Assembly: GCA_964036195.1 (NCBI GenBank)
Contig: OZ038454.1
Span: 27,452,315-27,516,314 of the forward strand
Source of the DNA: Sphaerolaimus hirsutus
Taxonomy: Eukaryota; Nematoda; Chromadorea; Monhysterida; Sphaerolaimidae
Reading direction: 5' to 3'
DNA: 64,000 nt
Below are positions 1 through 64,000 of the stretch, piece by piece. A model generated the notes under the pieces. It saw only the letters and a list, made by a program, of their open reading frames with translations, was not told the DNA's origin and did not search any database. The position numbers were made by a program, and so were the translations under genes. Position 1 is the first letter of the stretch. Each line of letters starts with the position of its first letter.

Positions 1-84
1 TTATGCAAATCTGGAGTTGAGACATCGATTTGCCGAAAAAACGACCTTTTTCTTCAGGAAAACCCCCCTAAAATTTCAATTTCA

Positions 85-3000
85 ATGGACATCCAAGCGG
101 ATGGGACGAGCGAGTGGATCACGCTGAATGTGGGCGGCTGCACGTTTCTCACTACGAGGTAATTGTGTTTTTGCTGTGCGGCTCTATTGAAGGTTTATTT
201 ATTCTGTGGTTGGTGCCGTTGTTAAGCTCTCTTTGGCCCCACACGCACTAGTTGACATCGATAACAAATGTCAATTGGTGCCGATCCCGATTCAAAGCTT
301 GCTGACGAGCCGATGAACGACGTTCAAACGCAAGCTTTGAATTGGGAAAGGGACCAGTTGACATTTGGTGCCCATGTCAACTAGTGTGTGGGACCATTTT
401 GACGCGTGCGCTTTCGTCGGCGCAGTTGATGTTAATGCGCTTGCATTAAGCGCTTTGCATAGGGCGCTCGTGCTCTATACGATTCCCGCTAGTTCGATTC
501 CCGCGTGTGCGGTGCACATTTTGCATTATTTCTATAGCATAAATTACGATCAGTTTTGCTGATACTTTAAACACCCCCAACACCATCAACGTTAAGCAGG
601 AAGACTCGCAACGTTACAATGCCTAAAAAACAACGTAAAACGTAACCCGCAACAATCTGCAGGCGCACGTTGACCAGCCGCGAGCCCGAATCCATGCTCG
701 GCCGCATGTTCGCCACGGCCGCTGGCGAACGGATTAAAGACGAAACGACCGCGGAATCGAATCGGGAACTGGCGAATGGCGACAAAGCCACAACGTCAGG
801 TTGGCGGTTTTGGGATGGATTTTTATTGTAGTGTGTATTTACATTTTGTTAAATGAATAGAAGCGGGGTATCCTATCTGTAGCCATTTATAGACCTTATA
901 AATGCTCTGTAAAATGTCATAAAAAGTTCAAAAGTCGTGTGAAATGTCATGGAAAATGACAAACGTTTGGTAAAGAAATAAAAGAACATTTGAAAAAGTA
1001 CATTTTACGTGACTTGTGACACTTTGCACGGCAGTTTACATTTTACAGAATATTTAACATGGTCTGGTAGTGGCACCTGAAGTTCTCTCACACCAAGGGA
1101 CTTAATTTTTTGTTTCCACGATAGTAAGTGATGGCTGGGTTTCGGTCTGTTTCATCTCAGCTTAACAAGCGATTGGTAGGTAACTCGACCCTATAATCTG
1201 AGATGAGGTTAATTTATTTTCTTACTTTTTCGAGTACTTTTGTGCCACCAGGCACACTTAGTTTGGGACCACATTTAGGGTTCAAACGGGATCCCGATCC
1301 CGATCCCGGATCCCGTGAAATTCCGGGATTTAGCAGTCCCGATCCCGATCCCGATCCCGAAACCCCAATCCCGATCCCGATCCCGATCCCGAAATCCAAA
1401 AATACCAATCCCGATCCCGATCCCGATCCCGAGAATCTCCCAAGTCCGGGATCCCGATCCCGTAAAAAATAGTGGAAATTATAAAAAGTGAAAAAATGAC
1501 ATTTTTGCATGCAAAAATGTGAACGCAAACCCCCAGCGTCCATTTTATGTCACTTTTCTGGCATCCAACAGTGTTCTGAGACCTTTATGAACAACTGTGA
1601 ATGCCAGAACAGTGACAAAAATCTCTATCCCTAGACCCCAATCCCGATCCCGAAAAAATTCCAATCCCGATCCCGTGACCCCAATCCCGGCCAATCCCGA
1701 TCCCGATCCCGATCCCGAAATCTCAAAATACCAATCCCGATCCCGATCCCGAAACCCCAATCCCGATCCCGATCCCGAAATCTCAAAAAGTGAATCCCGA
1801 TCCCGATCCCAATCCCGAAAAGTCAATCCCGTTTGAACCCTAACCACATTCACATTTCACACCACCGAAATTTGGGCAACTTATTTTCAATATGTTTTGA
1901 ACACATTTGAGTTTACCAGAATGGATAATTTCCGATAAAAACGCGTTCGGAACTATTGAAAAATTTCCCAAAAGTTTTAACTTCTCAAAGACAAACACTA
2001 CATTCACAGTTTCATTAACTTTATTGACCCCATGTGTATTACATTGCATTCGTTTCAGAAGTTCCAATCCTTTAAGGATATTACTTTGACAGTTCGACAT
2101 CTGTAAAGATAGAGACCATTGCTCAATGTGGCGCATCTGCGAAGCTAATCAATGCAAAAAAGACAAATGTAGCTGTAGGTTTTGAACCTGTGGGAACATG
2201 TGTGCGGGGGTCCACTGAAGGCAGCTATGTATAGCTGTTTATCCACAGTGCTGATAAATTCATGAGCTCTCCTTCGCAACCCCCCCCCCCCCAGTAAATG
2301 TAAGCTACATATCAATCTACCCAGTTGAAACTCCGCAAAAATGCAATCTATAATGCACTTTCACTTAATGAAAGTCTTCAACACATATTTCGCGGACACT
2401 TTTGCACCCCGCGCACTCGAATCCACCTATTTTAATGTTTACCCAAAACCCACAATTGCACGCCACATTGGCTTGTGTCCTGTCTAGGGTGGCAGACGGT
2501 ACGGCCTTGCAGTAAACTGTACGGTACGGTAAATTTTCCATTTTGCGGTAAACGGTACGGTACGGTAAATCTTCAATTTTGCGGTAAACGGTACGGTACG
2601 GTAAATCTGAAAAGTGCGGTTCGCGGTACGGTACGGTACGGTAAATTTCCGATGTCAGAAATGTATCAATGCGGGACTACAGACAACCTTTAGTTCATAA
2701 CTTGACACCAAATTCAATTACACAATCTGATAAATGGGACTTAAGAACACAATAACGGTATGATGGCATAAAATTACATTACCTACAATGTAGGTGCTTT
2801 TTCAAGGTGTAGAAGGAAGAAATAGAGAAAAAATTGCCAAAAGTGGGTGAAAAATTGCTAAAAGTAGGTGAAAATAGTTGAAAATGAGTATATAGCCATA
2901 CATAAAACATATCACTGCAACAGATAAGCTTAAACTAAAAAGTGAATACATTGAGGGTGATGTTTCACACCTTAAGAGCATCATGAAGCACATGGCTCGA

Positions 3001-6000
3001 TTTTATAAAGCACATTATACTAATGTAAATAATGATTTATAGCAATAGTGCATGCCGAAATGAAAGGGATTCAAACAATGTTGTGAAATTTGCGCGCTTG
3101 CGCGCAAAAAAATTCAGAACACCACATAAATTTTCATTTGTAAACTGCCATATTTAAGGTCAATCTGAGTAAAATTTGCCGCATTTTCTGCGGTAAATGA
3201 GTGTGGTACGCGGTACGGTACGGTAAATTTTGGAAAATGCGGTACGCGGTACGGTACGGTAAATTGTTAAAAGTGCGGTAAACGGTACGGTACGGTACGG
3301 TAAATTTCCCAAAAATGCGGTACGGTACGGTACGGTATGGTAAATTCTGCCACCCTAGTCCCGTCTACACTTTGCTTGGATCACATGAAAACGCTGGCGC
3401 CTGCTTTCTTGTTGCCGATCATGACCGAGTCGCCCTCGTTGCTGTGGCGGTCCATGCTCAGCTGCGGCGCCGCCTTGTTGCCCATGCTCACCGCTGGCGC
3501 GCCCACGTAGCCCGACCTGGAATTCAGTGTGGCATTGGCTGCTTGTGGCGTTTGCATGTGCACAATCAGGCAGGCGTCGCGAATGGGGGTCTCGAATGGA
3601 TTCGAATCGAATCCGCCCAGCTCTCTATATATCCCGGGAGCCACTCACAGGGGGAGTTATTTTTCCTCACTCAGCCAACATGGGGGAGTTATTCAAGGGA
3701 GATAGATATTATTCAAGGATTGTGGTTAAATATGTAGATAATCGGCCTACGGGATAGATAGATAGCTGACGAATTTTTAACGCCCCCCCCCCCCCTAGAG
3801 ACCCCTACTAAATATGCGGCACGTACACGATGGGGGGCTCGCTGCTCTTGCCCACGCGGCTGAAGGGGGCCGTCTCCGCGCTGCGCCTGCCCTTGTACAT
3901 CTGCGTGCGGCCGCGCTCCTTGGTGCCCAGGTCCTGGTAGTTGTCGTCCGAGCCCACGCCCATTTCGTGGCCTTTCTACAGGGGGGGGGTGGATTTGCCT
4001 ACGTTTGAGAGTGTTTTGTTGTTGGTTTAGAAGTTGAAAATGTTTGTTTTTTAAAGATTTGTTGAAATCTTCTGAAAATTCGTTCGTCCTGAAAACGTTC
4101 CACCGTTGTTTTAAATTTTTTTAAAAACCGTTTAAAAAACGTTGCATTTTACTAAAACGGTTTTGAAAAGCACGTACTAATAGCAATAATGGTTAAGTAC
4201 TATAAAATAATAATGTACGTTTGTGGAAGCAAATTGGCAGCTAATATTTCAGCAGCTCCATCAAATAAACCCAATTCCACCCAATGAACCCACCACTCCC
4301 AGCCCGCCAGTGTCCTTCGCCTGGCCATAGGTAGACTTTGGCGGCGCCGGCTCGGGTCCGGTTGGCATGATGCCAGGCACGGGCAGGAACATGGACACGG
4401 CCTTGCGCACGCGGCCCGCCTTGGCGCGCGCCAGTTTCGCGCGCATTTTCCGCCGCTCCTTGTCCAGTTGACGCTTCACTTTGTACACCTGCGGGTGGGG
4501 GGGGGGGGTTGGTGAATTTTGGAACTGGGATGCTGTCAATGTTGAGTGGTATATAGTGTTGAAGAATGTAAAATGTCAAATTTGCTGGTAATGTGTTAAT
4601 GTTCCGTTAAAATTTTTGATTTTTATATTTTACATTACTTTAGACATTTTCACTTTAACATCTTTGTATGAAATTTTGCATTCTACAGGCCATTTCACAG
4701 TGTCTGGGACTGGCGGTGGCCCCAGTGCTTTATTGGGTCTAAACTCGTTCAGTATCTCGACTTGAAATCTGCCTGGTGCTTTCATTTAGTGTTTTCGTTG
4801 TCCCATTTCTCTAAAGAAGAAAATGGGTGCCTAAAAACCTCGCAGGGGGTTTAAGTGGTCGGGGGTGCATTTAGGGTTGGAAAAAAACGTTTTTTTAACT
4901 CGCTGTTTTTTTTAAAAGCTCCCAGATATGACCTTGTGTCAACATATATATGTATATAGGTAAATTTTGGTCGATGTTTTTAAAAAAAACACATTTCGGA
5001 CGTCATGTTTAAAAAACAACGTTTTTTTAAAATAAAAAACGTTTAAACAAAACATCGGCCAACCCTAGGTGCATTCATCCACAGTCACATGGACGCACCT
5101 GCTTGGCGTTCTTCACCTCCAAGCACCAATACTCCCTGAAAGCCTCGTTCATGCCCGCCTTGTAGCACCGGTACGCGAACAAGATCACCACGGCGGCCAG
5201 CACCAAGCCGAACACGAACATGAGCGCGGTCACGGTGATCAGCCACAGCTCCTCCGACCACACTTGCCACTCGCTGCCGGGGGGGGGGGGGTATAGTGCC
5301 ATGACGATTTTGGCGTCAAAAGTCCTGGCGCTTTTTACATACATATCTAGTCGAGTTGCTAAAAAGAATATAAATTGGAAATTTCTCAAAAATCGCGCAA
5401 GGCAAAAGATAACTGGTCTAGTAGCGGGGGGGGGGGGGGGGGGGGTTTCTTTGGCGATAATTTTTTTTGCATTGAAATAGACAGATAAATACCTGGAGCG
5501 TTGGGAAGGTCACCCCCAAACCCCCGACGAAACCCGCAACGAACATGCTCGTGATGTGTTCCCATGGGTTATAAATATTGTGGTATGGTCTTTGCGTCCA
5601 TTGCTGTGTGTTCTTGGAAAACCTGGCCGGACAGCATCTCGCGGGTAGCTGACTCATTCTGTCACTGGCCCGGTGCTACTCCCAGACCCTGTAAAATGCC
5701 ATGTTAAATAGGCAAACGTCGTGCACAGTGGCGCACGTCATGTAAAATGTCAAATGTCATGTAAATTTTCAAAAGTCATGTAAAATGCCCTGGAAAATTT
5801 CATGCAAATGAAAATGGAAAATTTCATGCAAAGTGTCAAACGTCATTTAAAAGACCGTGTCGTTGCACATGTATACCCACTGCACATTAGACCCACTACA
5901 CATGTAAATCTACTCACTACATATGTATACTCCCGAAAATGTAATGTTTCGCAAGGTGTCGAAAGTCATTAAAAATGCCCTGGAAAATGTAAAATGCCAT

Positions 6001-8958
6001 GCAAAGTGTCAAAAGTCATGTAAAATGCAGTGTAAAATGTGAAATGCATTTGCCCTTTCCATGGCAGTTTACATGACTTCGGACACTCTGCTTGCCATTT
6101 GATATTTTACACGGTATTTTGCAGAGTCTGGGAGTGGCTCCCGATGAAAACGTTGATTTCGGGTTTTGTAGTTGAGTGTGAATGTTGTGCCCGACTGCGT
6201 GTCGAGCCCTCGTTTTTGTAGTTTTTGGATGGTTTTGCACTTCGTTGCGCGGTTCCCGTGAGAATTTTTTTTGTTTTTTTTCGTCATAATTTTTAAATGC
6301 TACAATTTAGCTAAAACGATAATTACTTTTATAAAGACGACTATTTAGTGAGCGAATGGTTCTTGTTGTTCTTGAGGGGTGATTTGTAAAATGTACAGTA
6401 AAGTGCCAAATGTCATTTAATATAAAGATTTCATTACAGGATATTTTACATTTTGCAAGACATTTGACAAATTAGTGTGACATTTTATGACATATGACAC
6501 TTTTCATTACACTTCACAAGGTGCGGGACTGCAACCACACGAATAATTTCTACAGGGGGGGGGGTACTCAATTGAGTGCGTTGTTCCCACTGTTGTAACA
6601 CATTGGTATATTTACGGGGGGGGGGGGGTCGGCTCATCAAATCTGCCAATCCTAATATTCACAACGTGATAATTACATTTCTTGCATTCTCACACAGAAT
6701 CCACACCATTGTGGCAGTCGTGCCGCGACGGCAGCGGCGCTTATCTCATAGATCGTCCGGGTAGATATTTCGCCACAGTTTTGGACTACCTGCGGCATGG
6801 GGAGTTGATTATTGACCCTGGCTTGTGCCTGCATGGCGAGTTTTTTTTTCTTCGGTTTTTGGGGGGTTTTTTGTATGCGGGGGTTTAATGAGATTTGGAG
6901 CCCTGCGCGTGTTTAGGTCATTATGAAGCGTTCTGGAGGAATAGATAGCTGCTAAATATTATAATTACACGGATACTTCAAAATATATGAAAATAGGCAA
7001 TAAGGCGTATGCACAGGTGAGTTTGAAGGTGAAATTGGGCAAAAAAGTTTGAAAATGCTATAAATATTTATTTTATACTAGCTTTTATTCGTGCGATTCC
7101 AAATAAATATCACAATTTGTTACACATCAGTTCGCGGATGCACCGAAAAACCTGCCCCACCACAGGCGTGCGCCTGGAAGCTCAATTCTACAATCTAAAC
7201 GGACTAGAGACCCTAATCTCAACGCACCTGCGGCACTTGACCACCGTGTGCCCGTGCGGGCAGCGGGAGCACGGGGGGAACGCGTCGGGCGTCGGGCAGC
7301 CCGCGTTAACCCGACGCGACGTGATCGGCGCCCTGTTGCACACGCCCGCCGACGCGACTAGCAAGGCGCAGTTGAGAATGCAGGGTTGCGTTTGCGGTTT
7401 TGGTGGCTACGCAGTACGCGTACTAGTTGACAACTGAAATGTTTAGTGGTGATCAATTTGTGGTGAACAGATTTGAGTTTACCATAATTGAAAATTTTTG
7501 GTCCCCATCAACAGTAGTTGACGGACCTCTCATTTCGGTAAACTCATTTGTGTTTACACGTTTACACTATTAACAGCTTTGGCAGTTTCAGTTGTCAACT
7601 AGTATGTGCAAAGCCTTAGAGTTGCAGATGAAACGATTATTTTTTCAACTTCGCTCTCACTATTTTTCCAGACATCGCTTAATTTAGTTACTTTCAGGTG
7701 TCAATTTCGAGGGCGCCGACCTCTCTTATCTTGACCTGCGCTACGCAAACTTCCGCTATGCGAATCTAAAGGGTGCCAATTTGGAACATGCCGCTTTGTC
7801 ACACGCCGTTTTCGACCGCGCCACGCTAAAAGACGCCAAATTGGATGTTGGTTAGGGTTCAAACGGGATTGACTTTTCGGGATCGGGATCGGGATTCACT
7901 TTTTGAGATTTCGGGATCGGGATCGGGATTGGGGTTTCGGGATCGGGATCGGGATCGGGACTGCTAAATCCCGGAATTTCACGGGATCCGGGATCGGGAT
8001 CGGGATCCCGTTTGAACCCTAATGTTGGTTGTAAATATTTGTGATAACTGAAAATTCTTCAATTTACAATTATTGCAGTGCGACGTGACAAGAATTATAA
8101 TTAAATAATTAAATAAATAATTTTGTATACACTATGTATGTGCTCCATTAGCTCCACCCATTTGATTCCTTTTCTGTAGGTCCCTTTGTTAAGTGATCGA
8201 GAACAATCCCTTTTGACATTTTACATGACACTTTACACTTTACATCACACTTCACAAAGTGCGGGACTTCCCCCAGCAAACCCATTATAACCCCCCCCCC
8301 CCTTTTTGCAGTACGCGACCATGTACGACGTGCAGATGCTGTGCACCAACGCCGAGGGCGCCTCCATGAAGCACTGCCGCTTCGACGACCCCCGTGGACA
8401 GCAGAGGGCCAATTTGGAAGGTTTGCTCGATTGGGAGTGGTTTTTTTGGATGTAAATATGTTGGGATCGATTTCATGGGTGTGGGTTTAGTGGTTTCAAA
8501 AAGACAATGAAAGTAGGAGGTTCATTCGACAGACTGGTAATTGGTTTTGCAAGTAGGAGGTAATTACCGCCACCCAATGTGTTCTACTGAAGTATTTCTG
8601 ATGTTAATTAAAAAATTCTCGCCAAAAAGTTTGAAAAAACGTCATAGATGTTTCAAATATTCTTCTATAATAAATACAAAAACCTCAAAAAAAATTTAAA
8701 ACCCTCTTAGGCGCCAATCTAAAGCGGGCCGACCTGCGCGGCAGCGTGATGCCCGGCGCGAACCTGCGCATCGCGTCTCTAAAAAACGCCTCTTTGGAAC
8801 ACTGCGACCTTCGATGTGCCTGTCTCGCCGGGGCCGATTTGGAACGGTGCAATTTGAGCGGGTCCGATTTGCAAGAGGCCAATTTGAGAGGGGCCAATTT
8901 GACAGATGTCACTATGGAAAGCATGCAGAGCGCGCTGCACATGTCGCAGGCTTTGTAG
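85..8958 (+). CDS. KCTD9: KCTD9 (BTB/T1 and pentapeptide-repeat protein), seven exons
   Basis: Exons, read from splice sites and phase: 85-158, 663-799, 6698-6835, 7166-7384, 7698-7846, 8312-8420, 8711-8958. They total 1074 nt, giving 357 residues plus a TAG stop. The first three exons encode a potassium-channel-type T1/BTB fold ([43 protein letters not shown]). Exons 5-7 encode pentapeptide repeats of the A(D/N)LXX type, and the end (LHMSQ) matches vertebrate KCTD9. KCTD9 proteins are known as oligomeric Cullin-3 adaptor-type proteins; that role is taken from the family. The start ATG at 85 lies just before the T1 fold, so the N-terminal extension of human KCTD9 is missing or lies upstream on another exon. 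The exon 5 to 6 join is supported because the pentapeptide register (AKLDY ATMYD) continues through it. The intron after 6835 begins GC (GCGAGT). Confidence 0.93.
239..391. repeat. Foldback MITE, TIR CACAC(A/G)CACTAGTTGACA
   Basis: The two ends are inverted copies (CACGCACTAGTTGACA and TGTCAACTAGTGTGTG) and the interior contains AAGCTTTGAATTGGGA-like sequence and its complement. Related copies occur at 7418-7609, 27808-28015, 30276-30528, 36450-36683, 38364-38858 and 39538-39768. It lies in KCTD9 intron 1 and has no coding capacity. Confidence 0.75.
890..1082. repeat. MITE of the TGTCATGTAAAATGTC family (family B), degraded
   Basis: Subterminal TGTAAAATGTCAT/ATGACATTTTACA-type motifs are followed by the characteristic end GGTCTGGTAGTGGCACCTG. 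The left end is degraded. It lies in KCTD9 intron 2. Confidence 0.55.
1276..1842. mobile_element. Nonautonomous hAT-like element with (GATCCC)n arrays
   Basis: Terminal inverted repeats TAGGGTTCAAACGGGAT and ATCCCGTTTGAACCCTA are flanked by a perfect 8-bp target duplication ACCACATT (1268-1275 and 1843-1850). An 8-bp duplication with such ends is the hallmark of the hAT superfamily. The interior is mostly GATCCC hexamer repeat (about 1286-1465 and 1640-1835), the same hexamer that begins inside the terminal repeat. No transposase is present. Long ORFs reading (PD)n or (GS)n across it are artefacts of the hexamer. Confidence 0.9.
2485..3357. mobile_element. Nonautonomous hAT-like element with CGGTA tandem repeats
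   Basis: Ends TAGGGTGGCAGA and TCTGCCACCCTA are flanked by GTCCTGTC (2477-2484) and GTCCCGTC (3358-3365), an 8-bp duplication with one mismatch. Both subterminal regions (2510-2645 and 3205-3345) are built of CGGTACGGTAAA repeats in opposite orientation. No transposase ORF. It lies in KCTD9 intron 2. Confidence 0.85.
3378..3634 (-). CDS. Probable 3'-terminal exon, unknown protein
   Basis: On the minus strand an open frame starts after an AG (near 3632) and ends at TGA. It contains [13 protein letters not shown] and a series of methionine/asparagine-rich repeats ([28 protein letters not shown]). GC-rich third positions contrast with the AT-rich surroundings and match the exons at 3808-5273. 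It could be an alternative last exon of that gene, or the end of a separate one. The product is not recognised. Confidence 0.45.
3808..5273 (-). CDS. 3' half of a membrane-protein gene nested antisense in KCTD9 intron 2
   Basis: Three consecutive in-phase exons on the minus strand: 5273-5099, 4488-4294 and 3975-3808 (TAG stop). The first encodes a hydrophobic membrane segment ([20 protein letters not shown]) followed by AYRCYKAGM. The second is strongly basic ([22 protein letters not shown]). The third ends in VYVPHI. This looks like a single-pass protein with a basic cytoplasmic tail; the family is not recognised. Several acceptors follow long runs of C (as read on this strand). The 5' exons are not identified: a candidate at about 5640-5496 has another hydrophobic stretch but does not join in phase. 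Confidence 0.6.
4872..5067. mobile_element. Short hAT-like MITE, TIR TAGGGTTGG
   Basis: Ends TAGGGTTGGAAAAAAACG and CGGCCAACCCTA lie between perfect 8-bp duplications GGTGCATT (4864-4871, 5068-5075). The interior shares AGATATG(A/G)(C/T)CTTGTGTCAACATATATA with the 16911-17255 copy. It lies immediately beside the exon ending at 5099. Confidence 0.88.
5671..6141. repeat. MITE family B copy
   Basis: Ends GGTGCTACTCCCAGACCCTGTAAAATG and GGTATTTTGCAGAGTCTGGGAGTGGCTCCC are inverted copies. The interior is a degenerate run of TGTCATGTAAAATG-type units. It lies within KCTD9 intron 2. Confidence 0.7.
6363..6534. repeat. MITE family B copy, degraded
   Basis: Subterminal TGTAAAATGTACAG and CACTTCACAAGGTGCGGGACTGCAACC match the ends of the family. 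It lies in KCTD9 intron 2, upstream of exon 3. Confidence 0.55.
7418..7609. repeat. Foldback MITE of the CTAGTTGACA family
   Basis: TACTAGTTGACAACTGAAA and TTTCAGTTGTCAACTAGTA form the ends, with a second inverted pair (GAGTTTACC...GGTAAACTC) inside. It fills most of KCTD9 intron 4 (7385-7697). Confidence 0.72.
7853..8021. mobile_element. hAT-like (GATCCC)n MITE inserted at a KCTD9 splice donor
   Basis: Ends TAGGGTTCAAACGGGAT and ATCCCGTTTGAACCCTA, with perfect 8-bp duplications ATGTTGGT at 7845-7852 and 8022-8029. It is the same family as 1276-1842. The duplicated target contains the exon 5 donor (AT|GTTGGT), so the 5' splice site now exists on both sides of the element. Confidence 0.92.
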
Positions 8959-8999
8959 TAGTGGTTTTACACACTAGTTGACAATGACGACTGAGGCGT

Positions 9000-10845
9000 T
9001 CTGTGAATGTTTACCCGCTGTGCATGTAGACCCGAATTTTCACTCAAAATCGCTAATTTTGACAATGACATCGAGTGTCAACTAGGTCGACTGGTTTCCA
9101 TTCAGATTGTAGTTGACGTGTCGCGGATCGATGTTCAAATGCACATACCTATCTTAATATTTTTTCCACATTGCAGCTTTTGTGCACTTAAAAATTGTCA
9201 TGCGACCCGTCAACTAAAATCTGAATTGAAATGGAAACTGCTTGGCAGTTAGTGTTCATAGCGCCATTGTGTTTTTATTGACTGTACCGAAATATCTACA
9301 GTATCTCATCGGAATAATGAACATATTTTTGACGATATTTTTCAAGACTTTATATTGTTTTTTTTTATGGGATGGTTTGTCACCGAATTTATCACATAAC
9401 ATATTCATAAAATATTTTTAACATGCGGTCCGCTCAGTATTTATACTGAAGTGAGGTATGTGGAAAGTTTCAAGAGAAAATGAATAAAAGCGTTTGAAAA
9501 GAATGTCGCTTCGTTTTTCAAGGTGTTTTCGATTTTGGGTCCTTTCCTTGGTGACACAGTATTTTTATTGGCTTTTGGATTTCATCAATTTTGTGGAATA
9601 TTTCTGACGTTCGTTTGTCAGTTTGCGAATTTAAATTATTCTATCATTTTATGAGCGATTCCATCTTTTACAGTTGACTATTGTGCCATTTTATTCATCT
9701 TGGTATGTCAATTTGATAAAACTCTTATAATGTGAAAAAGAATGTACATTTCCCAGCCATTTGAAAAATCAGCACAGCGGGCAGTCCCGGACCCTGTAAA
9801 GTGTAAAGTCAAGTGTCAAATGTCAGTTAAATGTAAATTAGACAAAAAAAATTGATTTAATAATGAACATTTAACTTTTCGCTATCACATTTGACAAATT
9901 CGTATGACGTCTTGAATGATATTTGACACTACTCTCCACTTTACAGGGTGCGGGACTGCCACCATAGTAATGTGGAATGAACACGTTAAAATAGACATTA
10001 TGTGAAACCTAAATAGTTCTTAACTTACCTAAATACGACAAAATGTATAATCAATACTTACGTGCGAGATCGCCTGCGCTACAGTACAGAAGACAAACAT
10101 TGTTATCAAATATTCTTGAAAAAATCCCTACCGAGGAAATCTCCCGTTTTTTTTGTGAGTGGAGACAAACGATTGAAAAGTAACCCAAGCACAGGCTGTA
10201 CATCAGGGGTAGGAAAGGTGGGGTAACCCCCCCCCCCCCAAACCGCCCAGCTATCTAAATAGATAAATATCGAGGAGGCCTCTCAGCTATCAATCTATTC
10301 GGAGGCAAAATTTTGGACTACTATCCCCTAACCCCCCCCCCCCAATCGTCCAGCTATCTACCTATCTGGAGCGATTTGTGAGAAACTATACCCCAATTTC
10401 GCTCAAAATCGCTATTTTTCGTACCTTTTTATAGATTTTCACCTCCAAAATCACTAGTTCATGTGTCTAACTGCCTATTTTCAGCTATTTTTAGTAGTAT
10501 ATGTGCTTATATACCCCTTTTTAGCCATTTTTCACTTACTTTCAGCGATTTTTCTCCCTTTCTTCCTTATGCTCCTTGAAAAAGCCTATATTTATACTGA
10601 ACACCGCCGAAAATTCAGACAAATTCCGGAAATTCGAATAATGCCCCAGCAAACAATAGCTCTCTCGGAATTTATTCAAGAATTTACTGTATTCAGATAT
10701 CTTTATCGACCATTTATATTGCCATTTCCGCCAGTGGTGAAGTGAAAAAAACGAATTTTGAAGTTCGCATATTTTAATTTTCTACTTTTCACTTTACTTT
10801 TCTTTCAACTTTCAACTTTTCTTGTACCCTTTTACTTCACACTTG
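9000..10845. other. Intergenic stretch with repeats and no gene seen
   Basis: It contains a family B MITE at 9779-9964 (ends GCAGTCCCGGACCCTGTAAAGTG and CTTTACAGGGTGCGGGACTGC) and a low-complexity patch at 10210-10390 with C runs and CAGCTATCTA motifs. No ORF with coding character or splice-flanked exon was recognised. Confidence 0.5.
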
Positions 10846-10968
10846 TACCGTATTTCCTTGAATAACCCCTCGAATAACTCACCCCCTCTTCGTCGGGTGA
10901 GGAGCCCCCCTCGAATAACCCCCCCCCCTTGACAAGCCCCCTGGGGTCTTATTCGAGGATATACGGTA
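10846..10968. repeat. MITE family D (TACCGTATTTCCTYGAATAA)
   Basis: TACCGTATTTCCTTGAATAA and TTATTCGAGGATATACGGTA form the ends; CTCGAATAACCCCCC-type repeats with C runs fill the inside. Confidence 0.75.
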
Positions 10969-11055
10969 AATTGGTATTATACTTCTCCAATTGCGGAATT
11001 GACCCCGACTACCACACCTTTTTTCCCTCCCCAGAAACACCCCCCAAGACCCAAA

Positions 11056-14000
11056 TCAATAATAATCATCGCTCAAATGGGCGCGGTGCCAAGCGGGCGT
11101 GTCGCGGCTGGGGTCCTTGGCGCCGCTGACCCACCTGGGCCGCGGGGTGGGCGGAGCCGGCGAGGCGTTGCTGATTGGCCCGCCAGCGAGACGTTGCCCG
11201 GTTGAGGTCCGCGGGGGTGCTGGGGTGGGGTTTGGGGGGTTGTGGTCGTTTTGGAGTGTGTGGTTGGTAGCACTTTAAAAATTCAAGTTTAATAAAACTA
11301 ACGGCAGCACTTTAAAATTTCACTTGTCACTTGAAACGTTACATATTGTATGAAAATGTAAATTATATTACTTAAGCGAACGCGCATGCAGTTGTCTGGT
11401 TCGGGAGTACGACAATCAATGGCCATTCTCAAAAACTGTAACTTTAGAGCAACGGTGAGAAATGATTTGCTATTCCGCATGAGGGTTTACGCTAAGCAAT
11501 TTACCTACATATATTTGAGGCGTCTACTTCTAAAAGTCGACAAGTCCAAAATATGAAAATATCGAGTTAGGCCCCGAAACGTCATCTGGGGCTACTTCCG
11601 CACATCATTTTCCATAAATTTTTTGACCTCACATGCCCATATGGCAAGGTGCCAAATTTGACATTTTTTGGGAAAAATGCAAAAATTTCGGGCAAGAAGT
11701 CGACAAGTCCACTTAGTTTCGGGAAGAAGTCGACAAGTCCACCCTTTGTCTTCGTTTTTGTTGGGAAAAAATAGCAAGAAATGTGATAAGTCCGTCATGG
11801 ACAGCTACTTCTAAAAGTCGACAAGTCCATTAATTGCCCATAAGGCAGGCGCAACGCCAGCGGGAACAAAAATGTTCTCGAGTGCAAGAAGTCGACAAGT
11901 CCATTTCCCTCCCAAAAACAGTTTTGCTCTGACCGAATGGAAATTTAAGGACACCCCATTTTTCACATAAAGGTTGAGAGCAGGAGCTGAAAATTTGACA
12001 CTTTATTGTCAACATATGGAAGCTTATGGAAAGCATGATAGAGTCAAATTGGACACGCACTACGGGCCTGGAATTGGATCGGAAACTTAAAATGCGATTT
12101 ACTCAAAATCACATTTTGTGGACTTGTCGACTTTTAGAAGTAGAGGCCTCATTTACATAAAATACCTGTACACTCCACCACATTTGCAACCGAACGTGGA
12201 ATTTTTCACGTGACATGAAACTTTTCAAGTACTGTTGTTATCGTCATAAAAATCCGTGTGAACACTCGCTTCATATCAAATTCACCTACCTTTTTTGCTT
12301 CGTTTGTTGGACGTGCTCGTTCCGTGCGAGCCGCCTTCACTAGCATTGCTGTCTTTGGGTGCGACGCGCACCCACCTGGTAGCACTCCCGGACCCTGTAA
12401 AGTGTCAAAGACCCTGTAAAATGTCATGTGTTATGTAAAAGACCCTGTAAAGTGTCAAATGTCATGGTAAAGATCCTAAAAAGTGTCTTGTGTATCCAAA
12501 TCTTATTTTATCGTATCCAAATCTTATGTTTTTGTATCCAAATCTGATAAGATATAACATGACATTTTACGGGGTCATTGACACTTTACAGGGTCTGGGA
12601 GTGGCACCTGCCGTGCTGCGGCGCCATGCTCGTGCGGTCTGCGTTTGAGGCGTCCACTTGTTAAAGTCGATAATTGGAAATTTTGGTCATTTTGGAAATT
12701 GTGTTGTGCACGGAAATTGAGCATTCAATGTTTATGCATTTACATTTTATTTGGCACGTTTTTGCGCTCAGAAAAAATTGAACGGCAGCCTCTAATTTAA
12801 CGGCAGTCTCCAATAGATATAGGTTGGAATAGTGCCAAAACACAAAAATGGATGGTGAGAACGTTTAAAACCCTCAAATAATTTTGGAATCTGAAATTGA
12901 CGCTTTGATATTAAAATATTGCTACAGTTTCATTTAAAAAATGATGCTAATGAAACTTTCAATTGAAAAATGTGTGAAAAATAGGTTTAAAAAAAGAACG
13001 GTAGCCTCCAATAGACTGGCGCCTGGAATAGAACGCATGTAGAAAAGGTAAATAGAACGGCGGTAATAAAAATTGGATTAGAAGAAATACGGTAAATACA
13101 TCTGTGTATTGGGTGGGTGCTGCTGCACTTTTATTATGGCACTGTTTTTTACCACAATTTTTATGCATGTTCTTTACTTGAATTGTACACACTAAGTAAG
13201 AAATACTGACGTGAGCGACTTTGTTGTCTATTTTTTCCTTGTTTTCCACCATTTCCTGTTGGTCTCTGTATACCTTCATCCGGATTGTCATATTCACTGC
13301 CGTAATAATTACCATCATCATCACCATAATCTTCAAAACCATCGTTACTGTAACCATCATCGTTACCGTTACCATCATCGTTACCGTAACCATCATCATT
13401 ACCGTAACCATCATCATTACCGTAACCATCATCGTTACCGTAACCATCATCATTACCGTAACCATCATCGTTACCGTAACCATCATCATTACCGTAACCA
13501 TCATCGTTACCGTAACCATCATCATTACCGTAACCTCCTTTGCTATCGTAATCAACATCATTAGGCACATCTGTACCCACTGACTGCATCAGCGGTGTGT
13601 ATGCACCACTGATGGCATATGAAAATGCGAATTTTGACTAAAAATTTTCAGGTTTGATGAGTGTTTAAGATATCACGGTCTATTATTTTGTCAGAAAAAA
13701 TATCTCTGTTTTACAAATTCCACATTTTTACAGTTTTACAGCTGGTTTATTTAGGTTCTCTGATTGTATAATTTATGCATCCGCATCGATTAAAGCACTG
13801 CTGAGGAAAAAAAACAATTACGCCAAAATGCCTTCAAAATGGTGGATGTGGAAACCTGGTTGTAGTCAATACTTGAAATTTACCAAGGTGGCTGTCTCGC
13901 ACCTTGTAAAGTGTCAGATCTTATGTAAAATGTCATAAAAATTCGTCAATTGTCATACACAGTGACAAAATTCTGTAGTTATATCTTTTTTAATATTTTG

Positions 14001-14267
14001 ATCGACATTTTACGTACTGCCCCTAGGAAATTTTTTGTTACTTTACATGACAATTGACAAAACTGTATGTCATTTTACATGACATTTGACACTTGACTTT
14101 ACACATTACAGAGCTCTGGGCTGGCACAAGTTGTCACGCAGAAAAACTCAAATCTCATTTCCTCACACATAGCCATCAGAGGAGATATGCACCGACATAG
14201 CCGCGGATGTAACCCTTGTCGAACTGGAACTGCGTGTCCGAGTTGTTCGAGGGGCGCGTGCTGGTCA
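11056..14267 (-). CDS. 3' end of an unidentified gene with a basic, proline-rich C terminus
   Basis: Four exons join in phase on the minus strand: 14267-14193, 12638-12608, 12375-12290 and 11219-11056 (TGA). The protein segment begins around TSTRPSNNSDTQFQFDKGY, continues through a Ser/Gly/Lys-rich stretch (SEGGSHGTSTSNKRSKK), then a Pro/Arg-rich end (PAPPTPRPRWVSGAKD) and stops at HLSDDYY. Composition suggests a disordered basic tail, possibly cytoplasmic. All three introns keep phase without adjustment, which is the main support. The family is not recognised and 5' exons lie further upstream. One untested possibility is that this is the tail of the receptor gene whose last recognised exon ends at 17730. 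The intron 12376-12607 is exactly one MITE. Confidence 0.6.
11516..12151. repeat. Foldback MITE, TIR GAGGCGTCTACTTCTAAAAG
   Basis: Ends GTCTACTTCTAAAAGTCGAC and its complement at 12119-12151 are inverted repeats of about 35 bp. Several further internal copies of AAGTCGACAAGTCCA are present. A related end starts at 12643, next to the exon at 12608-12638. Confidence 0.78.
12376..12607 (-). mobile_element. MITE family B copy that is exactly an intron (introner-like)
   Basis: On the minus strand the element starts GTGCCACTCCCAGACCCTG directly after exon sequence GGCAG and ends GGGAGTGCTACCAG directly before GTGGGTGCG. The duplicated 6-mer CAGGTG at both junctions supplies the donor GT and the acceptor AG. 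Removing the 232-bp element restores an uninterrupted frame between the exons at 12638-12608 and 12375-12290. Confidence 0.78.
13213..13589 (-). CDS. Acidic (GYGNDD)n repeat ORF, possible exon
   Basis: An ATG-started minus-strand ORF reads about 19 ordinary residues, then roughly ten hexapeptides GYGNDD coded by an 18-bp repeat, then an acidic Tyr/Gly/Asp-rich tail outside the perfect repeat (FEDYGDDDGNYYGSEYDNPDE). Because the repeat unit is 18 bp, other frames are also open, so length alone is weak evidence. The continued acidic composition beyond the array favours real coding. A possible donor (GTATTT) lies near 13213. It sits in the intron between exons 14193 and 12638. Confidence 0.35.
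13340..13530. repeat. 18-bp minisatellite
   Basis: About ten head-to-tail copies of an 18-bp unit with the pattern CCATCATCRTTACCGTAA, differing mainly at one R position. Confidence 0.9.
13888..14126. repeat. MITE family B copy
   Basis: CACCTTGTAAAGTGTCAGATC and CATTACAGAGCTCTGGGCTGG are diverged ends around TGTCATGTAAAATGTC-like units. It lies in the intron following the exon at 14267-14193. Confidence 0.62.
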
Positions 14268-14836
14268 CTGGAAGGAGTGAATAACCATAATTATCATGGC
14301 TCCCGTGGTTGTTGGCTGGTTCTGGCCCTGGTGGGTGAATATTTAATTTGTCATTTTGTGGATTGGATTTGCGCCCGCTCCGCCTTATAATTAACTAGCA
14401 GGATTCTTCTCCGGAGGTCCATTCGCCCCTGTCTTATCTTTCGCTATTTAGTGGGGCAGTGGGAAATCTTTTTCAAAACCCTCAATGTTATGACGCCATC
14501 AATATAAATGCTTCCTTGCTGCATTACATCATAAAAACCCCTCAAAAAACTTATGTTCTTCTATTCCAGGTAATATGGTAGCATAATTCACCAACCATCA
14601 CTGTGTTTGTCACCACCAGAGTCACATTGACTGCCAGTAGAAATTTTCTTGTGAATTTTCTTTGCCTGATCGGTGTTTTTCCAAGCTCCCTGTTCCCTGC
14701 CTTCAGTTTGTGCACTTGTATCTCTTATTTTTACCTTTACAATCAGGGGTGACTGTTCATTCTGGTTTTGAGTGTCTGGTCCTGTGATTTAAAAAAAAAA
14801 ATTGATAAGAACTCCACTGAGTAAATCTATTGCGAG

Positions 14837-15840
14837 TAGTGATGGAAAAGCGCTAGGAAAAATGGCGCCATTTAAAAAAATGGCGCCGGGCGCCAAAGGG
14901 CGCGAGCGAAAATGGCGCCAGGCGCCAATGGGCGCCAGAAACAATGGCGCTGGGCGCTAAAATGGCGCCAACAGTAAAAGTCATCATTGCAGCATGTTTT
15001 ATCAACAGAGAGCGTTTTCAGAAGAGCAGTGTGTTCTACGATGTTTCTGATGTATTTAAACAGTCAAAAACTATATTATCGTGAATAAAATATATTTTTA
15101 TATTCACAAAATTGTATGGGGGCATTTTATTTTCGACCCTCGCACTTTTTCAATACCATGTATTTTATGGGGAAATTACATTCTTCCCGAATTTTCACAA
15201 TTTCATAATAAATATATAAGGTTATAACAGTTTTGCCAGCCTGAAGCATGACCAATTACCGATCATTTATAGGAAAACTCGGCGGACTTCGCACTTAGTA
15301 TGGAAACTGAACGCTGAATAATGAATCTGAACCCATCTGAATAATGAACTAAAAGTGTACAGTTTTCTCATCAAAATATTTCATTTTTACTATGAAATAA
15401 TTATGAAATTTATCATAACAGTTTATTCATAAAATTATGGTAGGATTCTGCGGTCCGTCGAGTATACCATATTCCTTTTAATAGTTGGGCACTGTTGTAT
15501 TTTTCATCAACCTTTGTACCTGCCCTTCTATTAGAAGAATATGGTGATTGGATTTTGATACAAGCAAACTCTTAAGTATTCCCAAATATCTATAAGTATT
15601 CTCCAAGTATTCCAAGCAAAAGAACTTGCAATGTTAAAACAGTACATTTCATAGGTAGAGACGCTAAATACTATAAAAAATCATACCATTCTGAAGAAAA
15701 GGGACCTGAAAATTTATGAAAATAAACTTTGATTGCAACATGTTGGCGCCATATTCGAAATAATGGCGCCCGGCGCCAGAGAAAAGGGCGCCAATGGCGC
15801 CATCAAAGGGCGCCAGCGCCATGGCGCCATTCCATCACTA
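14837..15840. mobile_element. hAT-like element with GGCGCC arrays
   Basis: Ends TAGTGATGGAAAAGCGC and GGCGCCATTCCATCACTA lie between perfect 8-bp duplications ATTGCGAG (14829-14836, 15841-15848). Both subterminal regions are rich in GGCGCCA repeats. A further foldback element (CTCGGCGGACTTCGCAC to GCGGTCCGTCGAGTATACC, about 15284-15470) is nested inside. No transposase recognised. Confidence 0.9.
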
Positions 15841-15959
15841 ATTGCGAGATAGTTTGTGAAAGGCAAGAACTCTTGAATAACTAAACAGCAAGAAAAATAT
15901 ATTGATACATTCAATGTAATATGGTAGATTGATGAAGACTAAACAAGTGAACAGGGCGA

Positions 15960-16124
15960 GAACACCATCCTGTTAAGTGTAAAGTGTCATGTGATGTCTA
16001 TAATAACAAAGAGTTCTTATTACTGTACTTTTAATATATTGCGTGGCATTTTACATGACATTTGACACTACACTTTACAGTTTTCACATTACTTAACACT
16101 TTACACGGTACGGAACTGTCCCCT
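15960..16124. repeat. MITE family B copy
   Basis: TGTTAAGTGTAAAGTGTCATG and CACTTTACACGGTACGGAACTGTCCCCTG are inverted ends. The right end truncates the IQ-motif ORF that follows on the other strand. Confidence 0.62.
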
Positions 16125-16132
16125 GAAAATTA

Positions 16133-16566
16133 TTTATGTCTTCTAAACCATCATTTTCATCACCAGCGATCTCATTTTCTCCTCCAAAATCTCCACAATT
16201 TTGCTTTCTCTTTTTACCAGCTGTCCGCGCCCTATGGCCGCGAAATTGTGCCTGAATTTTCGTGGCCGCCGAGTTTTCGTCTAAGTTGTATTTTAATGTG
16301 TCTGTGTTCCCTTTTTGGTCAGGATTATCAGTTTTGGCTGGAGTTGTGAAGTTTTCATTGGTTTCATCAGTTTTGAAGTTTTGTGATTGGTTGTCGGTCA
16401 ATGTTGCGCTGTCTTTCGTGCTTGAAATTGGAGCGACATTTGTCTTTTTCTTTTTGGCTGACATTTTGCCGCCCATTTTTACATATTTTTGTGTGTTTGG
16501 TGATTTTGTCCCACGTGGTAAAATAACTTCATTCACGTATTTAGTTTTTGGTGTATTCATGTGCAT
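16133..16566 (-). CDS. Small lysine-rich IQ-motif protein or exon
   Basis: A minus-strand frame starts with ATG at 16566. It is Lys/Thr/Asn/Asp rich and contains one clear IQ motif (SAATKIQAQFRGHRAR), the calmodulin-binding pattern seen in neurogranin-like proteins, followed by a basic patch (AGKKRKQ) and an acidic end. The frame then runs into a family B MITE at 16124 and stops at 16093, so the natural C terminus or a donor is probably near 16133. No introns are needed to read it; whether it is a complete gene or an exon is unclear. Confidence 0.45.
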
Positions 16567-16910
16567 TTGTCATACTTGAATTACGCTCAGTTCACTGCTT
16601 CACTGAGTCTTTTGTTCTGTAGTGCAATGCAATTGGTTCCTTCATCGCATGAAATTTACAATGCTTGTTTTGTAGCTGAATTGAGACTGTATCCTGACTT
16701 TTTCTACCATGAAATGGCACCAATCATGCACTGATGGGATAAATAATGAAGGGAATGGAATAATTTTATGTAATGATCCCATTAACGTTTGAAATGCATA
16801 AAAACAATAGTTATCACGCTGTTATATGTATCCACTATAACATGTTTCACGATATGAATATGTAATTCAATACCTAGGTATAATGTAATAACGAAACAAT
16901 ATGTAATACC

Positions 16911-17255
16911 TAGGGTTGGAAAAAACCACGTTTTTTTTAAACTCCATGTTTTAAAAATTAAAAAAACGTTTTTTAAAGCTCCCAGATATGGTCTTGTGTC
17001 AACATATATAGGTATTTCAGACAAGTGGCCATACTCTGTGATGTTATATATGATCATATAATGGCTGCGGAGCCATGGGATAGCATTATAAGTGGTGATT
17101 TGTGTCAAAAATGTCCATTTTTTGTCAACATGTTCATATATCGCCTTATAGTCGAATGTTCGTGACTTTCAGCCGATGTTTTTTTTATACAAAACACGTT
17201 TCGGACATAACGTTTCGGCCGTTTCAACGTTTGAAAAAAACATCGACCAACCCTA
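16911..17255. mobile_element. hAT-like MITE, TIR TAGGGTTGG
   Basis: Ends TAGGGTTGGAAAAAACC and GACCAACCCTA are flanked by perfect 8-bp duplications GTAATACC (16903-16910, 17256-17263). It is the same family as 4872-5067. Confidence 0.9.
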
Positions 17256-17346
17256 GTAATACCACAGTAAAAATGATCCTTACAATCAAATGAAGGCAAA
17301 ATCACAAAGTTGTCTTTGTCAGACAAAACCTCCTATCTAAAAATAC

Positions 17347-17706
17347 TAGTGTTCAAACGGGATACGGCCCGGATAATAATGTCCCATAATGTTTGGGATG
17401 TAGCGATCCCGATCCCACAATTTGAATATCATGAAAATCTTGATCCCAAAAATGTCTACAACTCTTTATCACTAAAATTGCCGAATTTCTGTTTGTTTCT
17501 GCTGAGAAAGGTAAATGGAAATGTCCACTGTGCATTTTATGCCACGTATCTGGCACTCACGTGTTTTAGCCCTTTTCTTGAAGATAGGTAGAAACCCAAA
17601 ATCCCAAAGGCAATCCCCAAAAATTAAAAAAAAAATTCAAACAATCCAAAAGTTTAAAAAACAATCTCGATCCCAATCCCGATCATTTAATCCCGTCTGA
17701 ACCCCA
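17347..17706. mobile_element. Degraded hAT-like (GATCCC) element
   Basis: Ends TAGTGTTCAAACGGGATAC and ATCCCGTCTGAACCCCA match the 1276-1842 family with mismatches. Only a few GATCCC units remain inside and no target duplication is preserved. Confidence 0.75.
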
Positions 17707-17729
17707 CAACCAATATATTCGGTTTATAC

Positions 17730-20700
17730 AAATGTGAAAATTTCTGCGCGGCCACCACAAAAATCTCCAAAATCCAAGCACATCCAGCCACAGCTGCACC
17801 GAGCAACAAAAACACAAAAACTGTATTCATTTTGCCGAAAATTGTGAACAAATTCATCTGCGGCTGTACTCTATCGCAGGGTCGTAATTGTGATGTCATA
17901 TCAACCTGGTGCCAATTCCACAATATGTCAAGTGTTGAGACAAGTGGTATACTTTACATTACATAGTCAAATTTTTTTGATGATAATACAGGTATAGTTT
18001 CATTACTGGCAGTTGTATTTTTTTCTCACGGTTTCAATGGTGAGGGTGATAACATGTAAATATAATGTGAACCCGTGCAAGTGACTGATTGATAGTAAAC
18101 ACCTTCCCGGTCACGTCCGGCACCCATTTTTTAATTTTACTTCTTACATCCTATCCCCAGTTCTAAGGCGCCCCAAAGGCTGAAACTTGGGGGAGATATT
18201 GGCGCAACCCCCCTCTACTTCGCATGAATTTGGGGGGTCGCGGCGACCCCTCTCAGGGTGGGTCGCCCTAAGTGCAAAATTTTTTTGTGGCTTTTTTGGT
18301 GTCCCACAGCAGGTCCGGCACCCGCTGATTTCTGAGCTGTGGGAGGGATATAAATCTAAAATTTTGGGGATGTGTTACCAACACCACTCCCCTACTATAC
18401 ACTATTCAATAATGTGATATAAATGTGAAAAAGTTCTAAAAAATTCTCTTGTTCTCAAAAAAACACCACTCCCCAATAGATGGATGGCAAGAAAGTCACT
18501 TTTTGGAACTTTTTTATTAGACACTTAAGAGCTGGTTTACGATACTTTAAAGGGAATGGTTTGATGTTTAAAGTTATGTAAAGAACCCTATCTCTAAAAT
18601 GCCTGCATTACAAAATTTACTTAGGGCGAATTTTATGACATCATAATGACATCATTGTAGGAACAAAAATTTACCAAATTTACACTTTGAAATTCCCCCC
18701 AAGTAAATTTTGCAATGCATGCATTTTAGAGGTATGGTTCTTTACATAACTTTAAACATCAAACCATTCATTAAAAGTATCGTAAACCAGCTCTTCAAGT
18801 GTCTAATAAAAAGTTCCAAAAAGTGACCTTTTTTGCCATCCATCTATTGGGGAGTGGTGTTTTTTTAGAGAATAAGATAATTTTTTAGAACTTTTTCACA
18901 TTTATCTCACATTATTGAATGGTGTATAGTACGGGAGTGGCGTTGGTAACGCATCCCCAAAATTTTAGATTTATACCTCTCCCACAGCTCAGAAATCAGC
19001 GGGTGCCGGACCTGCTGTGGGACACCAAAAAAGCCACAAAAAAAATTGCACCTAGGGCGACCCACCCAAAGAGGGGTCGCCGCGACCCACCAAATTCATG
19101 CGAAGTAGAGGGGGGCTGCACCAATACCTACCCCAAGTTTCAGCTTCTGGCGCGCCCTAGAACTGGAGATAGGGTGTCACAAGTAAGATCAAAAATAGGG
19201 TGCCGGACGTGACCGGGAAGGTGTTTAGAATTCCGTGAAAAATGTCTGTTAGTACATGTGGAAGTTAGAATACTGCAACAACGGGCCGAAGGCTCAGAGA
19301 CACTGCTAGTTATAGACCATTGAAACCTTAAGGGCAGTGAAAATGAGACATGCAACAATGAACAATCATACAAGATTGGAAATGATGCGAGTAATGCGCC
19401 CAACAAAATCAAAGAAGGAATGTTTGGCAGATTGCCATGAAACATTCCGACAGCGATATTTGTCATTCCTTGGGTGAAAACAATGTCGCAAAGTTATGAA
19501 AAACATGTCGATTATTTAAAGTTTTCTAAATTTTAAGGATTGAAATCCATAAAATTAGCCTTAAGATCATTTTATTGATAATTTTGATTTGTCAGACATG
19601 TACCTAGGCATTAGGTACCCAAAAATTAAGTTTAGCCCATGGCGCTGGCGCCATTCGGCACTCTAGAATGGCGCCAGCGCCAGGGCATCCGTTAAGTTCG
19701 GTTATTACTCAGACACTAGCAAATTGGGGACTTGGCACCTGCTCAAGAATTTTGCGCCGTTTGTAGCGGTCAGCCATGGCCATCAGCAAACTGTTGTAGA
19801 ACAGGATGGCTCTGTTGAACTTTCCAATTCTGCGATAATTTTTGGGTAGAGATAAATGAACTTCATGCGATCATTCAAAATTCATGGAAAATGCCTCTTC
19901 GAATAATAAATTGGAAAATTGCCAGATTTTGTTTGAAGTTTGATGACCATTTTCAAAAAATCAAAGATGAATAAAAAGTTCTGATAACATGTAATGATTG
20001 AACATTTTTTTAAAAATAATACATAATAAGTAATCAAAAAAGGTAAATACAAATATATATACAAAACATCATAATCTTTCTGTATTTCCCCATCATCAAC
20101 CATCAATTTTCAACCAGGAAATCAGTCAAAAGCTAACAGTTTGTATGGGAACGCTGGTGAAAATGCAAATGTTTCAGGGTGTCCAGCAGCTAGCAAAGGT
20201 ACACCGCTAAGGAATTCATCAATGGGCACCGCCATTGGCTGGCAAACACGTCTTTTTGCTCCAATCATAGTCCACCTGCATTTTCAAAATGTATTTATTT
20301 TTTGAATGTTTGAAAGTGTACATGACACCCCGTTGTATAACTCCCCTGTGGAGGGAAATGGGGTGAATAATCTGTCTGTACTAGTGATAGAAAAGCGCCA
20401 AAAAGGGGCTCCATTATGGCACCATTCCAACGAAGGCCTTGTTCTGCAGCGCCATTGGCACCTGGCGCCTTTGTTGGAATGGCGCCAAGTGCCAATGGCG
20501 CTGCAGAACAAGGGCAAATTTGCAAATGCTATGCAACGCCAAGCGCAATGCCAGTTTCACATCACTAGTATACTCGGCGGACCTAATGGCGTACGTTTTC
20601 CCGAAGGAAACAGTCCAGTATAGTAGGAACAACGTAAACTGGTGGAAAATATAAATGAGAAAATCACTTTATTGTATTTTACAGATCCCACATGCAAGCT

Positions 20701-23700
20701 GTCAGGCTGTCATCTTGTGTGAGGGTGACCCCAAGTGTTCACTATATATACCCTAGGGGGCACCCCCCTCAGGCCACCCTTGGTGCAGAAAATAATTTTT
20801 GTATCATTTTTTTCTGGAAAATATAAATGAGAATTCCATACAAGTTTTTGTTCCCAATGAAATTTAAATTAAAAAAAATAATTTTCTAGACACTTTGGAC
20901 AAAAAACCCCATCAGAAACCCCAGAAGCCCCACACGATGATGGCATTGTTGGTCAAATAAAAAATTTTTTTGGAGAAAAACATAGGTTAGAAAAAGTGGA
21001 CAATCCACTATCCCAAGTTATTTATGGAGCACATGGGGGCCAGAATTGGCTCGCTCAGTGTCAGGGGCAACATATGGCTGCTCCTGGGCCCCGTTTGTGC
21101 ACTTATGTATTTTTTATAGCAAATGATAAAAACAGCCCTGTGTAAAGAGGACACTCGCGTGACAGCGTGTCCAGCGCCTGCAGTGTCATGATGCAAATTA
21201 CAAAATACTTGTGCCCATTCAATGTGGGCACTAATTATCTGATAAAAACCTATAGAGGCTGATGGGCAATGCGCCCTGTATCTAGTGTGACTGGCCCAGA
21301 CAAATAAAGAGGTCATGTCCAGAAAATCAAAAATCACAGTTTTTTAATTACAACCACAATTTAGGTAATCACAAAGTTGAAAATCATTGTTGACATGGCT
21401 TCGTGGCACATGTCTGTATATTGGGGGTAATTTTTGTGTGGGGGAGTGGGCTGGGGGTCAAAATATACCCCCTACTTACCAGTGGGTCAAAAGATGGCTT
21501 TGGGCAAGCCACAAGGGATTTTTATTTTTTGAAAAAGCACCAACACAAGTGTATTCATCACTTGTGTTGTCAGCACACCAAAAAAAGGCTGCTACTTTAC
21601 CGCAGCCATTTTTTGTGTGGTTTTTTGAAAATTCTCATTTATATTTTCCGGGAAAAAATTGGCAAATTTTTTTCATTTATCTGTAGCAGCAGAACAGGGG
21701 GGTGCCATGGGGTGCCACTTGGCATTTATGTAGGCAAATGTTGTGGGCACCCCCACAACAAATGGCAGCCATATTGGGCTGCACGTTTCCCTGTGAGATG
21801 GTTATGAAAAATGAGGCACCTGATTTCTCATTTAAATGTGCCACCAGTAGTGATGTAAAAGCGCCATGGCGCTGGCGCTTGGCGCTAGCGCCAAAGCAAA
21901 AAGCGCCATGGCGCTTTTGGCGCTTGGCGCCTTTTTGCTGTGGCGCCATTGGCGCTTGGCGCTGTGCTACCGAAAAGCGCCATGGCGCTTTTGGCGCTTG
22001 GCGCTATGATGTCGTGGCGCCATTGGCGCTTGGCGCTAGTGTTTTATAAAGCGCCAAAAAAGCGCCAAGTGGTACAAAAAAATAATCATTTTTCTTATGT
22101 AAAAAGACCTTGCCTGCATTAGTTACATAAGTAAATGTGTTACTGTAAGTGTGTTACAGGAAAAACAAACCCTCTACTTGCTTATTTTGTAAACCATGTC
22201 CATGCAATTGCAAGGATATTAAAAACTTTTACCAAAAAATGGGCCTACACGCACTAGTTTTCAATGAAATTTTATGTCAACTGGTTTTCATCCCAATTCA
22301 AGGCTTGATGACGAGCCGACGAACAGCGTTCAAATGCATAGTGTTGCATTATATTGCAAATGAAGTTGTATTGTTGCTGTGGTATGAAGTACCGGCATGA
22401 AGTAACTTCCATATTTCCTGGAAATACACCCAGGGGGTTTATTTTTTCAGGGTGCAAATTTTGAGGGGGGTTTCGAGGGTGCTTATTCGGGGGGAATTTT
22501 TATGGAGGGTCATAGTAAAGTATAGTTTTTTGTACCCAAAGCGTAATTGGATGACCAAATAGGATATATTTTGTTCATATTACCATAGATCGTTCCATAA
22601 ACAAGGCCAATGTAAAATCGCAGCTATAAATGTATCATGTTCATTGGATATGATCTACCTTATCCCAGACGGGGTGTATTTCGAGGGGGGGGGTTAATTG
22701 AAGGGGGGTATTTCGGGGGGGGGGGGGTTAAATGAAGGGGGTATTTTGAGGAAATATGGTATATGTGTATACAACACTGGATAGTGTTACTTGTCAGCAA
22801 GCTTTGAATTGGGATGGGAACCAGCTGACAAACAAATAGATAGCACTGCATTTGCATCGCTGCACTTTATGCAGAAAATTTTTTTGGCGCTGGCGCTATT
22901 GGCGCTTGGCGCCATCATCCCCTGGCGCCATTGGCGCTTGGCGCCATGGTCTAGAAAAGCGCCATGGCGCTTTTGGCGCTTGGCGCCAAAAGTCTGGCGC
23001 TTTTTACATCACTAGCCACCAGTTTATGTACCGCACCAACTTATAACGCGAGTTTGGTGCATAAGTTACCGATTGACATGCTGCGATCCGAAGACATAAG
23101 TATGTGCGAGTGCAGAGTATCAAGTCCGCCGAGTATATTATACTTAACCAAAAATGAGAACCCACTCATTTACGACGTAAACAGCTTTTCTGGTGCTAAT
23201 CTCCAGCCACAACTGATTGTCATCATCTTTATAAGCGGACAAATTTTTCACACTTGTCGGGTTATCACTCAAAGCCTGCATCATCTCTCGCAAATTTGGA
23301 TCATTTTGATTCGTTTTCTAAACGATCCCATTTGTTCTTCGTGTACGGGTCGAATACTATGCTCACAGTGTCGCAGTGAGTAGAACTGATTGTGTTTGAT
23401 GTTTTTTAAGATGGATTTGTGGTGGATGTTTGATTGTAGAAATTTGGGATGAATGTTTTCAATTTTTTTTATTTTAATTGTTTGTTTTCAATTATTATTT
23501 TTTGAGAAACGTAGCCGTTGCCGGGCGACATGGGGCCATGAAAAAATGATGGCCTATGCGGTTCAGAAAAATGCCGTCAGTCACCCAAGGCGCAAAAGAT
23601 ATTATAATTGGCTGTCAAATTGGTCGCTGGTAAAAAGTGGAATTGCGATTGCGGCAGTGCCTTCTTTTAAAACAAATGTCCGTAATTGGATATAATTTTG

Positions 23701-26700
23701 GCGCGAAAAGTTGTCAAAAAGTCGATAAATAAATATTAAGGAAACGTTATTTTTTCTCTGAAGAGCCCAAAATATACTTCACGTCAAAGGTGAACAGTAT
23801 GCGCATTAATAGCATCTGTCAATTCTGCCGCGGTGGATATGTACGGCCTGGGGACAGTCGCGCACCCTGTAAAGTGTAAAGTCAATTGTCATGTAAAATA
23901 AAAATGTCAATTAAAATAAAGTAAACAGGGTGCACGCCAGGTCCGCCACCCAAATTCTGAGTCGGTGCCGGACGCCATATCTCCAGTTGTAGTGGGGGGA
24001 TTTATTCGAGATTTTGAGGGCATATACTCGAAACCCACCCACTACTATATACGGGCTGGGGAAGGTCGGCGACCCACCTGAGTGTGGGTCGCCGACCTGC
24101 CCCAGCCGGTATATAGTAGTGGGTGGGTTTCGAGTATATGCCCTCAAAATTTCGAATAAATCCCCCCACTACAACTGGAGATATGGCGTCCGGCACCGAC
24201 TCAGAATTTGGGTGGCGGACCTGGCGTGCACCCTGTTTATTATATCACAGAACTTTTGAAATTTTGATGACATTTGACGTTTCACGTGATATTTGACACT
24301 TGACATTTTGCATGACATTCGACGTTTCACGTGACATTTTACACTTGACTTTGCACTTTACAGGGTGCTGGGACTGGCGCCTGGTGGGCGTGCTGGCGAT
24401 CATGAACGACAGCAACATGCCGCTGTAGTTCGCCGACATGGTCACCATCATCAGCGAGAACATCGCGTAGACCATTTTTTGACCGCTGTGTAGCCTGTTG
24501 TTGTCTGGGAACGGCCGTGGAACGTGGCATTTTGGATTCGGGGGGTTGGTCCGGGGGATAGCTTCCTGTTGATTTCCCTGTGAAAATAACCAAAAAAAAG
24601 CGCCAAGGTCGCCATGGCGCTATTCCAAAAAGTGCCCAACATCAAGAGGGCGCCGTGTAAAATGGGGGGGGGGGTTGCAGCAGAGGTATAATGTATTGGC
24701 TTTTTTAGGATGTAAACGTTGAAGTAAATTTTTTGAAGATGCACATTGGCAAACAGGGTATGAAAATTATTGATTTCGAGCAAAAGTTTGGGCACGATAT
24801 CTCAAAAATCAAACCAGTTAGATAGACAGCTGGCTAATTTTTTTGGGTGGGACACGGTCCGGGATTGTATTTAGTGAAACATTTTTCCTTTTGTAAATAT
24901 ATATAGTTAGACAGCTGAGCAGCCTCTGGGATAAATAACTAGCTGGGAAATTATGTCACACCATATTGGTGACCCCTATTTCTGGCATCAGCCATCAACC
25001 CAGGTACCAAACCAAAATGCCACACTGTGAAAACACCAAGATTGGCCGGGTATAATTGAGCGCATGAATGGCCAGGGGGCAGTCCCAGACCCTGTAAAGT
25101 GTATAGTAAAAGTGTCAAGTGTCATGTATTTAGAATGACAATCAAATCAAAACAAAACAAAAAGAAAAGATTTTATTGCCGAACTTTGCATGACAATTGA
25201 CACTTTACTTTGCATTTGTCATGACCATTGACACTTTGCATGACATTTGACATGACATTTGACACTTTACTCAACACTTTACAGGGTCTGGGATTGGCAC
25301 CAGGGAGCAACGCCGCCCCAGCAAATGATGGCATACACCATCACAGCCAAAATTGCAATACTGGCAAATATCCACCTGTCGAAAACGACCACCAGAGACC
25401 ACAGGTTGGCCAGGATGTCAGCGCCCAGTGGCACCGCAGTTGTCAGTATGTACCACTGCTGGGACCAGACTTGTGAGATGGGGTGTTTGGCTGGCCCTGG
25501 TTCAATTGGTGATTAGCATCGAAAAATGTCTTATTTTAGTACAAAGTATGAAAAAAATCTCAGAAATAATGTATAATTGAATGTCTGTCAAAATAACTTG
25601 GAAAAAAATAAACCAATATCAACCGTATATTGTTGAGAGATTGTTTGATATTTTTTTAAATCTCAGAAAATCTTTCAAAAAGAAAATATGATTAAATCTC
25701 TCTTAAATATATCAGAAAAACTACTATACCATAATTTCCCGAATACATAGACTTACCGCTTATTACTATTAGGCAGAGTTGCGAAAGCGTATTTACGCTC
25801 ACCCGAAATACCTGGGTAAATGGGTATTTATACTTACGCTTTCATAAAATACCCGTACGCTTTTTTACGCTTTCCCGACCAAATTACCCGGGTACTAAAA
25901 GCGTAAAAAAGCTTTTCACACAGTTTAGTTTTACGCTTTTGAAAAAGCGTAAAAACAGAAAAAAAAGAGTGAACGAGGCTGCGTACCAAAAAATGACTGC
26001 GTGTGTGCAGTAATGCACTGGAAACAGTGGCACATGTACAAATTCGTGTCGCAATATTAATGTCTTTTTAATAGGTACTGTGCCCTCGAGCAAAATTGTG
26101 GCTTCAAGTGAGAAAACGTTGTTGCTAAAAATGGATACCGACGATGATTTTATCGCCCTTGCCAGCACTAACTCCACGTTAGAAGATGAACATGACTTAA
26201 ATCTGGTTGCCGATGAATAACCAAACAAAATATGAAGGCAGACTATGCTAAATGGACATCCGAAAAATGTCACCGAGACCTTGATTTGGAAAGATTTCAC
26301 TGAGAAAAAAGCCTCTAAAATATTTTTACGCTTACGCTTTTATTTACGCTTTCCTAGGTATTTTAAAAATACCTTACGCTTTCAGTATCCATACTCAAAA
26401 TTTGGAAAGTGTATTTACGCTTACGCTTACGCTTTCCAAAAATACCGGTATTTAAACAACTCTGCTATTAGGTACTGCAAATTTTGAGGAGGGTAATTCG
26501 AGGGGACTTCGTCATTAAAACACTTATAACGACAGGCATAACCCTTAGATTCCAAAGTGCCCGTTTCTGTGCAAAATAACAATCTAATTTGTGTGGTATG
26601 GAAATTTGTGAAAAATTGTAAAATTCACATGAAAGCTATGGTCAACCCAAAGCACCAAAATGCAATCGACAAGTCTGTATGTGACCTTCTAACAGGGTAG

Positions 26701-28166
26701 GAAAACTGAACATGATTGAGACGGCTTTTGAATGGATAGAACGTGGTCGTAGACACGTCGATTGTGTTGTTGTGCACCAGCGCCAGCGTGCCTGTCACAT
26801 CGCCGTTCGGCAACACCGTTCTGCAAGTAAATACGGCATCTACTTTCTTCTGACGAAATAAATGTAATACATGCCCCCAGGGACCAATAGAAGGTATACC
26901 TCTGATAAAAGCACAGCTGGCTCCAAGCCAAAACGAGGCCTTGTTGACCGTTTTGTTACATTACAGTTTGAAAAAATGAATTGCGTTGTCGCTCACCGTT
27001 GGTGAAATGTTTGCAAAATTTGGCGAAAAAGATACAAGGTACCCTCTAATATAAGGTACAAAAAAATGTACGATACAAAATACGGTACGCCTGATATTGG
27101 AGGTAACATGGCATTTTGAAATTTTTTTTTCCATTTTCTCAACTTAAACATTGTCGTCGCACGAAAACCACGTGCGGGCCCTTTACGTTGTCACTTTGTT
27201 TCAGCTGCACGCACCCGTATGGAATGTTGTCATCCAGCACGGTCACTTCTATATCCCAATCCAAACTCTGCGTGATCGCCACCAATATTTCCAACCACAG
27301 TCCCGGGTATTGGCATTTTCGGGTCTCTTCGACTCTAAGAACGATTTGGATACGTACTTTTTTGGATATGAGTTATCGTATATCCCGTATTATATACCGT
27401 ATTTCCTCGAAATACTCCCCCCCCCCCCTCGAAATACCCCCCCCCCTCAAAATGGGCACTATGAATTTGTGGTCGGGGAAATGCATAACAGATGTTCAAA
27501 ACACTTACTTGTTTTGTGAGACGATCGTTTATACCATCTACATCCTTATATAAGGCTGTAAAAACTTTTAAATGGTGGTTATTGTTGCACTTTCCACGTT
27601 TTTCTCTCAAAATTTTCACTCTGAAAAAAATAAACCCCCGGGGGGTAATTAGAGGAAATACGGTATACTGTATTTACATGTTTATGTCCATCCCACTCGC
27701 AAGAGAAGGGGGTGTTATTTTTCCTTTTTTTAGCCTACATGGGGTAGTTTTTCGAGGGTGAGGACTTGTTAGAGGATATGCGGTAACTTAGTGCACATTG
27801 CCGCTACACCCACTAGTTTACTGCCAGTAAACTGAAAATCTAGTAAACTCAGTACTTTCAATCACATTCGAGTTCACTGGTTAACTTCGTGTCCGTCAAC
27901 TATAGTTGATATAATGTAAAAATAATTCACTCCTATAATCTTAATTGTTTTAATCAAGGCAGATTTATGAGTTTACTAAATTTTTGCAAATTTCATTAGT
28001 AAACTCGGTACTAGTAAATATATCCTATAAATCTAACATTCCGGTCTGTTTAATTTGCTGCAGTCCACAATCGGCTACCATATCCTCCACACGGACGGCA
28101 CCCACTCTGATTTTGGTGCCATTTATTGAAGCACGGTTTGATTCCATTTTGCCTGGGCTAAATTCA
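17730..28166 (-). CDS. Ionotropic receptor (iGluR-like ligand-gated channel), ten exons recognised
   Basis: Minus-strand exons: about 28166-28078, 27334-27215, about 26820-26700, 25469-25301, 24577-24381, 23847-23796, 23316-23174, 20275-20138, 19829-19739, 17857-17730. They give S1 of the ligand-binding fold (GTKIRVGAV; GLWLEILVAI; NGDVTGTLALV; SRLNHVQFSYP), M1 (WIFASIAILAVMVYAIICW), M3 (MMVTMSANYSGMLLSFMI, the counterpart of SYTANLAAFLT), S2 (STAAELTDAI; FAFSPAFPYK; KFNRAILFY) and M4 (TVFVFLLLGAAVAGCAWILE). The order and spacing match ionotropic receptors, plasma-membrane cation channels used in chemosensation in protostomes. No N-terminal ATD was recognised. The exon at 20275-20138 needs a one-base frame change, so the copy may be damaged. 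Last-exon and first-exon boundaries are uncertain. Confidence 0.78.
18096..19227. mobile_element. 1.1 kb foldback element with about 560-bp arms
   Basis: TAAACACCTTCCCGGTCACG at the left end is mirrored by CGTGACCGGGAAGGTGTTTA at the right. Inverted similarity continues inward to a centre near 18660, so almost the whole element is one long hairpin. It lies in the receptor intron between 17857 and 19739. No ORF is conserved across the arms. Confidence 0.88.
20382..20567. repeat. Short GCGCCA-rich hAT-like element, degraded
   Basis: TAGTGATAGAAAAGCGCC and TTCACATCACTA resemble the ends of 14837-15840. Flanking 8-mers do not match, so boundaries are tentative. Confidence 0.55.
20640..21660. other. 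Non-coding stretch, possible inverted-repeat element
   Basis: GAAAATATAAATGAGAA near both ends (20645, 20817) and its complement near 21635 suggest a degraded inverted-repeat element. No exon of the surrounding receptor gene was recognised here. Confidence 0.35.
21848..23014. mobile_element. hAT-like element with GGCGCC/GGCGCTT arrays
   Basis: Ends TAGTGATGTAAAAGCGCC and GGCGCTTTTTACATCACTA lie between perfect 8-bp duplications GCCACCAG (21840-21847, 23015-23022). GGCGCTTGGCGC arrays fill both subterminal regions. A family D element (about 22404-22762) and CTAGTTGACA-type fragments are nested in the middle. It is located in an intron of the receptor gene. Confidence 0.9.
23848..24380 (-). 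mobile_element. MITE family B copy that is exactly a receptor intron, with a nested foldback
   Basis: On the minus strand exon sequence CCCACCAG is followed by GCGCCAGTCCCAGCACCCTG; the element ends GACTGTCCCCAG before GCCGTACATATCC. The 6-mer CCAGGC is present at both junctions. Splicing at these points (a GC-AG intron) joins the M3 segment to the S2 start in frame (STPTRPYISTAAELTDAI), as expected for an iGluR fold. A 318-bp palindromic element (23922-24239) sits inside. Confidence 0.75.
23922..24239. mobile_element. Near-perfect 318-bp palindromic foldback element
   Basis: TAAACAGGGTGCACGCCAGG and CCTGGCGTGCACCCTGTTTA are the ends; the arms (about 155 bp each) are almost identical. The TAAAC...GTTTA termini and internal GGTGCCGGAC and GGGTCGCC motifs link it to 18096-19227. 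Confidence 0.88.
25075..25301. repeat. MITE family B copy touching a receptor exon
   Basis: CAGGGGGCAGTCCCAGACCC and GGGTCTGGGATTGGCACC are the ends. The exon 25469-25301 may use the GT of this terminus as its donor (CCCTG|GTGCCA on the minus strand), though another GT just upstream gives better phase with the next exon. Confidence 0.7.
25774..26464. mobile_element. hAT-like element with GCGTAAGCGTAAA repeats
   Basis: Ends CAGAGTTGCGAAAGCG and CAACTCTG lie between perfect 8-bp duplications CTATTAGG (25766-25773, 26465-26472). Subterminal TTTACGCTTACGC repeats occupy both flanks. A short frame starting MDTDDDFIALAS (26131-26220) is shared with the copy at 31032-32231, so it is probably a relic of the parent coding sequence. 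Confidence 0.92.
27395..27664. repeat. MITE family D copy
   Basis: TACCGTATTTCCTCGAAATAC and a slightly altered complement ending AGAGGAAATACGGTA bracket CCTCGAAATACCCCC repeats. It directly abuts the receptor exon starting at 27334. Confidence 0.8.
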
Positions 28167-28239
28167 GCTACTAGAAAAAAAGATGATTTATAACTGAGAA
28201 TGACATATGCATGCTGCTTACCTATATGAGCATTGCATT

Positions 28240-28646
28240 TACCGTATTTCCTCGAAATACCCCCCTGGGGGTGATTGTTTCAGAGTGAGAATTTTGAGGG
28301 GGTTAAACGAGGGGGGGGGGGGTATTTCGAGGGGGGGCTTATTATTTCGCCAAAATTTGTCGTTTGTAACGTACGCAGACCTCGAAAAATACACCAATAA
28401 ACACCATGTTATAGAGTCTATACACTTACATAAGTATGTAGATGGTAAAAAAGATCTAAAGTAACACAGTGGTTCTTTTGAACGTCTGTTCTGAATTTCC
28501 CGGATCAGAAACTGCAGCTTTAATCATGTAAGTTCCCTTTACATACAATTAGGGGGGTATTTAGAGGGAGTGGGTAATTATTTCATACTGTCCATTTTGA
28601 GGGGGGGGGGTATTACGAGACGGGAGGTATTTCGAGGAAATACGGT
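28240..28646. repeat. MITE family D copy
   Basis: TACCGTATTTCCTCGAAATAC and GTATTTCGAGGAAATACGGTA are perfect inverted ends, with G-run/C-run blocks inside. Confidence 0.82.
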
Positions 28647-28663
28647 ATGCACTTCAATAGCTA

Positions 28664-28870
28664 CCGTATTTATTCTAATAGAAGAGCGCTGTTCCATTTT
28701 TTCGTTAACTTTTTACCTTCCGTTCTATTGGAGATGCCGTTCTAATTATTAAGGCTACCGTTTCATCATATTCGCGAGTTAAAAAAGTGCGAATACCTGC
28801 CGTTCTATTGGAGGTGCCCTTGTATTAGAGGTAGCCTTCTATTGGAGGTATGCCGTGATATTGAAAGAAA
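28664..28870. repeat. MITE, TIR TACCGTATTTMTTCTAATAG
   Basis: Contains TACCGTATTTATTCTAATAGAAGAGCGC plus repeated CCGTTCTATTGGAGGTGCC motifs. It is related to the smaller complete copy at 31293-31412, whose ends TTACCGTATTTCTTCTAATA and TATTAGAAGAAACACGGTAA are inverted repeats. Confidence 0.65.
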
Positions 28871-29223
28871 AAAATACGACATTCGAAATTCGAATACTAG
28901 TTTTAGAAACATTTAAAAATTGAAGAAAAAAAATTTGTTTAAAGAGTTTGCCAAGGCTCATCTATCAAATTTACCCACCAACCTGAAAAGTTATCAAACT
29001 CCAGCTATCAAAACTTTTCCGATTTCATGAACTTGATTGAATTTCATTTCGCGCTCACGCTGCGTAAACGTCCGCGCTGTTAGATTATAAATAAATTGTT
29101 AAATATAGGTAGATTTGAATGTCGCCGCAAAAACATTCACAATTTGTGTGCAAATATAGCGAGCGTTTATTGGTTTGTCGCGAAAGTTTTTACCGTTTCC
29201 GGTTTCTGTCCCATTGGGTCGTC

Positions 29224-29436
29224 CTGGTGCCAGTACCACCTTGTAAAGTGTGAAGTCAAGTGTCAAATGCCATGATAAATGTCATATTATTTGTCAACTG
29301 TCATGCAACGTGCCAGACAAAGTGTCAAGTGTCCTGCAAAATTCAGTAATAAAACGTTTTCTTTTTTGTTTTGATTGACATTTTATTTACATGAAATTTA
29401 CACTTTACACTTTACAGGGCTCGCTACTGCCCCCTG
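29224..29436. repeat. MITE family B copy
   Basis: GGTGCCAGTACCACCTTGTAAAG and CTTTACAGGGCTCGCTACTGCC are diverged inverted ends around TGTCAAATGCCATG units. Confidence 0.68.
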
Positions 29437-29508
29437 GATGATTCGATTGAGGTTTCAGCTGGGGTATGTATCATGTAAGCTGTTACACATATAAAATTCA
29501 AGCACAAA

Positions 29509-29703
29509 GTATACGCAGCGGACATCACACTTAGTATGAAAACCTACCATAACCCATCTGAATAATGAACCAAAACTTTCAGGTTTTTCATCATAATATT
29601 TCGTTTTTACTATGGAATAATTAAGGACGAAATTTATCACAAGATTTTATTCATTAAATCATGGTAGGTTTTCATACTAGGTGTGCTGTCCGCCGAGTAT
29701 ACT
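29509..29703. repeat. Foldback MITE, TIR AGTATACKCRGCGGACA
   Basis: AGTATACGCAGCGGACATCACAC and the complement ending CCGCCGAGTATACT form the ends, and TATGAAAACCTACCAT is mirrored inside. Other copies: 33580-33830 and 40893-41145 (these two share GATACTCTGCC) and one nested at 15284-15470. Confidence 0.75.
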
Positions 29704-30813
29704 AATACATATCTTAATTGTGTCAATCTCTCTTGTGTCAAAAAATCCACTTGCATGGCCAAGCATGCGTGGCATAATCATGCCATTTCGTGGAATGTGT
29801 TGTTGAAACATTTTTTAAAATTTTGGCAAAATGATAATCCCTCCCTTTGATAACTCCCCCTTTGAATACCCCCCCCCCTCAAAAGTCCTATGGAAAACGA
29901 TACCCCAGGGGTAGACGGACGACCCTAGACGGTATATACCGTGGCAGAAACCTCACTCACTAGGATCGTCCAGGACGATTCAATGTGAGACGATCCGAAA
30001 ACGGCAGAAACTTTCCCCACACATCAATATTTATCCATGAGGTAACGCGGCTTACTGTGTTTGTTCAATCGAGTAAACAGTTCATTAAAATTACCACTGA
30101 ATGCATGGTATCCCTATCAAGTTTTGTGTATTTTTTGAGAAACAAAAGCTTTAAAAAATGGAACTTATATGACAGTCTAATTTGATACCTTTGAACGTTT
30201 AATGAACGGTGTTTCACGGTTTGTATTTTTATAAAACTTATGATACCTATCTACCTCAATCATCAAAGGCGCCGCACACGTTGACGCTAGTTTACTGGCA
30301 GTAAACTGAAAATTTAGTAAACTCATGAAAAACTTTGAACGGAATTTCAGTTTACTGGAATTTGGTGTTCATCAACTATAGTTGACGGAGAGTGAATATA
30401 ACGAATTCCAGTGAACTCAAATGCGTTCAAGGCTAATTAAGTTAACTAATTTGAACTGTTTACTCATTAAGTTAACGAAGTTAACTAATTTTTAAAAGTT
30501 ACATTGTCAAACTAGTGGGTGTGTGCAGCAATGTAGCGATAATAAATGTGCAAGTACATTCTTACAAAGTTAGGGCGGGGTCTGTTTCACAATTGAATTG
30601 ACTAAAAAAAACGTTTGTAACATCAATTTACCAACGGGAACGGATATAAACTCTTGCAGGAATATTTGAATAGACGTTTTTTGATACTTAGAGTAAATAC
30701 TGTGTGGTTTGTCTACTCTGAAGTGGGGGTCTGTTCCAAACTGCAACCAATTTGTATAAAATCTCCCGTTTATTATGGCTTAGTGTGTATCTCTTCCACT
30801 AGCATATTTAACT

Positions 30814-32325
30814 TACCGTATTTCCTCGAAATACCCCCCGGGGGGTGATTGTTTCATAGTGGACCCGAGTGGGGGGGGGGGGTTAAACGAGGGGGGTATT
30901 TAGAGGGGGGGGTTATTATTTCGCCAGAAAGTTTTTCAAATCCTAGTACAAAATCGTCGTTTGTGATGTACACTGGGGTAGAAAAATGCATCAATAACTG
31001 ACATATATAGACTCCTGTATACTATTAGTAGCAGAGTTGTTAAAATACCGGTATTTTTGGAAAGCGTAAGCGTAAGCGTAAATACACTTTCCAAATTTTC
31101 AGTATGGATACTGAAAGCGTAAGGTATTTTTAAAATACCTGGGAAAGCGTAAATGAAAGCGTAAGCGTAAAAAATTTTTAAGAGATGTTTTCTCAGTGAA
31201 TTCTTTCCAAATCAAGCTCTCAGCGGCATTTTTCGGATGTCCACGTAGTAGTCTGCCCTCATATGTTGTTTTGCAATTCATCGGCAGCGACACTTACCGT
31301 ATTTCTTCTAATAGAAGAGCACCGTTCAATTTTTTTGTCAACTTTGCCTGCCGTTCTATGGGAGGTGCCGTTCTATTGGAGGCTGCCGTTCTATTAGAAG
31401 AAACACGGTAAGTCATCTTTGTATCTTTCAACTTGGAGTTACTGCTGTCGACGGCGACAACATCGTCGTCGGAATCCATTTTCAGCCCAAAATTTCTTAT
31501 CTGAAGCCACGATTTTGCTCGACGACACAGTATTAGCAAGACATTCATAGGGGGCAGGCCTGACACGCACACGTGCCCGATACACACATATGCCCGTTTT
31601 TTTCACTTGACACTTTTTCAAGTGATTTTCAGATATGAGTAAAGTGAATAAAAGTTGCGCAATGACATTAGTGAACTTTTTTCACTTCACTCATATCTGA
31701 AAATCACTTGAAAATGTGTCAAGTGAAAAAAACTGAAAAATAGCCACTTTTCACTGTTTTTCATTTGACACATTTTCAAGTGATTTTCAGATATGAGTGA
31801 AGTGAAAAAAGTTTACTAATGTCATTGCGCAACTTTTTTCACTTTACTCATATCTGAAAATCACTTGAAAAAGTGTCAAGTGAAAAAAACAGGCATATGT
31901 GCGTATCGGGCACGTGTGCGTATCAGTGCACCCCCATTCATACTGCAACACAATTTGTAAATATGCCACTATTTCCAGCATCACTGCATGCACGCAGTAA
32001 TTTTTTTGGTACGCAGTTTCGTTCACTCTTTTTTGTGGTTTTATGCTTTTTCAAAAGTGTAAAACTGAACCGTGTGAAAAGCTTTTTTACGCTTTTAGTA
32101 CCCGGGTATTTTGGCCGGGAAAGCGTAAAAAAGCGTACGGGTATTTTATGAAAGCGTAAGCGTAAGCGTAAGTATAAATACCCATTTACCCGGGTATTTC
32201 GGGTAAGCGTAAATACGCTTTCGCAACTCTGATTAGTAGTGCACTACGCAGAACACAAACTGCAGTATTTGTCATGTACGTTCACTTTACACTCAATCTG
32301 GGGGGTATTTCGAGGAAATACGGTA
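30814..32325. mobile_element. Family D element split by a nested transposon stack
   Basis: TACCGTATTTCCTCGAAATAC starts at 30814 and GTATTTCGAGGAAATACGGTA ends at 32325. Between them lies the complete hAT-like element 31032-32231 with its own duplications, which in turn holds two further elements. Confidence 0.85.
31032..32231. mobile_element. hAT-like element, CAGAGTTG family, with two nested insertions
   Basis: Ends CAGAGTTG and CAACTCTG lie between perfect 8-bp duplications ATTAGTAG (31024-31031, 32232-32239). On the minus strand a relic frame starts MDSDDDVVAVDSSNS, matching the 25774-26464 copy; it is interrupted by the small MITE 31293-31412 and then resumes. A palindromic foldback at about 31562-31925 (CACACGTGCCCGATAC... 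and its mirror) is the second insertion. Confidence 0.9.
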
Positions 32326-32962
32326 GTTTCTTTGCGGAAAATGTTCATTGGATTTGTCACTGAGTATGTTCATTGAACTCGGTTGCTTTTTTTCTACAGT
32401 AATTTTGAGAAAAATATCCCGGTTGTCGTTATATTGCAAAATTGTTTTCTACAAAAATATAAATATCTGTATTTTTTGTGGGGGGCTCCCTCTAGCTCCC
32501 CTCCTACTGAAACCCTGATCCGAGGAAACATTGAAGCTAAATGAAGTCGATTATACATTTCGATATCGAGTTGAATAAATTTATTTAAAGCTTGGTCGAG
32601 CTCAAGGCTATACTTTTTGCTTTCATTGGCTATTTAAATAATGAAACATTACATATGTAAGTGGTCATGTGTAATTATCTTCGATATGTGTACAATGCAT
32701 AAATTCCTAATTAATTACCATTTCTATATCTGAGAATGATCATTTTGCATCACACACACCCATCATCCAGGTGTAGAATACAAAAATATTTATCAGTGTA
32801 CAGAGTAAGCGCTTGAATGGATATGCTATGTGCTTTTTTCATGATAGGAACCTAGTTTTCACATAAATGTATCCATTTAACCCACTGATTTACTTAAACA
32901 TGGGTATCCATTCCAGACTTTACGGTATCCAATTCTACTATTGCGTGTCCTCCTGTCAGCCT

Positions 32963-35900
32963 TCACTCCTCTTTGCACATATCTTCGTGCTTCTTTCCCC
33001 AGTCTGTGATGGTTAAAAAAAAGAATTTTTAAAATGTCACATTTTGTGAGAAACGATGAAAATAGCTACCAGTCTTAGAATTTAAGAATGCACTGACCGG
33101 GCATTTCCAGGTTTTCGCAATCCACACCTTCTTCGAGGAATTTGGCCATCCACATTTTCTTGCCCTTTTTGCCGCCGTGTGCGCTGCGCTTTTTGCGGGC
33201 GCCTGAAAATTGAAGCAAATTGATTGTAGATGACTGGCTGATTTTCAATGTCGTGACGTTGTTGATTATAGTCATAAGAAAATACCGTATTTCCTCGAAA
33301 TACCTCCCTTGGAATACGCCCTCGAAATACCCCCTCGAAATAGCCACAATGGATTTATAAACACCCCTCGAATTACCCCCCACTCCCCCAAATTGAGTGT
33401 AAACAAAAGTCTATAGACTCTTTTACATATGGCGGTTATTGTTGCACTGTTCTATGTCTGCGTACGCTACAAAAACAGCAAATAAGTAATGGGAGTTCTA
33501 GAAAATTCTGGCGAAATAATAACCCCCCTCGAAATACCCCCCACCCCTCGAAATACCCCCCACAGCAAGGCCCTTTGCCAGTATACTCGGCGAACCTGAT
33601 ACTCTGCCCTCGCACTCGTTTACGTCTCACCTTGGAAGCATGCCAATGATGATAAAACGGGCGATTTTTGTATAAAATATGAAAACATCATTGTTGTGAA
33701 TACGTTAACGTAAAACGTTAGAACAGAGATGACTTCTTTCAACATTTTATGAAAATCGCATGCGTAGAAAATCGTTGGCACGCTTCCAGCGGGAACCACG
33801 CGTGCAGAGTGTAAAGTGACTGGAGTATACACATCTAAACCCATTACAAATCTAGACAGAGTCTGCGGATTAACCGCAATTATCTACATGTTGGATCGAT
33901 AAACGTCTATCATTCAATCAAACATGGCTCATTATTTAGTGGCGCTGGCAGCATGCATTGTTTCCATTGTCAGCAAGCCCGAATTTGGTTGCATAATAGT
34001 GATATTAGTGGACACACCCACTCTACAATGGGCGGCATACAGAAATGCATAGAGGTAAATATATGCCTTTGTGTTTGCCACCCACTGTAGCGTGGGCGTG
34101 TCAAATCATATGCTAATCTCTTCATCCTAGATATGTTACGGACATAATTCGATGAGTGGCGGGTCTAGATGTGTAGTGGGTCTAGATGTGTACTGGCCCC
34201 AGTCCCACAGAACACACACGGGCCACCTTACCATCTTCCTCACTCGTCTCCTCGCTGGTGCCCTCACTCGTATCCTCGCTGGTGCCCTCACTCGACCCCT
34301 CGCTGCTGGAATGCGACCCGATGCACTTGTCCATGGCCGCCATCAAGTCGTCCTTGGACACGCCCAGTCCCTGGACGCACGTGCACTTTGTCTTCATGTA
34401 GGTCGCCTTTTTCTCCTTGTAGAAGTCGTGGCAGCCCTCGCTGAACCTGCGGTTGTGGACACTTTGTGCTTTACTCTGTGACTCTGGACTGTAATGGCTT
34501 TTTCTGAACAAAACACCCCATGATGACGTCATCGGTAATAGAATAAAAACTTGTCCAAAAAGAAGTAAATTCATTTCTGCCATAACTAATAATAATTCAG
34601 CCATTCAGCCACGACACCGCCTTTTCCTATTTCGAATATTTTTTCGAACATTTCGTCAAAGTGCGAGCACTCGCGCGTAAGCCATAACTATGTGCGGATG
34701 CATACTGTGCTGTCCATGGAATATACCATTTACATTTACTCATTTCATCGTATTTACCGCAAATCCTCGAATAAGACCCCCCCCTCGATTAACTCCCCCC
34801 TTGAATAAGTCCCCCCTGCTGGCGGGGTGAAGAAAAAATAACTCCCCCCTTGAATAACTCCCCCCTCTTAAATAACTCCTCCCTCTGATGAGAAGGATAC
34901 AATACAAAACTATAAAGTAATAGTAGTGTATGGCAGCGACAGCGGATACATAATGTGTATGCAGATAAATTAAGTCCAAGTTTCCTGAGGATATAATAAC
35001 TCCCCCCTCAAATAACTCCCCCCTTGAATAACCCCCCCCCCCCCCCTCCAAAACATCTGACGAAAAAATAACTCCCCTGGGGTCTTATTCGAGGATTTAG
35101 GAAAAAGAAGTTCCACGGAAAACCGGCAAAAATGCCGTAAAAACTTGAAGCTGCTGGAATACAGAAAACCATAACTGTAAAAAACATCTCCCCAAAAACC
35201 AAACCCCCCCCCCACCCACTTGTCCTCGCACTTGTCCTTGGCAGCGCACATGGCCTCCTTCATGTCCTCGTGGGTCAACGTCTTCAAGTCCAGGCCAGTC
35301 TTGTCCTTGATGCACGTAAAGGCCGCCTCCGCGTCGCCCCCGTCCGTGTCGCACGCGCCCGTGATCCATTCGCTGGGATTTCTGATTGTGGTTTTGGGGT
35401 TGGGGTTGGGTAGGGGGTTGGGGTGGTTGATGTGTTGGTTAGAATCAGATTTTGTCAGTGAGAAGGGTAGTTGAGGGAGATTTTTGAATGTGAATGCTTT
35501 TTTAAAAATAATTCTTCCTGTAAGAATTCTCCTATTTATGTGTATCAAAAAATTTTTGCATCTAGATCTAATCCGAACAAAAATTTGATGTAATTTTGTT
35601 AAGAAAGCATATTTCGTGGAATAAGTAGATAGAAATATGCTTGATAATTTTGACAGAGTAAGTATTCCGCCCGTGCATTGCATAGTTCCCCTTCAAAAAA
35701 GTCTTGCGACGGATATACGGTAAGTGTCTTCACGATGATGCCACGCGTCGACGCTTCACAATTCTTCCCCGATCATCACACATTATTTATATTTTCTTCC
35801 AGCATGAAGCCACTTCACCTCACTTCACCACTAATCACACTCATTCATCACTAAAAAATCCTGCCCCCATCTCACTTCTCGCCGCTGCCACTGCCACTGC

Positions 35901-36887
35901 CGCTGCCGCCGTGGTGCTTTCCCTTGCCCTTGCCCTTCCACTTGCCGCGCCCTTTCATGTGGCCGTCTTTGGTGATGCCCGCCTCTTTCATGCACTCTTC
36001 CAATTTCTGCAGTTTGCACATGAATATTGAGTGTTCAAAGTTAACGACTAAAATTTAATGGAAAAGAATTGAGAATAGAAAGAGTACTCAAAAAATGAAA
36101 AATTCTAAAGTTTAGTTCTAAAATGTGAAAACTTCCTGCAAAAATTCAAAAATTCAAAATGTCATTTCAGATGAAAAAACGCTTAGGTAATAATTTCAAC
36201 ACTTTTTCCAGAAGATTTGCCATTTTTACTGAACAAGATCAACGAACATCCTTCGGATCGAATCCCAATTCCTCAGTCATGCACTCCTTAATCTCAGCGT
36301 GTGAAGCACTCTCATCACCCTCTTCACCCTCTTCACTGCTCCCTTCACTGCTCCCCTCTGAGCTGCTCGAGCCGTGGCCGTGGGGCGACTCGCAGCCGGA
36401 ACTGAGCCGTGGGTGCGGGTATTAAAAAGTGTCCGTTAAGTGGGCACATACTGTTTAGTTGACGGCGACACCAAATGTCAACTGGTTCCGATACCAATTC
36501 AAAGCTTGCTGACGAGAAACAGTGCGCATAATTGATACACCGCACAAATGCACACCCGCAAATTTTTTTCAACGTGATTCAACACCTTTTGCATTTGAAA
36601 CTCGTTCGTCGGCTAGTCAGCAAGCTTTGAATTGGGACGGGAACCAGTTGACATATGCTGTCCTTGTCAACTAGTGTGTGTCAACTCCATACACCAACTC
36701 ACTCTTCCAAACATCCTTTCACCAGCTTCATACCCTCCTCTTTGCCCACTGTGGCGCCGAGCGCAGTTCCCATTTCTTCGTCGAAGCATTTATGTTTTTC
36801 TTCCTTCTCAACGGCGCAGCTTTCTTCATCTTGGCATCGTGCCAACGCCACAAACAGCATAAATGTGAATGCTAGTGTTAAGTGCAT
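32963..36887 (-). CDS. Secreted cysteine-containing protein with Ser/Glu repeats, seven exons, complete
   Basis: Minus-strand exons: 36887-36703, 36401-36248, 36006-35876, 35381-35220, 34446-34232, 33202-33098, 33003-32963 (TGA). They sum to 993 nt, that is 330 residues, and every junction keeps phase. The ATG at 36887 opens a signal peptide (HLTLAFTFMLFVALARC). The mature part has recurrent short units with one cysteine followed by an acidic helix-like stretch (EIKECMTEELGFDPKD, LEECMKEAGITKDGH, CTCVQGLGVSKDDL, DKCIGSH), a Lys/Gly-rich block (KGRGKWKGKGKGKHHGG) with (GS)n, and (SSEGTSE)n repeats. The units faintly recall the C-x-E-x-G pattern of odorant-binding-like secreted proteins, but this is only an impression; no family is assigned. 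Likely extracellular. Exon 2 uses a weak donor (GTTCGT), chosen by phase. Confidence 0.72.
34753..35102. repeat. MITE family D variant (CTCGAATAA type)
   Basis: TACCGCAAATCCTCGAATAAGAC and GTCTTATTCGAGGATTTAGG bracket GAATAACTCCCCCC repeats. It lies in the intron of the secreted-protein gene between 34446 and 35220. Confidence 0.75.
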
Positions 36888-36999
36888 TTTGATGTGTATT
36901 TTTATAGTGTTTGGCTGGGGCACTATTGTGATGCAGGATTGGTTGATTGTGATGTGATTTTGGGTGGCGCTCGCTGTTTTATAGTGCGTATTAAATGAC

Positions 37000-39900
37000 C
37001 TTTTTAGTTTTTGAGCGTCAACAATTTTTTTGGGATGTCCATGAAATAACCATTGTTATTTCGACGTTGGTTTGACGCACATTGAGGTTTGACGCACATT
37101 TTCTAATGTGATTTTTTTCGATGATTTTCCATGTTCAGTATATTTATTCCTCCATTGAAAATTATGCAGTGATGGGGAAATTATTGGAACTGCAATACAA
37201 CTGCAATAATTGCAATGCAAATGTGACAAAAAAAGTCTCAACTGATCAGCCACGATTTATACACTAGAGTTGTTGAAATATTGGTAAATTAGACACATAT
37301 GTTTGCAAATGTCAATACCTCACCTTTGGAAATTTAAAATTTTGGTTATTTTTACCAAAATGCGGGATAATTTTAAACTACAGGGATACTTAAAAAGCAT
37401 GAGAATTGAGAAAAACTTTACAACAGTTTGGTACTGGTATTTACTATTGCCCAGTGCAGTGTGCCTACTGCACATCTCCAATGGGGGGGGGGTGCTACCT
37501 TCGAAAATCAGCCAGCTATATAGCTAATCGAGGCTACATTTAGGCAATCATCAGCTATCTATCTAGGTATGTATCTATGTGGAGCAAATTTTGATAGATT
37601 TTTCACATTAGTGATAGATTCTACATTCTCCGTAGTACGTTATGTTCCCCGGAAAACGTAGCAAAGCTTAAAACGATTTTCAAAAAGTAACACATAAGCA
37701 CTAGTAGAAATACTCTGAGTACTGTAAATACCTGGGTATTCCAGGTAAATACAAAATATTTACATCTTTGCAACCTCAACTCTTAATAAATACATTTTTT
37801 CAACCTTGCAAATACACTTTTGCTACACTATCCACCATCCAACATGAATCATTGGGGTACAGTTTCTACTGCAGCTGGTTCAGATTTTTGTCATTTTTGG
37901 GTACTTCTTCACCGATGCGTTTTTCTTGATTCTATTCTAATTACCTCATAAACAGGTAGTAACAGGAAAATATCGACTTTTTGCATTGGCTGCTGCGTAA
38001 AATTTGCCAGGGGCGCTGTAATTTTCTGTAAAATGTCAAATACCACGCAAAATGTCATGTCAAATTTCATGTGATGTGTCAAAAGTATTTACTGTGAAAT
38101 GACAGATTTGATTTTTTTACTGATCTTTTGACATTTTTCTTTACACGTCAATGTGTAAATGTGTCACGTGTCAAAAGTCATGTAAAATTTCCTGTAAAAT
38201 GGTAAACTTTGTTTGACAATCTGCATGACATTTTACAAGGTCTGGGTGTGGCCCCAGTCGGCACTATCCGGATTGTGCTTGGGTAGTACGAAAAATAATG
38301 CACGCGCATCCAATGTCGCAGCGGTTATTGTCTTTTGCATTTCGATATATTTGTCTTTTTCTCCCACACACACTAGTTGACAACGACACCAAATGTCAAC
38401 TGGTTCCACCCCAATGCAAAGCTTGCTGAGTAGTACCGCATTGTGCCTACACACACTAGTTCTCACCGTGACTTCGTGTGAAAACTGAAAATTTTTTAAA
38501 TGAAAATTTTTGAACACGGTTGAATGATTTTATTCAATTTTAATTTGAATTTAAATTTATGAAAGTTAAAATTTTAAAATTTTAAAACTAAAACACATAG
38601 AGCATACAAAAAGAGTAGGCTGGATGTCGCCATGTGGCCATTTCAGTTTTCACATCGGTCACGGTGAAAACTAGTGTGTGTAGGACCATTATTGTACTAC
38701 ACATTTACTTCATGCCTTGTATAATAGGTACATTGCACATACCACAACATTTATTTCATTTGCAACATGATTCAACACTTTGTGGGCTTGTCAGGAAGCT
38801 TGAAATTGGGATGGGGAACAGTTGACATTTGGTGTCGTTGTCAACTAGTTTGTGTACGGCCTTTCATGCCTTTATGTTTACTGTTCATTGTATTTACAAA
38901 GTTTGCAATCTGTCAAATAATTTATCCTTTATTTTTGGAAACTGGCTTTTTCGATGAGAGTCTCGCAGTTAGTCTTGATTCAAGCAACATATTGATCAAA
39001 TGTTTCAACGTTGGTTTGTTTTTAAAAAAAACACTGAATATTTTGTGTGAAATGTTCACTATTTACAGAACACACCAGAAAGTAGCAAACAGTCAGTTAA
39101 GTTTCAACATCCTCTCGAAGATCCTTTTGTTGATCATCTATTTACCAAAAATAAACACAAGTACAAAACCCGGATCTCTACTTTTCAGCAATCATTGTTA
39201 CCTAACTCGAATTGCGATGTAAATATTTTCGTATTTTCAGGATAATTTCCTGTTCATTGACGTCAATGCCTAGAATCGCGGGAAATTGTAGATTGTTCAT
39301 TCAGAGAAGAGACAAGTCATTGAGGAAGTTCGCTGGGTGTGACTCCGTCAGTTCAGCGGGGACTGGAGGGTAAAAAAGAAAAGAAGGATAGAAAAGAAAA
39401 ATAATTTTTTTTGACATTTCTTGGCATTGAGCCAACTCTTTCTTTTTTGATATTTTTTGAAGGGGTTGTATTTAGTCCCGCGTGAGTGTAAGTGTAAGTT
39501 CCAACTGCTCAGTATACCAAATGGGTTATATTAGCCATGTAAATATTTACATAATGGCGCCACACAAGCTAGTTTTCAACCAAAATTTTGAAAACTTGTA
39601 GATCTGCATTGAATGCATTTGAGTTTTCTAGAATGAGGTGCCCGTCATCTACAGTTGACGGAGAGTAAAAATGACTCATTCTAGAAAACTCAATGCGTTC
39701 AATGCTGATTTACGAGTTTTCAAAAAGGAACATTGAAAACTAGCTTGTGTGGCCACATTATGGGATGATATTCGATATTTTATCTCATGAACGACTCAAT
39801 TTCATGAGGATGGCATTCCATGATAAACAAACCATTGGTGATTTCTCAGGCTCCACATCTCTGTTCAGAGCTGTCTGAGTCAAAATGAAATAGTTGTTCC

Positions 39901-41433
39901 GCTGTCCGCACTTGGTGTGCAAATCGATTTGCATGTGAAAATGTAAAATGCAAAAAGTACATTGGACCTCACAAAAAAATTCAACCTGTTCTGAGGAACC
40001 TAGGTAAGTTTCTCGGTCCATTTAACTTTTTGAATGACTTGTTCTACAGAATAGCATAATACTGTGCAAGATCTTTTCTGGTCTTTTTCAGGTCTTCAAA
40101 AGTTTCAGAATTAATGTATCATAATTAATTTTTAACCGTTTCGTATCTAGAATGAGTGACACAAATACGACCAACTATTTTTATATTTTAATCATAAAAC
40201 CATTATGGCTTAATAAACGTATCAATCTTTTCAGTAGGTATGCCTCTTTTCTGTGCTTTTATTTTTCATGCAACAGCACTTGAAAGATAGCTGATAAGAG
40301 GCACGCAGCTAAATTTCATCATGCAAATCTGGGGGCACTTCTAGACCCGTTATAAAATGTCTTGTAAAATGTCAAACTCATTTTTTTCTCCGTTTTAATG
40401 ACTTTTGACACTTTCATGATATTTCACATTTTACAGGGCATATTAACTACATTAATTTTGACACTTTGCATGTCATTTTACATTATACAGTAAAAGTGAT
40501 ATGAGCTTTGTTACTTTGCATGACATTTTACATCTTACATTACTTTTGATAATTTGCATGATATTTGACATTTTACTGACATTTTAGATTTCTCTTGACA
40601 CTTTCCATGACATTTCACATTACTTTTGACACTGCATAACATTTGGCATTACAGGATATTTTACATAACTTTGACACTTTGCATGACATTCAATATTTTT
40701 CATTACTTTTGACACGCCTTGCATGCAATTTGATGTTTTACATGAATTTTGACAATTTGCATCACACTTGACAGTTTACAAGGAATTTCACATGGTCTGG
40801 GATTGGCACCTGTTCCAAGCCGCATCACATGTTCCCACTAAGTGGGCAGCCTTTCTGATTTGCACAGCAGTCTGGCCTGCACGTTTGTATTTGTGTATAC
40901 TCGGCGTACATGATACTCTGCCGTCGCACTGATTTATGTCTCGTGTTGGAAGCGTGCCAATGATTGTTAAGTCATGCGATTTCCGTAAAAAGATGAAAAA
41001 ATTCATCGATGTGAATATGTTAATGAATAACATTATAACAACAATCAATTTTGTCATCTTTTTATGAAACTCGCACGCGTTAACCATCGTTGGCACACTT
41101 CCAACGGGAACCACGCGTGCAGGGTGTAAAGTAACCGGAGTATACTTTTGATGCAGGCACATAAATATGAGTTTATTAAATATGTGCATGCATGTTGGGT
41201 GAATGATACAAGGCTGTGCTTGTATTTACTGTTAAATGAGTGGAGTCTTTGAACAACTGTGGCTCAGTGTGTAAGTCAAAATTTGGCAATAAAGTAGGAA
41301 AAAATAATTGTTGATGTGTGCACTGACAAGAGCTTTCAAGTGAACCCTTTTTGCTAACTTTAGTTGACATTTAGAGAAGTTATTTAAGTTTGCGTGTTTT
41401 GCGTCAAATGTTTTAAAATATGCATGCTGAAAC
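37000..41433. other. No gene recognised; repeats
   Basis: Holds a CTAGTTGACA-family foldback (38364-38858) with a second inverted-repeat element nested at 38445-38684, another foldback at 39538-39768, family B MITEs at about 38010-38262 and 40333-40811, and a TATACTCGGCG-type element at 40893-41145. Longer ORFs here have no domain-like content. The 40333-40811 copy has intron-like ends on the minus strand (ACAG|GTGCCA ... CCCCAG|ATT), but no coding context was recognised around it. Confidence 0.5.
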
Positions 41434-41929
41434 CACAGTTGTTAAAATGTACGTACATTTACTCAAAAAATACGCGTACGCGAGTACGCGGTAAATACAT
41501 TTACATATACTTTTAACAAAAGTAATGTAGGTACTCACTTTTATGTGTACATTCCAAAAGTACACGCGTACAGAGAAAATGTATTTTTTTGTTCTAAAAT
41601 CACAAGTTTCTGTTGCTAAAATAAGAACATTTTGAAGAAATCACATCGTTTTGCTAAAAAAAATACTAAATGATCACTAAAAAACGACATCTATTACGTC
41701 TTCCAGTGTAAAATTCACTCTCACATGTAAAAAATAGTAGCTTTTTTAGTTTTCCAGGGGAAAAGTACTCGGTTTTACATTTTCCTGGGAAAAAGTATTT
41801 TACTCACATTTACACATGAGTATGAGTAAAAAAAGTATTTTACATTTTCTATACTTTGTGGTGAGTAAAAATAAAATACTTACATTTACATATACTCTTG
41901 AAAAAAGTCCAGTAATTCTAACAACTCTA
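41434..41929. mobile_element. hAT-like element with GTACGCGTACGC/TTTACAT repeats
   Basis: Ends CACAGTTGTTAAAATGTACG and CTAACAACTCTA lie between perfect 8-bp duplications GCTGAAAC (41426-41433, 41930-41937). The ends recall the CAGAGTTG family with changes. Confidence 0.82.
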
Positions 41930-42040
41930 GCTGAAACTACTGCTTGATGTGATACTGTGCTGTAGTAACCTTGGGGTTTTTGATCATTCTTTTTTTAAGC
42001 ATTATTTTATGGGGTGGTTTTATATCATTTAGATTTTAAA

Positions 42041-42371
42041 AACCGTATTTCCTCGAAACCCCCCCCCTCGAAATACCCCCCCCTCGTTTGACCCCCCCTC
42101 TCGAGACCACTATGAAACAATCACCCCCCCCCTCGTAATACCCTCCCCTAGATTGAGTGTAAAGAGAACGTACATGACAAATACTGCAGTTATTAATGCA
42201 TTTTTCTACCCCAGTGTACATCACAAACAACGATTTGTACTAGGATTTGAAAAAAATTTCCTGTGAAATAATACCCCCCCCCTCGAAATACCCCCCCTCG
42301 TTTAACCCCCCCCCCTCTCGGGACCACTATGAAACAATCACCCCCGGGGTGTATTTCGAGGAAATACGGTA
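42041..42371. repeat. MITE family D copy
   Basis: ACCGTATTTCCTCGAAACCCC and GTATTTCGAGGAAATACGGT form the ends; CCTCGAAATACCCCCC and CCTCGTTTRACCCCCC units lie inside. Confidence 0.8.
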
Positions 42372-42399
42372 GCACTATTTTTATGGTGTGGTTTTATTG

Positions 42400-43660
42400 A
42401 TTCCTAATGTTGTAATTTTTATGGAGTTGTGCAATTGATTCAAAAATGGTGTCATTTTTATGGAGTGGCACCGATCAACCCCCACACGGATCATTTTTGT
42501 GCATGGCACCGTTGACACCCAAATGGGGCCATTTCTTTTGCCGTGGTGCCATGCCATCAACACCCAAGGGTCATCGGGTGGAGTGAAATTCTTGAAAATA
42601 CACCCGATAAAGCGGGGAACCCGATAACCAGGGCATCTAATGCTTAGAAATTCAATATTCAAGAGGTAAAAATGATCGATATCCGATACGAAAAATAGTC
42701 GATTATTTGATTTGTTTCGAAAATTTGATATTGTATATGATATCTTTTCATTCACTGCTTAAAAATACCTTTAATCGAGCCATTTTATATATGAAAATGC
42801 AGGCGTTTTTCTCAAACTCTACCCGATAACCCGGGAATGCGGGGAAACCTATAATCCCGGGAATTTTGTTCTCACGTGTCCCCGTTTTGCAGAATTTCAC
42901 CCCTTAACACGGGGAACCCGACCCGATAAGCTTGGGTGGGAACCGTTAGCCCATTTCCGACTGTAGTGCCATTTTTATGCAGTTTCACCATTCACTGCAA
43001 AGTGGCGTCGTGCAGTGGATTAGCTGAAAACTCTGCCCATTTTTATGCAGTGGCAAGTTTGACTGCGAAATGTTTTTTACAGGTCGTCCTCGTTTATTGT
43101 GCGTTTTTTACAATAGAGTGGCAGATTATTTTTAACGTGCATTGCGACAATTGCGCAATGGATAGCTGTCACTGTCAGGCTGGCATTGATCCAAAAAAGT
43201 AAAATTCCGTCTTAACATAAACTGCAATGAATAAACGCAATCCATCTAATGTGATTATACTTTGAGCCATGTGTAATCATACTTATTCCAAAATTTTATA
43301 GCATCAATTGACATGAGTTCAGAAAGTTCTTTATAGTCGTATTCGTGAAGTGTTCCTGACGTATAGGTACTGGGTGAGGAGGTTGTGAAAACTTTTTAAA
43401 TCAATTATTCCATGGTAAAAAATGAAACATTATGATGAAAAACTGTATCATTTTTGGTTCATTATTGTATTTTTCCGTACTAAGTGTGATGTCCGCTGAA
43501 TGTAACATGTTAGTGCTCAGTAAACACACAAGTTTGCCCAAAACAACCTACACAGTTGCATTTATCAAACCAACAACAATTTCATTGACACACTTATCCC
43601 GATTTTGATTGCCGCCTATAAAATGAGCTGCACACTGGCGCCAGAAGGGTGCATTAGATG
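42400..43660. other. No convincing gene
   Basis: Unique-looking AT-rich sequence with TTTTTATG(C/G)AGTGGC repeats between 42400 and 43080. A short frame ending at 43200 (MDSCHCQAGIDPKK) is followed by GTAAAA and could be an upstream exon on the plus strand, but there is no domain evidence. Confidence 0.35.
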
Positions 43661-43671
43661 CAATTTGAGCA

Positions 43672-44086
43672 TACCGTATTTCCTCGAAATACCCCCCTCG
43701 AAATACCCCCGTCTCGTAATACCCCCCGCAAAATGGCCTCTATGAATTTATTAGCTCCCCTCTCGAAGTACCCCCCCCCCCCAGAGAACGTACATACAAA
43801 ACTGCGGTTAGTGATTCGGGCAATGAAAAACACACGTTAAAAACAATGAATTGTTACGTTAGAACAGAGTTACATACTCATATCAGTCAATAGACTCTTA
43901 TATATAGCGGTTATTGTTGCATTTTTCTATCTCTGCGTACGTTACAGATGACAATTTTATAATGGAAATTCAAAAAAATTCTGGCTAAACAATAAGCCCC
44001 CTCGAAATACCCCCCTCGTTTAACCCCCCTCAAACTTCTCACTCTGAAACAATTACCCCCGGGGGGTATTTCGAGGAAATACGGTA
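43672..44086. repeat. MITE family D copy
   Basis: TACCGTATTTCCTCGAAATAC and GTATTTCGAGGAAATACGGTA are perfect inverted ends. It ends 240 bp before the retroelement. Confidence 0.83.
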
Positions 44087-44326
44087 GGTACACTGTGGCG
44101 GCTTTTTCAACGCGCTTGCATAAATCCCGTGAACACTAACAGATCAAAGGGAAATAGGTAGGCATGTAGAGGGAATCATGCCCAAGATTTACACGTGATA
44201 TTGTCTTTAGATTTTTGTCGGACGGCATCTTTGTGCGGGAGAATCTACCGTATCCCACCGGAATAGTGAGCCAAAAAGTTCAATATTTATTTACCATAAC
44301 ACATCGTTTTTGAAGGCATATTTTGG

Positions 44327-46007
44327 TGTAGGTAGAAATATGGCTAACTAATCATGCGTAAAAACGTAACGACAATTTTGCGCAGACACTCCGACGACTC
44401 GAGAACGACCATGTGCGACCGAATGACGACCCGCGGTGCACAGGGAAGTCACAGTGAACGTGCGGTTCGCTGTGCACTGCAAATCCGCCAACGAAGCCGC
44501 AGCCCCAGGACGGTACGCCCGAATGGACACTACTGCGGCCATGAATTTATTAATTGGTTCTTTTCCGTTAATTATTTAATTATTTCCCGTGTGACGCTAA
44601 TTTTTAATTTTTATTTTAGTGATTCATTAATTAAGCTAACTAGGTTACCCGCATTTTGAGTTAATTAAGTGAATACTTCCGTTTTTCTTTTGCATTTCCC
44701 AATATGTACTTTCGAGCGTTATAATTATTAGACTTTCATCAAGTTTACATTTTTGATTAAAAGGGTGCAGTGTCTGGGAATGGGTTAGAAAGACTTTAAT
44801 GTTTCTGGTTAAGCTAACAGGTGTTGACTCTGTTAAATGCTTAGACGCCCCGATAGATAACATTCAGAAAATTCCCCGACCAAGTGCTTTTTACTTAGGA
44901 CTAGGTAATGGGTGGAAAAGTGGCAAACGGCAATTATTGTCGGCATGCGACTGCAAGACACATGCAGAGCACAGTTTATAGTGAAGAGCACAGTAGTGCC
45001 AATTAATTATTCCCATCACCTAGGGTGATTGGTGAACTCACAAGTGCTAGTGTTTTGTGGCGTGTGTTTAGTCCCAAAGTTCCAACCCTTACCCGGCAAT
45101 GCAATAACCTTGAACAAACCCCGCAAATGAGCGTTCTTTCTATGGCCTTGGTCGGGCGCGCTATAAAAATATTTTTCACCTAAAGGGGCGCAGGTTGATA
45201 ACACGTGTCACACCACCTGCTCTAATTTGTACCGTAACCTCTGAATAGAACCCAGTTTACGACACTCACCTTTGAGATGAATTGCATTTTAATTACGTCA
45301 GTGATAACCACAGTTACTTTACGCTTGATTTAAATTACGTTTGCACCCGTTCGATTAATTAGTTATTTTTCCCGCATTGAATTAATTTACTTGTGCCTCG
45401 TACGCTATGTTTACGGTTTTCCAGTGATCATTGAATTTGCCTTATTAATTCGCTTATTACGGTTAATTGTTGTGTCTTTGATTTAGTATTCGTTTCGCTT
45501 ATGGTAGGTTTTTGGTGATTATAAAACGCGCTGATTTTACATTTTTTCACCCACTAGAGGCTATACGACTCACTTGAGCTATTGTGAAATTGACTCTGAC
45601 TACATCGCTAAAATAAAGTTTCCCGTGAACCCAACTTGGTCCCCCTGAAGCATACTAACTGCTTGAATTTTAATTTGAATTTTATTAATTTCGGCTTTGC
45701 ATTAATTACGGCTTTTAACAATTAATCGAAGTAAAACCGCTGGCAGCAGTTACGAAAGGGAGTGGTAAGTTGCCGTGTCCGTCCTCAGGAACTGTCAGGA
45801 CCCCAAGGGGTACTGGCGCCGTTCCTGATTTGCGTGTGAACATCCCCGTACCATAAAAACCAATTATTTATTTAATTAAGCACGCAAGTGGAAGCGCAAA
45901 GGGACCGGAATTTGCAATTCTCCGCCGCGGCAAAACTCGATGAGTGGCGTATTTTTGTGGTAAAAACGGAAAGTAGTAAAATTAGTAAAAACGTAAAATA
46001 TCTGACA
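44327..46007 (+). repeat. 5' LTR (1681 bp)
   Basis: Begins TGTAGGTAGAAATATGG and ends ATATCTGACA (TG...CA). By eye it differs from the 3' LTR by three transitions, a 3-bp GCG indel and one T in a homopolymer. A TATAAAA box at 45520-45526 and AATAAA at 45612-45617 suggest U3 of about 1.2 kb, a short R of under 100 bp and U5 of about 370 bp. A second TATAAAA lies at 45162. Confidence 0.96.
45520..45526 (+). promoter_or_regulatory. Candidate TATA box of the LTR promoter
   Basis: TATAAAA lies 86 bp before the only nearby AATAAA, a spacing that gives a compact R region. The same pair is kept in the 3' LTR (61386 and 61478). Confidence 0.55.
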
Positions 46008-46009
46008 AC

Positions 46010-46027
46010 TGGTAGCGTAGCGAGTGG
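46010..46027 (+). other. Candidate primer-binding site
   Basis: TGGTAGCGTAGCGAGTGG starts two bases after the LTR. TGG is the complement of the tRNA CCA end. The first seven bases match the usual initiator-Met site (TGGTAGC) and then diverge, so the tRNA is not assigned. Confidence 0.5.
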
Positions 46028-46122
46028 TTTCCTAAGCAAGCCATAAAGTTTTCTGTCTGGGGCGCCTGATCAACGCCTCTACAAAAAACGGCTTCACGGA
46101 TAACGAGTCACCCCAAAGGGAA

Positions 46123-49100
46123 TTGAGATCGAGGGGGCCAGCAAGCTTACAAGGGGACACCATAGAACAAGTTTGGCACGCTGCGTTGGAGAAGCAGAAA
46201 CAAGCACGAAGGCGCGCGCGACAACAGAAGGCTGGGCAAGAAGTGGACGCACAACTTGCTGCAGCTGAGAGTCAAGCAGGAGACAGTGAGTCGAACGATT
46301 CGGTTAACCCTGAAACAGAGGCGCCGGAAGCGCTAGAGGAGAGTGAAAGTCAACGCTGGTCTGGACAGACAGCTGAGGACACCCCGGTAATCAGGTTATC
46401 AACGGTTGAAGGTGCAGGGCCTGCGCCAGACAGTTTCAGTCAGTGGAAGACGCCAGCTGTACCGGCAGCGGCGCGGCAGTTAACGTCCAGCGCAGAAGCG
46501 GAAGAAGCGCCTGGGACAAGCAGACAAGCTGCAGGAAAGGAAGCAGGAAAGACAGGTAAGTGGTCTAAGCTTCGGAGGACACTGGGTTGGAGCGCGGGCA
46601 GCTCATCCATATCGCCTGGAGTGCGATCGGGTTCTGAAGTCGGTTCAGACGGATACGTTGGTGACAGCGAGCCTCTAGGGCAGCCGTCGATTCAACGTGA
46701 TTACCCTGTGATTGCAGCTGAGCTTGGAGCTACTGCAGATCAATTTCCCGTGATTGAAAATACCGTAGCGGAACTGTTGGAGACAGCGACGCAGAGTGGA
46801 GACACTTCCCCGGCGCTGCAGTTAAGCCCACCGAAGAGCACTTCGACGCCGAGAGACGTATCAGGTAACAGTAGCCGGAATTTATCGAGCGACCAGTCGA
46901 GATCGCAGAGCGCAACTGCAAAGGCTAGACGCCAGTTAATTAAGACTGAAATTTCAAATAATCCCCCCGTGATAATTATTAGCAGCCCCGCAAGCAGAAT
47001 GACAAACAACGGCGCGAACCAGACGGCGGCCCCGGCACTGGAAGACAGGTACGCAAAGGTCACTAATACGGACTTAATTTACCAAGCTACTATAATGGAC
47101 CTGGACCCGGTGCAAACAACGCCATCTTGTGCACAATGGACACCTAAAAAGGCATGTGCAGCGGCGAAGAAATGGGCAAACATGATGAGTCAAGCGAGAC
47201 CGGTTGGTGCTTTCTCACAGAATGGTGAACCAGGGGACTTGCGTATGGTGGCATTAATTAAAATTGCTATGAATTTATGGGGAAGTGACCCAGTCGCCGA
47301 GGTACCTAGGGTGGAACATTTTTTGCAGGAATTCGAAGCGCACCACAGTGTACATAGCGACGATATAGCTGACCTGACGACTGCGTACCAACAGCACAAT
47401 CAAGCCGTACAAAATCAGAATGCGACGCTGGGAGGAAATTCACCGGCTAGTGGCCAGCAGCCGATAGTGTTGACCAATGGTCAAGCAGCGCCCTTACAGT
47501 CATCAACGGCACCAGCGGCGCCCCCGTCGGCAGCTGGAACGAACCAGGTGAGAACTGTTACGCAGCGACGCGCTCGATCCCGTTCGCCAGCATCCTCCAG
47601 GAACTCGTCAGCTACATCGGAAGTGGCGTGGCCCACGGACCCGGGACAAAATTGGCAATTAGAGCAAAGTAATGCGGCAGTCATCACAGCCCTAGCACAG
47701 CAATGTGGATATTTTCGCGGCAAGCCAAATGAGGGTTTCAGGGACTGGAGAAGGAGCTGGGACACGGTATGTGATGCGCTGCGCATAAAGTTACAGGAGC
47801 GGAAGCCGCTGGTGAAATTGTTTCTGAAGGGCAGTGCCAGAGCCATTTTCAACACGCGGTACAGAGAATTGCGCGACCTGAACTACAAGGACATGATGCA
47901 GGCACTGGAAAAGTTCTATGAAAATCCGAATGACAAACATCATGCACAGAGAGAGATTTTTGAGACGCGACAGGGCGCAGATGAGTCGGTACTGGAATGG
48001 GCGGTACGTTTGGAAAAGTTGATAAAACGCGCCTATCCAGGCATGGGTCATGAAAAACGAGGTGACACGTGCATGATAAAATTTCATGGAGGACTGAGAA
48101 ATGAAATTCGGCGCAATGTACCTGTCACGGCGTCTATCACTTGGAAAGAGATGGTTGACAACGCACGCGCACAAGAGAGCTTTCTGGAAGCAGAACAGAG
48201 CCAGAATAAGGGAGAAAAATCCAAACAGGATGTGGTTGCCAGCGCCACAGACAAGGTAATGGACAGGTTGATGGCGCTAAACATGCCCGCCATGGCTGGA
48301 CTGCCGTCCCAGGCCGACAAGACGTTAGAAACAATGGAACAGAAAATGACTGAGAGTGTTGCCAAATTCGACTCTGTGCACCAAGAGATAGCGAAGAAAT
48401 TAGCGCAGCTGGGCGCGTTGGAAGGTAAACTTTTGGGATTGAATAGGGACCCCCCTAAATTGCCCCCACGAAAATTTGACAAAGGATGCTGGGAATGTGG
48501 CTCTGAAGAGCATATCAGATATGAGTGCCCCAAACTAACCCCAGAACAGAGGGAACAGTATTTCAAAAGGAGCCGCGGCGGCGGAGCATCCAGAGGAAAT
48601 GGACGTGGGCGCGGCGGAGGACAACGTGGTGGCTATCAGGGGAATAATCAAGCCCAAGCGATGCAGCCAGGTATGGTGCCCATGCAATACGCATATCCGC
48701 AGTGGCAACCAGCGCAGCCGATGCCTGTACAACCAGCGCAGACGGTACAGAGGGCTGGCGATATGAACATGCAACCGCAAATGATGGCTTATCAAACGCC
48801 GCCAGCTAACTGGATGGCTATGGGACCAGATGGGCGCATGCAACAATATAACATGCAACCGGTACCGGTAAGTAACCCACACGTAGAGTCGCTGAACCCC
48901 ACGCGAGTGTCCAGTACGACTGGTATGACCATGCATGTGCGCGAAGATGATCGCTGCATGATGATACGTCCCGTTAATAAATTAATCCCTGTGATGCAAG
49001 GCCTGGAATTAGAGGATGAGGAACCTGACGAACTGGTCCCAGAGTCACCCGAAGAGCAGCAGCGCACTACTGGAATGCATGTGCTCGCGCAGGAGCGGGA

Positions 49101-52100
49101 ATTCTGGATCAAACCATGGGCATACATGCGAACTGAAAAAGGTTACCTGTTTCGAACTACTTGGCTGGCCTTTCTACGCAGGATTGGAATGCATGATTTG
49201 AGAGAAACGGACTGTACGTTGTGGCCTAATTGCCCTGCAGACGACCACTCGGACACGTTGACTGAGGTGCCCTTGGATGTACTCATGAACATCAGCCTGG
49301 ACCCGTTTTTGTACGCCACGCCGGCCGCCCTGCCGCCACGTACTGGCTCCAGCAACCAGGTAGACAGGTATATGGGTTTTCTGTCTACTGAGGAAGGGGT
49401 GCGCCCCGCGCCGCGCGCATATTCAGAACCCCCCTACATGCCTCAGGTCGCACAGTCGCTGTTTTTCGTATTGGCAGTTGGGTTAATTATAATGGGATTA
49501 GCCTTTTTGCCGGGCGCGGGCGCGACTACCATGCCCTCGTTTCCACTGCTCTGCAGCGATTTGACAGATCACTACGATTTATACACGTACCCCCCTCTAC
49601 CCAATTGCACGGCTATTGTTGACACCACGGCGTCATTAGAACGGCCACGAAAATTGACACTGACAATCTACAAGCGAAATATGGTAGAATATCGTGCGGC
49701 AGCACACAGGTGTGTGGCCTCGATTCGAACGGCAAAGACGTATCAGAACTTCTGGGGCGACGTCACGCTGGAAAAGTTTGATTCTAACCCCCGATCTGTG
49801 GGCGCCGCCGAGTGCGAAGGCATGATTAAATATCACAAGTGCAACAATGGGCCCATGACCCCTGTGAGTGATTTGGACAACGCATGGGACACCCAGTACC
49901 CCACCAATGTTAGCTACTCAGGACATGGATTATACTGTTGCAAATGGGTGAGTGAAACGACGCCACACTGTGGGCTGTTTCGAGGGGAAGTACGAATGAG
50001 ATATGGAGCCAACACCATGCAAAGCACGCTGGGTGAGGTTAGCAAGTGCAATTATGAATTGGGTGCATGCACGCTAGAAGACGGCAGCCAATTAACTTGG
50101 AAGCCGAACCCGAAGGCGGAATGCCCTTATGAAAAATGGCGTGAAATGCATGGACGCATTAGACAGGACATCTGGCTAGCTGATGATCATACACTATCAC
50201 TGTCCTTCAGAGCACATGAAGAGGTTGAATCATGCGGCATTAAATTATGGAAATCGGACCAGGATATTGTAGTGGCGCCATTTGCGAAGGCAGTGATTCG
50301 AAGCGTCAGACAAAAACGAGCGCAAGGTCGACCCACGCTGGGAATAGTGAGCGCAGGCCAATTAGCAGCCAGCATGCAGGCGGTATACGAAACAGCAGAA
50401 CAACCCATGCGCGCGCAGGCCGTAGCCACCTGCAAGAATGTGCAACACTTCCAGGAATTTGTGCGCCTGGCTATGAGCGAACATGCAACTACGACAGCCC
50501 GATGGTACATGAATGATAACGAAATAATTGCCAAACCCGCGCCGGACGGATTTCTGGTTCACAAATGTTTTGCGGTAAAAACATACGAGATCATGAAAGA
50601 GGAGAAGTCTCCAGAATGCTACGAAACAGTACCTGTGCAAGTTAGCGTACACGGGCAGAATGTGACGTTGCACATGAATAGGTTGACAAACATTTTGCAT
50701 TTTCAAGCGATCCCGGGCTCATGCACCAATGCGCACAATCGTGTGGTAATGTTAAATGGACAATGGTACAAATATCTACCGGAAGTCGGCGGCCTGGAAC
50801 ATTTGCCTATGTATAACACCCACAGTTTTCCGCAGAAATGGCAGCAGGAAAAAGTCAGGGATGTGCATCATCAGATTTTTGCCGCCACGACTATGTACAA
50901 CTTGTCAGAATTATTGCCGACGACCACCCTGAATGACGTATGGCACGCGTATTCTATCGTGCGGCAAATCACGCAGGGGGCGGAGCCGAGAGTGGAATCA
51001 CACATGCAAAGACATCGAACTTTGGCAAAATCAGTATTAGCGCTGGGATGGTGGGATTTTGACACCTGGCGCACCTGGCTACAAGTATGGATCTATCTGA
51101 TATGTGCACTGGTCACCATGCAGTATTTACTAGCCGCGCTCATGGCTGCAGCGCCGGAAACGGCCGTGACTTTGGTGAACAGGGCAAAGGAAAAAATCAA
51201 AAGGCGACCAAAGACAGAAGAAAAGTCCAATATCATTGTCGAATTGGCTGAGGACCGCCCTAGCGAACAGGTAAAGGTAAGAACGGTAATTAACCCGTGC
51301 GTGGGAATGCCAAGTGGCATGCCCGCACTCACGGGCGCGCGTCGTTTTCCCGCTATACAATACAGTATCAACAGAAAATGCGATCTGGAAGAAGAATCGG
51401 TGTGCATGATCACTTTCTCGACGGAAGAAAGAGACAACATCCATCAAGTAGCCAATCGACGTGAAGAGATTGTGCATGTGTACTACAGCCCATCCATTAC
51501 CATAACCATTGATGGGAGAGAATATCGAAGATGTCTACTGGACACAGGCGCCATGCGTTCATTATGCAACAGAGACGTGCTGATGCGACACAAGGAAAAG
51601 GCTACTAAGCATGATGAAGTTTCACCTATTGGAGCCCTTAGGTGTGCAGCAGACTCGAAACTTTTGGTATTGGGACAAATGGAAGTACCGGTAACCATGG
51701 GAAACCACACCTTCGGGATTGTGTTTCAGGCAGTGAACGGATTAGCTGGTGAAATTCTAATTGGTGCAGATGTCTTACGGCACATGGTAGTGGACCTACC
51801 TGCAAGGGAATTACGAATCCCTACGGCTAATGCGATCATTCCCTTTGATAACCCAGACCCGGAAGTGCAGCAGCGCAGGATTTACGCTATTGTGAATGAA
51901 AAAATAGAAATTCTGGCTAGACATGAAGCGCTAGTGACCGCAAAATTATCTGCCCCCATGGACGAAAGGTTATTTACGGTCATGGGATTGGATACGGTAG
52001 GTGAACGTTGTGGCGTTATGGCTGCGTCAGCGGCCTATGAAACTAGTGCCCCTGTGTTTCAGGTGAGATGTGCAAATGTACGAAACCAGCCCGTAGTGCT

Positions 52101-52719
52101 ACAGGTAGGACAGCGCATTGCAGTGGTCGAACCAGTGGATTGCGTGCTGAAGGTGAAACCTGGAGACCCTCCCGCTGAATGGGTGAAGCAGTGCTATGAC
52201 AGAGATGTGTGTCGACAGGTTCAAGCAACTGAACCTCCCCCCAAGGTAGCCGAAGACAAATTAGGACCTCCACTGCAAGTTGCATGTCCAGATGGACACG
52301 TGATGGAATTTACCGTGCCAGAAACATTGACGGACGAACGCAGAGAGGAACTGAAAAAGGTGATTTTGCAGTACAAAGAAGCTTTTGCCCGACACAAGTA
52401 TGACATCGGCTACAGCGAATTAGTGGACTACCGGTTGCAATTGGTGGACAAAAAGCCAATTGCCTGCAGAATGTACCGGTTGAGTCTGGATGATCAGCAA
52501 TACTTAGAAAATCATTTGAGATGCCTCATCGAGCATGATATCGTGGAACCCAGTACGAGCCCGTATTGTGCCCCCACGCTGGTGGTATCCAAACCGGATG
52601 GATCAAAGCGGATGGTAATCGATTACAGACGCCTGAACGCTGTTTTGCACGCTCCCCAATTCCCATTACCCCGCTTAGATGAAACAGTCGAATCTTTATG
52701 TAGCTGCAAGTATTTTTAG
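46123..52719 (+). CDS. Retroelement ORF1: Gag, Env-like glycoprotein, protease, N-terminal RT
   Basis: Open from 46036; the first ATG is only at 46999, so the stretch before it is translated from a non-AUG codon (residues here are counted from TTG at 46123) or from a spliced leader. In order: charged, possibly coiled N terminus; capsid-like Gag domain about 509-691; CCHC knuckle C789-X2-C-X4-H-X4-C802 and an Arg/Gly-rich tail; a hydrophobic segment 1113-1130; a large cysteine-rich ectodomain with several N-X-S/T sites; a furin-type RQKR at 1396-1399; a second hydrophobic segment about 1655-1675; aspartic protease with LLDTGAMRS (D1807) and ILIGAD; then RT from about 2100 to the TAG at 52717. 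Retroviral-type polyproteins normally have Env after Pol. A consensus donor CAG|GTAAGT lies at 46556. The frame continues one base over in the next ORF. Confidence 0.9.
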   Translation: MRSRGPASLQGDTIEQVWHAALEKQKQARRRARQQKAGQEVDAQLAAAESQAGDSESNDSVNPETEAPEALEESESQRWSGQTAEDTPVIRLSTVEGAGPAPDSFSQWKTPAVPAAARQLTSSAEAEEAPGTSRQAAGKEAGKTGKWSKLRRTLGWSAGSSSISPGVRSGSEVGSDGYVGDSEPLGQPSIQRDYPVIAAELGATADQFPVIENTVAELLETATQSGDTSPALQLSPPKSTSTPRDVSGNSSRNLSSDQSRSQSATAKARRQLIKTEISNNPPVIIISSPASRMTNNGANQTAAPALEDRYAKVTNTDLIYQATIMDLDPVQTTPSCAQWTPKKACAAAKKWANMMSQARPVGAFSQNGEPGDLRMVALIKIAMNLWGSDPVAEVPRVEHFLQEFEAHHSVHSDDIADLTTAYQQHNQAVQNQNATLGGNSPASGQQPIVLTNGQAAPLQSSTAPAAPPSAAGTNQVRTVTQRRARSRSPASSRNSSATSEVAWPTDPGQNWQLEQSNAAVITALAQQCGYFRGKPNEGFRDWRRSWDTVCDALRIKLQERKPLVKLFLKGSARAIFNTRYRELRDLNYKDMMQALEKFYENPNDKHHAQREIFETRQGADESVLEWAVRLEKLIKRAYPGMGHEKRGDTCMIKFHGGLRNEIRRNVPVTASITWKEMVDNARAQESFLEAEQSQNKGEKSKQDVVASATDKVMDRLMALNMPAMAGLPSQADKTLETMEQKMTESVAKFDSVHQEIAKKLAQLGALEGKLLGLNRDPPKLPPRKFDKGCWECGSEEHIRYECPKLTPEQREQYFKRSRGGGASRGNGRGRGGGQRGGYQGNNQAQAMQPGMVPMQYAYPQWQPAQPMPVQPAQTVQRAGDMNMQPQMMAYQTPPANWMAMGPDGRMQQYNMQPVPVSNPHVESLNPTRVSSTTGMTMHVREDDRCMMIRPVNKLIPVMQGLELEDEEPDELVPESPEEQQRTTGMHVLAQEREFWIKPWAYMRTEKGYLFRTTWLAFLRRIGMHDLRETDCTLWPNCPADDHSDTLTEVPLDVLMNISLDPFLYATPAALPPRTGSSNQVDRYMGFLSTEEGVRPAPRAYSEPPYMPQVAQSLFFVLAVGLIIMGLAFLPGAGATTMPSFPLLCSDLTDHYDLYTYPPLPNCTAIVDTTASLERPRKLTLTIYKRNMVEYRAAAHRCVASIRTAKTYQNFWGDVTLEKFDSNPRSVGAAECEGMIKYHKCNNGPMTPVSDLDNAWDTQYPTNVSYSGHGLYCCKWVSETTPHCGLFRGEVRMRYGANTMQSTLGEVSKCNYELGACTLEDGSQLTWKPNPKAECPYEKWREMHGRIRQDIWLADDHTLSLSFRAHEEVESCGIKLWKSDQDIVVAPFAKAVIRSVRQKRAQGRPTLGIVSAGQLAASMQAVYETAEQPMRAQAVATCKNVQHFQEFVRLAMSEHATTTARWYMNDNEIIAKPAPDGFLVHKCFAVKTYEIMKEEKSPECYETVPVQVSVHGQNVTLHMNRLTNILHFQAIPGSCTNAHNRVVMLNGQWYKYLPEVGGLEHLPMYNTHSFPQKWQQEKVRDVHHQIFAATTMYNLSELLPTTTLNDVWHAYSIVRQITQGAEPRVESHMQRHRTLAKSVLALGWWDFDTWRTWLQVWIYLICALVTMQYLLAALMAAAPETAVTLVNRAKEKIKRRPKTEEKSNIIVELAEDRPSEQVKVRTVINPCVGMPSGMPALTGARRFPAIQYSINRKCDLEEESVCMITFSTEERDNIHQVANRREEIVHVYYSPSITITIDGREYRRCLLDTGAMRSLCNRDVLMRHKEKATKHDEVSPIGALRCAADSKLLVLGQMEVPVTMGNHTFGIVFQAVNGLAGEILIGADVLRHMVVDLPARELRIPTANAIIPFDNPDPEVQQRRIYAIVNEKIEILARHEALVTAKLSAPMDERLFTVMGLDTVGERCGVMAASAAYETSAPVFQVRCANVRNQPVVLQVGQRIAVVEPVDCVLKVKPGDPPAEWVKQCYDRDVCRQVQATEPPPKVAEDKLGPPLQVACPDGHVMEFTVPETLTDERREELKKVILQYKEAFARHKYDIGYSELVDYRLQLVDKKPIACRMYRLSLDDQQYLENHLRCLIEHDIVEPSTSPYCAPTLVVSKPDGSKRMVIDYRRLNAVLHAPQFPLPRLDETVESLCSCKYF
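49400..51180 (+). other. Envelope-like membrane glycoprotein region inside ORF1
   Basis: Amino-terminal hydrophobic segment (FFVLAVGLIIMGLAFL), then about 520 residues with paired cysteines, N-glycosylation sequons (NCT, NVS, NVT, NLS), the dibasic RQKR followed by a small-residue-rich stretch, and a C-terminal membrane anchor (VWIYLICALVTMQYLLAALM). This is the layout of a class I or III viral fusion glycoprotein that is cleaved by furin and sits in membranes. The family is not assigned. A resemblance to glycoproteins captured by other invertebrate retroelements is inference only. Confidence 0.7.
52713..52719 (+). other. Frame change in RT: T5 run and UUU-UAG shifty stop
   Basis: ORF1 reads TAT TTT TAG here; RT continues in the +1 frame from the next base. 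The P-site UUU could re-pair one base forward because of the five T. It may equally be a one-base insertion in the genome or a homopolymer error. It lies between RT fingers and the first palm aspartate. Confidence 0.8.
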
Positions 52720-52720
52720 C

Positions 52721-55426
52721 AGTGCTGACATAAATCAAGCTTTCTATAACATTGCTTTGCATCCAGATGATCGACACATCACGTCATTCAGAAATGTTTT
52801 TGGACAATTTCAACTGAAACGTTTACCCATGGGATTAAAATGCTCACCTAGTTTAGCGCAGCGCTGTTTTGAATTAGCCATGGCCGGTTTAATACATAGA
52901 AATGTGCTACTATACATCGACGATTTACTAATTTATAGTGCAACCTGGGAAACCCATTTATATGACATAGGACAGGTGTTGGAAAGATTAATTAGGAATA
53001 ATTTCAAAATTAGTCCGAAAAAGTGTTTTTTCGCACGCGTCACAGCTGTACGCTTTCTAGGATTTATGATTGGTCGTGACGGCGTGTGCGTACCAGATGA
53101 TAAACGGCACATTATTCAGGACTGGCCGGTACCCACTACCGTAAAAGAGGTAAAGGGATTTCTGGGAGCTATCGGTTTTTTCAGACGCATGATTCACAGA
53201 TGCGCAGAGCTAGCTGTACCCTTGTCAAATCTCACGCGTACGGGACCAAGAGAAAATTACAATAGCGACACCCCGGTGGATTTGACATCGAAACCCAAGG
53301 CACTGGAAGCTTTCCATAAGCTCAAGGAAGCATTATTAGGAAGCCCATGTCTGCAGTTTCCCGATCCCAAACGAATGTTTATAATTATCACGGATGCCTC
53401 TAAAATTGCTGTTGCAGGCGTGTTAGCACAACGAGCAGAGGACGAGAAAATACTACATGCATGCGCCTTTTACAGCCGGAAGTTAGGAGCAACCCAAAGC
53501 AAATGGCCAGCGATTTCCCTGGAAGCGTGTGCAATCTACGAAAGCATACGTAACTGGCATTGTTATCTGGCGGGACGGCCCTTTGAAGTCTGGACTGACG
53601 CCAAGAGTATTTCGTGGGTAAAGAATCCTAATTTAGAGACTACCCCGCACGCCATGCTGCACAAGTTCGCTTTAGCAATTACGCCGTACCAAATCACGTT
53701 CAAGCATTTGCGGGGAAAAAGCAACGAATTAGCAGATGCATTATCCAGAAGGCAAGACGCACCAGTGGTATTCGACGAGAAAAAGGACCTGGACGAGGCC
53801 TTTGAGCAGTTCGCACAAGTTACGTGCCGTGAAATCGCTATCCCGCACGATAGGCAGGTTACGGTAGCTGCGGCAAGCAGGACAGCGTACCAGCCAATCA
53901 GCGTAAACGAGGAGACGGAGTTACTGCGACCAATCAGCGACCGGACGCGCGGGCGAAAAGAGGCGGAGTCACCCGGGCTGCGAGAGCGGCAGCGGAATGC
54001 GGAAGCGCCTGGAACCGGAACAATGGCTGGTGGTTCAGGAGCCGGAAATGAAGTTGTTCCGGGTTTGACGAGTGCAACTAAGCGCAGTACAATCATGGCA
54101 CTACCTCCAATGACTTCGGTTGACAAATTGAAGCGACTACAAGCAGAAGAACCATACATAGCTACAACTATAGAAGTGTGTCGCGCAGATAATTTTTACA
54201 GCGCCGCGCCGTATTTTATTGACCAATACGGTTTATTACGTCGCCAAGCGGGAACGTCCCAGATACCAGGTATACAATTATATGACCCCGTATGTATTCC
54301 ATCGGAATTAGTTCCATTCGTGTTAGAATTAGCTCACAATCACCCTACGGCGGGCCATTTAGGAATAATAAAAACATTCGAAAGGTTGCAGGAATTCGCG
54401 TGGTTTCCAGGAATGCGGCCAGAAAGTGCGCGCTGGGTTGCCACCTGCCCTTCGTGCAACGCCAAGAAAGGTCTCAGAGCGGCAATGCGAACTCAAATGG
54501 TGTGCCGCCAGGTAGCCAAAAGGCCAGGTGATGTGATAGCGGTAGACGCAATAGGACCTTTACTAACCACGAAACGCAGAAACCGACATGTGTTAGTATT
54601 TGTTGATCAGTGCACGCGTTTTGGAATTGCTGTGCCCGTTCCCGACATAAAACAAGACACAGTATCATTTGCATTTCTGTTGCACATTTTGCCCATATTT
54701 AGTGTGCCGGCCATTATACTCAGTGATAACGCCCCTAGCTTTACCGAGGGCACTTTTGCCAAGCTTCTACAATATTTGAACGCGACCCAACATACATCAT
54801 TTGCGTACACCCCCAAGAGCAACGGAATGGTGGAACGTAGGAATGGTGTTCTGATGGAAATAGTATCACACTACGTAAATCGTACACATGACGATTGGGA
54901 CATACATTTAGGCGCCGCTGTACACGCGTACAATACATCGAAACACCCTTCCTTGCAAACCACCCCCTATGCGTTGCTATTTGGCAAGCCTGCTGCGTCC
55001 ATGTGGGAGCGAATGATCGAGCCTCCCCCTGACAACGAGGCATTGCCCTCATTGCCGCATAAGCGCGCTCTTATAAATGAATTAGGCGCGCGTCTGACCA
55101 CAGCACGCGAAGCAGCGCATACCGCTTTAGCAAAGGCGCAGCAAAAGGAGCAATTTTACGCCAATCGCCGCGCGCGCCGATTGAATGTGCAACGCGGGCA
55201 AGCGGTACGCGTATACACGCCGCGTATTACTCAGTTGACGGGCCCCAGTAAGAAATTCGCGCCTCGCTTTATCGGCCCGTATGAGTGCATTGATTATGCC
55301 CACCCATTAGTGACTTTATTCAACAATATTAATAAGAAAATTTATGTAGTTCATGCAGATCGTTGCAAGGCAACCAGTGAATATTTAATCCCCCCTTCTT
55401 ACAGTGAATTATACGGCGACGACTAA
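52721..55426 (+). CDS. Retroelement ORF2: RT, RNase H, integrase (pol, +1 frame)
   Basis: Frame open from before 52679, but homology starts right after the shift. Palm motif with SADINQAF, then LPMGLKCSP and the catalytic YIDD (52913-52924). RNase H: ITDAS (D at 53393), SLEACAIYE, WTDAKS and ADALSR. Integrase: H-H-C-C zinc module (HNHPTAGH ... CPSC, 54330-54457), catalytic D in VDAIGPL (54547), D in ILSDNAPSF (54724) and E in GMVERRNG (54831). C-terminal GPY/F module (FAPRFIGPYECI, about 55256-55291), typical of Ty3/Gypsy. Ends TAA at 55426. All catalytic residues are present, so apart from the frame change the enzyme set looks intact. A reverse transcriptase and integrase would act in cytoplasmic particles and the nucleus respectively. 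Confidence 0.92.
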   Translation, partial: SADINQAFYNIALHPDDRHITSFRNVFGQFQLKRLPMGLKCSPSLAQRCFELAMAGLIHRNVLLYIDDLLIYSATWETHLYDIGQVLERLIRNNFKISPKKCFFARVTAVRFLGFMIGRDGVCVPDDKRHIIQDWPVPTTVKEVKGFLGAIGFFRRMIHRCAELAVPLSNLTRTGPRENYNSDTPVDLTSKPKALEAFHKLKEALLGSPCLQFPDPKRMFIIITDASKIAVAGVLAQRAEDEKILHACAFYSRKLGATQSKWPAISLEACAIYESIRNWHCYLAGRPFEVWTDAKSISWVKNPNLETTPHAMLHKFALAITPYQITFKHLRGKSNELADALSRRQDAPVVFDEKKDLDEAFEQFAQVTCREIAIPHDRQVTVAAASRTAYQPISVNEETELLRPISDRTRGRKEAESPGLRERQRNAEAPGTGTMAGGSGAGNEVVPGLTSATKRSTIMALPPMTSVDKLKRLQAEEPYIATTIEVCRADNFYSAAPYFIDQYGLLRRQAGTSQIPGIQLYDPVCIPSELVPFVLELAHNHPTAGHLGIIKTFERLQEFAWFPGMRPESARWVATCPSCNAKKGLRAAMRTQMVCRQVAKRPGDVIAVDAIGPLLTTKRRNRHVLVFVDQCTRFGIAVPVPDIKQDTVSFAFLLHILPIFSVPAIILSDNAPSFTEGTFAKLLQYLNATQHTSFAYTPKSNGMVERRNGVLMEIVSHYVNRTHDDWDIHLGAAVHAYNTSKHPSLQTTPYALLFGKPAASMWERMIEPPPDNEALPSLPHKRALINELGARLTTAREAAHTALAKAQQKEQFYANRRARRLNVQRGQAVRVYTPRITQLTGPSKKFAPRFIGPYECIDYAHPLVTLFNNINKKIYVVHADRCKATSEYLIPPSYSELYGDD

Positions 55427-55636
55427 AATTGATTAATTGGCCGTTACGATCATCGCCGTCGCGTCAAACAGCACGAAGCCAGGTACAACAGGTATGAAGT
55501 GTGTGTGAGGTGTGTGTGTGTTTTTAGGAAGCTCGTGCACCCCTTTTGCCCACGGGCAACTGGACCGCACGAGTTCTTATTACTTTCCCCGTTCACAAAA
55601 CTTCGCAATTAATTATTTTATCACATTATAATTATA

Positions 55637-58600
55637 ATGGCTTCGGCCTCTCGCAAACGCCCATTTGAAGGTGCAGACGCCCCGCCCATTAAATCCAAGG
55701 AGACAAATACACATGGTGCCTGCGGCGGCGGAACCATTCCCCCGCGACAACTCTACCGCGCGCAGCAGATGCAAAATGGACCGGAAATCTACCCCAGCAG
55801 AGGGAAATTCGAAGGTTGGGTAGATAGGGTGTATATTGACTCGGGCGCCGACGGGCATGTTGAGTATCAGTGCCATGTGAGAATTTCTGAGCAGACGATG
55901 GCGATACTCAGCGAAAACGAGCAGTGGGTGAATGCGGATGAGGCTTATCCGTATTTTTATTATTCGAATAAGCGGGCCAAGGCGGCTAGGGACAAACGGA
56001 CCACCCAGCTGGTGGATTTGTGCGCAAGAATTCAGAAACAACACCCCTCGATGTTCCTGCCCCTAGTGCGCCACGGGATGCGTTTCTCGGCGACCGCAAT
56101 CGCACAAAAAATAGAAAATCCCCGGTACTGGGAGTTTACCGGTGTCGCGATATGGGGTAATCAGACAAAGTGCCCCTTAAACGTTGCCGCCCCCGTGGTC
56201 GTGAGTACGCAGGGCACGCGGCGCGTCACTCAAGCGGCACGTACATTGACGCGCGGCGACACTTCCGGCTACCAGCCCTACACGAGCGACTGGAAAACAG
56301 CGCGGCTGCGAGCGGCCTTCACGCCGTCGAATTACAAGAATCTGGAACCGCTGGGCGCGGCGGAGCGAGGTGATGCCGGGCCGGAAAAGTTGGTCATTTT
56401 GCACAGAGAGTATGTGAGTGACAGCAGAGTGGAAAATTTGAGTGCTGGGCAGTTGGGGCTGGCCCACGTCGAATATCACGACCTAAACGATTTGGGCGTG
56501 TTCGGCGACGAATTCTACGGCCATGCGTACGGGCTGCAGGTCGCCACGGCCGAGGATATCAGCACATCGGGCATCCAGCCAGACACAGAGAACAGAGACA
56601 ACATGGACTCGTTTCTCAGGTATAAATTGGGCATTTTAGCAGCGGCTCACTGCTATAACGAGTCATTTTTGCGATTTCGGGCGAAACGCGCGACGGACGT
56701 GTGCGCGCATGTGTCCTGGGAGCACACGCCGCAGGGCACTGCATGCGATATTATGGTGCGCCGCCCGGACCCAGAAGAGTTGCAAGCTGACACTTTCGAA
56801 GGACCAGAAGAGCAGCGCGTGCGTTTGCTGGAGCAGGTGAACACGCAGACACAGCTGCTGAACCAGGCGACGCCCATGTCGGTGTTGAGCTTGGTGCTGG
56901 CCAGACCGGACGAAGACAAACCAGCGGCGGGCAGCCCCAATCTATCAGTTAGAATTACCAGCGTGGAATCAGAGCCAACCACTACAAGGCTGCGTGCGAA
57001 GTTGGACATGGCGGCGTCGCAATCAGCGCTGCCCCGAACCCTGGAGAGTGGAAGATACATGGTGCGCGGCTCGAACGACTCGCCCAATTACGACCGAACC
57101 ATGCGATCACTGCAAGCCGCCCTGAACAAAGCGCCGGTCGGCTGGGTGCCAAAAGTGGTCCAGGGGTCAAAAGTACTCACCCTGGAGGCGCAAATCCAAT
57201 TAGCTGTGATATTGAATTTGCGTCTGCTGGATGACGAAACTGACTGGGCGCTCATTAGCCGCGAGGCTACTGAGTTGTACGAATCATTGTTCAGAGGAAA
57301 AAACGAACAAATGATTCAGGCCAAATTAGGTGAGTTTTTGCCGCAGCAGGGGCAGGTAGAAGTTTTAGGAGCTGTGATCACAGCCGTGCGAATGCGCAAA
57401 CCCCTTTTGATTATGTGTGACTCGCCTTTCGGGTCCGGGAAGACGACCACACAAAATCAACTGGCGTATGTGTGCTCACGCGGCTATAACTATTATAACT
57501 CGAGACCCAGGGTGCGCGCGGGCTCCGACTTGCCATCGGACAAGCAGCCGAACGCCAAATATCATTCGACGCTCATCACGTGCACGGTCAACTCGGCGGC
57601 CGACGAAGGCGCGCGCAGGGCCCTGACCAACCTGAATAAATTAGGGCAGCGGGATATTTTTGGGGCTTTAGAAGTTTTATTACGGGAACGCGCGAAATGG
57701 ACCGCCATGGCTGATACGCCATTTTCTGAAATGCAAAAACTGGAGGGTTTTGAAGAATTTTTGAAATTAAGAGCGGCATTTCCGGTGCGCGTTTTGAGTC
57801 CCATGTGGGAAACTGACCCCACTTATAACACCACCCCCGCGACCCAATTGCCAACCCTGCACACCCTAGCACAGCGAACCGGCCACAACATCGTCCGCCT
57901 CAGCCCCGAATGGACGGCAGCGCTGGAAAAGTACGACGGCGCCAAGAAGGACTACGAACTGGTGGACGAAATCATTAACAACTGCACGGACGACGCCGTC
58001 ATACGCGCGCAGCTGACCGAACAAGTGCCATTTCTCACCGCCGACGATGGAGACGAGCAGCCATTCGATGACTTCGAGGCAGGCGTGGCGGGCGCCCGGG
58101 CTGGTGAGGCTAGTTTAGCTGATCAGGGATTTTGGGGTAAGGTGCTGCGTAGGGCGCTGTCTAAATATGTCAGGGCTACGGTCAGGCTGCACCGGGTGTT
58201 CTTGGAGGTGGTGCAGCCCGGTCAAATCCATGTCACTTTGGACTCCGCCCACGACGCCCGTATAAAAAGTGTGACTGCGTGCGCGGTAATTATTGACGAA
58301 GCGTCTTTGGCGTCTGACGCTGCAGTAATTAGCGTGGCTCAGGCGGCTCAGCTCCCAGTGAACGGCATGTTGCTTCTATTTGGAGACAGTAAACAATTGA
58401 CGCGTATGATTCGCGTGCAAGACTGGGTGGAGCCTGTCCTGAAACCCGACCCCACCCTCATTGATAGGCTCACACAGTACCAACTATGTCCCGTGGTTCA
58501 CTTGGAAACAGTGTTCCGCGGGCATCGCCAGCTCATTCAGGCCAACTCCGTGGCGGCGTACAATGGACTGCTACGCGCCTACAACGACACTGCAGCGCAC

Positions 58601-59608
58601 GGCGCCACCATGTTGCCCGCGCCTGGCGACTTCGAGGATGGCGTCATGCTGTCATCGACGCTGGTGCACCAGGGCTGCGAATCGAAAGAAGGCATGTCCA
58701 TAATCAACAAAAAGGAGCTGCGCATCATCCTGCACCTGTACGACTACCTCGTGGCCACAGTGAAAGAAGATCCCACCCTGCCCTGGGCAGATCTTACAGA
58801 TCCCGCTAGTTTGCTAATTGTCTGTTTTTATGCGGCGCAGGCGCGCGCCCTAATCAGTCGACTAGTAGCCCATACAGAACACGACGCGGCTTACTGGGCC
58901 ACCCGCGTGATCACTGCCGACAAGGCACAGGCCCGTGAAGCGGAAGTGGTCATCGTTTCCTGCGTGCGCGGCAGCCCGCCTACCGACTCCGCCCAGCTGG
59001 ATGCCGATCCCAAGAAGGCGTACGGTAGAGTTGGATTTGTAGCGGAGTTGCCCCGGGGAAACGTAGCCACCTCCCGCGCCAAATGTGTGCGCATCGTGGT
59101 GGCCAACGCCGAGACCATGTTGTGGTCAACCTTTTTCCACCGGTTTCTGACGGTCGAGCACAAAGCCGACCGGATTTACTCTTACGAGTCAGGCCAAATT
59201 TGGGGAAACGTGTTGGGATTTTGGCCTCCGGAATGGCGCCCGCGGGCCGACTTGAAAGAACTAGTCGGACCGGACAGATACCCGGCCCTCGAAGAAGAAC
59301 TGCAGGCGGAATGTTTGTCTGACATTGAAACCGCCACAGCGGGCTCTGACTCCTCCGCAGACGCGCGGGAGGAGGGTGTGCCGGTGTTGGAGGAAGTGGT
59401 GCCCGTTGTCGAACCAGTTTACCGCCCTAATGAAGAATATTCCCCCATTAGCAACGACATGGCGGCCATGGCACTGCAGAACGTAGCCGAGCCCCCCTCG
59501 CCGCCGCCCGAGCACCACGACGCGGTCGAGGCCATCCCACTGCCACCGGAGGAAGCTCCAGCGCAACAGGTAGAACACCACATGGAAAATGGTAATTGTG
59601 AAAATTGA
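55637..59608 (+). CDS. Retroelement ORF3: UPF1-like superfamily 1 helicase (1323 aa)
   Basis: Starts at ATG 55637, 211 bp after pol. About 590 N-terminal residues are unrecognised. Then the SF1 set: motif I SPFGSGKTTT (K602), motif II VIIDEAS (D887-E888), motif III LLFGDSKQL (D917), motif IV-like VFRGHRQL, motif V TADKAQAREAEVVIVSC (Q1098), motif VI GNVATSRAK (R1147). Motifs V and VI closely follow UPF1/NAM7-type helicases (DxFQGrExDxIILS; NVALTRA). All catalytic residues are present, so ATP-dependent RNA or DNA unwinding is likely. The C terminus is acidic, Pro/Glu rich. It is in the same orientation as pol and presumably needs its own spliced or internal transcript. Codon use is GC-rich like the rest of the element. 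Confidence 0.88.
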   Translation: MASASRKRPFEGADAPPIKSKETNTHGACGGGTIPPRQLYRAQQMQNGPEIYPSRGKFEGWVDRVYIDSGADGHVEYQCHVRISEQTMAILSENEQWVNADEAYPYFYYSNKRAKAARDKRTTQLVDLCARIQKQHPSMFLPLVRHGMRFSATAIAQKIENPRYWEFTGVAIWGNQTKCPLNVAAPVVVSTQGTRRVTQAARTLTRGDTSGYQPYTSDWKTARLRAAFTPSNYKNLEPLGAAERGDAGPEKLVILHREYVSDSRVENLSAGQLGLAHVEYHDLNDLGVFGDEFYGHAYGLQVATAEDISTSGIQPDTENRDNMDSFLRYKLGILAAAHCYNESFLRFRAKRATDVCAHVSWEHTPQGTACDIMVRRPDPEELQADTFEGPEEQRVRLLEQVNTQTQLLNQATPMSVLSLVLARPDEDKPAAGSPNLSVRITSVESEPTTTRLRAKLDMAASQSALPRTLESGRYMVRGSNDSPNYDRTMRSLQAALNKAPVGWVPKVVQGSKVLTLEAQIQLAVILNLRLLDDETDWALISREATELYESLFRGKNEQMIQAKLGEFLPQQGQVEVLGAVITAVRMRKPLLIMCDSPFGSGKTTTQNQLAYVCSRGYNYYNSRPRVRAGSDLPSDKQPNAKYHSTLITCTVNSAADEGARRALTNLNKLGQRDIFGALEVLLRERAKWTAMADTPFSEMQKLEGFEEFLKLRAAFPVRVLSPMWETDPTYNTTPATQLPTLHTLAQRTGHNIVRLSPEWTAALEKYDGAKKDYELVDEIINNCTDDAVIRAQLTEQVPFLTADDGDEQPFDDFEAGVAGARAGEASLADQGFWGKVLRRALSKYVRATVRLHRVFLEVVQPGQIHVTLDSAHDARIKSVTACAVIIDEASLASDAAVISVAQAAQLPVNGMLLLFGDSKQLTRMIRVQDWVEPVLKPDPTLIDRLTQYQLCPVVHLETVFRGHRQLIQANSVAAYNGLLRAYNDTAAHGATMLPAPGDFEDGVMLSSTLVHQGCESKEGMSIINKKELRIILHLYDYLVATVKEDPTLPWADLTDPASLLIVCFYAAQARALISRLVAHTEHDAAYWATRVITADKAQAREAEVVIVSCVRGSPPTDSAQLDADPKKAYGRVGFVAELPRGNVATSRAKCVRIVVANAETMLWSTFFHRFLTVEHKADRIYSYESGQIWGNVLGFWPPEWRPRADLKELVGPDRYPALEEELQAECLSDIETATAGSDSSADAREEGVPVLEEVVPVVEPVYRPNEEYSPISNDMAAMALQNVAEPPSPPPEHHDAVEAIPLPPEEAPAQQVEHHMENGNCEN

Positions 59609-59738
59609 TACGAAACAATTTTTGTCAAAAAACCAGTTATCAAAGTCTCAATGTAATAATTCATGCACAACTTTTTGTCATCAGGAGAAACAGACAACTC
59701 TGTAATAAAAAATAGTCAGCAAACAAAAAACATACTTG

Positions 59739-60098
59739 TTAATATTCCATGAAAACAACTAGAAAATCTTGTCGACGATCAATTTTCACACGCACGGACT
59801 GCGACATGTCGGTCGAGCAGGTAATTTGAATGTTGATCCCAAACTGCCCATCCAACAGTGGCACGATGCTGTGAAATAATACAGATTAGTAGTCTGATTA
59901 ATTAGTATCCAAAATCAAAAAAGAAAAAACTTTTTCTCACATCGAGCCCTGAGCGGGAACCAAAATTTCGAAGTTTCGAGCACAAAAAGCCGGCACGGCA
60001 GAAAGCTGATGCCATAATTCAAATGAAGACGAGCCATATTTGCACCCCCAGGGCATGTGACTGCCACAGCCGTCCACCGAAAAATGCAGAGAAGGCAT
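59739..60098 (-). CDS. Possible two-exon antisense gene inside the retroelement (95 aa)
   Basis: On the minus strand ATG at 60098 opens exon 1 (60098-59941), ending at a good donor (AT|GTGAGA). A 72-bp intron ends TTTCACAG, and exon 2 (59868-59739) ends TAA. Phase is kept and the product is 95 residues, with FSVDGCGSHMPWGCKYG early, NFEILVPAQGS at the junction and VPLLDGQFGINIQIT after it; it looks like a beta-rich fold. It is not recognised. It may be an accessory gene, a captured host fragment, or the 3' part of a longer antisense transcript. There is no homology support. Confidence 0.45.
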
Positions 60099-60174
60099 GA
60101 TTTTTGAATAATCAAAAAACGGCGCAAAACACTTTTTCTGAACATGTCGTTTTTAGCCCGGAGGTAAAAAATTA

Positions 60175-60188
60175 ATGGCTGGTGGGAT
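60175..60188 (+). other. Candidate polypurine tract, weak
   Basis: ATGGCTGGTGGGAT directly precedes the 3' LTR. It is purine-rich but not a clean tract; the position, more than the sequence, suggests it. Confidence 0.3.
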
Positions 60189-61873
60189 TGTAGGTAGAAA
60201 TATGGCTAACTAATCATGCGTAAAAACGTAACGACAATTTTGCGCAGACACTCCGACGACTCGAGAACGACCATGTGCGACCGAATGACGACCCGCGGTG
60301 CACAGGGAAGTCACAGTGAACGTGCGGCGGTTCGCTGTGCACTGCAAATCCGCCAACGAAGCCGCAGCCCCAGGACGGTACGCCCGAATGGACACTACTG
60401 CGGCCATGAATTTATTAATTGGTTCTTTTCCGTTAATTATTTAATTATTTCCCGTGTGACGCTAATTTTTAATTTTTATTTTAGTGATTCATTAATTAAG
60501 CTAACTAGGTTACCCGCATTTTGAGTTAATTAAGTGAATACTTCCGTTTTTTCTTTTGCATTTCCCAATATGTACTTTCGAGCGTTATAATTATTAGACT
60601 TTCATCAAGTTTACATTTTTGATTAAAAGGGTGCAGTGTCTGGGAATGGGTTAGAAAGACTTTAATGTTTCTGGTTAAGCTAACAGGTGTTGACTCTGTT
60701 AAATGCTTAGACGCCCCGATAGATAACATTCAGAAAATTCCCCGACCAAGTGCTTTTTACTTAGGACTAGGTAATGGGTGGAAAAGTGGCAAACGGCAAT
60801 TATTGTCGGCATGCGACTGCAAGACACATGCAGAGCACAGTTTATAGTGAAGAGCACAGTAGTGCCAATTAATTATTCCCATCACCTAGGGTGATTGGTG
60901 AACTCACAAGTGCTAGTGTTTTGTGGCGTGTGTTTAGTCCCAAAGTTCCAACCCTTACCCGGCAATGCAATAACCTTGAACAAACCCCGCAAATGAGCGT
61001 TCTTTCTATGGCCTTGGTCGGGCGCGCTATAAAAATATTTTTCACCTAAAGGGGCGCAGGTTGATAACACGTGTCACACCACCTGCTCTAATTTGTACCG
61101 TAACCTCTGAATAGAACCCAGTTTACGACACTCACCTTTGAGATGAATTGCATTTTAATTACGTCAGTGATAACCACAGTTACTTTACGCTTGATTTAAA
61201 TTACGTTTGCACCCGTTCGATTAATTAGTTATTTTTCCCGCATTGAATTAATTTACTTGTGCCTCGTACGCTATGTTTGCGGTTTTCCAGTGATCATTGA
61301 ATTTGCCTTATTAATTCGCTTATTACGGTTAATTGTTGTGTCTTTGATTTAGTATTCGTTTCGCTTATGGTAGGTTTTTGGTGATTATAAAACGCGCTGA
61401 TTTTACATTTTTTCACCCACTAGAGGCTATACGACTCACTTGAGCTATTGTGAAATTGACTCTGACTACATCGCTAAAATAAAGTTTCCCGTGAACCCAA
61501 CTTGGTCCCCCTGAAGCATACTAACTGCTTGAATTCTAATTTGAATTTTATTAATTTCGGCTTTGCATTAATTACGGCTTTTAACAATTAATCGAAGTAA
61601 AACCGCTGGCAGCAGTTACGAAAGGGAGTGGTAAGTTGCCGTGTCCGTCCTCAGGAACTGTCAGGACCCCAAGGGGTACTGGCGCCGTTCCTGATTTGCG
61701 TGTGAACATCCCCGTACCATAAAAACCAATTATTTATTTAATTAAGCACGCAAGTGGAAGCGCAAAGGGACCGGAATTTGCAATTCTCCGCCGCGGCAAA
61801 ACTCGACGAGTGGCGTATTTTTGTGGTAAAAACGGAAAGTAGTAAAATTAGTAAAAACGTAAAATATCTGACA
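60189..61873 (+). repeat. 3' LTR (1685 bp)
   Basis: Near-identical to 44327-46007, with TATAAAA at 61386 and AATAAA at 61478. Its 3' end lies 81 bp before a Cdc25 splice acceptor, so LTR promoter or polyadenylation activity could affect that gene. Confidence 0.96.
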
Positions 61874-61954
61874 GTGTCTAGCATGTGAAGTGGTCTGGCC
61901 TCCATTTACATTTGTGAATCAATAACCGTTAACCGAATCCTGTCCCAATTGCAG

Positions 61955-63585
61955 TCTACACTCGCCGGTTGCTTCGGCCGCCCTGTTGCCCTCGCCCAAA
62001 TTGGGACTGGGCGCGAACCTGTCCCTCTGCACCATCTACAGCCAGGCGGACGACAGCACCCAACATGCAGATGGTGTGTTTGAGAGGGGTCATGTGGTTT
62101 TGATTTTATGCTTGTTCGCTAAAATTAATGTATGAATTAACAGAAAAATTTAAATTCAAATAAAATTGTCGCTGTGGAATTAATTGAAACAAAATGAATG
62201 AATGACATTATTGCCGCTTGCAATAGACTAATTTTCCATAACATCTAATATACTACCATCTCCAAGGTGTTATTGCATAAGGGCGCTTTTCTTTTTGGGG
62301 GGATTTGAAGTATGATCAGATTATCTCCCCATGGGGTCTCTTGCAGCGAAAAGTGTGTGCCATTGTGATGCAGCTTTTCTGACTAAATGATTTCCGTGCA
62401 AAATTGGCGCTGCATTATGAATTTGAATGAGTATGTAATTCTCTGAGGCATTTTGTTTGCTTTAATTCTTAGGGCGTGTGTGCCGATGCTGAATTGTGTT
62501 GTAGTGAAATACTATTAAATATAATGAAAAAGTTTGTGTGCAATAGGAAATGTGCACAATGCACGTGGCCATATTTACTAATGCTTTTCCATTACCAAAT
62601 ACAAGCAACATAATTAACTCAAACGTTTCAAGGAATTGTATTGACAACATGTTAAATTCCGGTTTCCCCACAGAGTGCTTGCCGGACGAGCGGCGCACAT
62701 GCACACTGGATGGGCACTCGAAGGACAGCGGGCTGGGCGACTCGTTGGACGCGTTCCTGGCGCGCGCAGAGAATGGCGCCAGCGCCAAGCGCAGCGCCAC
62801 GCCAAAACGCCCGCTGGCGCAAAGACAGCCGCTCAGGTGCATCGGCAACCGGAATAATAAGGTGGGTGCTTTTTTGATGCTGATGCCCCCATTTTGACAC
62901 GATTGATTGATTGAACTGATAAACTAGTAATTGATTGAAATGACTGATTTAAAAATAAAACCCTGTTTTTTGAAAGGTTTTTTATTTTTAAAAAAAATTG
63001 CGTTGAAAAAAACCTTTTTCGTTCATCCCTATTTCCATCCCTTCTAACTAGTCCATCACTAGTCACTTGACAGGCTGTAGGATTGATGCCTGTCTGATGA
63101 AATACCATGGTGTTGCAATACAATTTATCAACCCGTTTCACCGAGCAGCGCGCCGGCGGTGTGCCGCTGCAGAAGTCGCCATCGGACGGCATCTTGCAGT
63201 TGGGGCAGTGGGGCGGTCGCAAGCGGGCGGCTGCAGACTCCCCCTCTGTGCAGTCGCCGGCGCCAGCGAAGAGAGGCAGACCCGGGGCGCCGCTGCTGCG
63301 CATCTTCTCCGAGGCTGAGATCGACCGGCCGCGCAACCTGGAGCGCCAGCAGCGCCTGTACGACGACGCCCACTTGATCGGAGACTTCTCCAGGGTTAGA
63401 TTTGTATGTAGTTTTTGTCTCGATTGTTTTCATTCAAAGTTCGTCTTGGTGTTTTTTGTTTCGCGTGTATATTCACTCTATGTATTATTTTGAATAACAA
63501 ATTTCAGCGCTGCTCGTTGCCCACTCTGGCGCGTGAGAATACCGACCCGCACTGCCAGGATTTGAAGAACATCAGCGCAGAAACT
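61955..63585 (+). CDS. CDC25: Cdc25 dual-specificity phosphatase, internal exons (partial)
   Basis: Four in-phase exons: 61955-62073, 62674-62861, 63149-63394, 63508-63585, each with AG before and GT after. The third and fourth encode RLYDDAHLIGDFSR and HCQDLKNISAET, the conserved entry to the Cdc25 catalytic domain (LIGDFSK...KHQDLKYISPE in vertebrates). The earlier exons are the low-complexity regulatory region (SKDSGLGDSLDAFL; SPKLGLG; TPKRPLAQRQ). Cdc25 removes inhibitory phosphates from Cdk1 and drives mitotic entry. The catalytic CX5R loop lies beyond the window. The upstream exon(s) must lie before the retroelement at 44327 and were not identified. Confidence 0.85.
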
Positions 63586-63649
63586 GTGAGTTCCCCACTC
63601 AATTTTCACTTTAAATTTTCACTGACCAATCGATAAAGTATTTACCTCG

Positions 63650-63938
63650 AATCCTCGTAAAAGTCCTCGAATAAGACCCCCAATTGAATAGCCCCCTCCC
63701 TTGAATAACTTCCTCCTGTCATCTGGGTGAGGAAATCCCCCTTCAATAACCCCCCTCTGTATGATATGTGGAAAGGATGTTGGGTTTTAAAAATACAATC
63801 AATGAAGTCAGACAGACCAAATAAACCAATGCTCGGATTGCAAATGCAGTGTGTGAAACGAATATACATACCAAAAAATATTAGCCTACGGCAGCGACAG
63901 CATATACATAACGAAATTCTGAGGAAAAAAAAACTCCC
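63650..63938. repeat. MITE family D variant, cut by the gap
   Basis: TTTACCTCGAATCCTCGTAAA and CTTGAATAACTTCCTCC repeats resemble 34753-35102. The right end is lost in the N run. Confidence 0.6.
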
Positions 63939-64000
63939 NNNNNNNNNNNNNNNNNNNNNNNNNNNNNNNNNNNNNNNNNNNNNNNNNNNNNNNNNNNNNN
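63939..64000. other. Assembly gap
   Basis: Run of N to the end of the window. Confidence 1.

Follow-up and report, generated by a model that had tools for sequence, protein, structure and literature searches.

The genome of Sphaerolaimus hirsutus contains a multi-copy family of Ty3/Gypsy elements that are endogenous and retrovirus-like, with near-identical copies and mostly open frames. In the copy described here, which lies in a window of 64,000 nucleotides (the whole stretch of DNA that was analysed), the genes are read in the order Gag, class III-type Env, protease (PR) and reverse transcriptase (RT)/RNase H (RH)/integrase (IN), followed by a separate ORF for a UPF1-like helicase. A recurrent Ty3/Gypsy retrovirus-like family, combined with a scheme of polyprotein, ribosomal slip, fusogen and spliced helicase, is probably the best explanation of the whole. 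The textbook order for retroviruses and for LTR elements with an env is gag-pol-env; an Env between Gag and PR, together with another, distant Gypsy family whose Env also precedes PR (family B), indicates that this plan is not fixed. The arrangement also raises the question of whether a fusogen can be made inside a Gag-Pol polyprotein, and an LTR element with a helicase of the UPF1 family offers a test of how retroelements handle nonsense-mediated decay or the copying of very long RNA. The features of the window copy are listed by their positions in the window.

44327-61873, + strand: complete LTR element, 17.5 kb
44327..46007, + strand: 5' LTR, 1,681 bp, with TATAAA at 45162 and AATAAA at 45612
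45764..45770, + strand: splice-donor-like GGTAAGT in the LTR
46010..46027, + strand: candidate primer-binding site (presumed extent), TGG two bases past the 5' LTR
46123..52719, + strand: ORF1, encoding Gag, Env, PR and the N part of RT; counted from TTG it has 2,198 codons, within an open frame of 2,227
47812..48051, + strand: Gag domain PF03732, 25.7 bits (cut-off 24.1)
48487..48528, + strand: single CCHC zinc-knuckle motif, Pfam zf-CCHC 15.4 bits (under cut-off)
49438..51200 (ends approximate), + strand: Env-like class III-type fusion glycoprotein, in which an internal ATG is followed by signal peptide, ectodomain and transmembrane segment (TM)
50308..50319, + strand: furin-type RQKR in Env, aa 1396-1399
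about 51076-51156, + strand: Env TM
51499..51771, + strand: aspartic protease, LDTGA at 51538, weak Pfam Asp_protease_2 match (E 0.073)
52679..55426, + strand: ORF2, RT (C part), RNase H and integrase
52711..52720, + strand: +1 slip site TATTTTTAGC (UUU UAG C), at the ORF1 stop
55521..55527, + strand: splice-acceptor-like TTTTTAG, the next ATG being ORF3's own
55637..59608, + strand: ORF3, UPF1-like SF1 helicase of 1,323 aa, PF13087 E 8.1e-25
58454-59110, + strand: AAA_12 in ORF3
60189..61873, + strand: 3' LTR, 1,685 bp

The order Gag, Env-like, PR, RT-RH-IN and helicase, first proposed in an earlier note on this DNA, was borne out by motifs and profiles in the window and by recurrence. In the host assembly (348 Mb), a helicase domain lies at about the expected distance in 63 of the 68 Env copies scored, with no helicase match at the expected place in the other 5, and each of the 17 LTR pairs found encloses Env as well as helicase. 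Env and helicase thus occupy the same places in other copies, and on these counts the suggested rearrangement of the plan in a retrovirus-like Ty3/Gypsy lineage holds. Since it recurs across the genome, the gene order is far beyond chance. Differences between copies are mostly synonymous (nonsynonymous/synonymous: 15/82 in the helicase and 12/83 in Env, among 12 copies each, and 2/70 in Pol among 7), 56/68 copies have an ORF1-type frame 2,216 or more codons long (4 of the 56 with one stop inside Env, read through by the tool), and 48 of 50 Pol copies have no stop; nonsynonymous and stop counts are biased downward, as the copies fetched and scored were those that matched the query best. From the look of its LTRs, the family has apparently been active recently.

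ORF1 has no ATG within its first 292 codons. The RT-RH-IN unit of the earlier note holds for RNase H and integrase, which lie together in ORF2, but the RT is divided, with its N-terminal part in ORF1 and the remainder in ORF2 in a different frame. The +1 slip site is kept at all 20 loci read, which represent 16 distinct copies (16/16). The element resembles Ty3/Gypsy (Metaviridae) in its PR-RT-RH-IN order with Ty3-type RT/RH (PR being recognised from its motif and a weak match to a profile), in the best PDB match of ORF2 (Ty3, E 2.8e-56), in its TG...CA LTR termini and in a short target-site duplication (TSD), of 4 bp in 4/4 other copies checked; TSDs of Metaviridae range from 4 to 6 bp. It differs in the Env before PR, the helicase ORF, the RT split by a frame change and the length of 17.5 kb.

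Scanned alone, the Env segment reaches 30 bits against PF24664 and exceeds the Pfam cut-off of 27 for Monjiviricetes fusion proteins, whereas the whole of ORF1 reaches 26.1 bits and stays under it. The RQKR site is present in 12/12 copies read, and 11 cysteines are invariant across Env and three other Env families at 18-21% identity. A profile of these four families retrieved 49 PDB sequences at E<=1, all of which we take to be gB from their names or gene names, the best being herpesvirus gB (E 1.7e-9). Used alone against the PDB, the element's Env did not reach gB; its matches were 7 CD44 chains at chance level (E about 0.5), and the likeness to gB therefore depends largely on the other three families. 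By profile match, the predicted Env belongs with the class III fusion glycoproteins (gB/Monjiviricetes type). Against 5.8 billion proteins, in searches that require shared 5-residue words and similar lengths, nothing was found at E<=0.001 with either the four-Env alignment (7,457 candidates scored) or the helicase core, aa 560-1180 (7,996 candidates scored). Furthermore, viral contigs scanned with Env and with the helicase gave no relatives.

ORF3 contains SF1 motifs I, II, III and VI and a UPF1-like second RecA domain, and five helicase motif strings are kept in 12/12 copies. It matches NCBIfam TIGR00376 (under that model's own cut-off) and, in the PDB, a '5'-3' RNA helicase-like protein', UPF1, NAM7 and SMUBP-2. 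The label 'RNA-virus-like' given to this enzyme in the earlier note had to be abandoned in favour of a cellular UPF1-like SF1 type: Pfam Viral_helicase1 gave E 0.058 (13.6 bits, cut-off 21) and no viral helicase chain appeared in the PDB at E<=1, and on these results a viral origin was rejected. In sequence, the predicted helicase resembles cellular UPF1-like enzymes, unlike the helicases of RNA viruses. Its identity to a host UPF1-like exon is only 28% over 96 aa, so ORF3 is not a recent copy of that gene.

For expression, infectivity and the role of the helicase, we infer the following scheme. The genomic RNA would be translated as a Gag-Env-PR-RT(N) polyprotein, in which an internal signal peptide would thread the ectodomain of Env into the lumen of the ER and the chain would come back to the cytosol ahead of PR by way of the TM anchor; the capsid-glycoprotein polyprotein of alphavirus type is a parallel for such threading. 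A minority of ribosomes would slip +1 at UUU-UAG inside the RT to give RT-RH-IN. Env, as a class III-type fusogen, would equip enveloped particles for cell entry, and ORF3 would be produced from a spliced mRNA. The helicase would most likely remodel or copy the nearly 16-kb RNA, or else shield this RNA, which would have an early stop and a very long 3' region, from RNA surveillance. In this specific form, with Env made inside the Gag-Pol polyprotein, Pol metered by a +1 slip in the RT and a UPF1-family helicase of the element's own remodelling or shielding the long RNA, the scheme is put forward tentatively, as quite possible.

It could also be, although this is somewhat doubtful, that Env and helicase come only from spliced mRNAs, with Env either having no working role in the Gag-Pol polyprotein or being spliced out to give Gag-PR-RT. 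Signals that would serve are found: GGTAAGT occurs not only at 45764 but also at 46555 and 48867, sites resembling acceptors lie upstream of Env (49181 and 49240) and of ORF3 (55527), and the signal peptide of Env is immediately preceded by an ATG. Acceptor-like sites are frequent (the coding body has 16 at a stricter setting, of which the site at 55527 falls short), and the exact string TTTTTAGG upstream of ORF3 is missing from 4/12 copies. A precedent is C. elegans Cer1, whose extra protein comes from a spliced mRNA according to the available text of its report (PMC10309623). What speaks for the polyprotein is the unbroken frame from Gag through Env and PR into RT, conserved as the long ORF1-type frames of the 56 copies (4 with one Env stop), the frame of 6,806 codons in family B, and the lack of any acceptor-like site, even at a looser setting, at 51100-51600 between Env and PR.

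An intracellular retrotransposon that captured Env for a role other than entry (e.g., membrane targeting), with a helicase that antagonises silencing or nonsense-mediated decay, is rather unlikely. Spread inside one genome needs no infection, the helicase has UPF1-like affinity, the ORF1 stop lies 8-9 kb ahead of the presumed RNA end, and transposon-borne SF1 helicases have been proposed as silencing suppressors, as far as the available texts go (PMC5563155, PMC6338049). Nevertheless, Env retains its signal peptide, furin-type site, TM and the 11 cysteines common to the three other families, as expected of a working fusogen. That the helicase ORF is a hitch-hiking copy of a host gene, functionless for the element, is very improbable: its cellular UPF1-like type, its separate ORF and the failure to find a homologue that would show long association are compatible with such a copy, but the synonymous bias of ORF3 (with nonsynonymous counts biased downward, as above) makes it unlikely, and the genome search gave 148 uniform helicase matches, of which 102 lie in frames with 1,280 codons or more, in addition to the low identity to the host exon. 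A chimera or misassembly, in which an Env gene had been inserted into a Gypsy element next to a host helicase, is hardly credible and was rejected, since the lack of a TSD at the flanks of the window copy (44327-61873) and the 3 substitutions and 2 indels between its LTRs are outweighed by the recurrent copies, with helicase at about the expected offset, LTR pairs bracketing both genes and 4-bp TSDs.

Several of these components have been described separately. A Ty3/Gypsy element with a gB-like envelope is already published, Dingle of Dimorphilus gyrociliatus, in which, by the available text, the envelope is downstream of integrase (PMC7854359). The present Env lies before PR with the helicase after IN, unlike the env after integrase of Errantivirus and Dingle and unlike the env after pol of Retroviridae. 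The mosquito element Anakin likewise carries a captured chuvirus-type glycoprotein, but on a BEL/Pao backbone, in the portion of the report seen (PMC7642597). SF1 helicases are also known from retroelements, in insect LINE proteins or fused to Ty1/Copia RNase H/integrase, where the accessible texts describe them as of viral type (PMC5563155, PMC6338049), whereas that of the present element is UPF1-like and occupies an ORF of its own within a complete LTR element. Cer1, also Gypsy/Ty3 with an extra protein obtained by splicing (splicing being only predicted here), differs in that its extra ORF after pol encodes CERV, an RNA-export factor, and the word 'helicase' occurs 0 times in the available text of PMC10309623. 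Bdelloid rotifer LTR elements have similarly captured extra enzymatic or env ORFs (esterase, exonuclease or paramyxovirus-F-like), all after pol as excerpted (PMC5408684). The literature searched did not yield an element that has both Env before PR and a helicase.

In family B, from the same genome, Env precedes PR inside one frame. The matches listed include no AAA_12 close to the longer frame of family B, so RNA length alone need not call for a helicase. The RT tree, an analysis suggested earlier, placed the element among Ty3/Gypsy-type Pol proteins (nearest about 31% identity) but resolved no sister group; it took 60 of 120 listed matches, mostly unnamed proteins. The Env tail matched family B unconvincingly (the score was reached by 87/2,000 shuffles), so a single origin of the env-first order is not supported. 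The env-first order may have arisen twice: in pairwise comparison the element's Env comes nearest to a BEL/Pao Env, and in the RT tree the node that unites the element with family B has a support of 0.125. BEL/Pao elements of this genome carry a chuvirus-type Env after Pol. Peptidase_A17, DUF1759 and DUF5641 are typical of Belpaoviridae (BEL/Pao) Pol; they are present in one such element (L047) and absent from the ORFs of the element described here.

An exact tRNA-like pattern search with the candidate primer gave 0 matches, and a supposed likeness to initiator tRNA was dropped. The missing TSD of the window copy would fit recombination between two copies. LTR scores are unequal in 3/17 LTR pairs, the window copy being among these 3, and a tandem pair sharing one LTR is found at C6:7566655-7599402.

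The 17.5-kb LTR retroelement belongs to a family of integrating elements in which the Gag-Env-Pol and helicase genes are conserved, and its parts are arranged as follows.

Features of the element (window coordinates)
44327-61873: LTR element, 17.5 kb
44327-46007: 5' LTR, starting TG and ending CA
46123-52719: ORF1, with Gag, CCHC, membrane glycoprotein (Env), aspartic protease (PR) and the first part of RT
48487: CCHC motif in ORF1
from 49438: signal peptide of Env in ORF1, with a transmembrane segment near 51076-51156
51538: LDTGA motif of the aspartic protease in ORF1
52679-55426: ORF2, with the remaining RT, RNase H and integrase
55637-59608: ORF3, SF1 helicase
60189-61873: 3' LTR, starting TG and ending CA

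Gag is recognised by PF03732 at 25.7 bits (cut-off 24.1), while the zinc-knuckle and protease profiles fall below their cut-offs, which leaves motif and position as the basis of both assignments. In the PDB, ORF2 is matched best by Ty3 Gag-Pol (E 2.8e-56), and its alignment with Ty3 RT (4ol8) starts at residue 146, which indicates that RT is split across ORF1 and ORF2.

The earlier note had placed Env before PR and the helicase after integrase, and this order is confirmed, recurring across the host assembly (G000, 348 Mb in 762 contigs, with the window at G000:C6:27452315-27516314), where copy counts refer to best-scoring candidates and not to totals. Among the best 68 of 1,237 Env candidates (98-100% identity, 64 without a stop), 63 have an element-type helicase match (PF13087) no more than 1.5 kb away from the offset expected, and for 61 of these the distance is 9,118-9,166 bp; of the remaining five, one has such a match at 13,783 bp and the other four lack one inside 25 kb. 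Open frames of at least 2,216 codons hold 56 of the 68, four of these frames containing one stop inside Env that the search tool read through, and 43 are paired, at an offset of 3,343 or 3,340, with a Pol copy from the 50 listed. Pol copies are 99-100% identical, 48 of the best 50 of 2,271 candidates lacking an internal stop, and the best 35 of 613 helicase candidates are all full length, 99-100% identical and free of stops. In the PF13087 search (best 150 of 454 candidates), 148 matches are uniform at 89.7-97.8 bits and cover almost all of the profile; we treat them as element copies, and 102 are located in frames of 1,280 codons or more. The other two look like exons of a host UPF1 gene. When the first 1,000 LTR bases were used as a query, 33 of the best 40 of 637 candidates made 17 pairs spaced 15,862-15,886 bp apart, two of which share an LTR, and seven had no partner among the matches listed. 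All 17 pairs enclose an Env and a helicase match, and the two LTRs score equally in 14, which suggests, short of proof, that they are identical. A chimeric origin of the gene order is rejected on these recurrent copies (63/68 Env copies, 17/17 LTR pairs).

Target-site duplications of 4 bp flank all four other copies checked (CATG, ATAA, CAAA, TTGA), and none was found for the window copy at 44300-44326 and 61874-61900. Its LTRs, which differ by three substitutions and two indels, are one of the three unequally scoring pairs among the 17. The window copy is probably a recombinant, exchange between two copies being the likeliest cause of the absent duplication. Such exchange does occur, as C6:7566655-7599402 holds three consecutive LTRs with an Env and a helicase match in each interval, that is, two tandem copies sharing an LTR.

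Counted as single-base codon differences, copies of the helicase show 15 nonsynonymous against 82 synonymous changes (pN/pS 0.057 in 12 copies; four codons with two or more changes excluded), those of Env 12 against 83 (pN/pS 0.041 in 12 copies; two such codons excluded) and those of Pol 2 against 70 (pN/pS 0.008; seven of eight fetched copies, the eighth being cut by a contig end). Choosing copies as best protein matches biases nonsynonymous counts low; subject to this bias, Env and helicase look constrained like working genes.

By its sequence, the Env is a putative class III-type fusogen of the glycoprotein B (gB)/chuvirus kind. The Env segment alone matches PF24664 (Monjiviricetes_fusion) at 30 bits (cut-off 27), and at 26.1 bits, slightly under the cut-off, when scanned within the whole of ORF1. 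It shares 18-21% identity and 11 invariant cysteines with three other Env families of the same genome, and these families score higher than it does against both PF24664 and the gB profile. With a profile of the four families, 49 PDB sequences are reached at E<=1 (best 1.7e-9), of which 45 are named glycoprotein B and the other four carry the gene names ORF8, BALF4 or GP110, which we take to be gB; the element Env alone does not find gB in the PDB. An RQKR site and a signal-peptide stretch are present in 12/12 Env copies.

The best 68 of 1,557 PF24664 candidates in the genome are all above the cut-off, none lies within 3 kb of the element's 68 Env copies, and for 14 the frame exceeds 4,000 codons (longest 6,806). 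They include the following groups.

Other Env-bearing elements
C1:17074600-17092900, minus strand: family B, a distant Ty3/Gypsy family (L045, L046, L057), one uninterrupted frame of 6,806 codons
Loci L034-L044, L047 and L048: BEL/Pao-type elements, class III-type Env after Pol, several near-identical copies

The family B frame, whose stretches were read separately, continues after Env (L057) into PR, RT, RNase H and integrase. The roughly 2,680 codons read on the 5' side of this Env, with some 1,570 more beyond them, gave no convincing domain, Gag included. The family B RT-RNase H is 29% identical to that of the element over 347 aa, and its Env shares a common tail with that of the related family C (L058; score 88, 0/2,000 shuffles). 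At a further locus, L033, a family-C-like Env lies in two frames around a stretch coding repeated ENGNGNG and KRKRK-like residues. Other PF24664 matches belong to BEL/Pao elements, in which a frame of about 2,900 codons runs through Pol and then Env; domains of Pol were assigned for a single copy, L047, and in L036 the end of Pol is in frame with Env. In pairwise scores the element Env is closest to the BEL Env (135), followed by C (98) and B (64), each with 0/500 shuffles, so the env-first order may be old with later Env exchange, or may have more than one origin. In an RT tree of 60 of 120 listed matches and three same-genome sequences, the node joining the element and family B has a support of 0.125.

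The earlier note's description of the helicase as RNA-virus-like needs correction, since its matches are UPF1-like (AAA_12, E 8.1e-25; TIGR00376 IGHMBP2 family, 49.9 bits, under its cut-off) and Viral_helicase1 falls under the cut-off. In the PDB, ORF3 matches a '5'-3' RNA helicase-like protein' (2.4e-6), presumably of the Sen1/senataxin type, then UPF1 (0.01), NAM7 and SMUBP-2. The strings GSGKT, VIIDEAS, GDSKQL, FRGHRQL and NVATSRA, which we take to be SF1 motifs, occur in 12/12 helicase copies. Identity to a host UPF1-like exon is 28% over 96 aa, so the helicase was not recently copied from that gene. For residues 1-560, Pfam and NCBIfam gave no match at E<=0.1, and no relatives were found among candidates scored from 5.8 billion proteins or in viral contigs.

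ORF1 ends in a UAG inside TATTTTTAGC, where UUU in the P site could slip +1 onto UUU and reading would continue in the ORF2 frame, thus joining both RT parts in one chain. The slip site is present in 20/20 loci read (16 distinct copies), and adjacent codons vary synonymously. The first 292 codons of ORF1 (46123-46998) are open and without ATG, which calls for either a non-AUG start or a spliced leader. GGTAAGT occurs at 45764 (in the LTR), 46555 and 48867, TTTTTAG occurs at 55527 upstream of ORF3, whose start is the next ATG, and TTTTTAGG lies directly upstream of ORF3 in 8/12 copies; as acceptor-like sites are common, these strings are signals, short of proof of splicing.

Env would be threaded through the ER membrane either from inside the Gag-Env-PR-RT polyprotein or from a spliced mRNA starting at the ATG at 49438, and the particles would be enveloped. 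Given the UPF1 affinity and the long 3' region past the ORF1 stop, the helicase may assist in handling the RNA of nearly 16 kb or guard it from decay. Work on Cer1 points out that retroviruses with a gag-pol stop must escape nonsense-mediated decay (PMC10309623). No AAA_12 match was found near the longer family B frame among the best 150 of 454 PF13087 candidates, which counts against a pure length argument for the helicase, and none was found in the family B pieces read.

The element's gene order and enzyme are unusual. No LTR element that carries its Env between Gag and PR, or that has a UPF1-like helicase ORF, was found among the papers listed in searches of open-licence PMC text. Dingle is described as a Ty3/Gypsy element with a gB-like env 3' of integrase (PMC7854359), whereas the Env here lies between Gag and PR. 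Accounts of other elements include Anakin, a BEL/Pao element carrying a chuvirus glycoprotein (PMC7642597), insertions of Jingchuvirales glycoproteins in both arthropods and nematodes (PMC10084718), the hookworm Atlas virus, whose envelope resembles that of phleboviruses (PMC9094657), and Troyka, described as without an envelope (PMC12440569). Viral SF1 helicases are reported in insect retroelements, including Copia fusions (PMC5563155; PMC6338049), and additional ORFs 3' of pol in bdelloid elements (PMC5408684).

Elsewhere in the window, 62 N close the sequence (63939-64000), and a short repeat array on the minus strand (13161-13589) codes for YGNDDG-type units.
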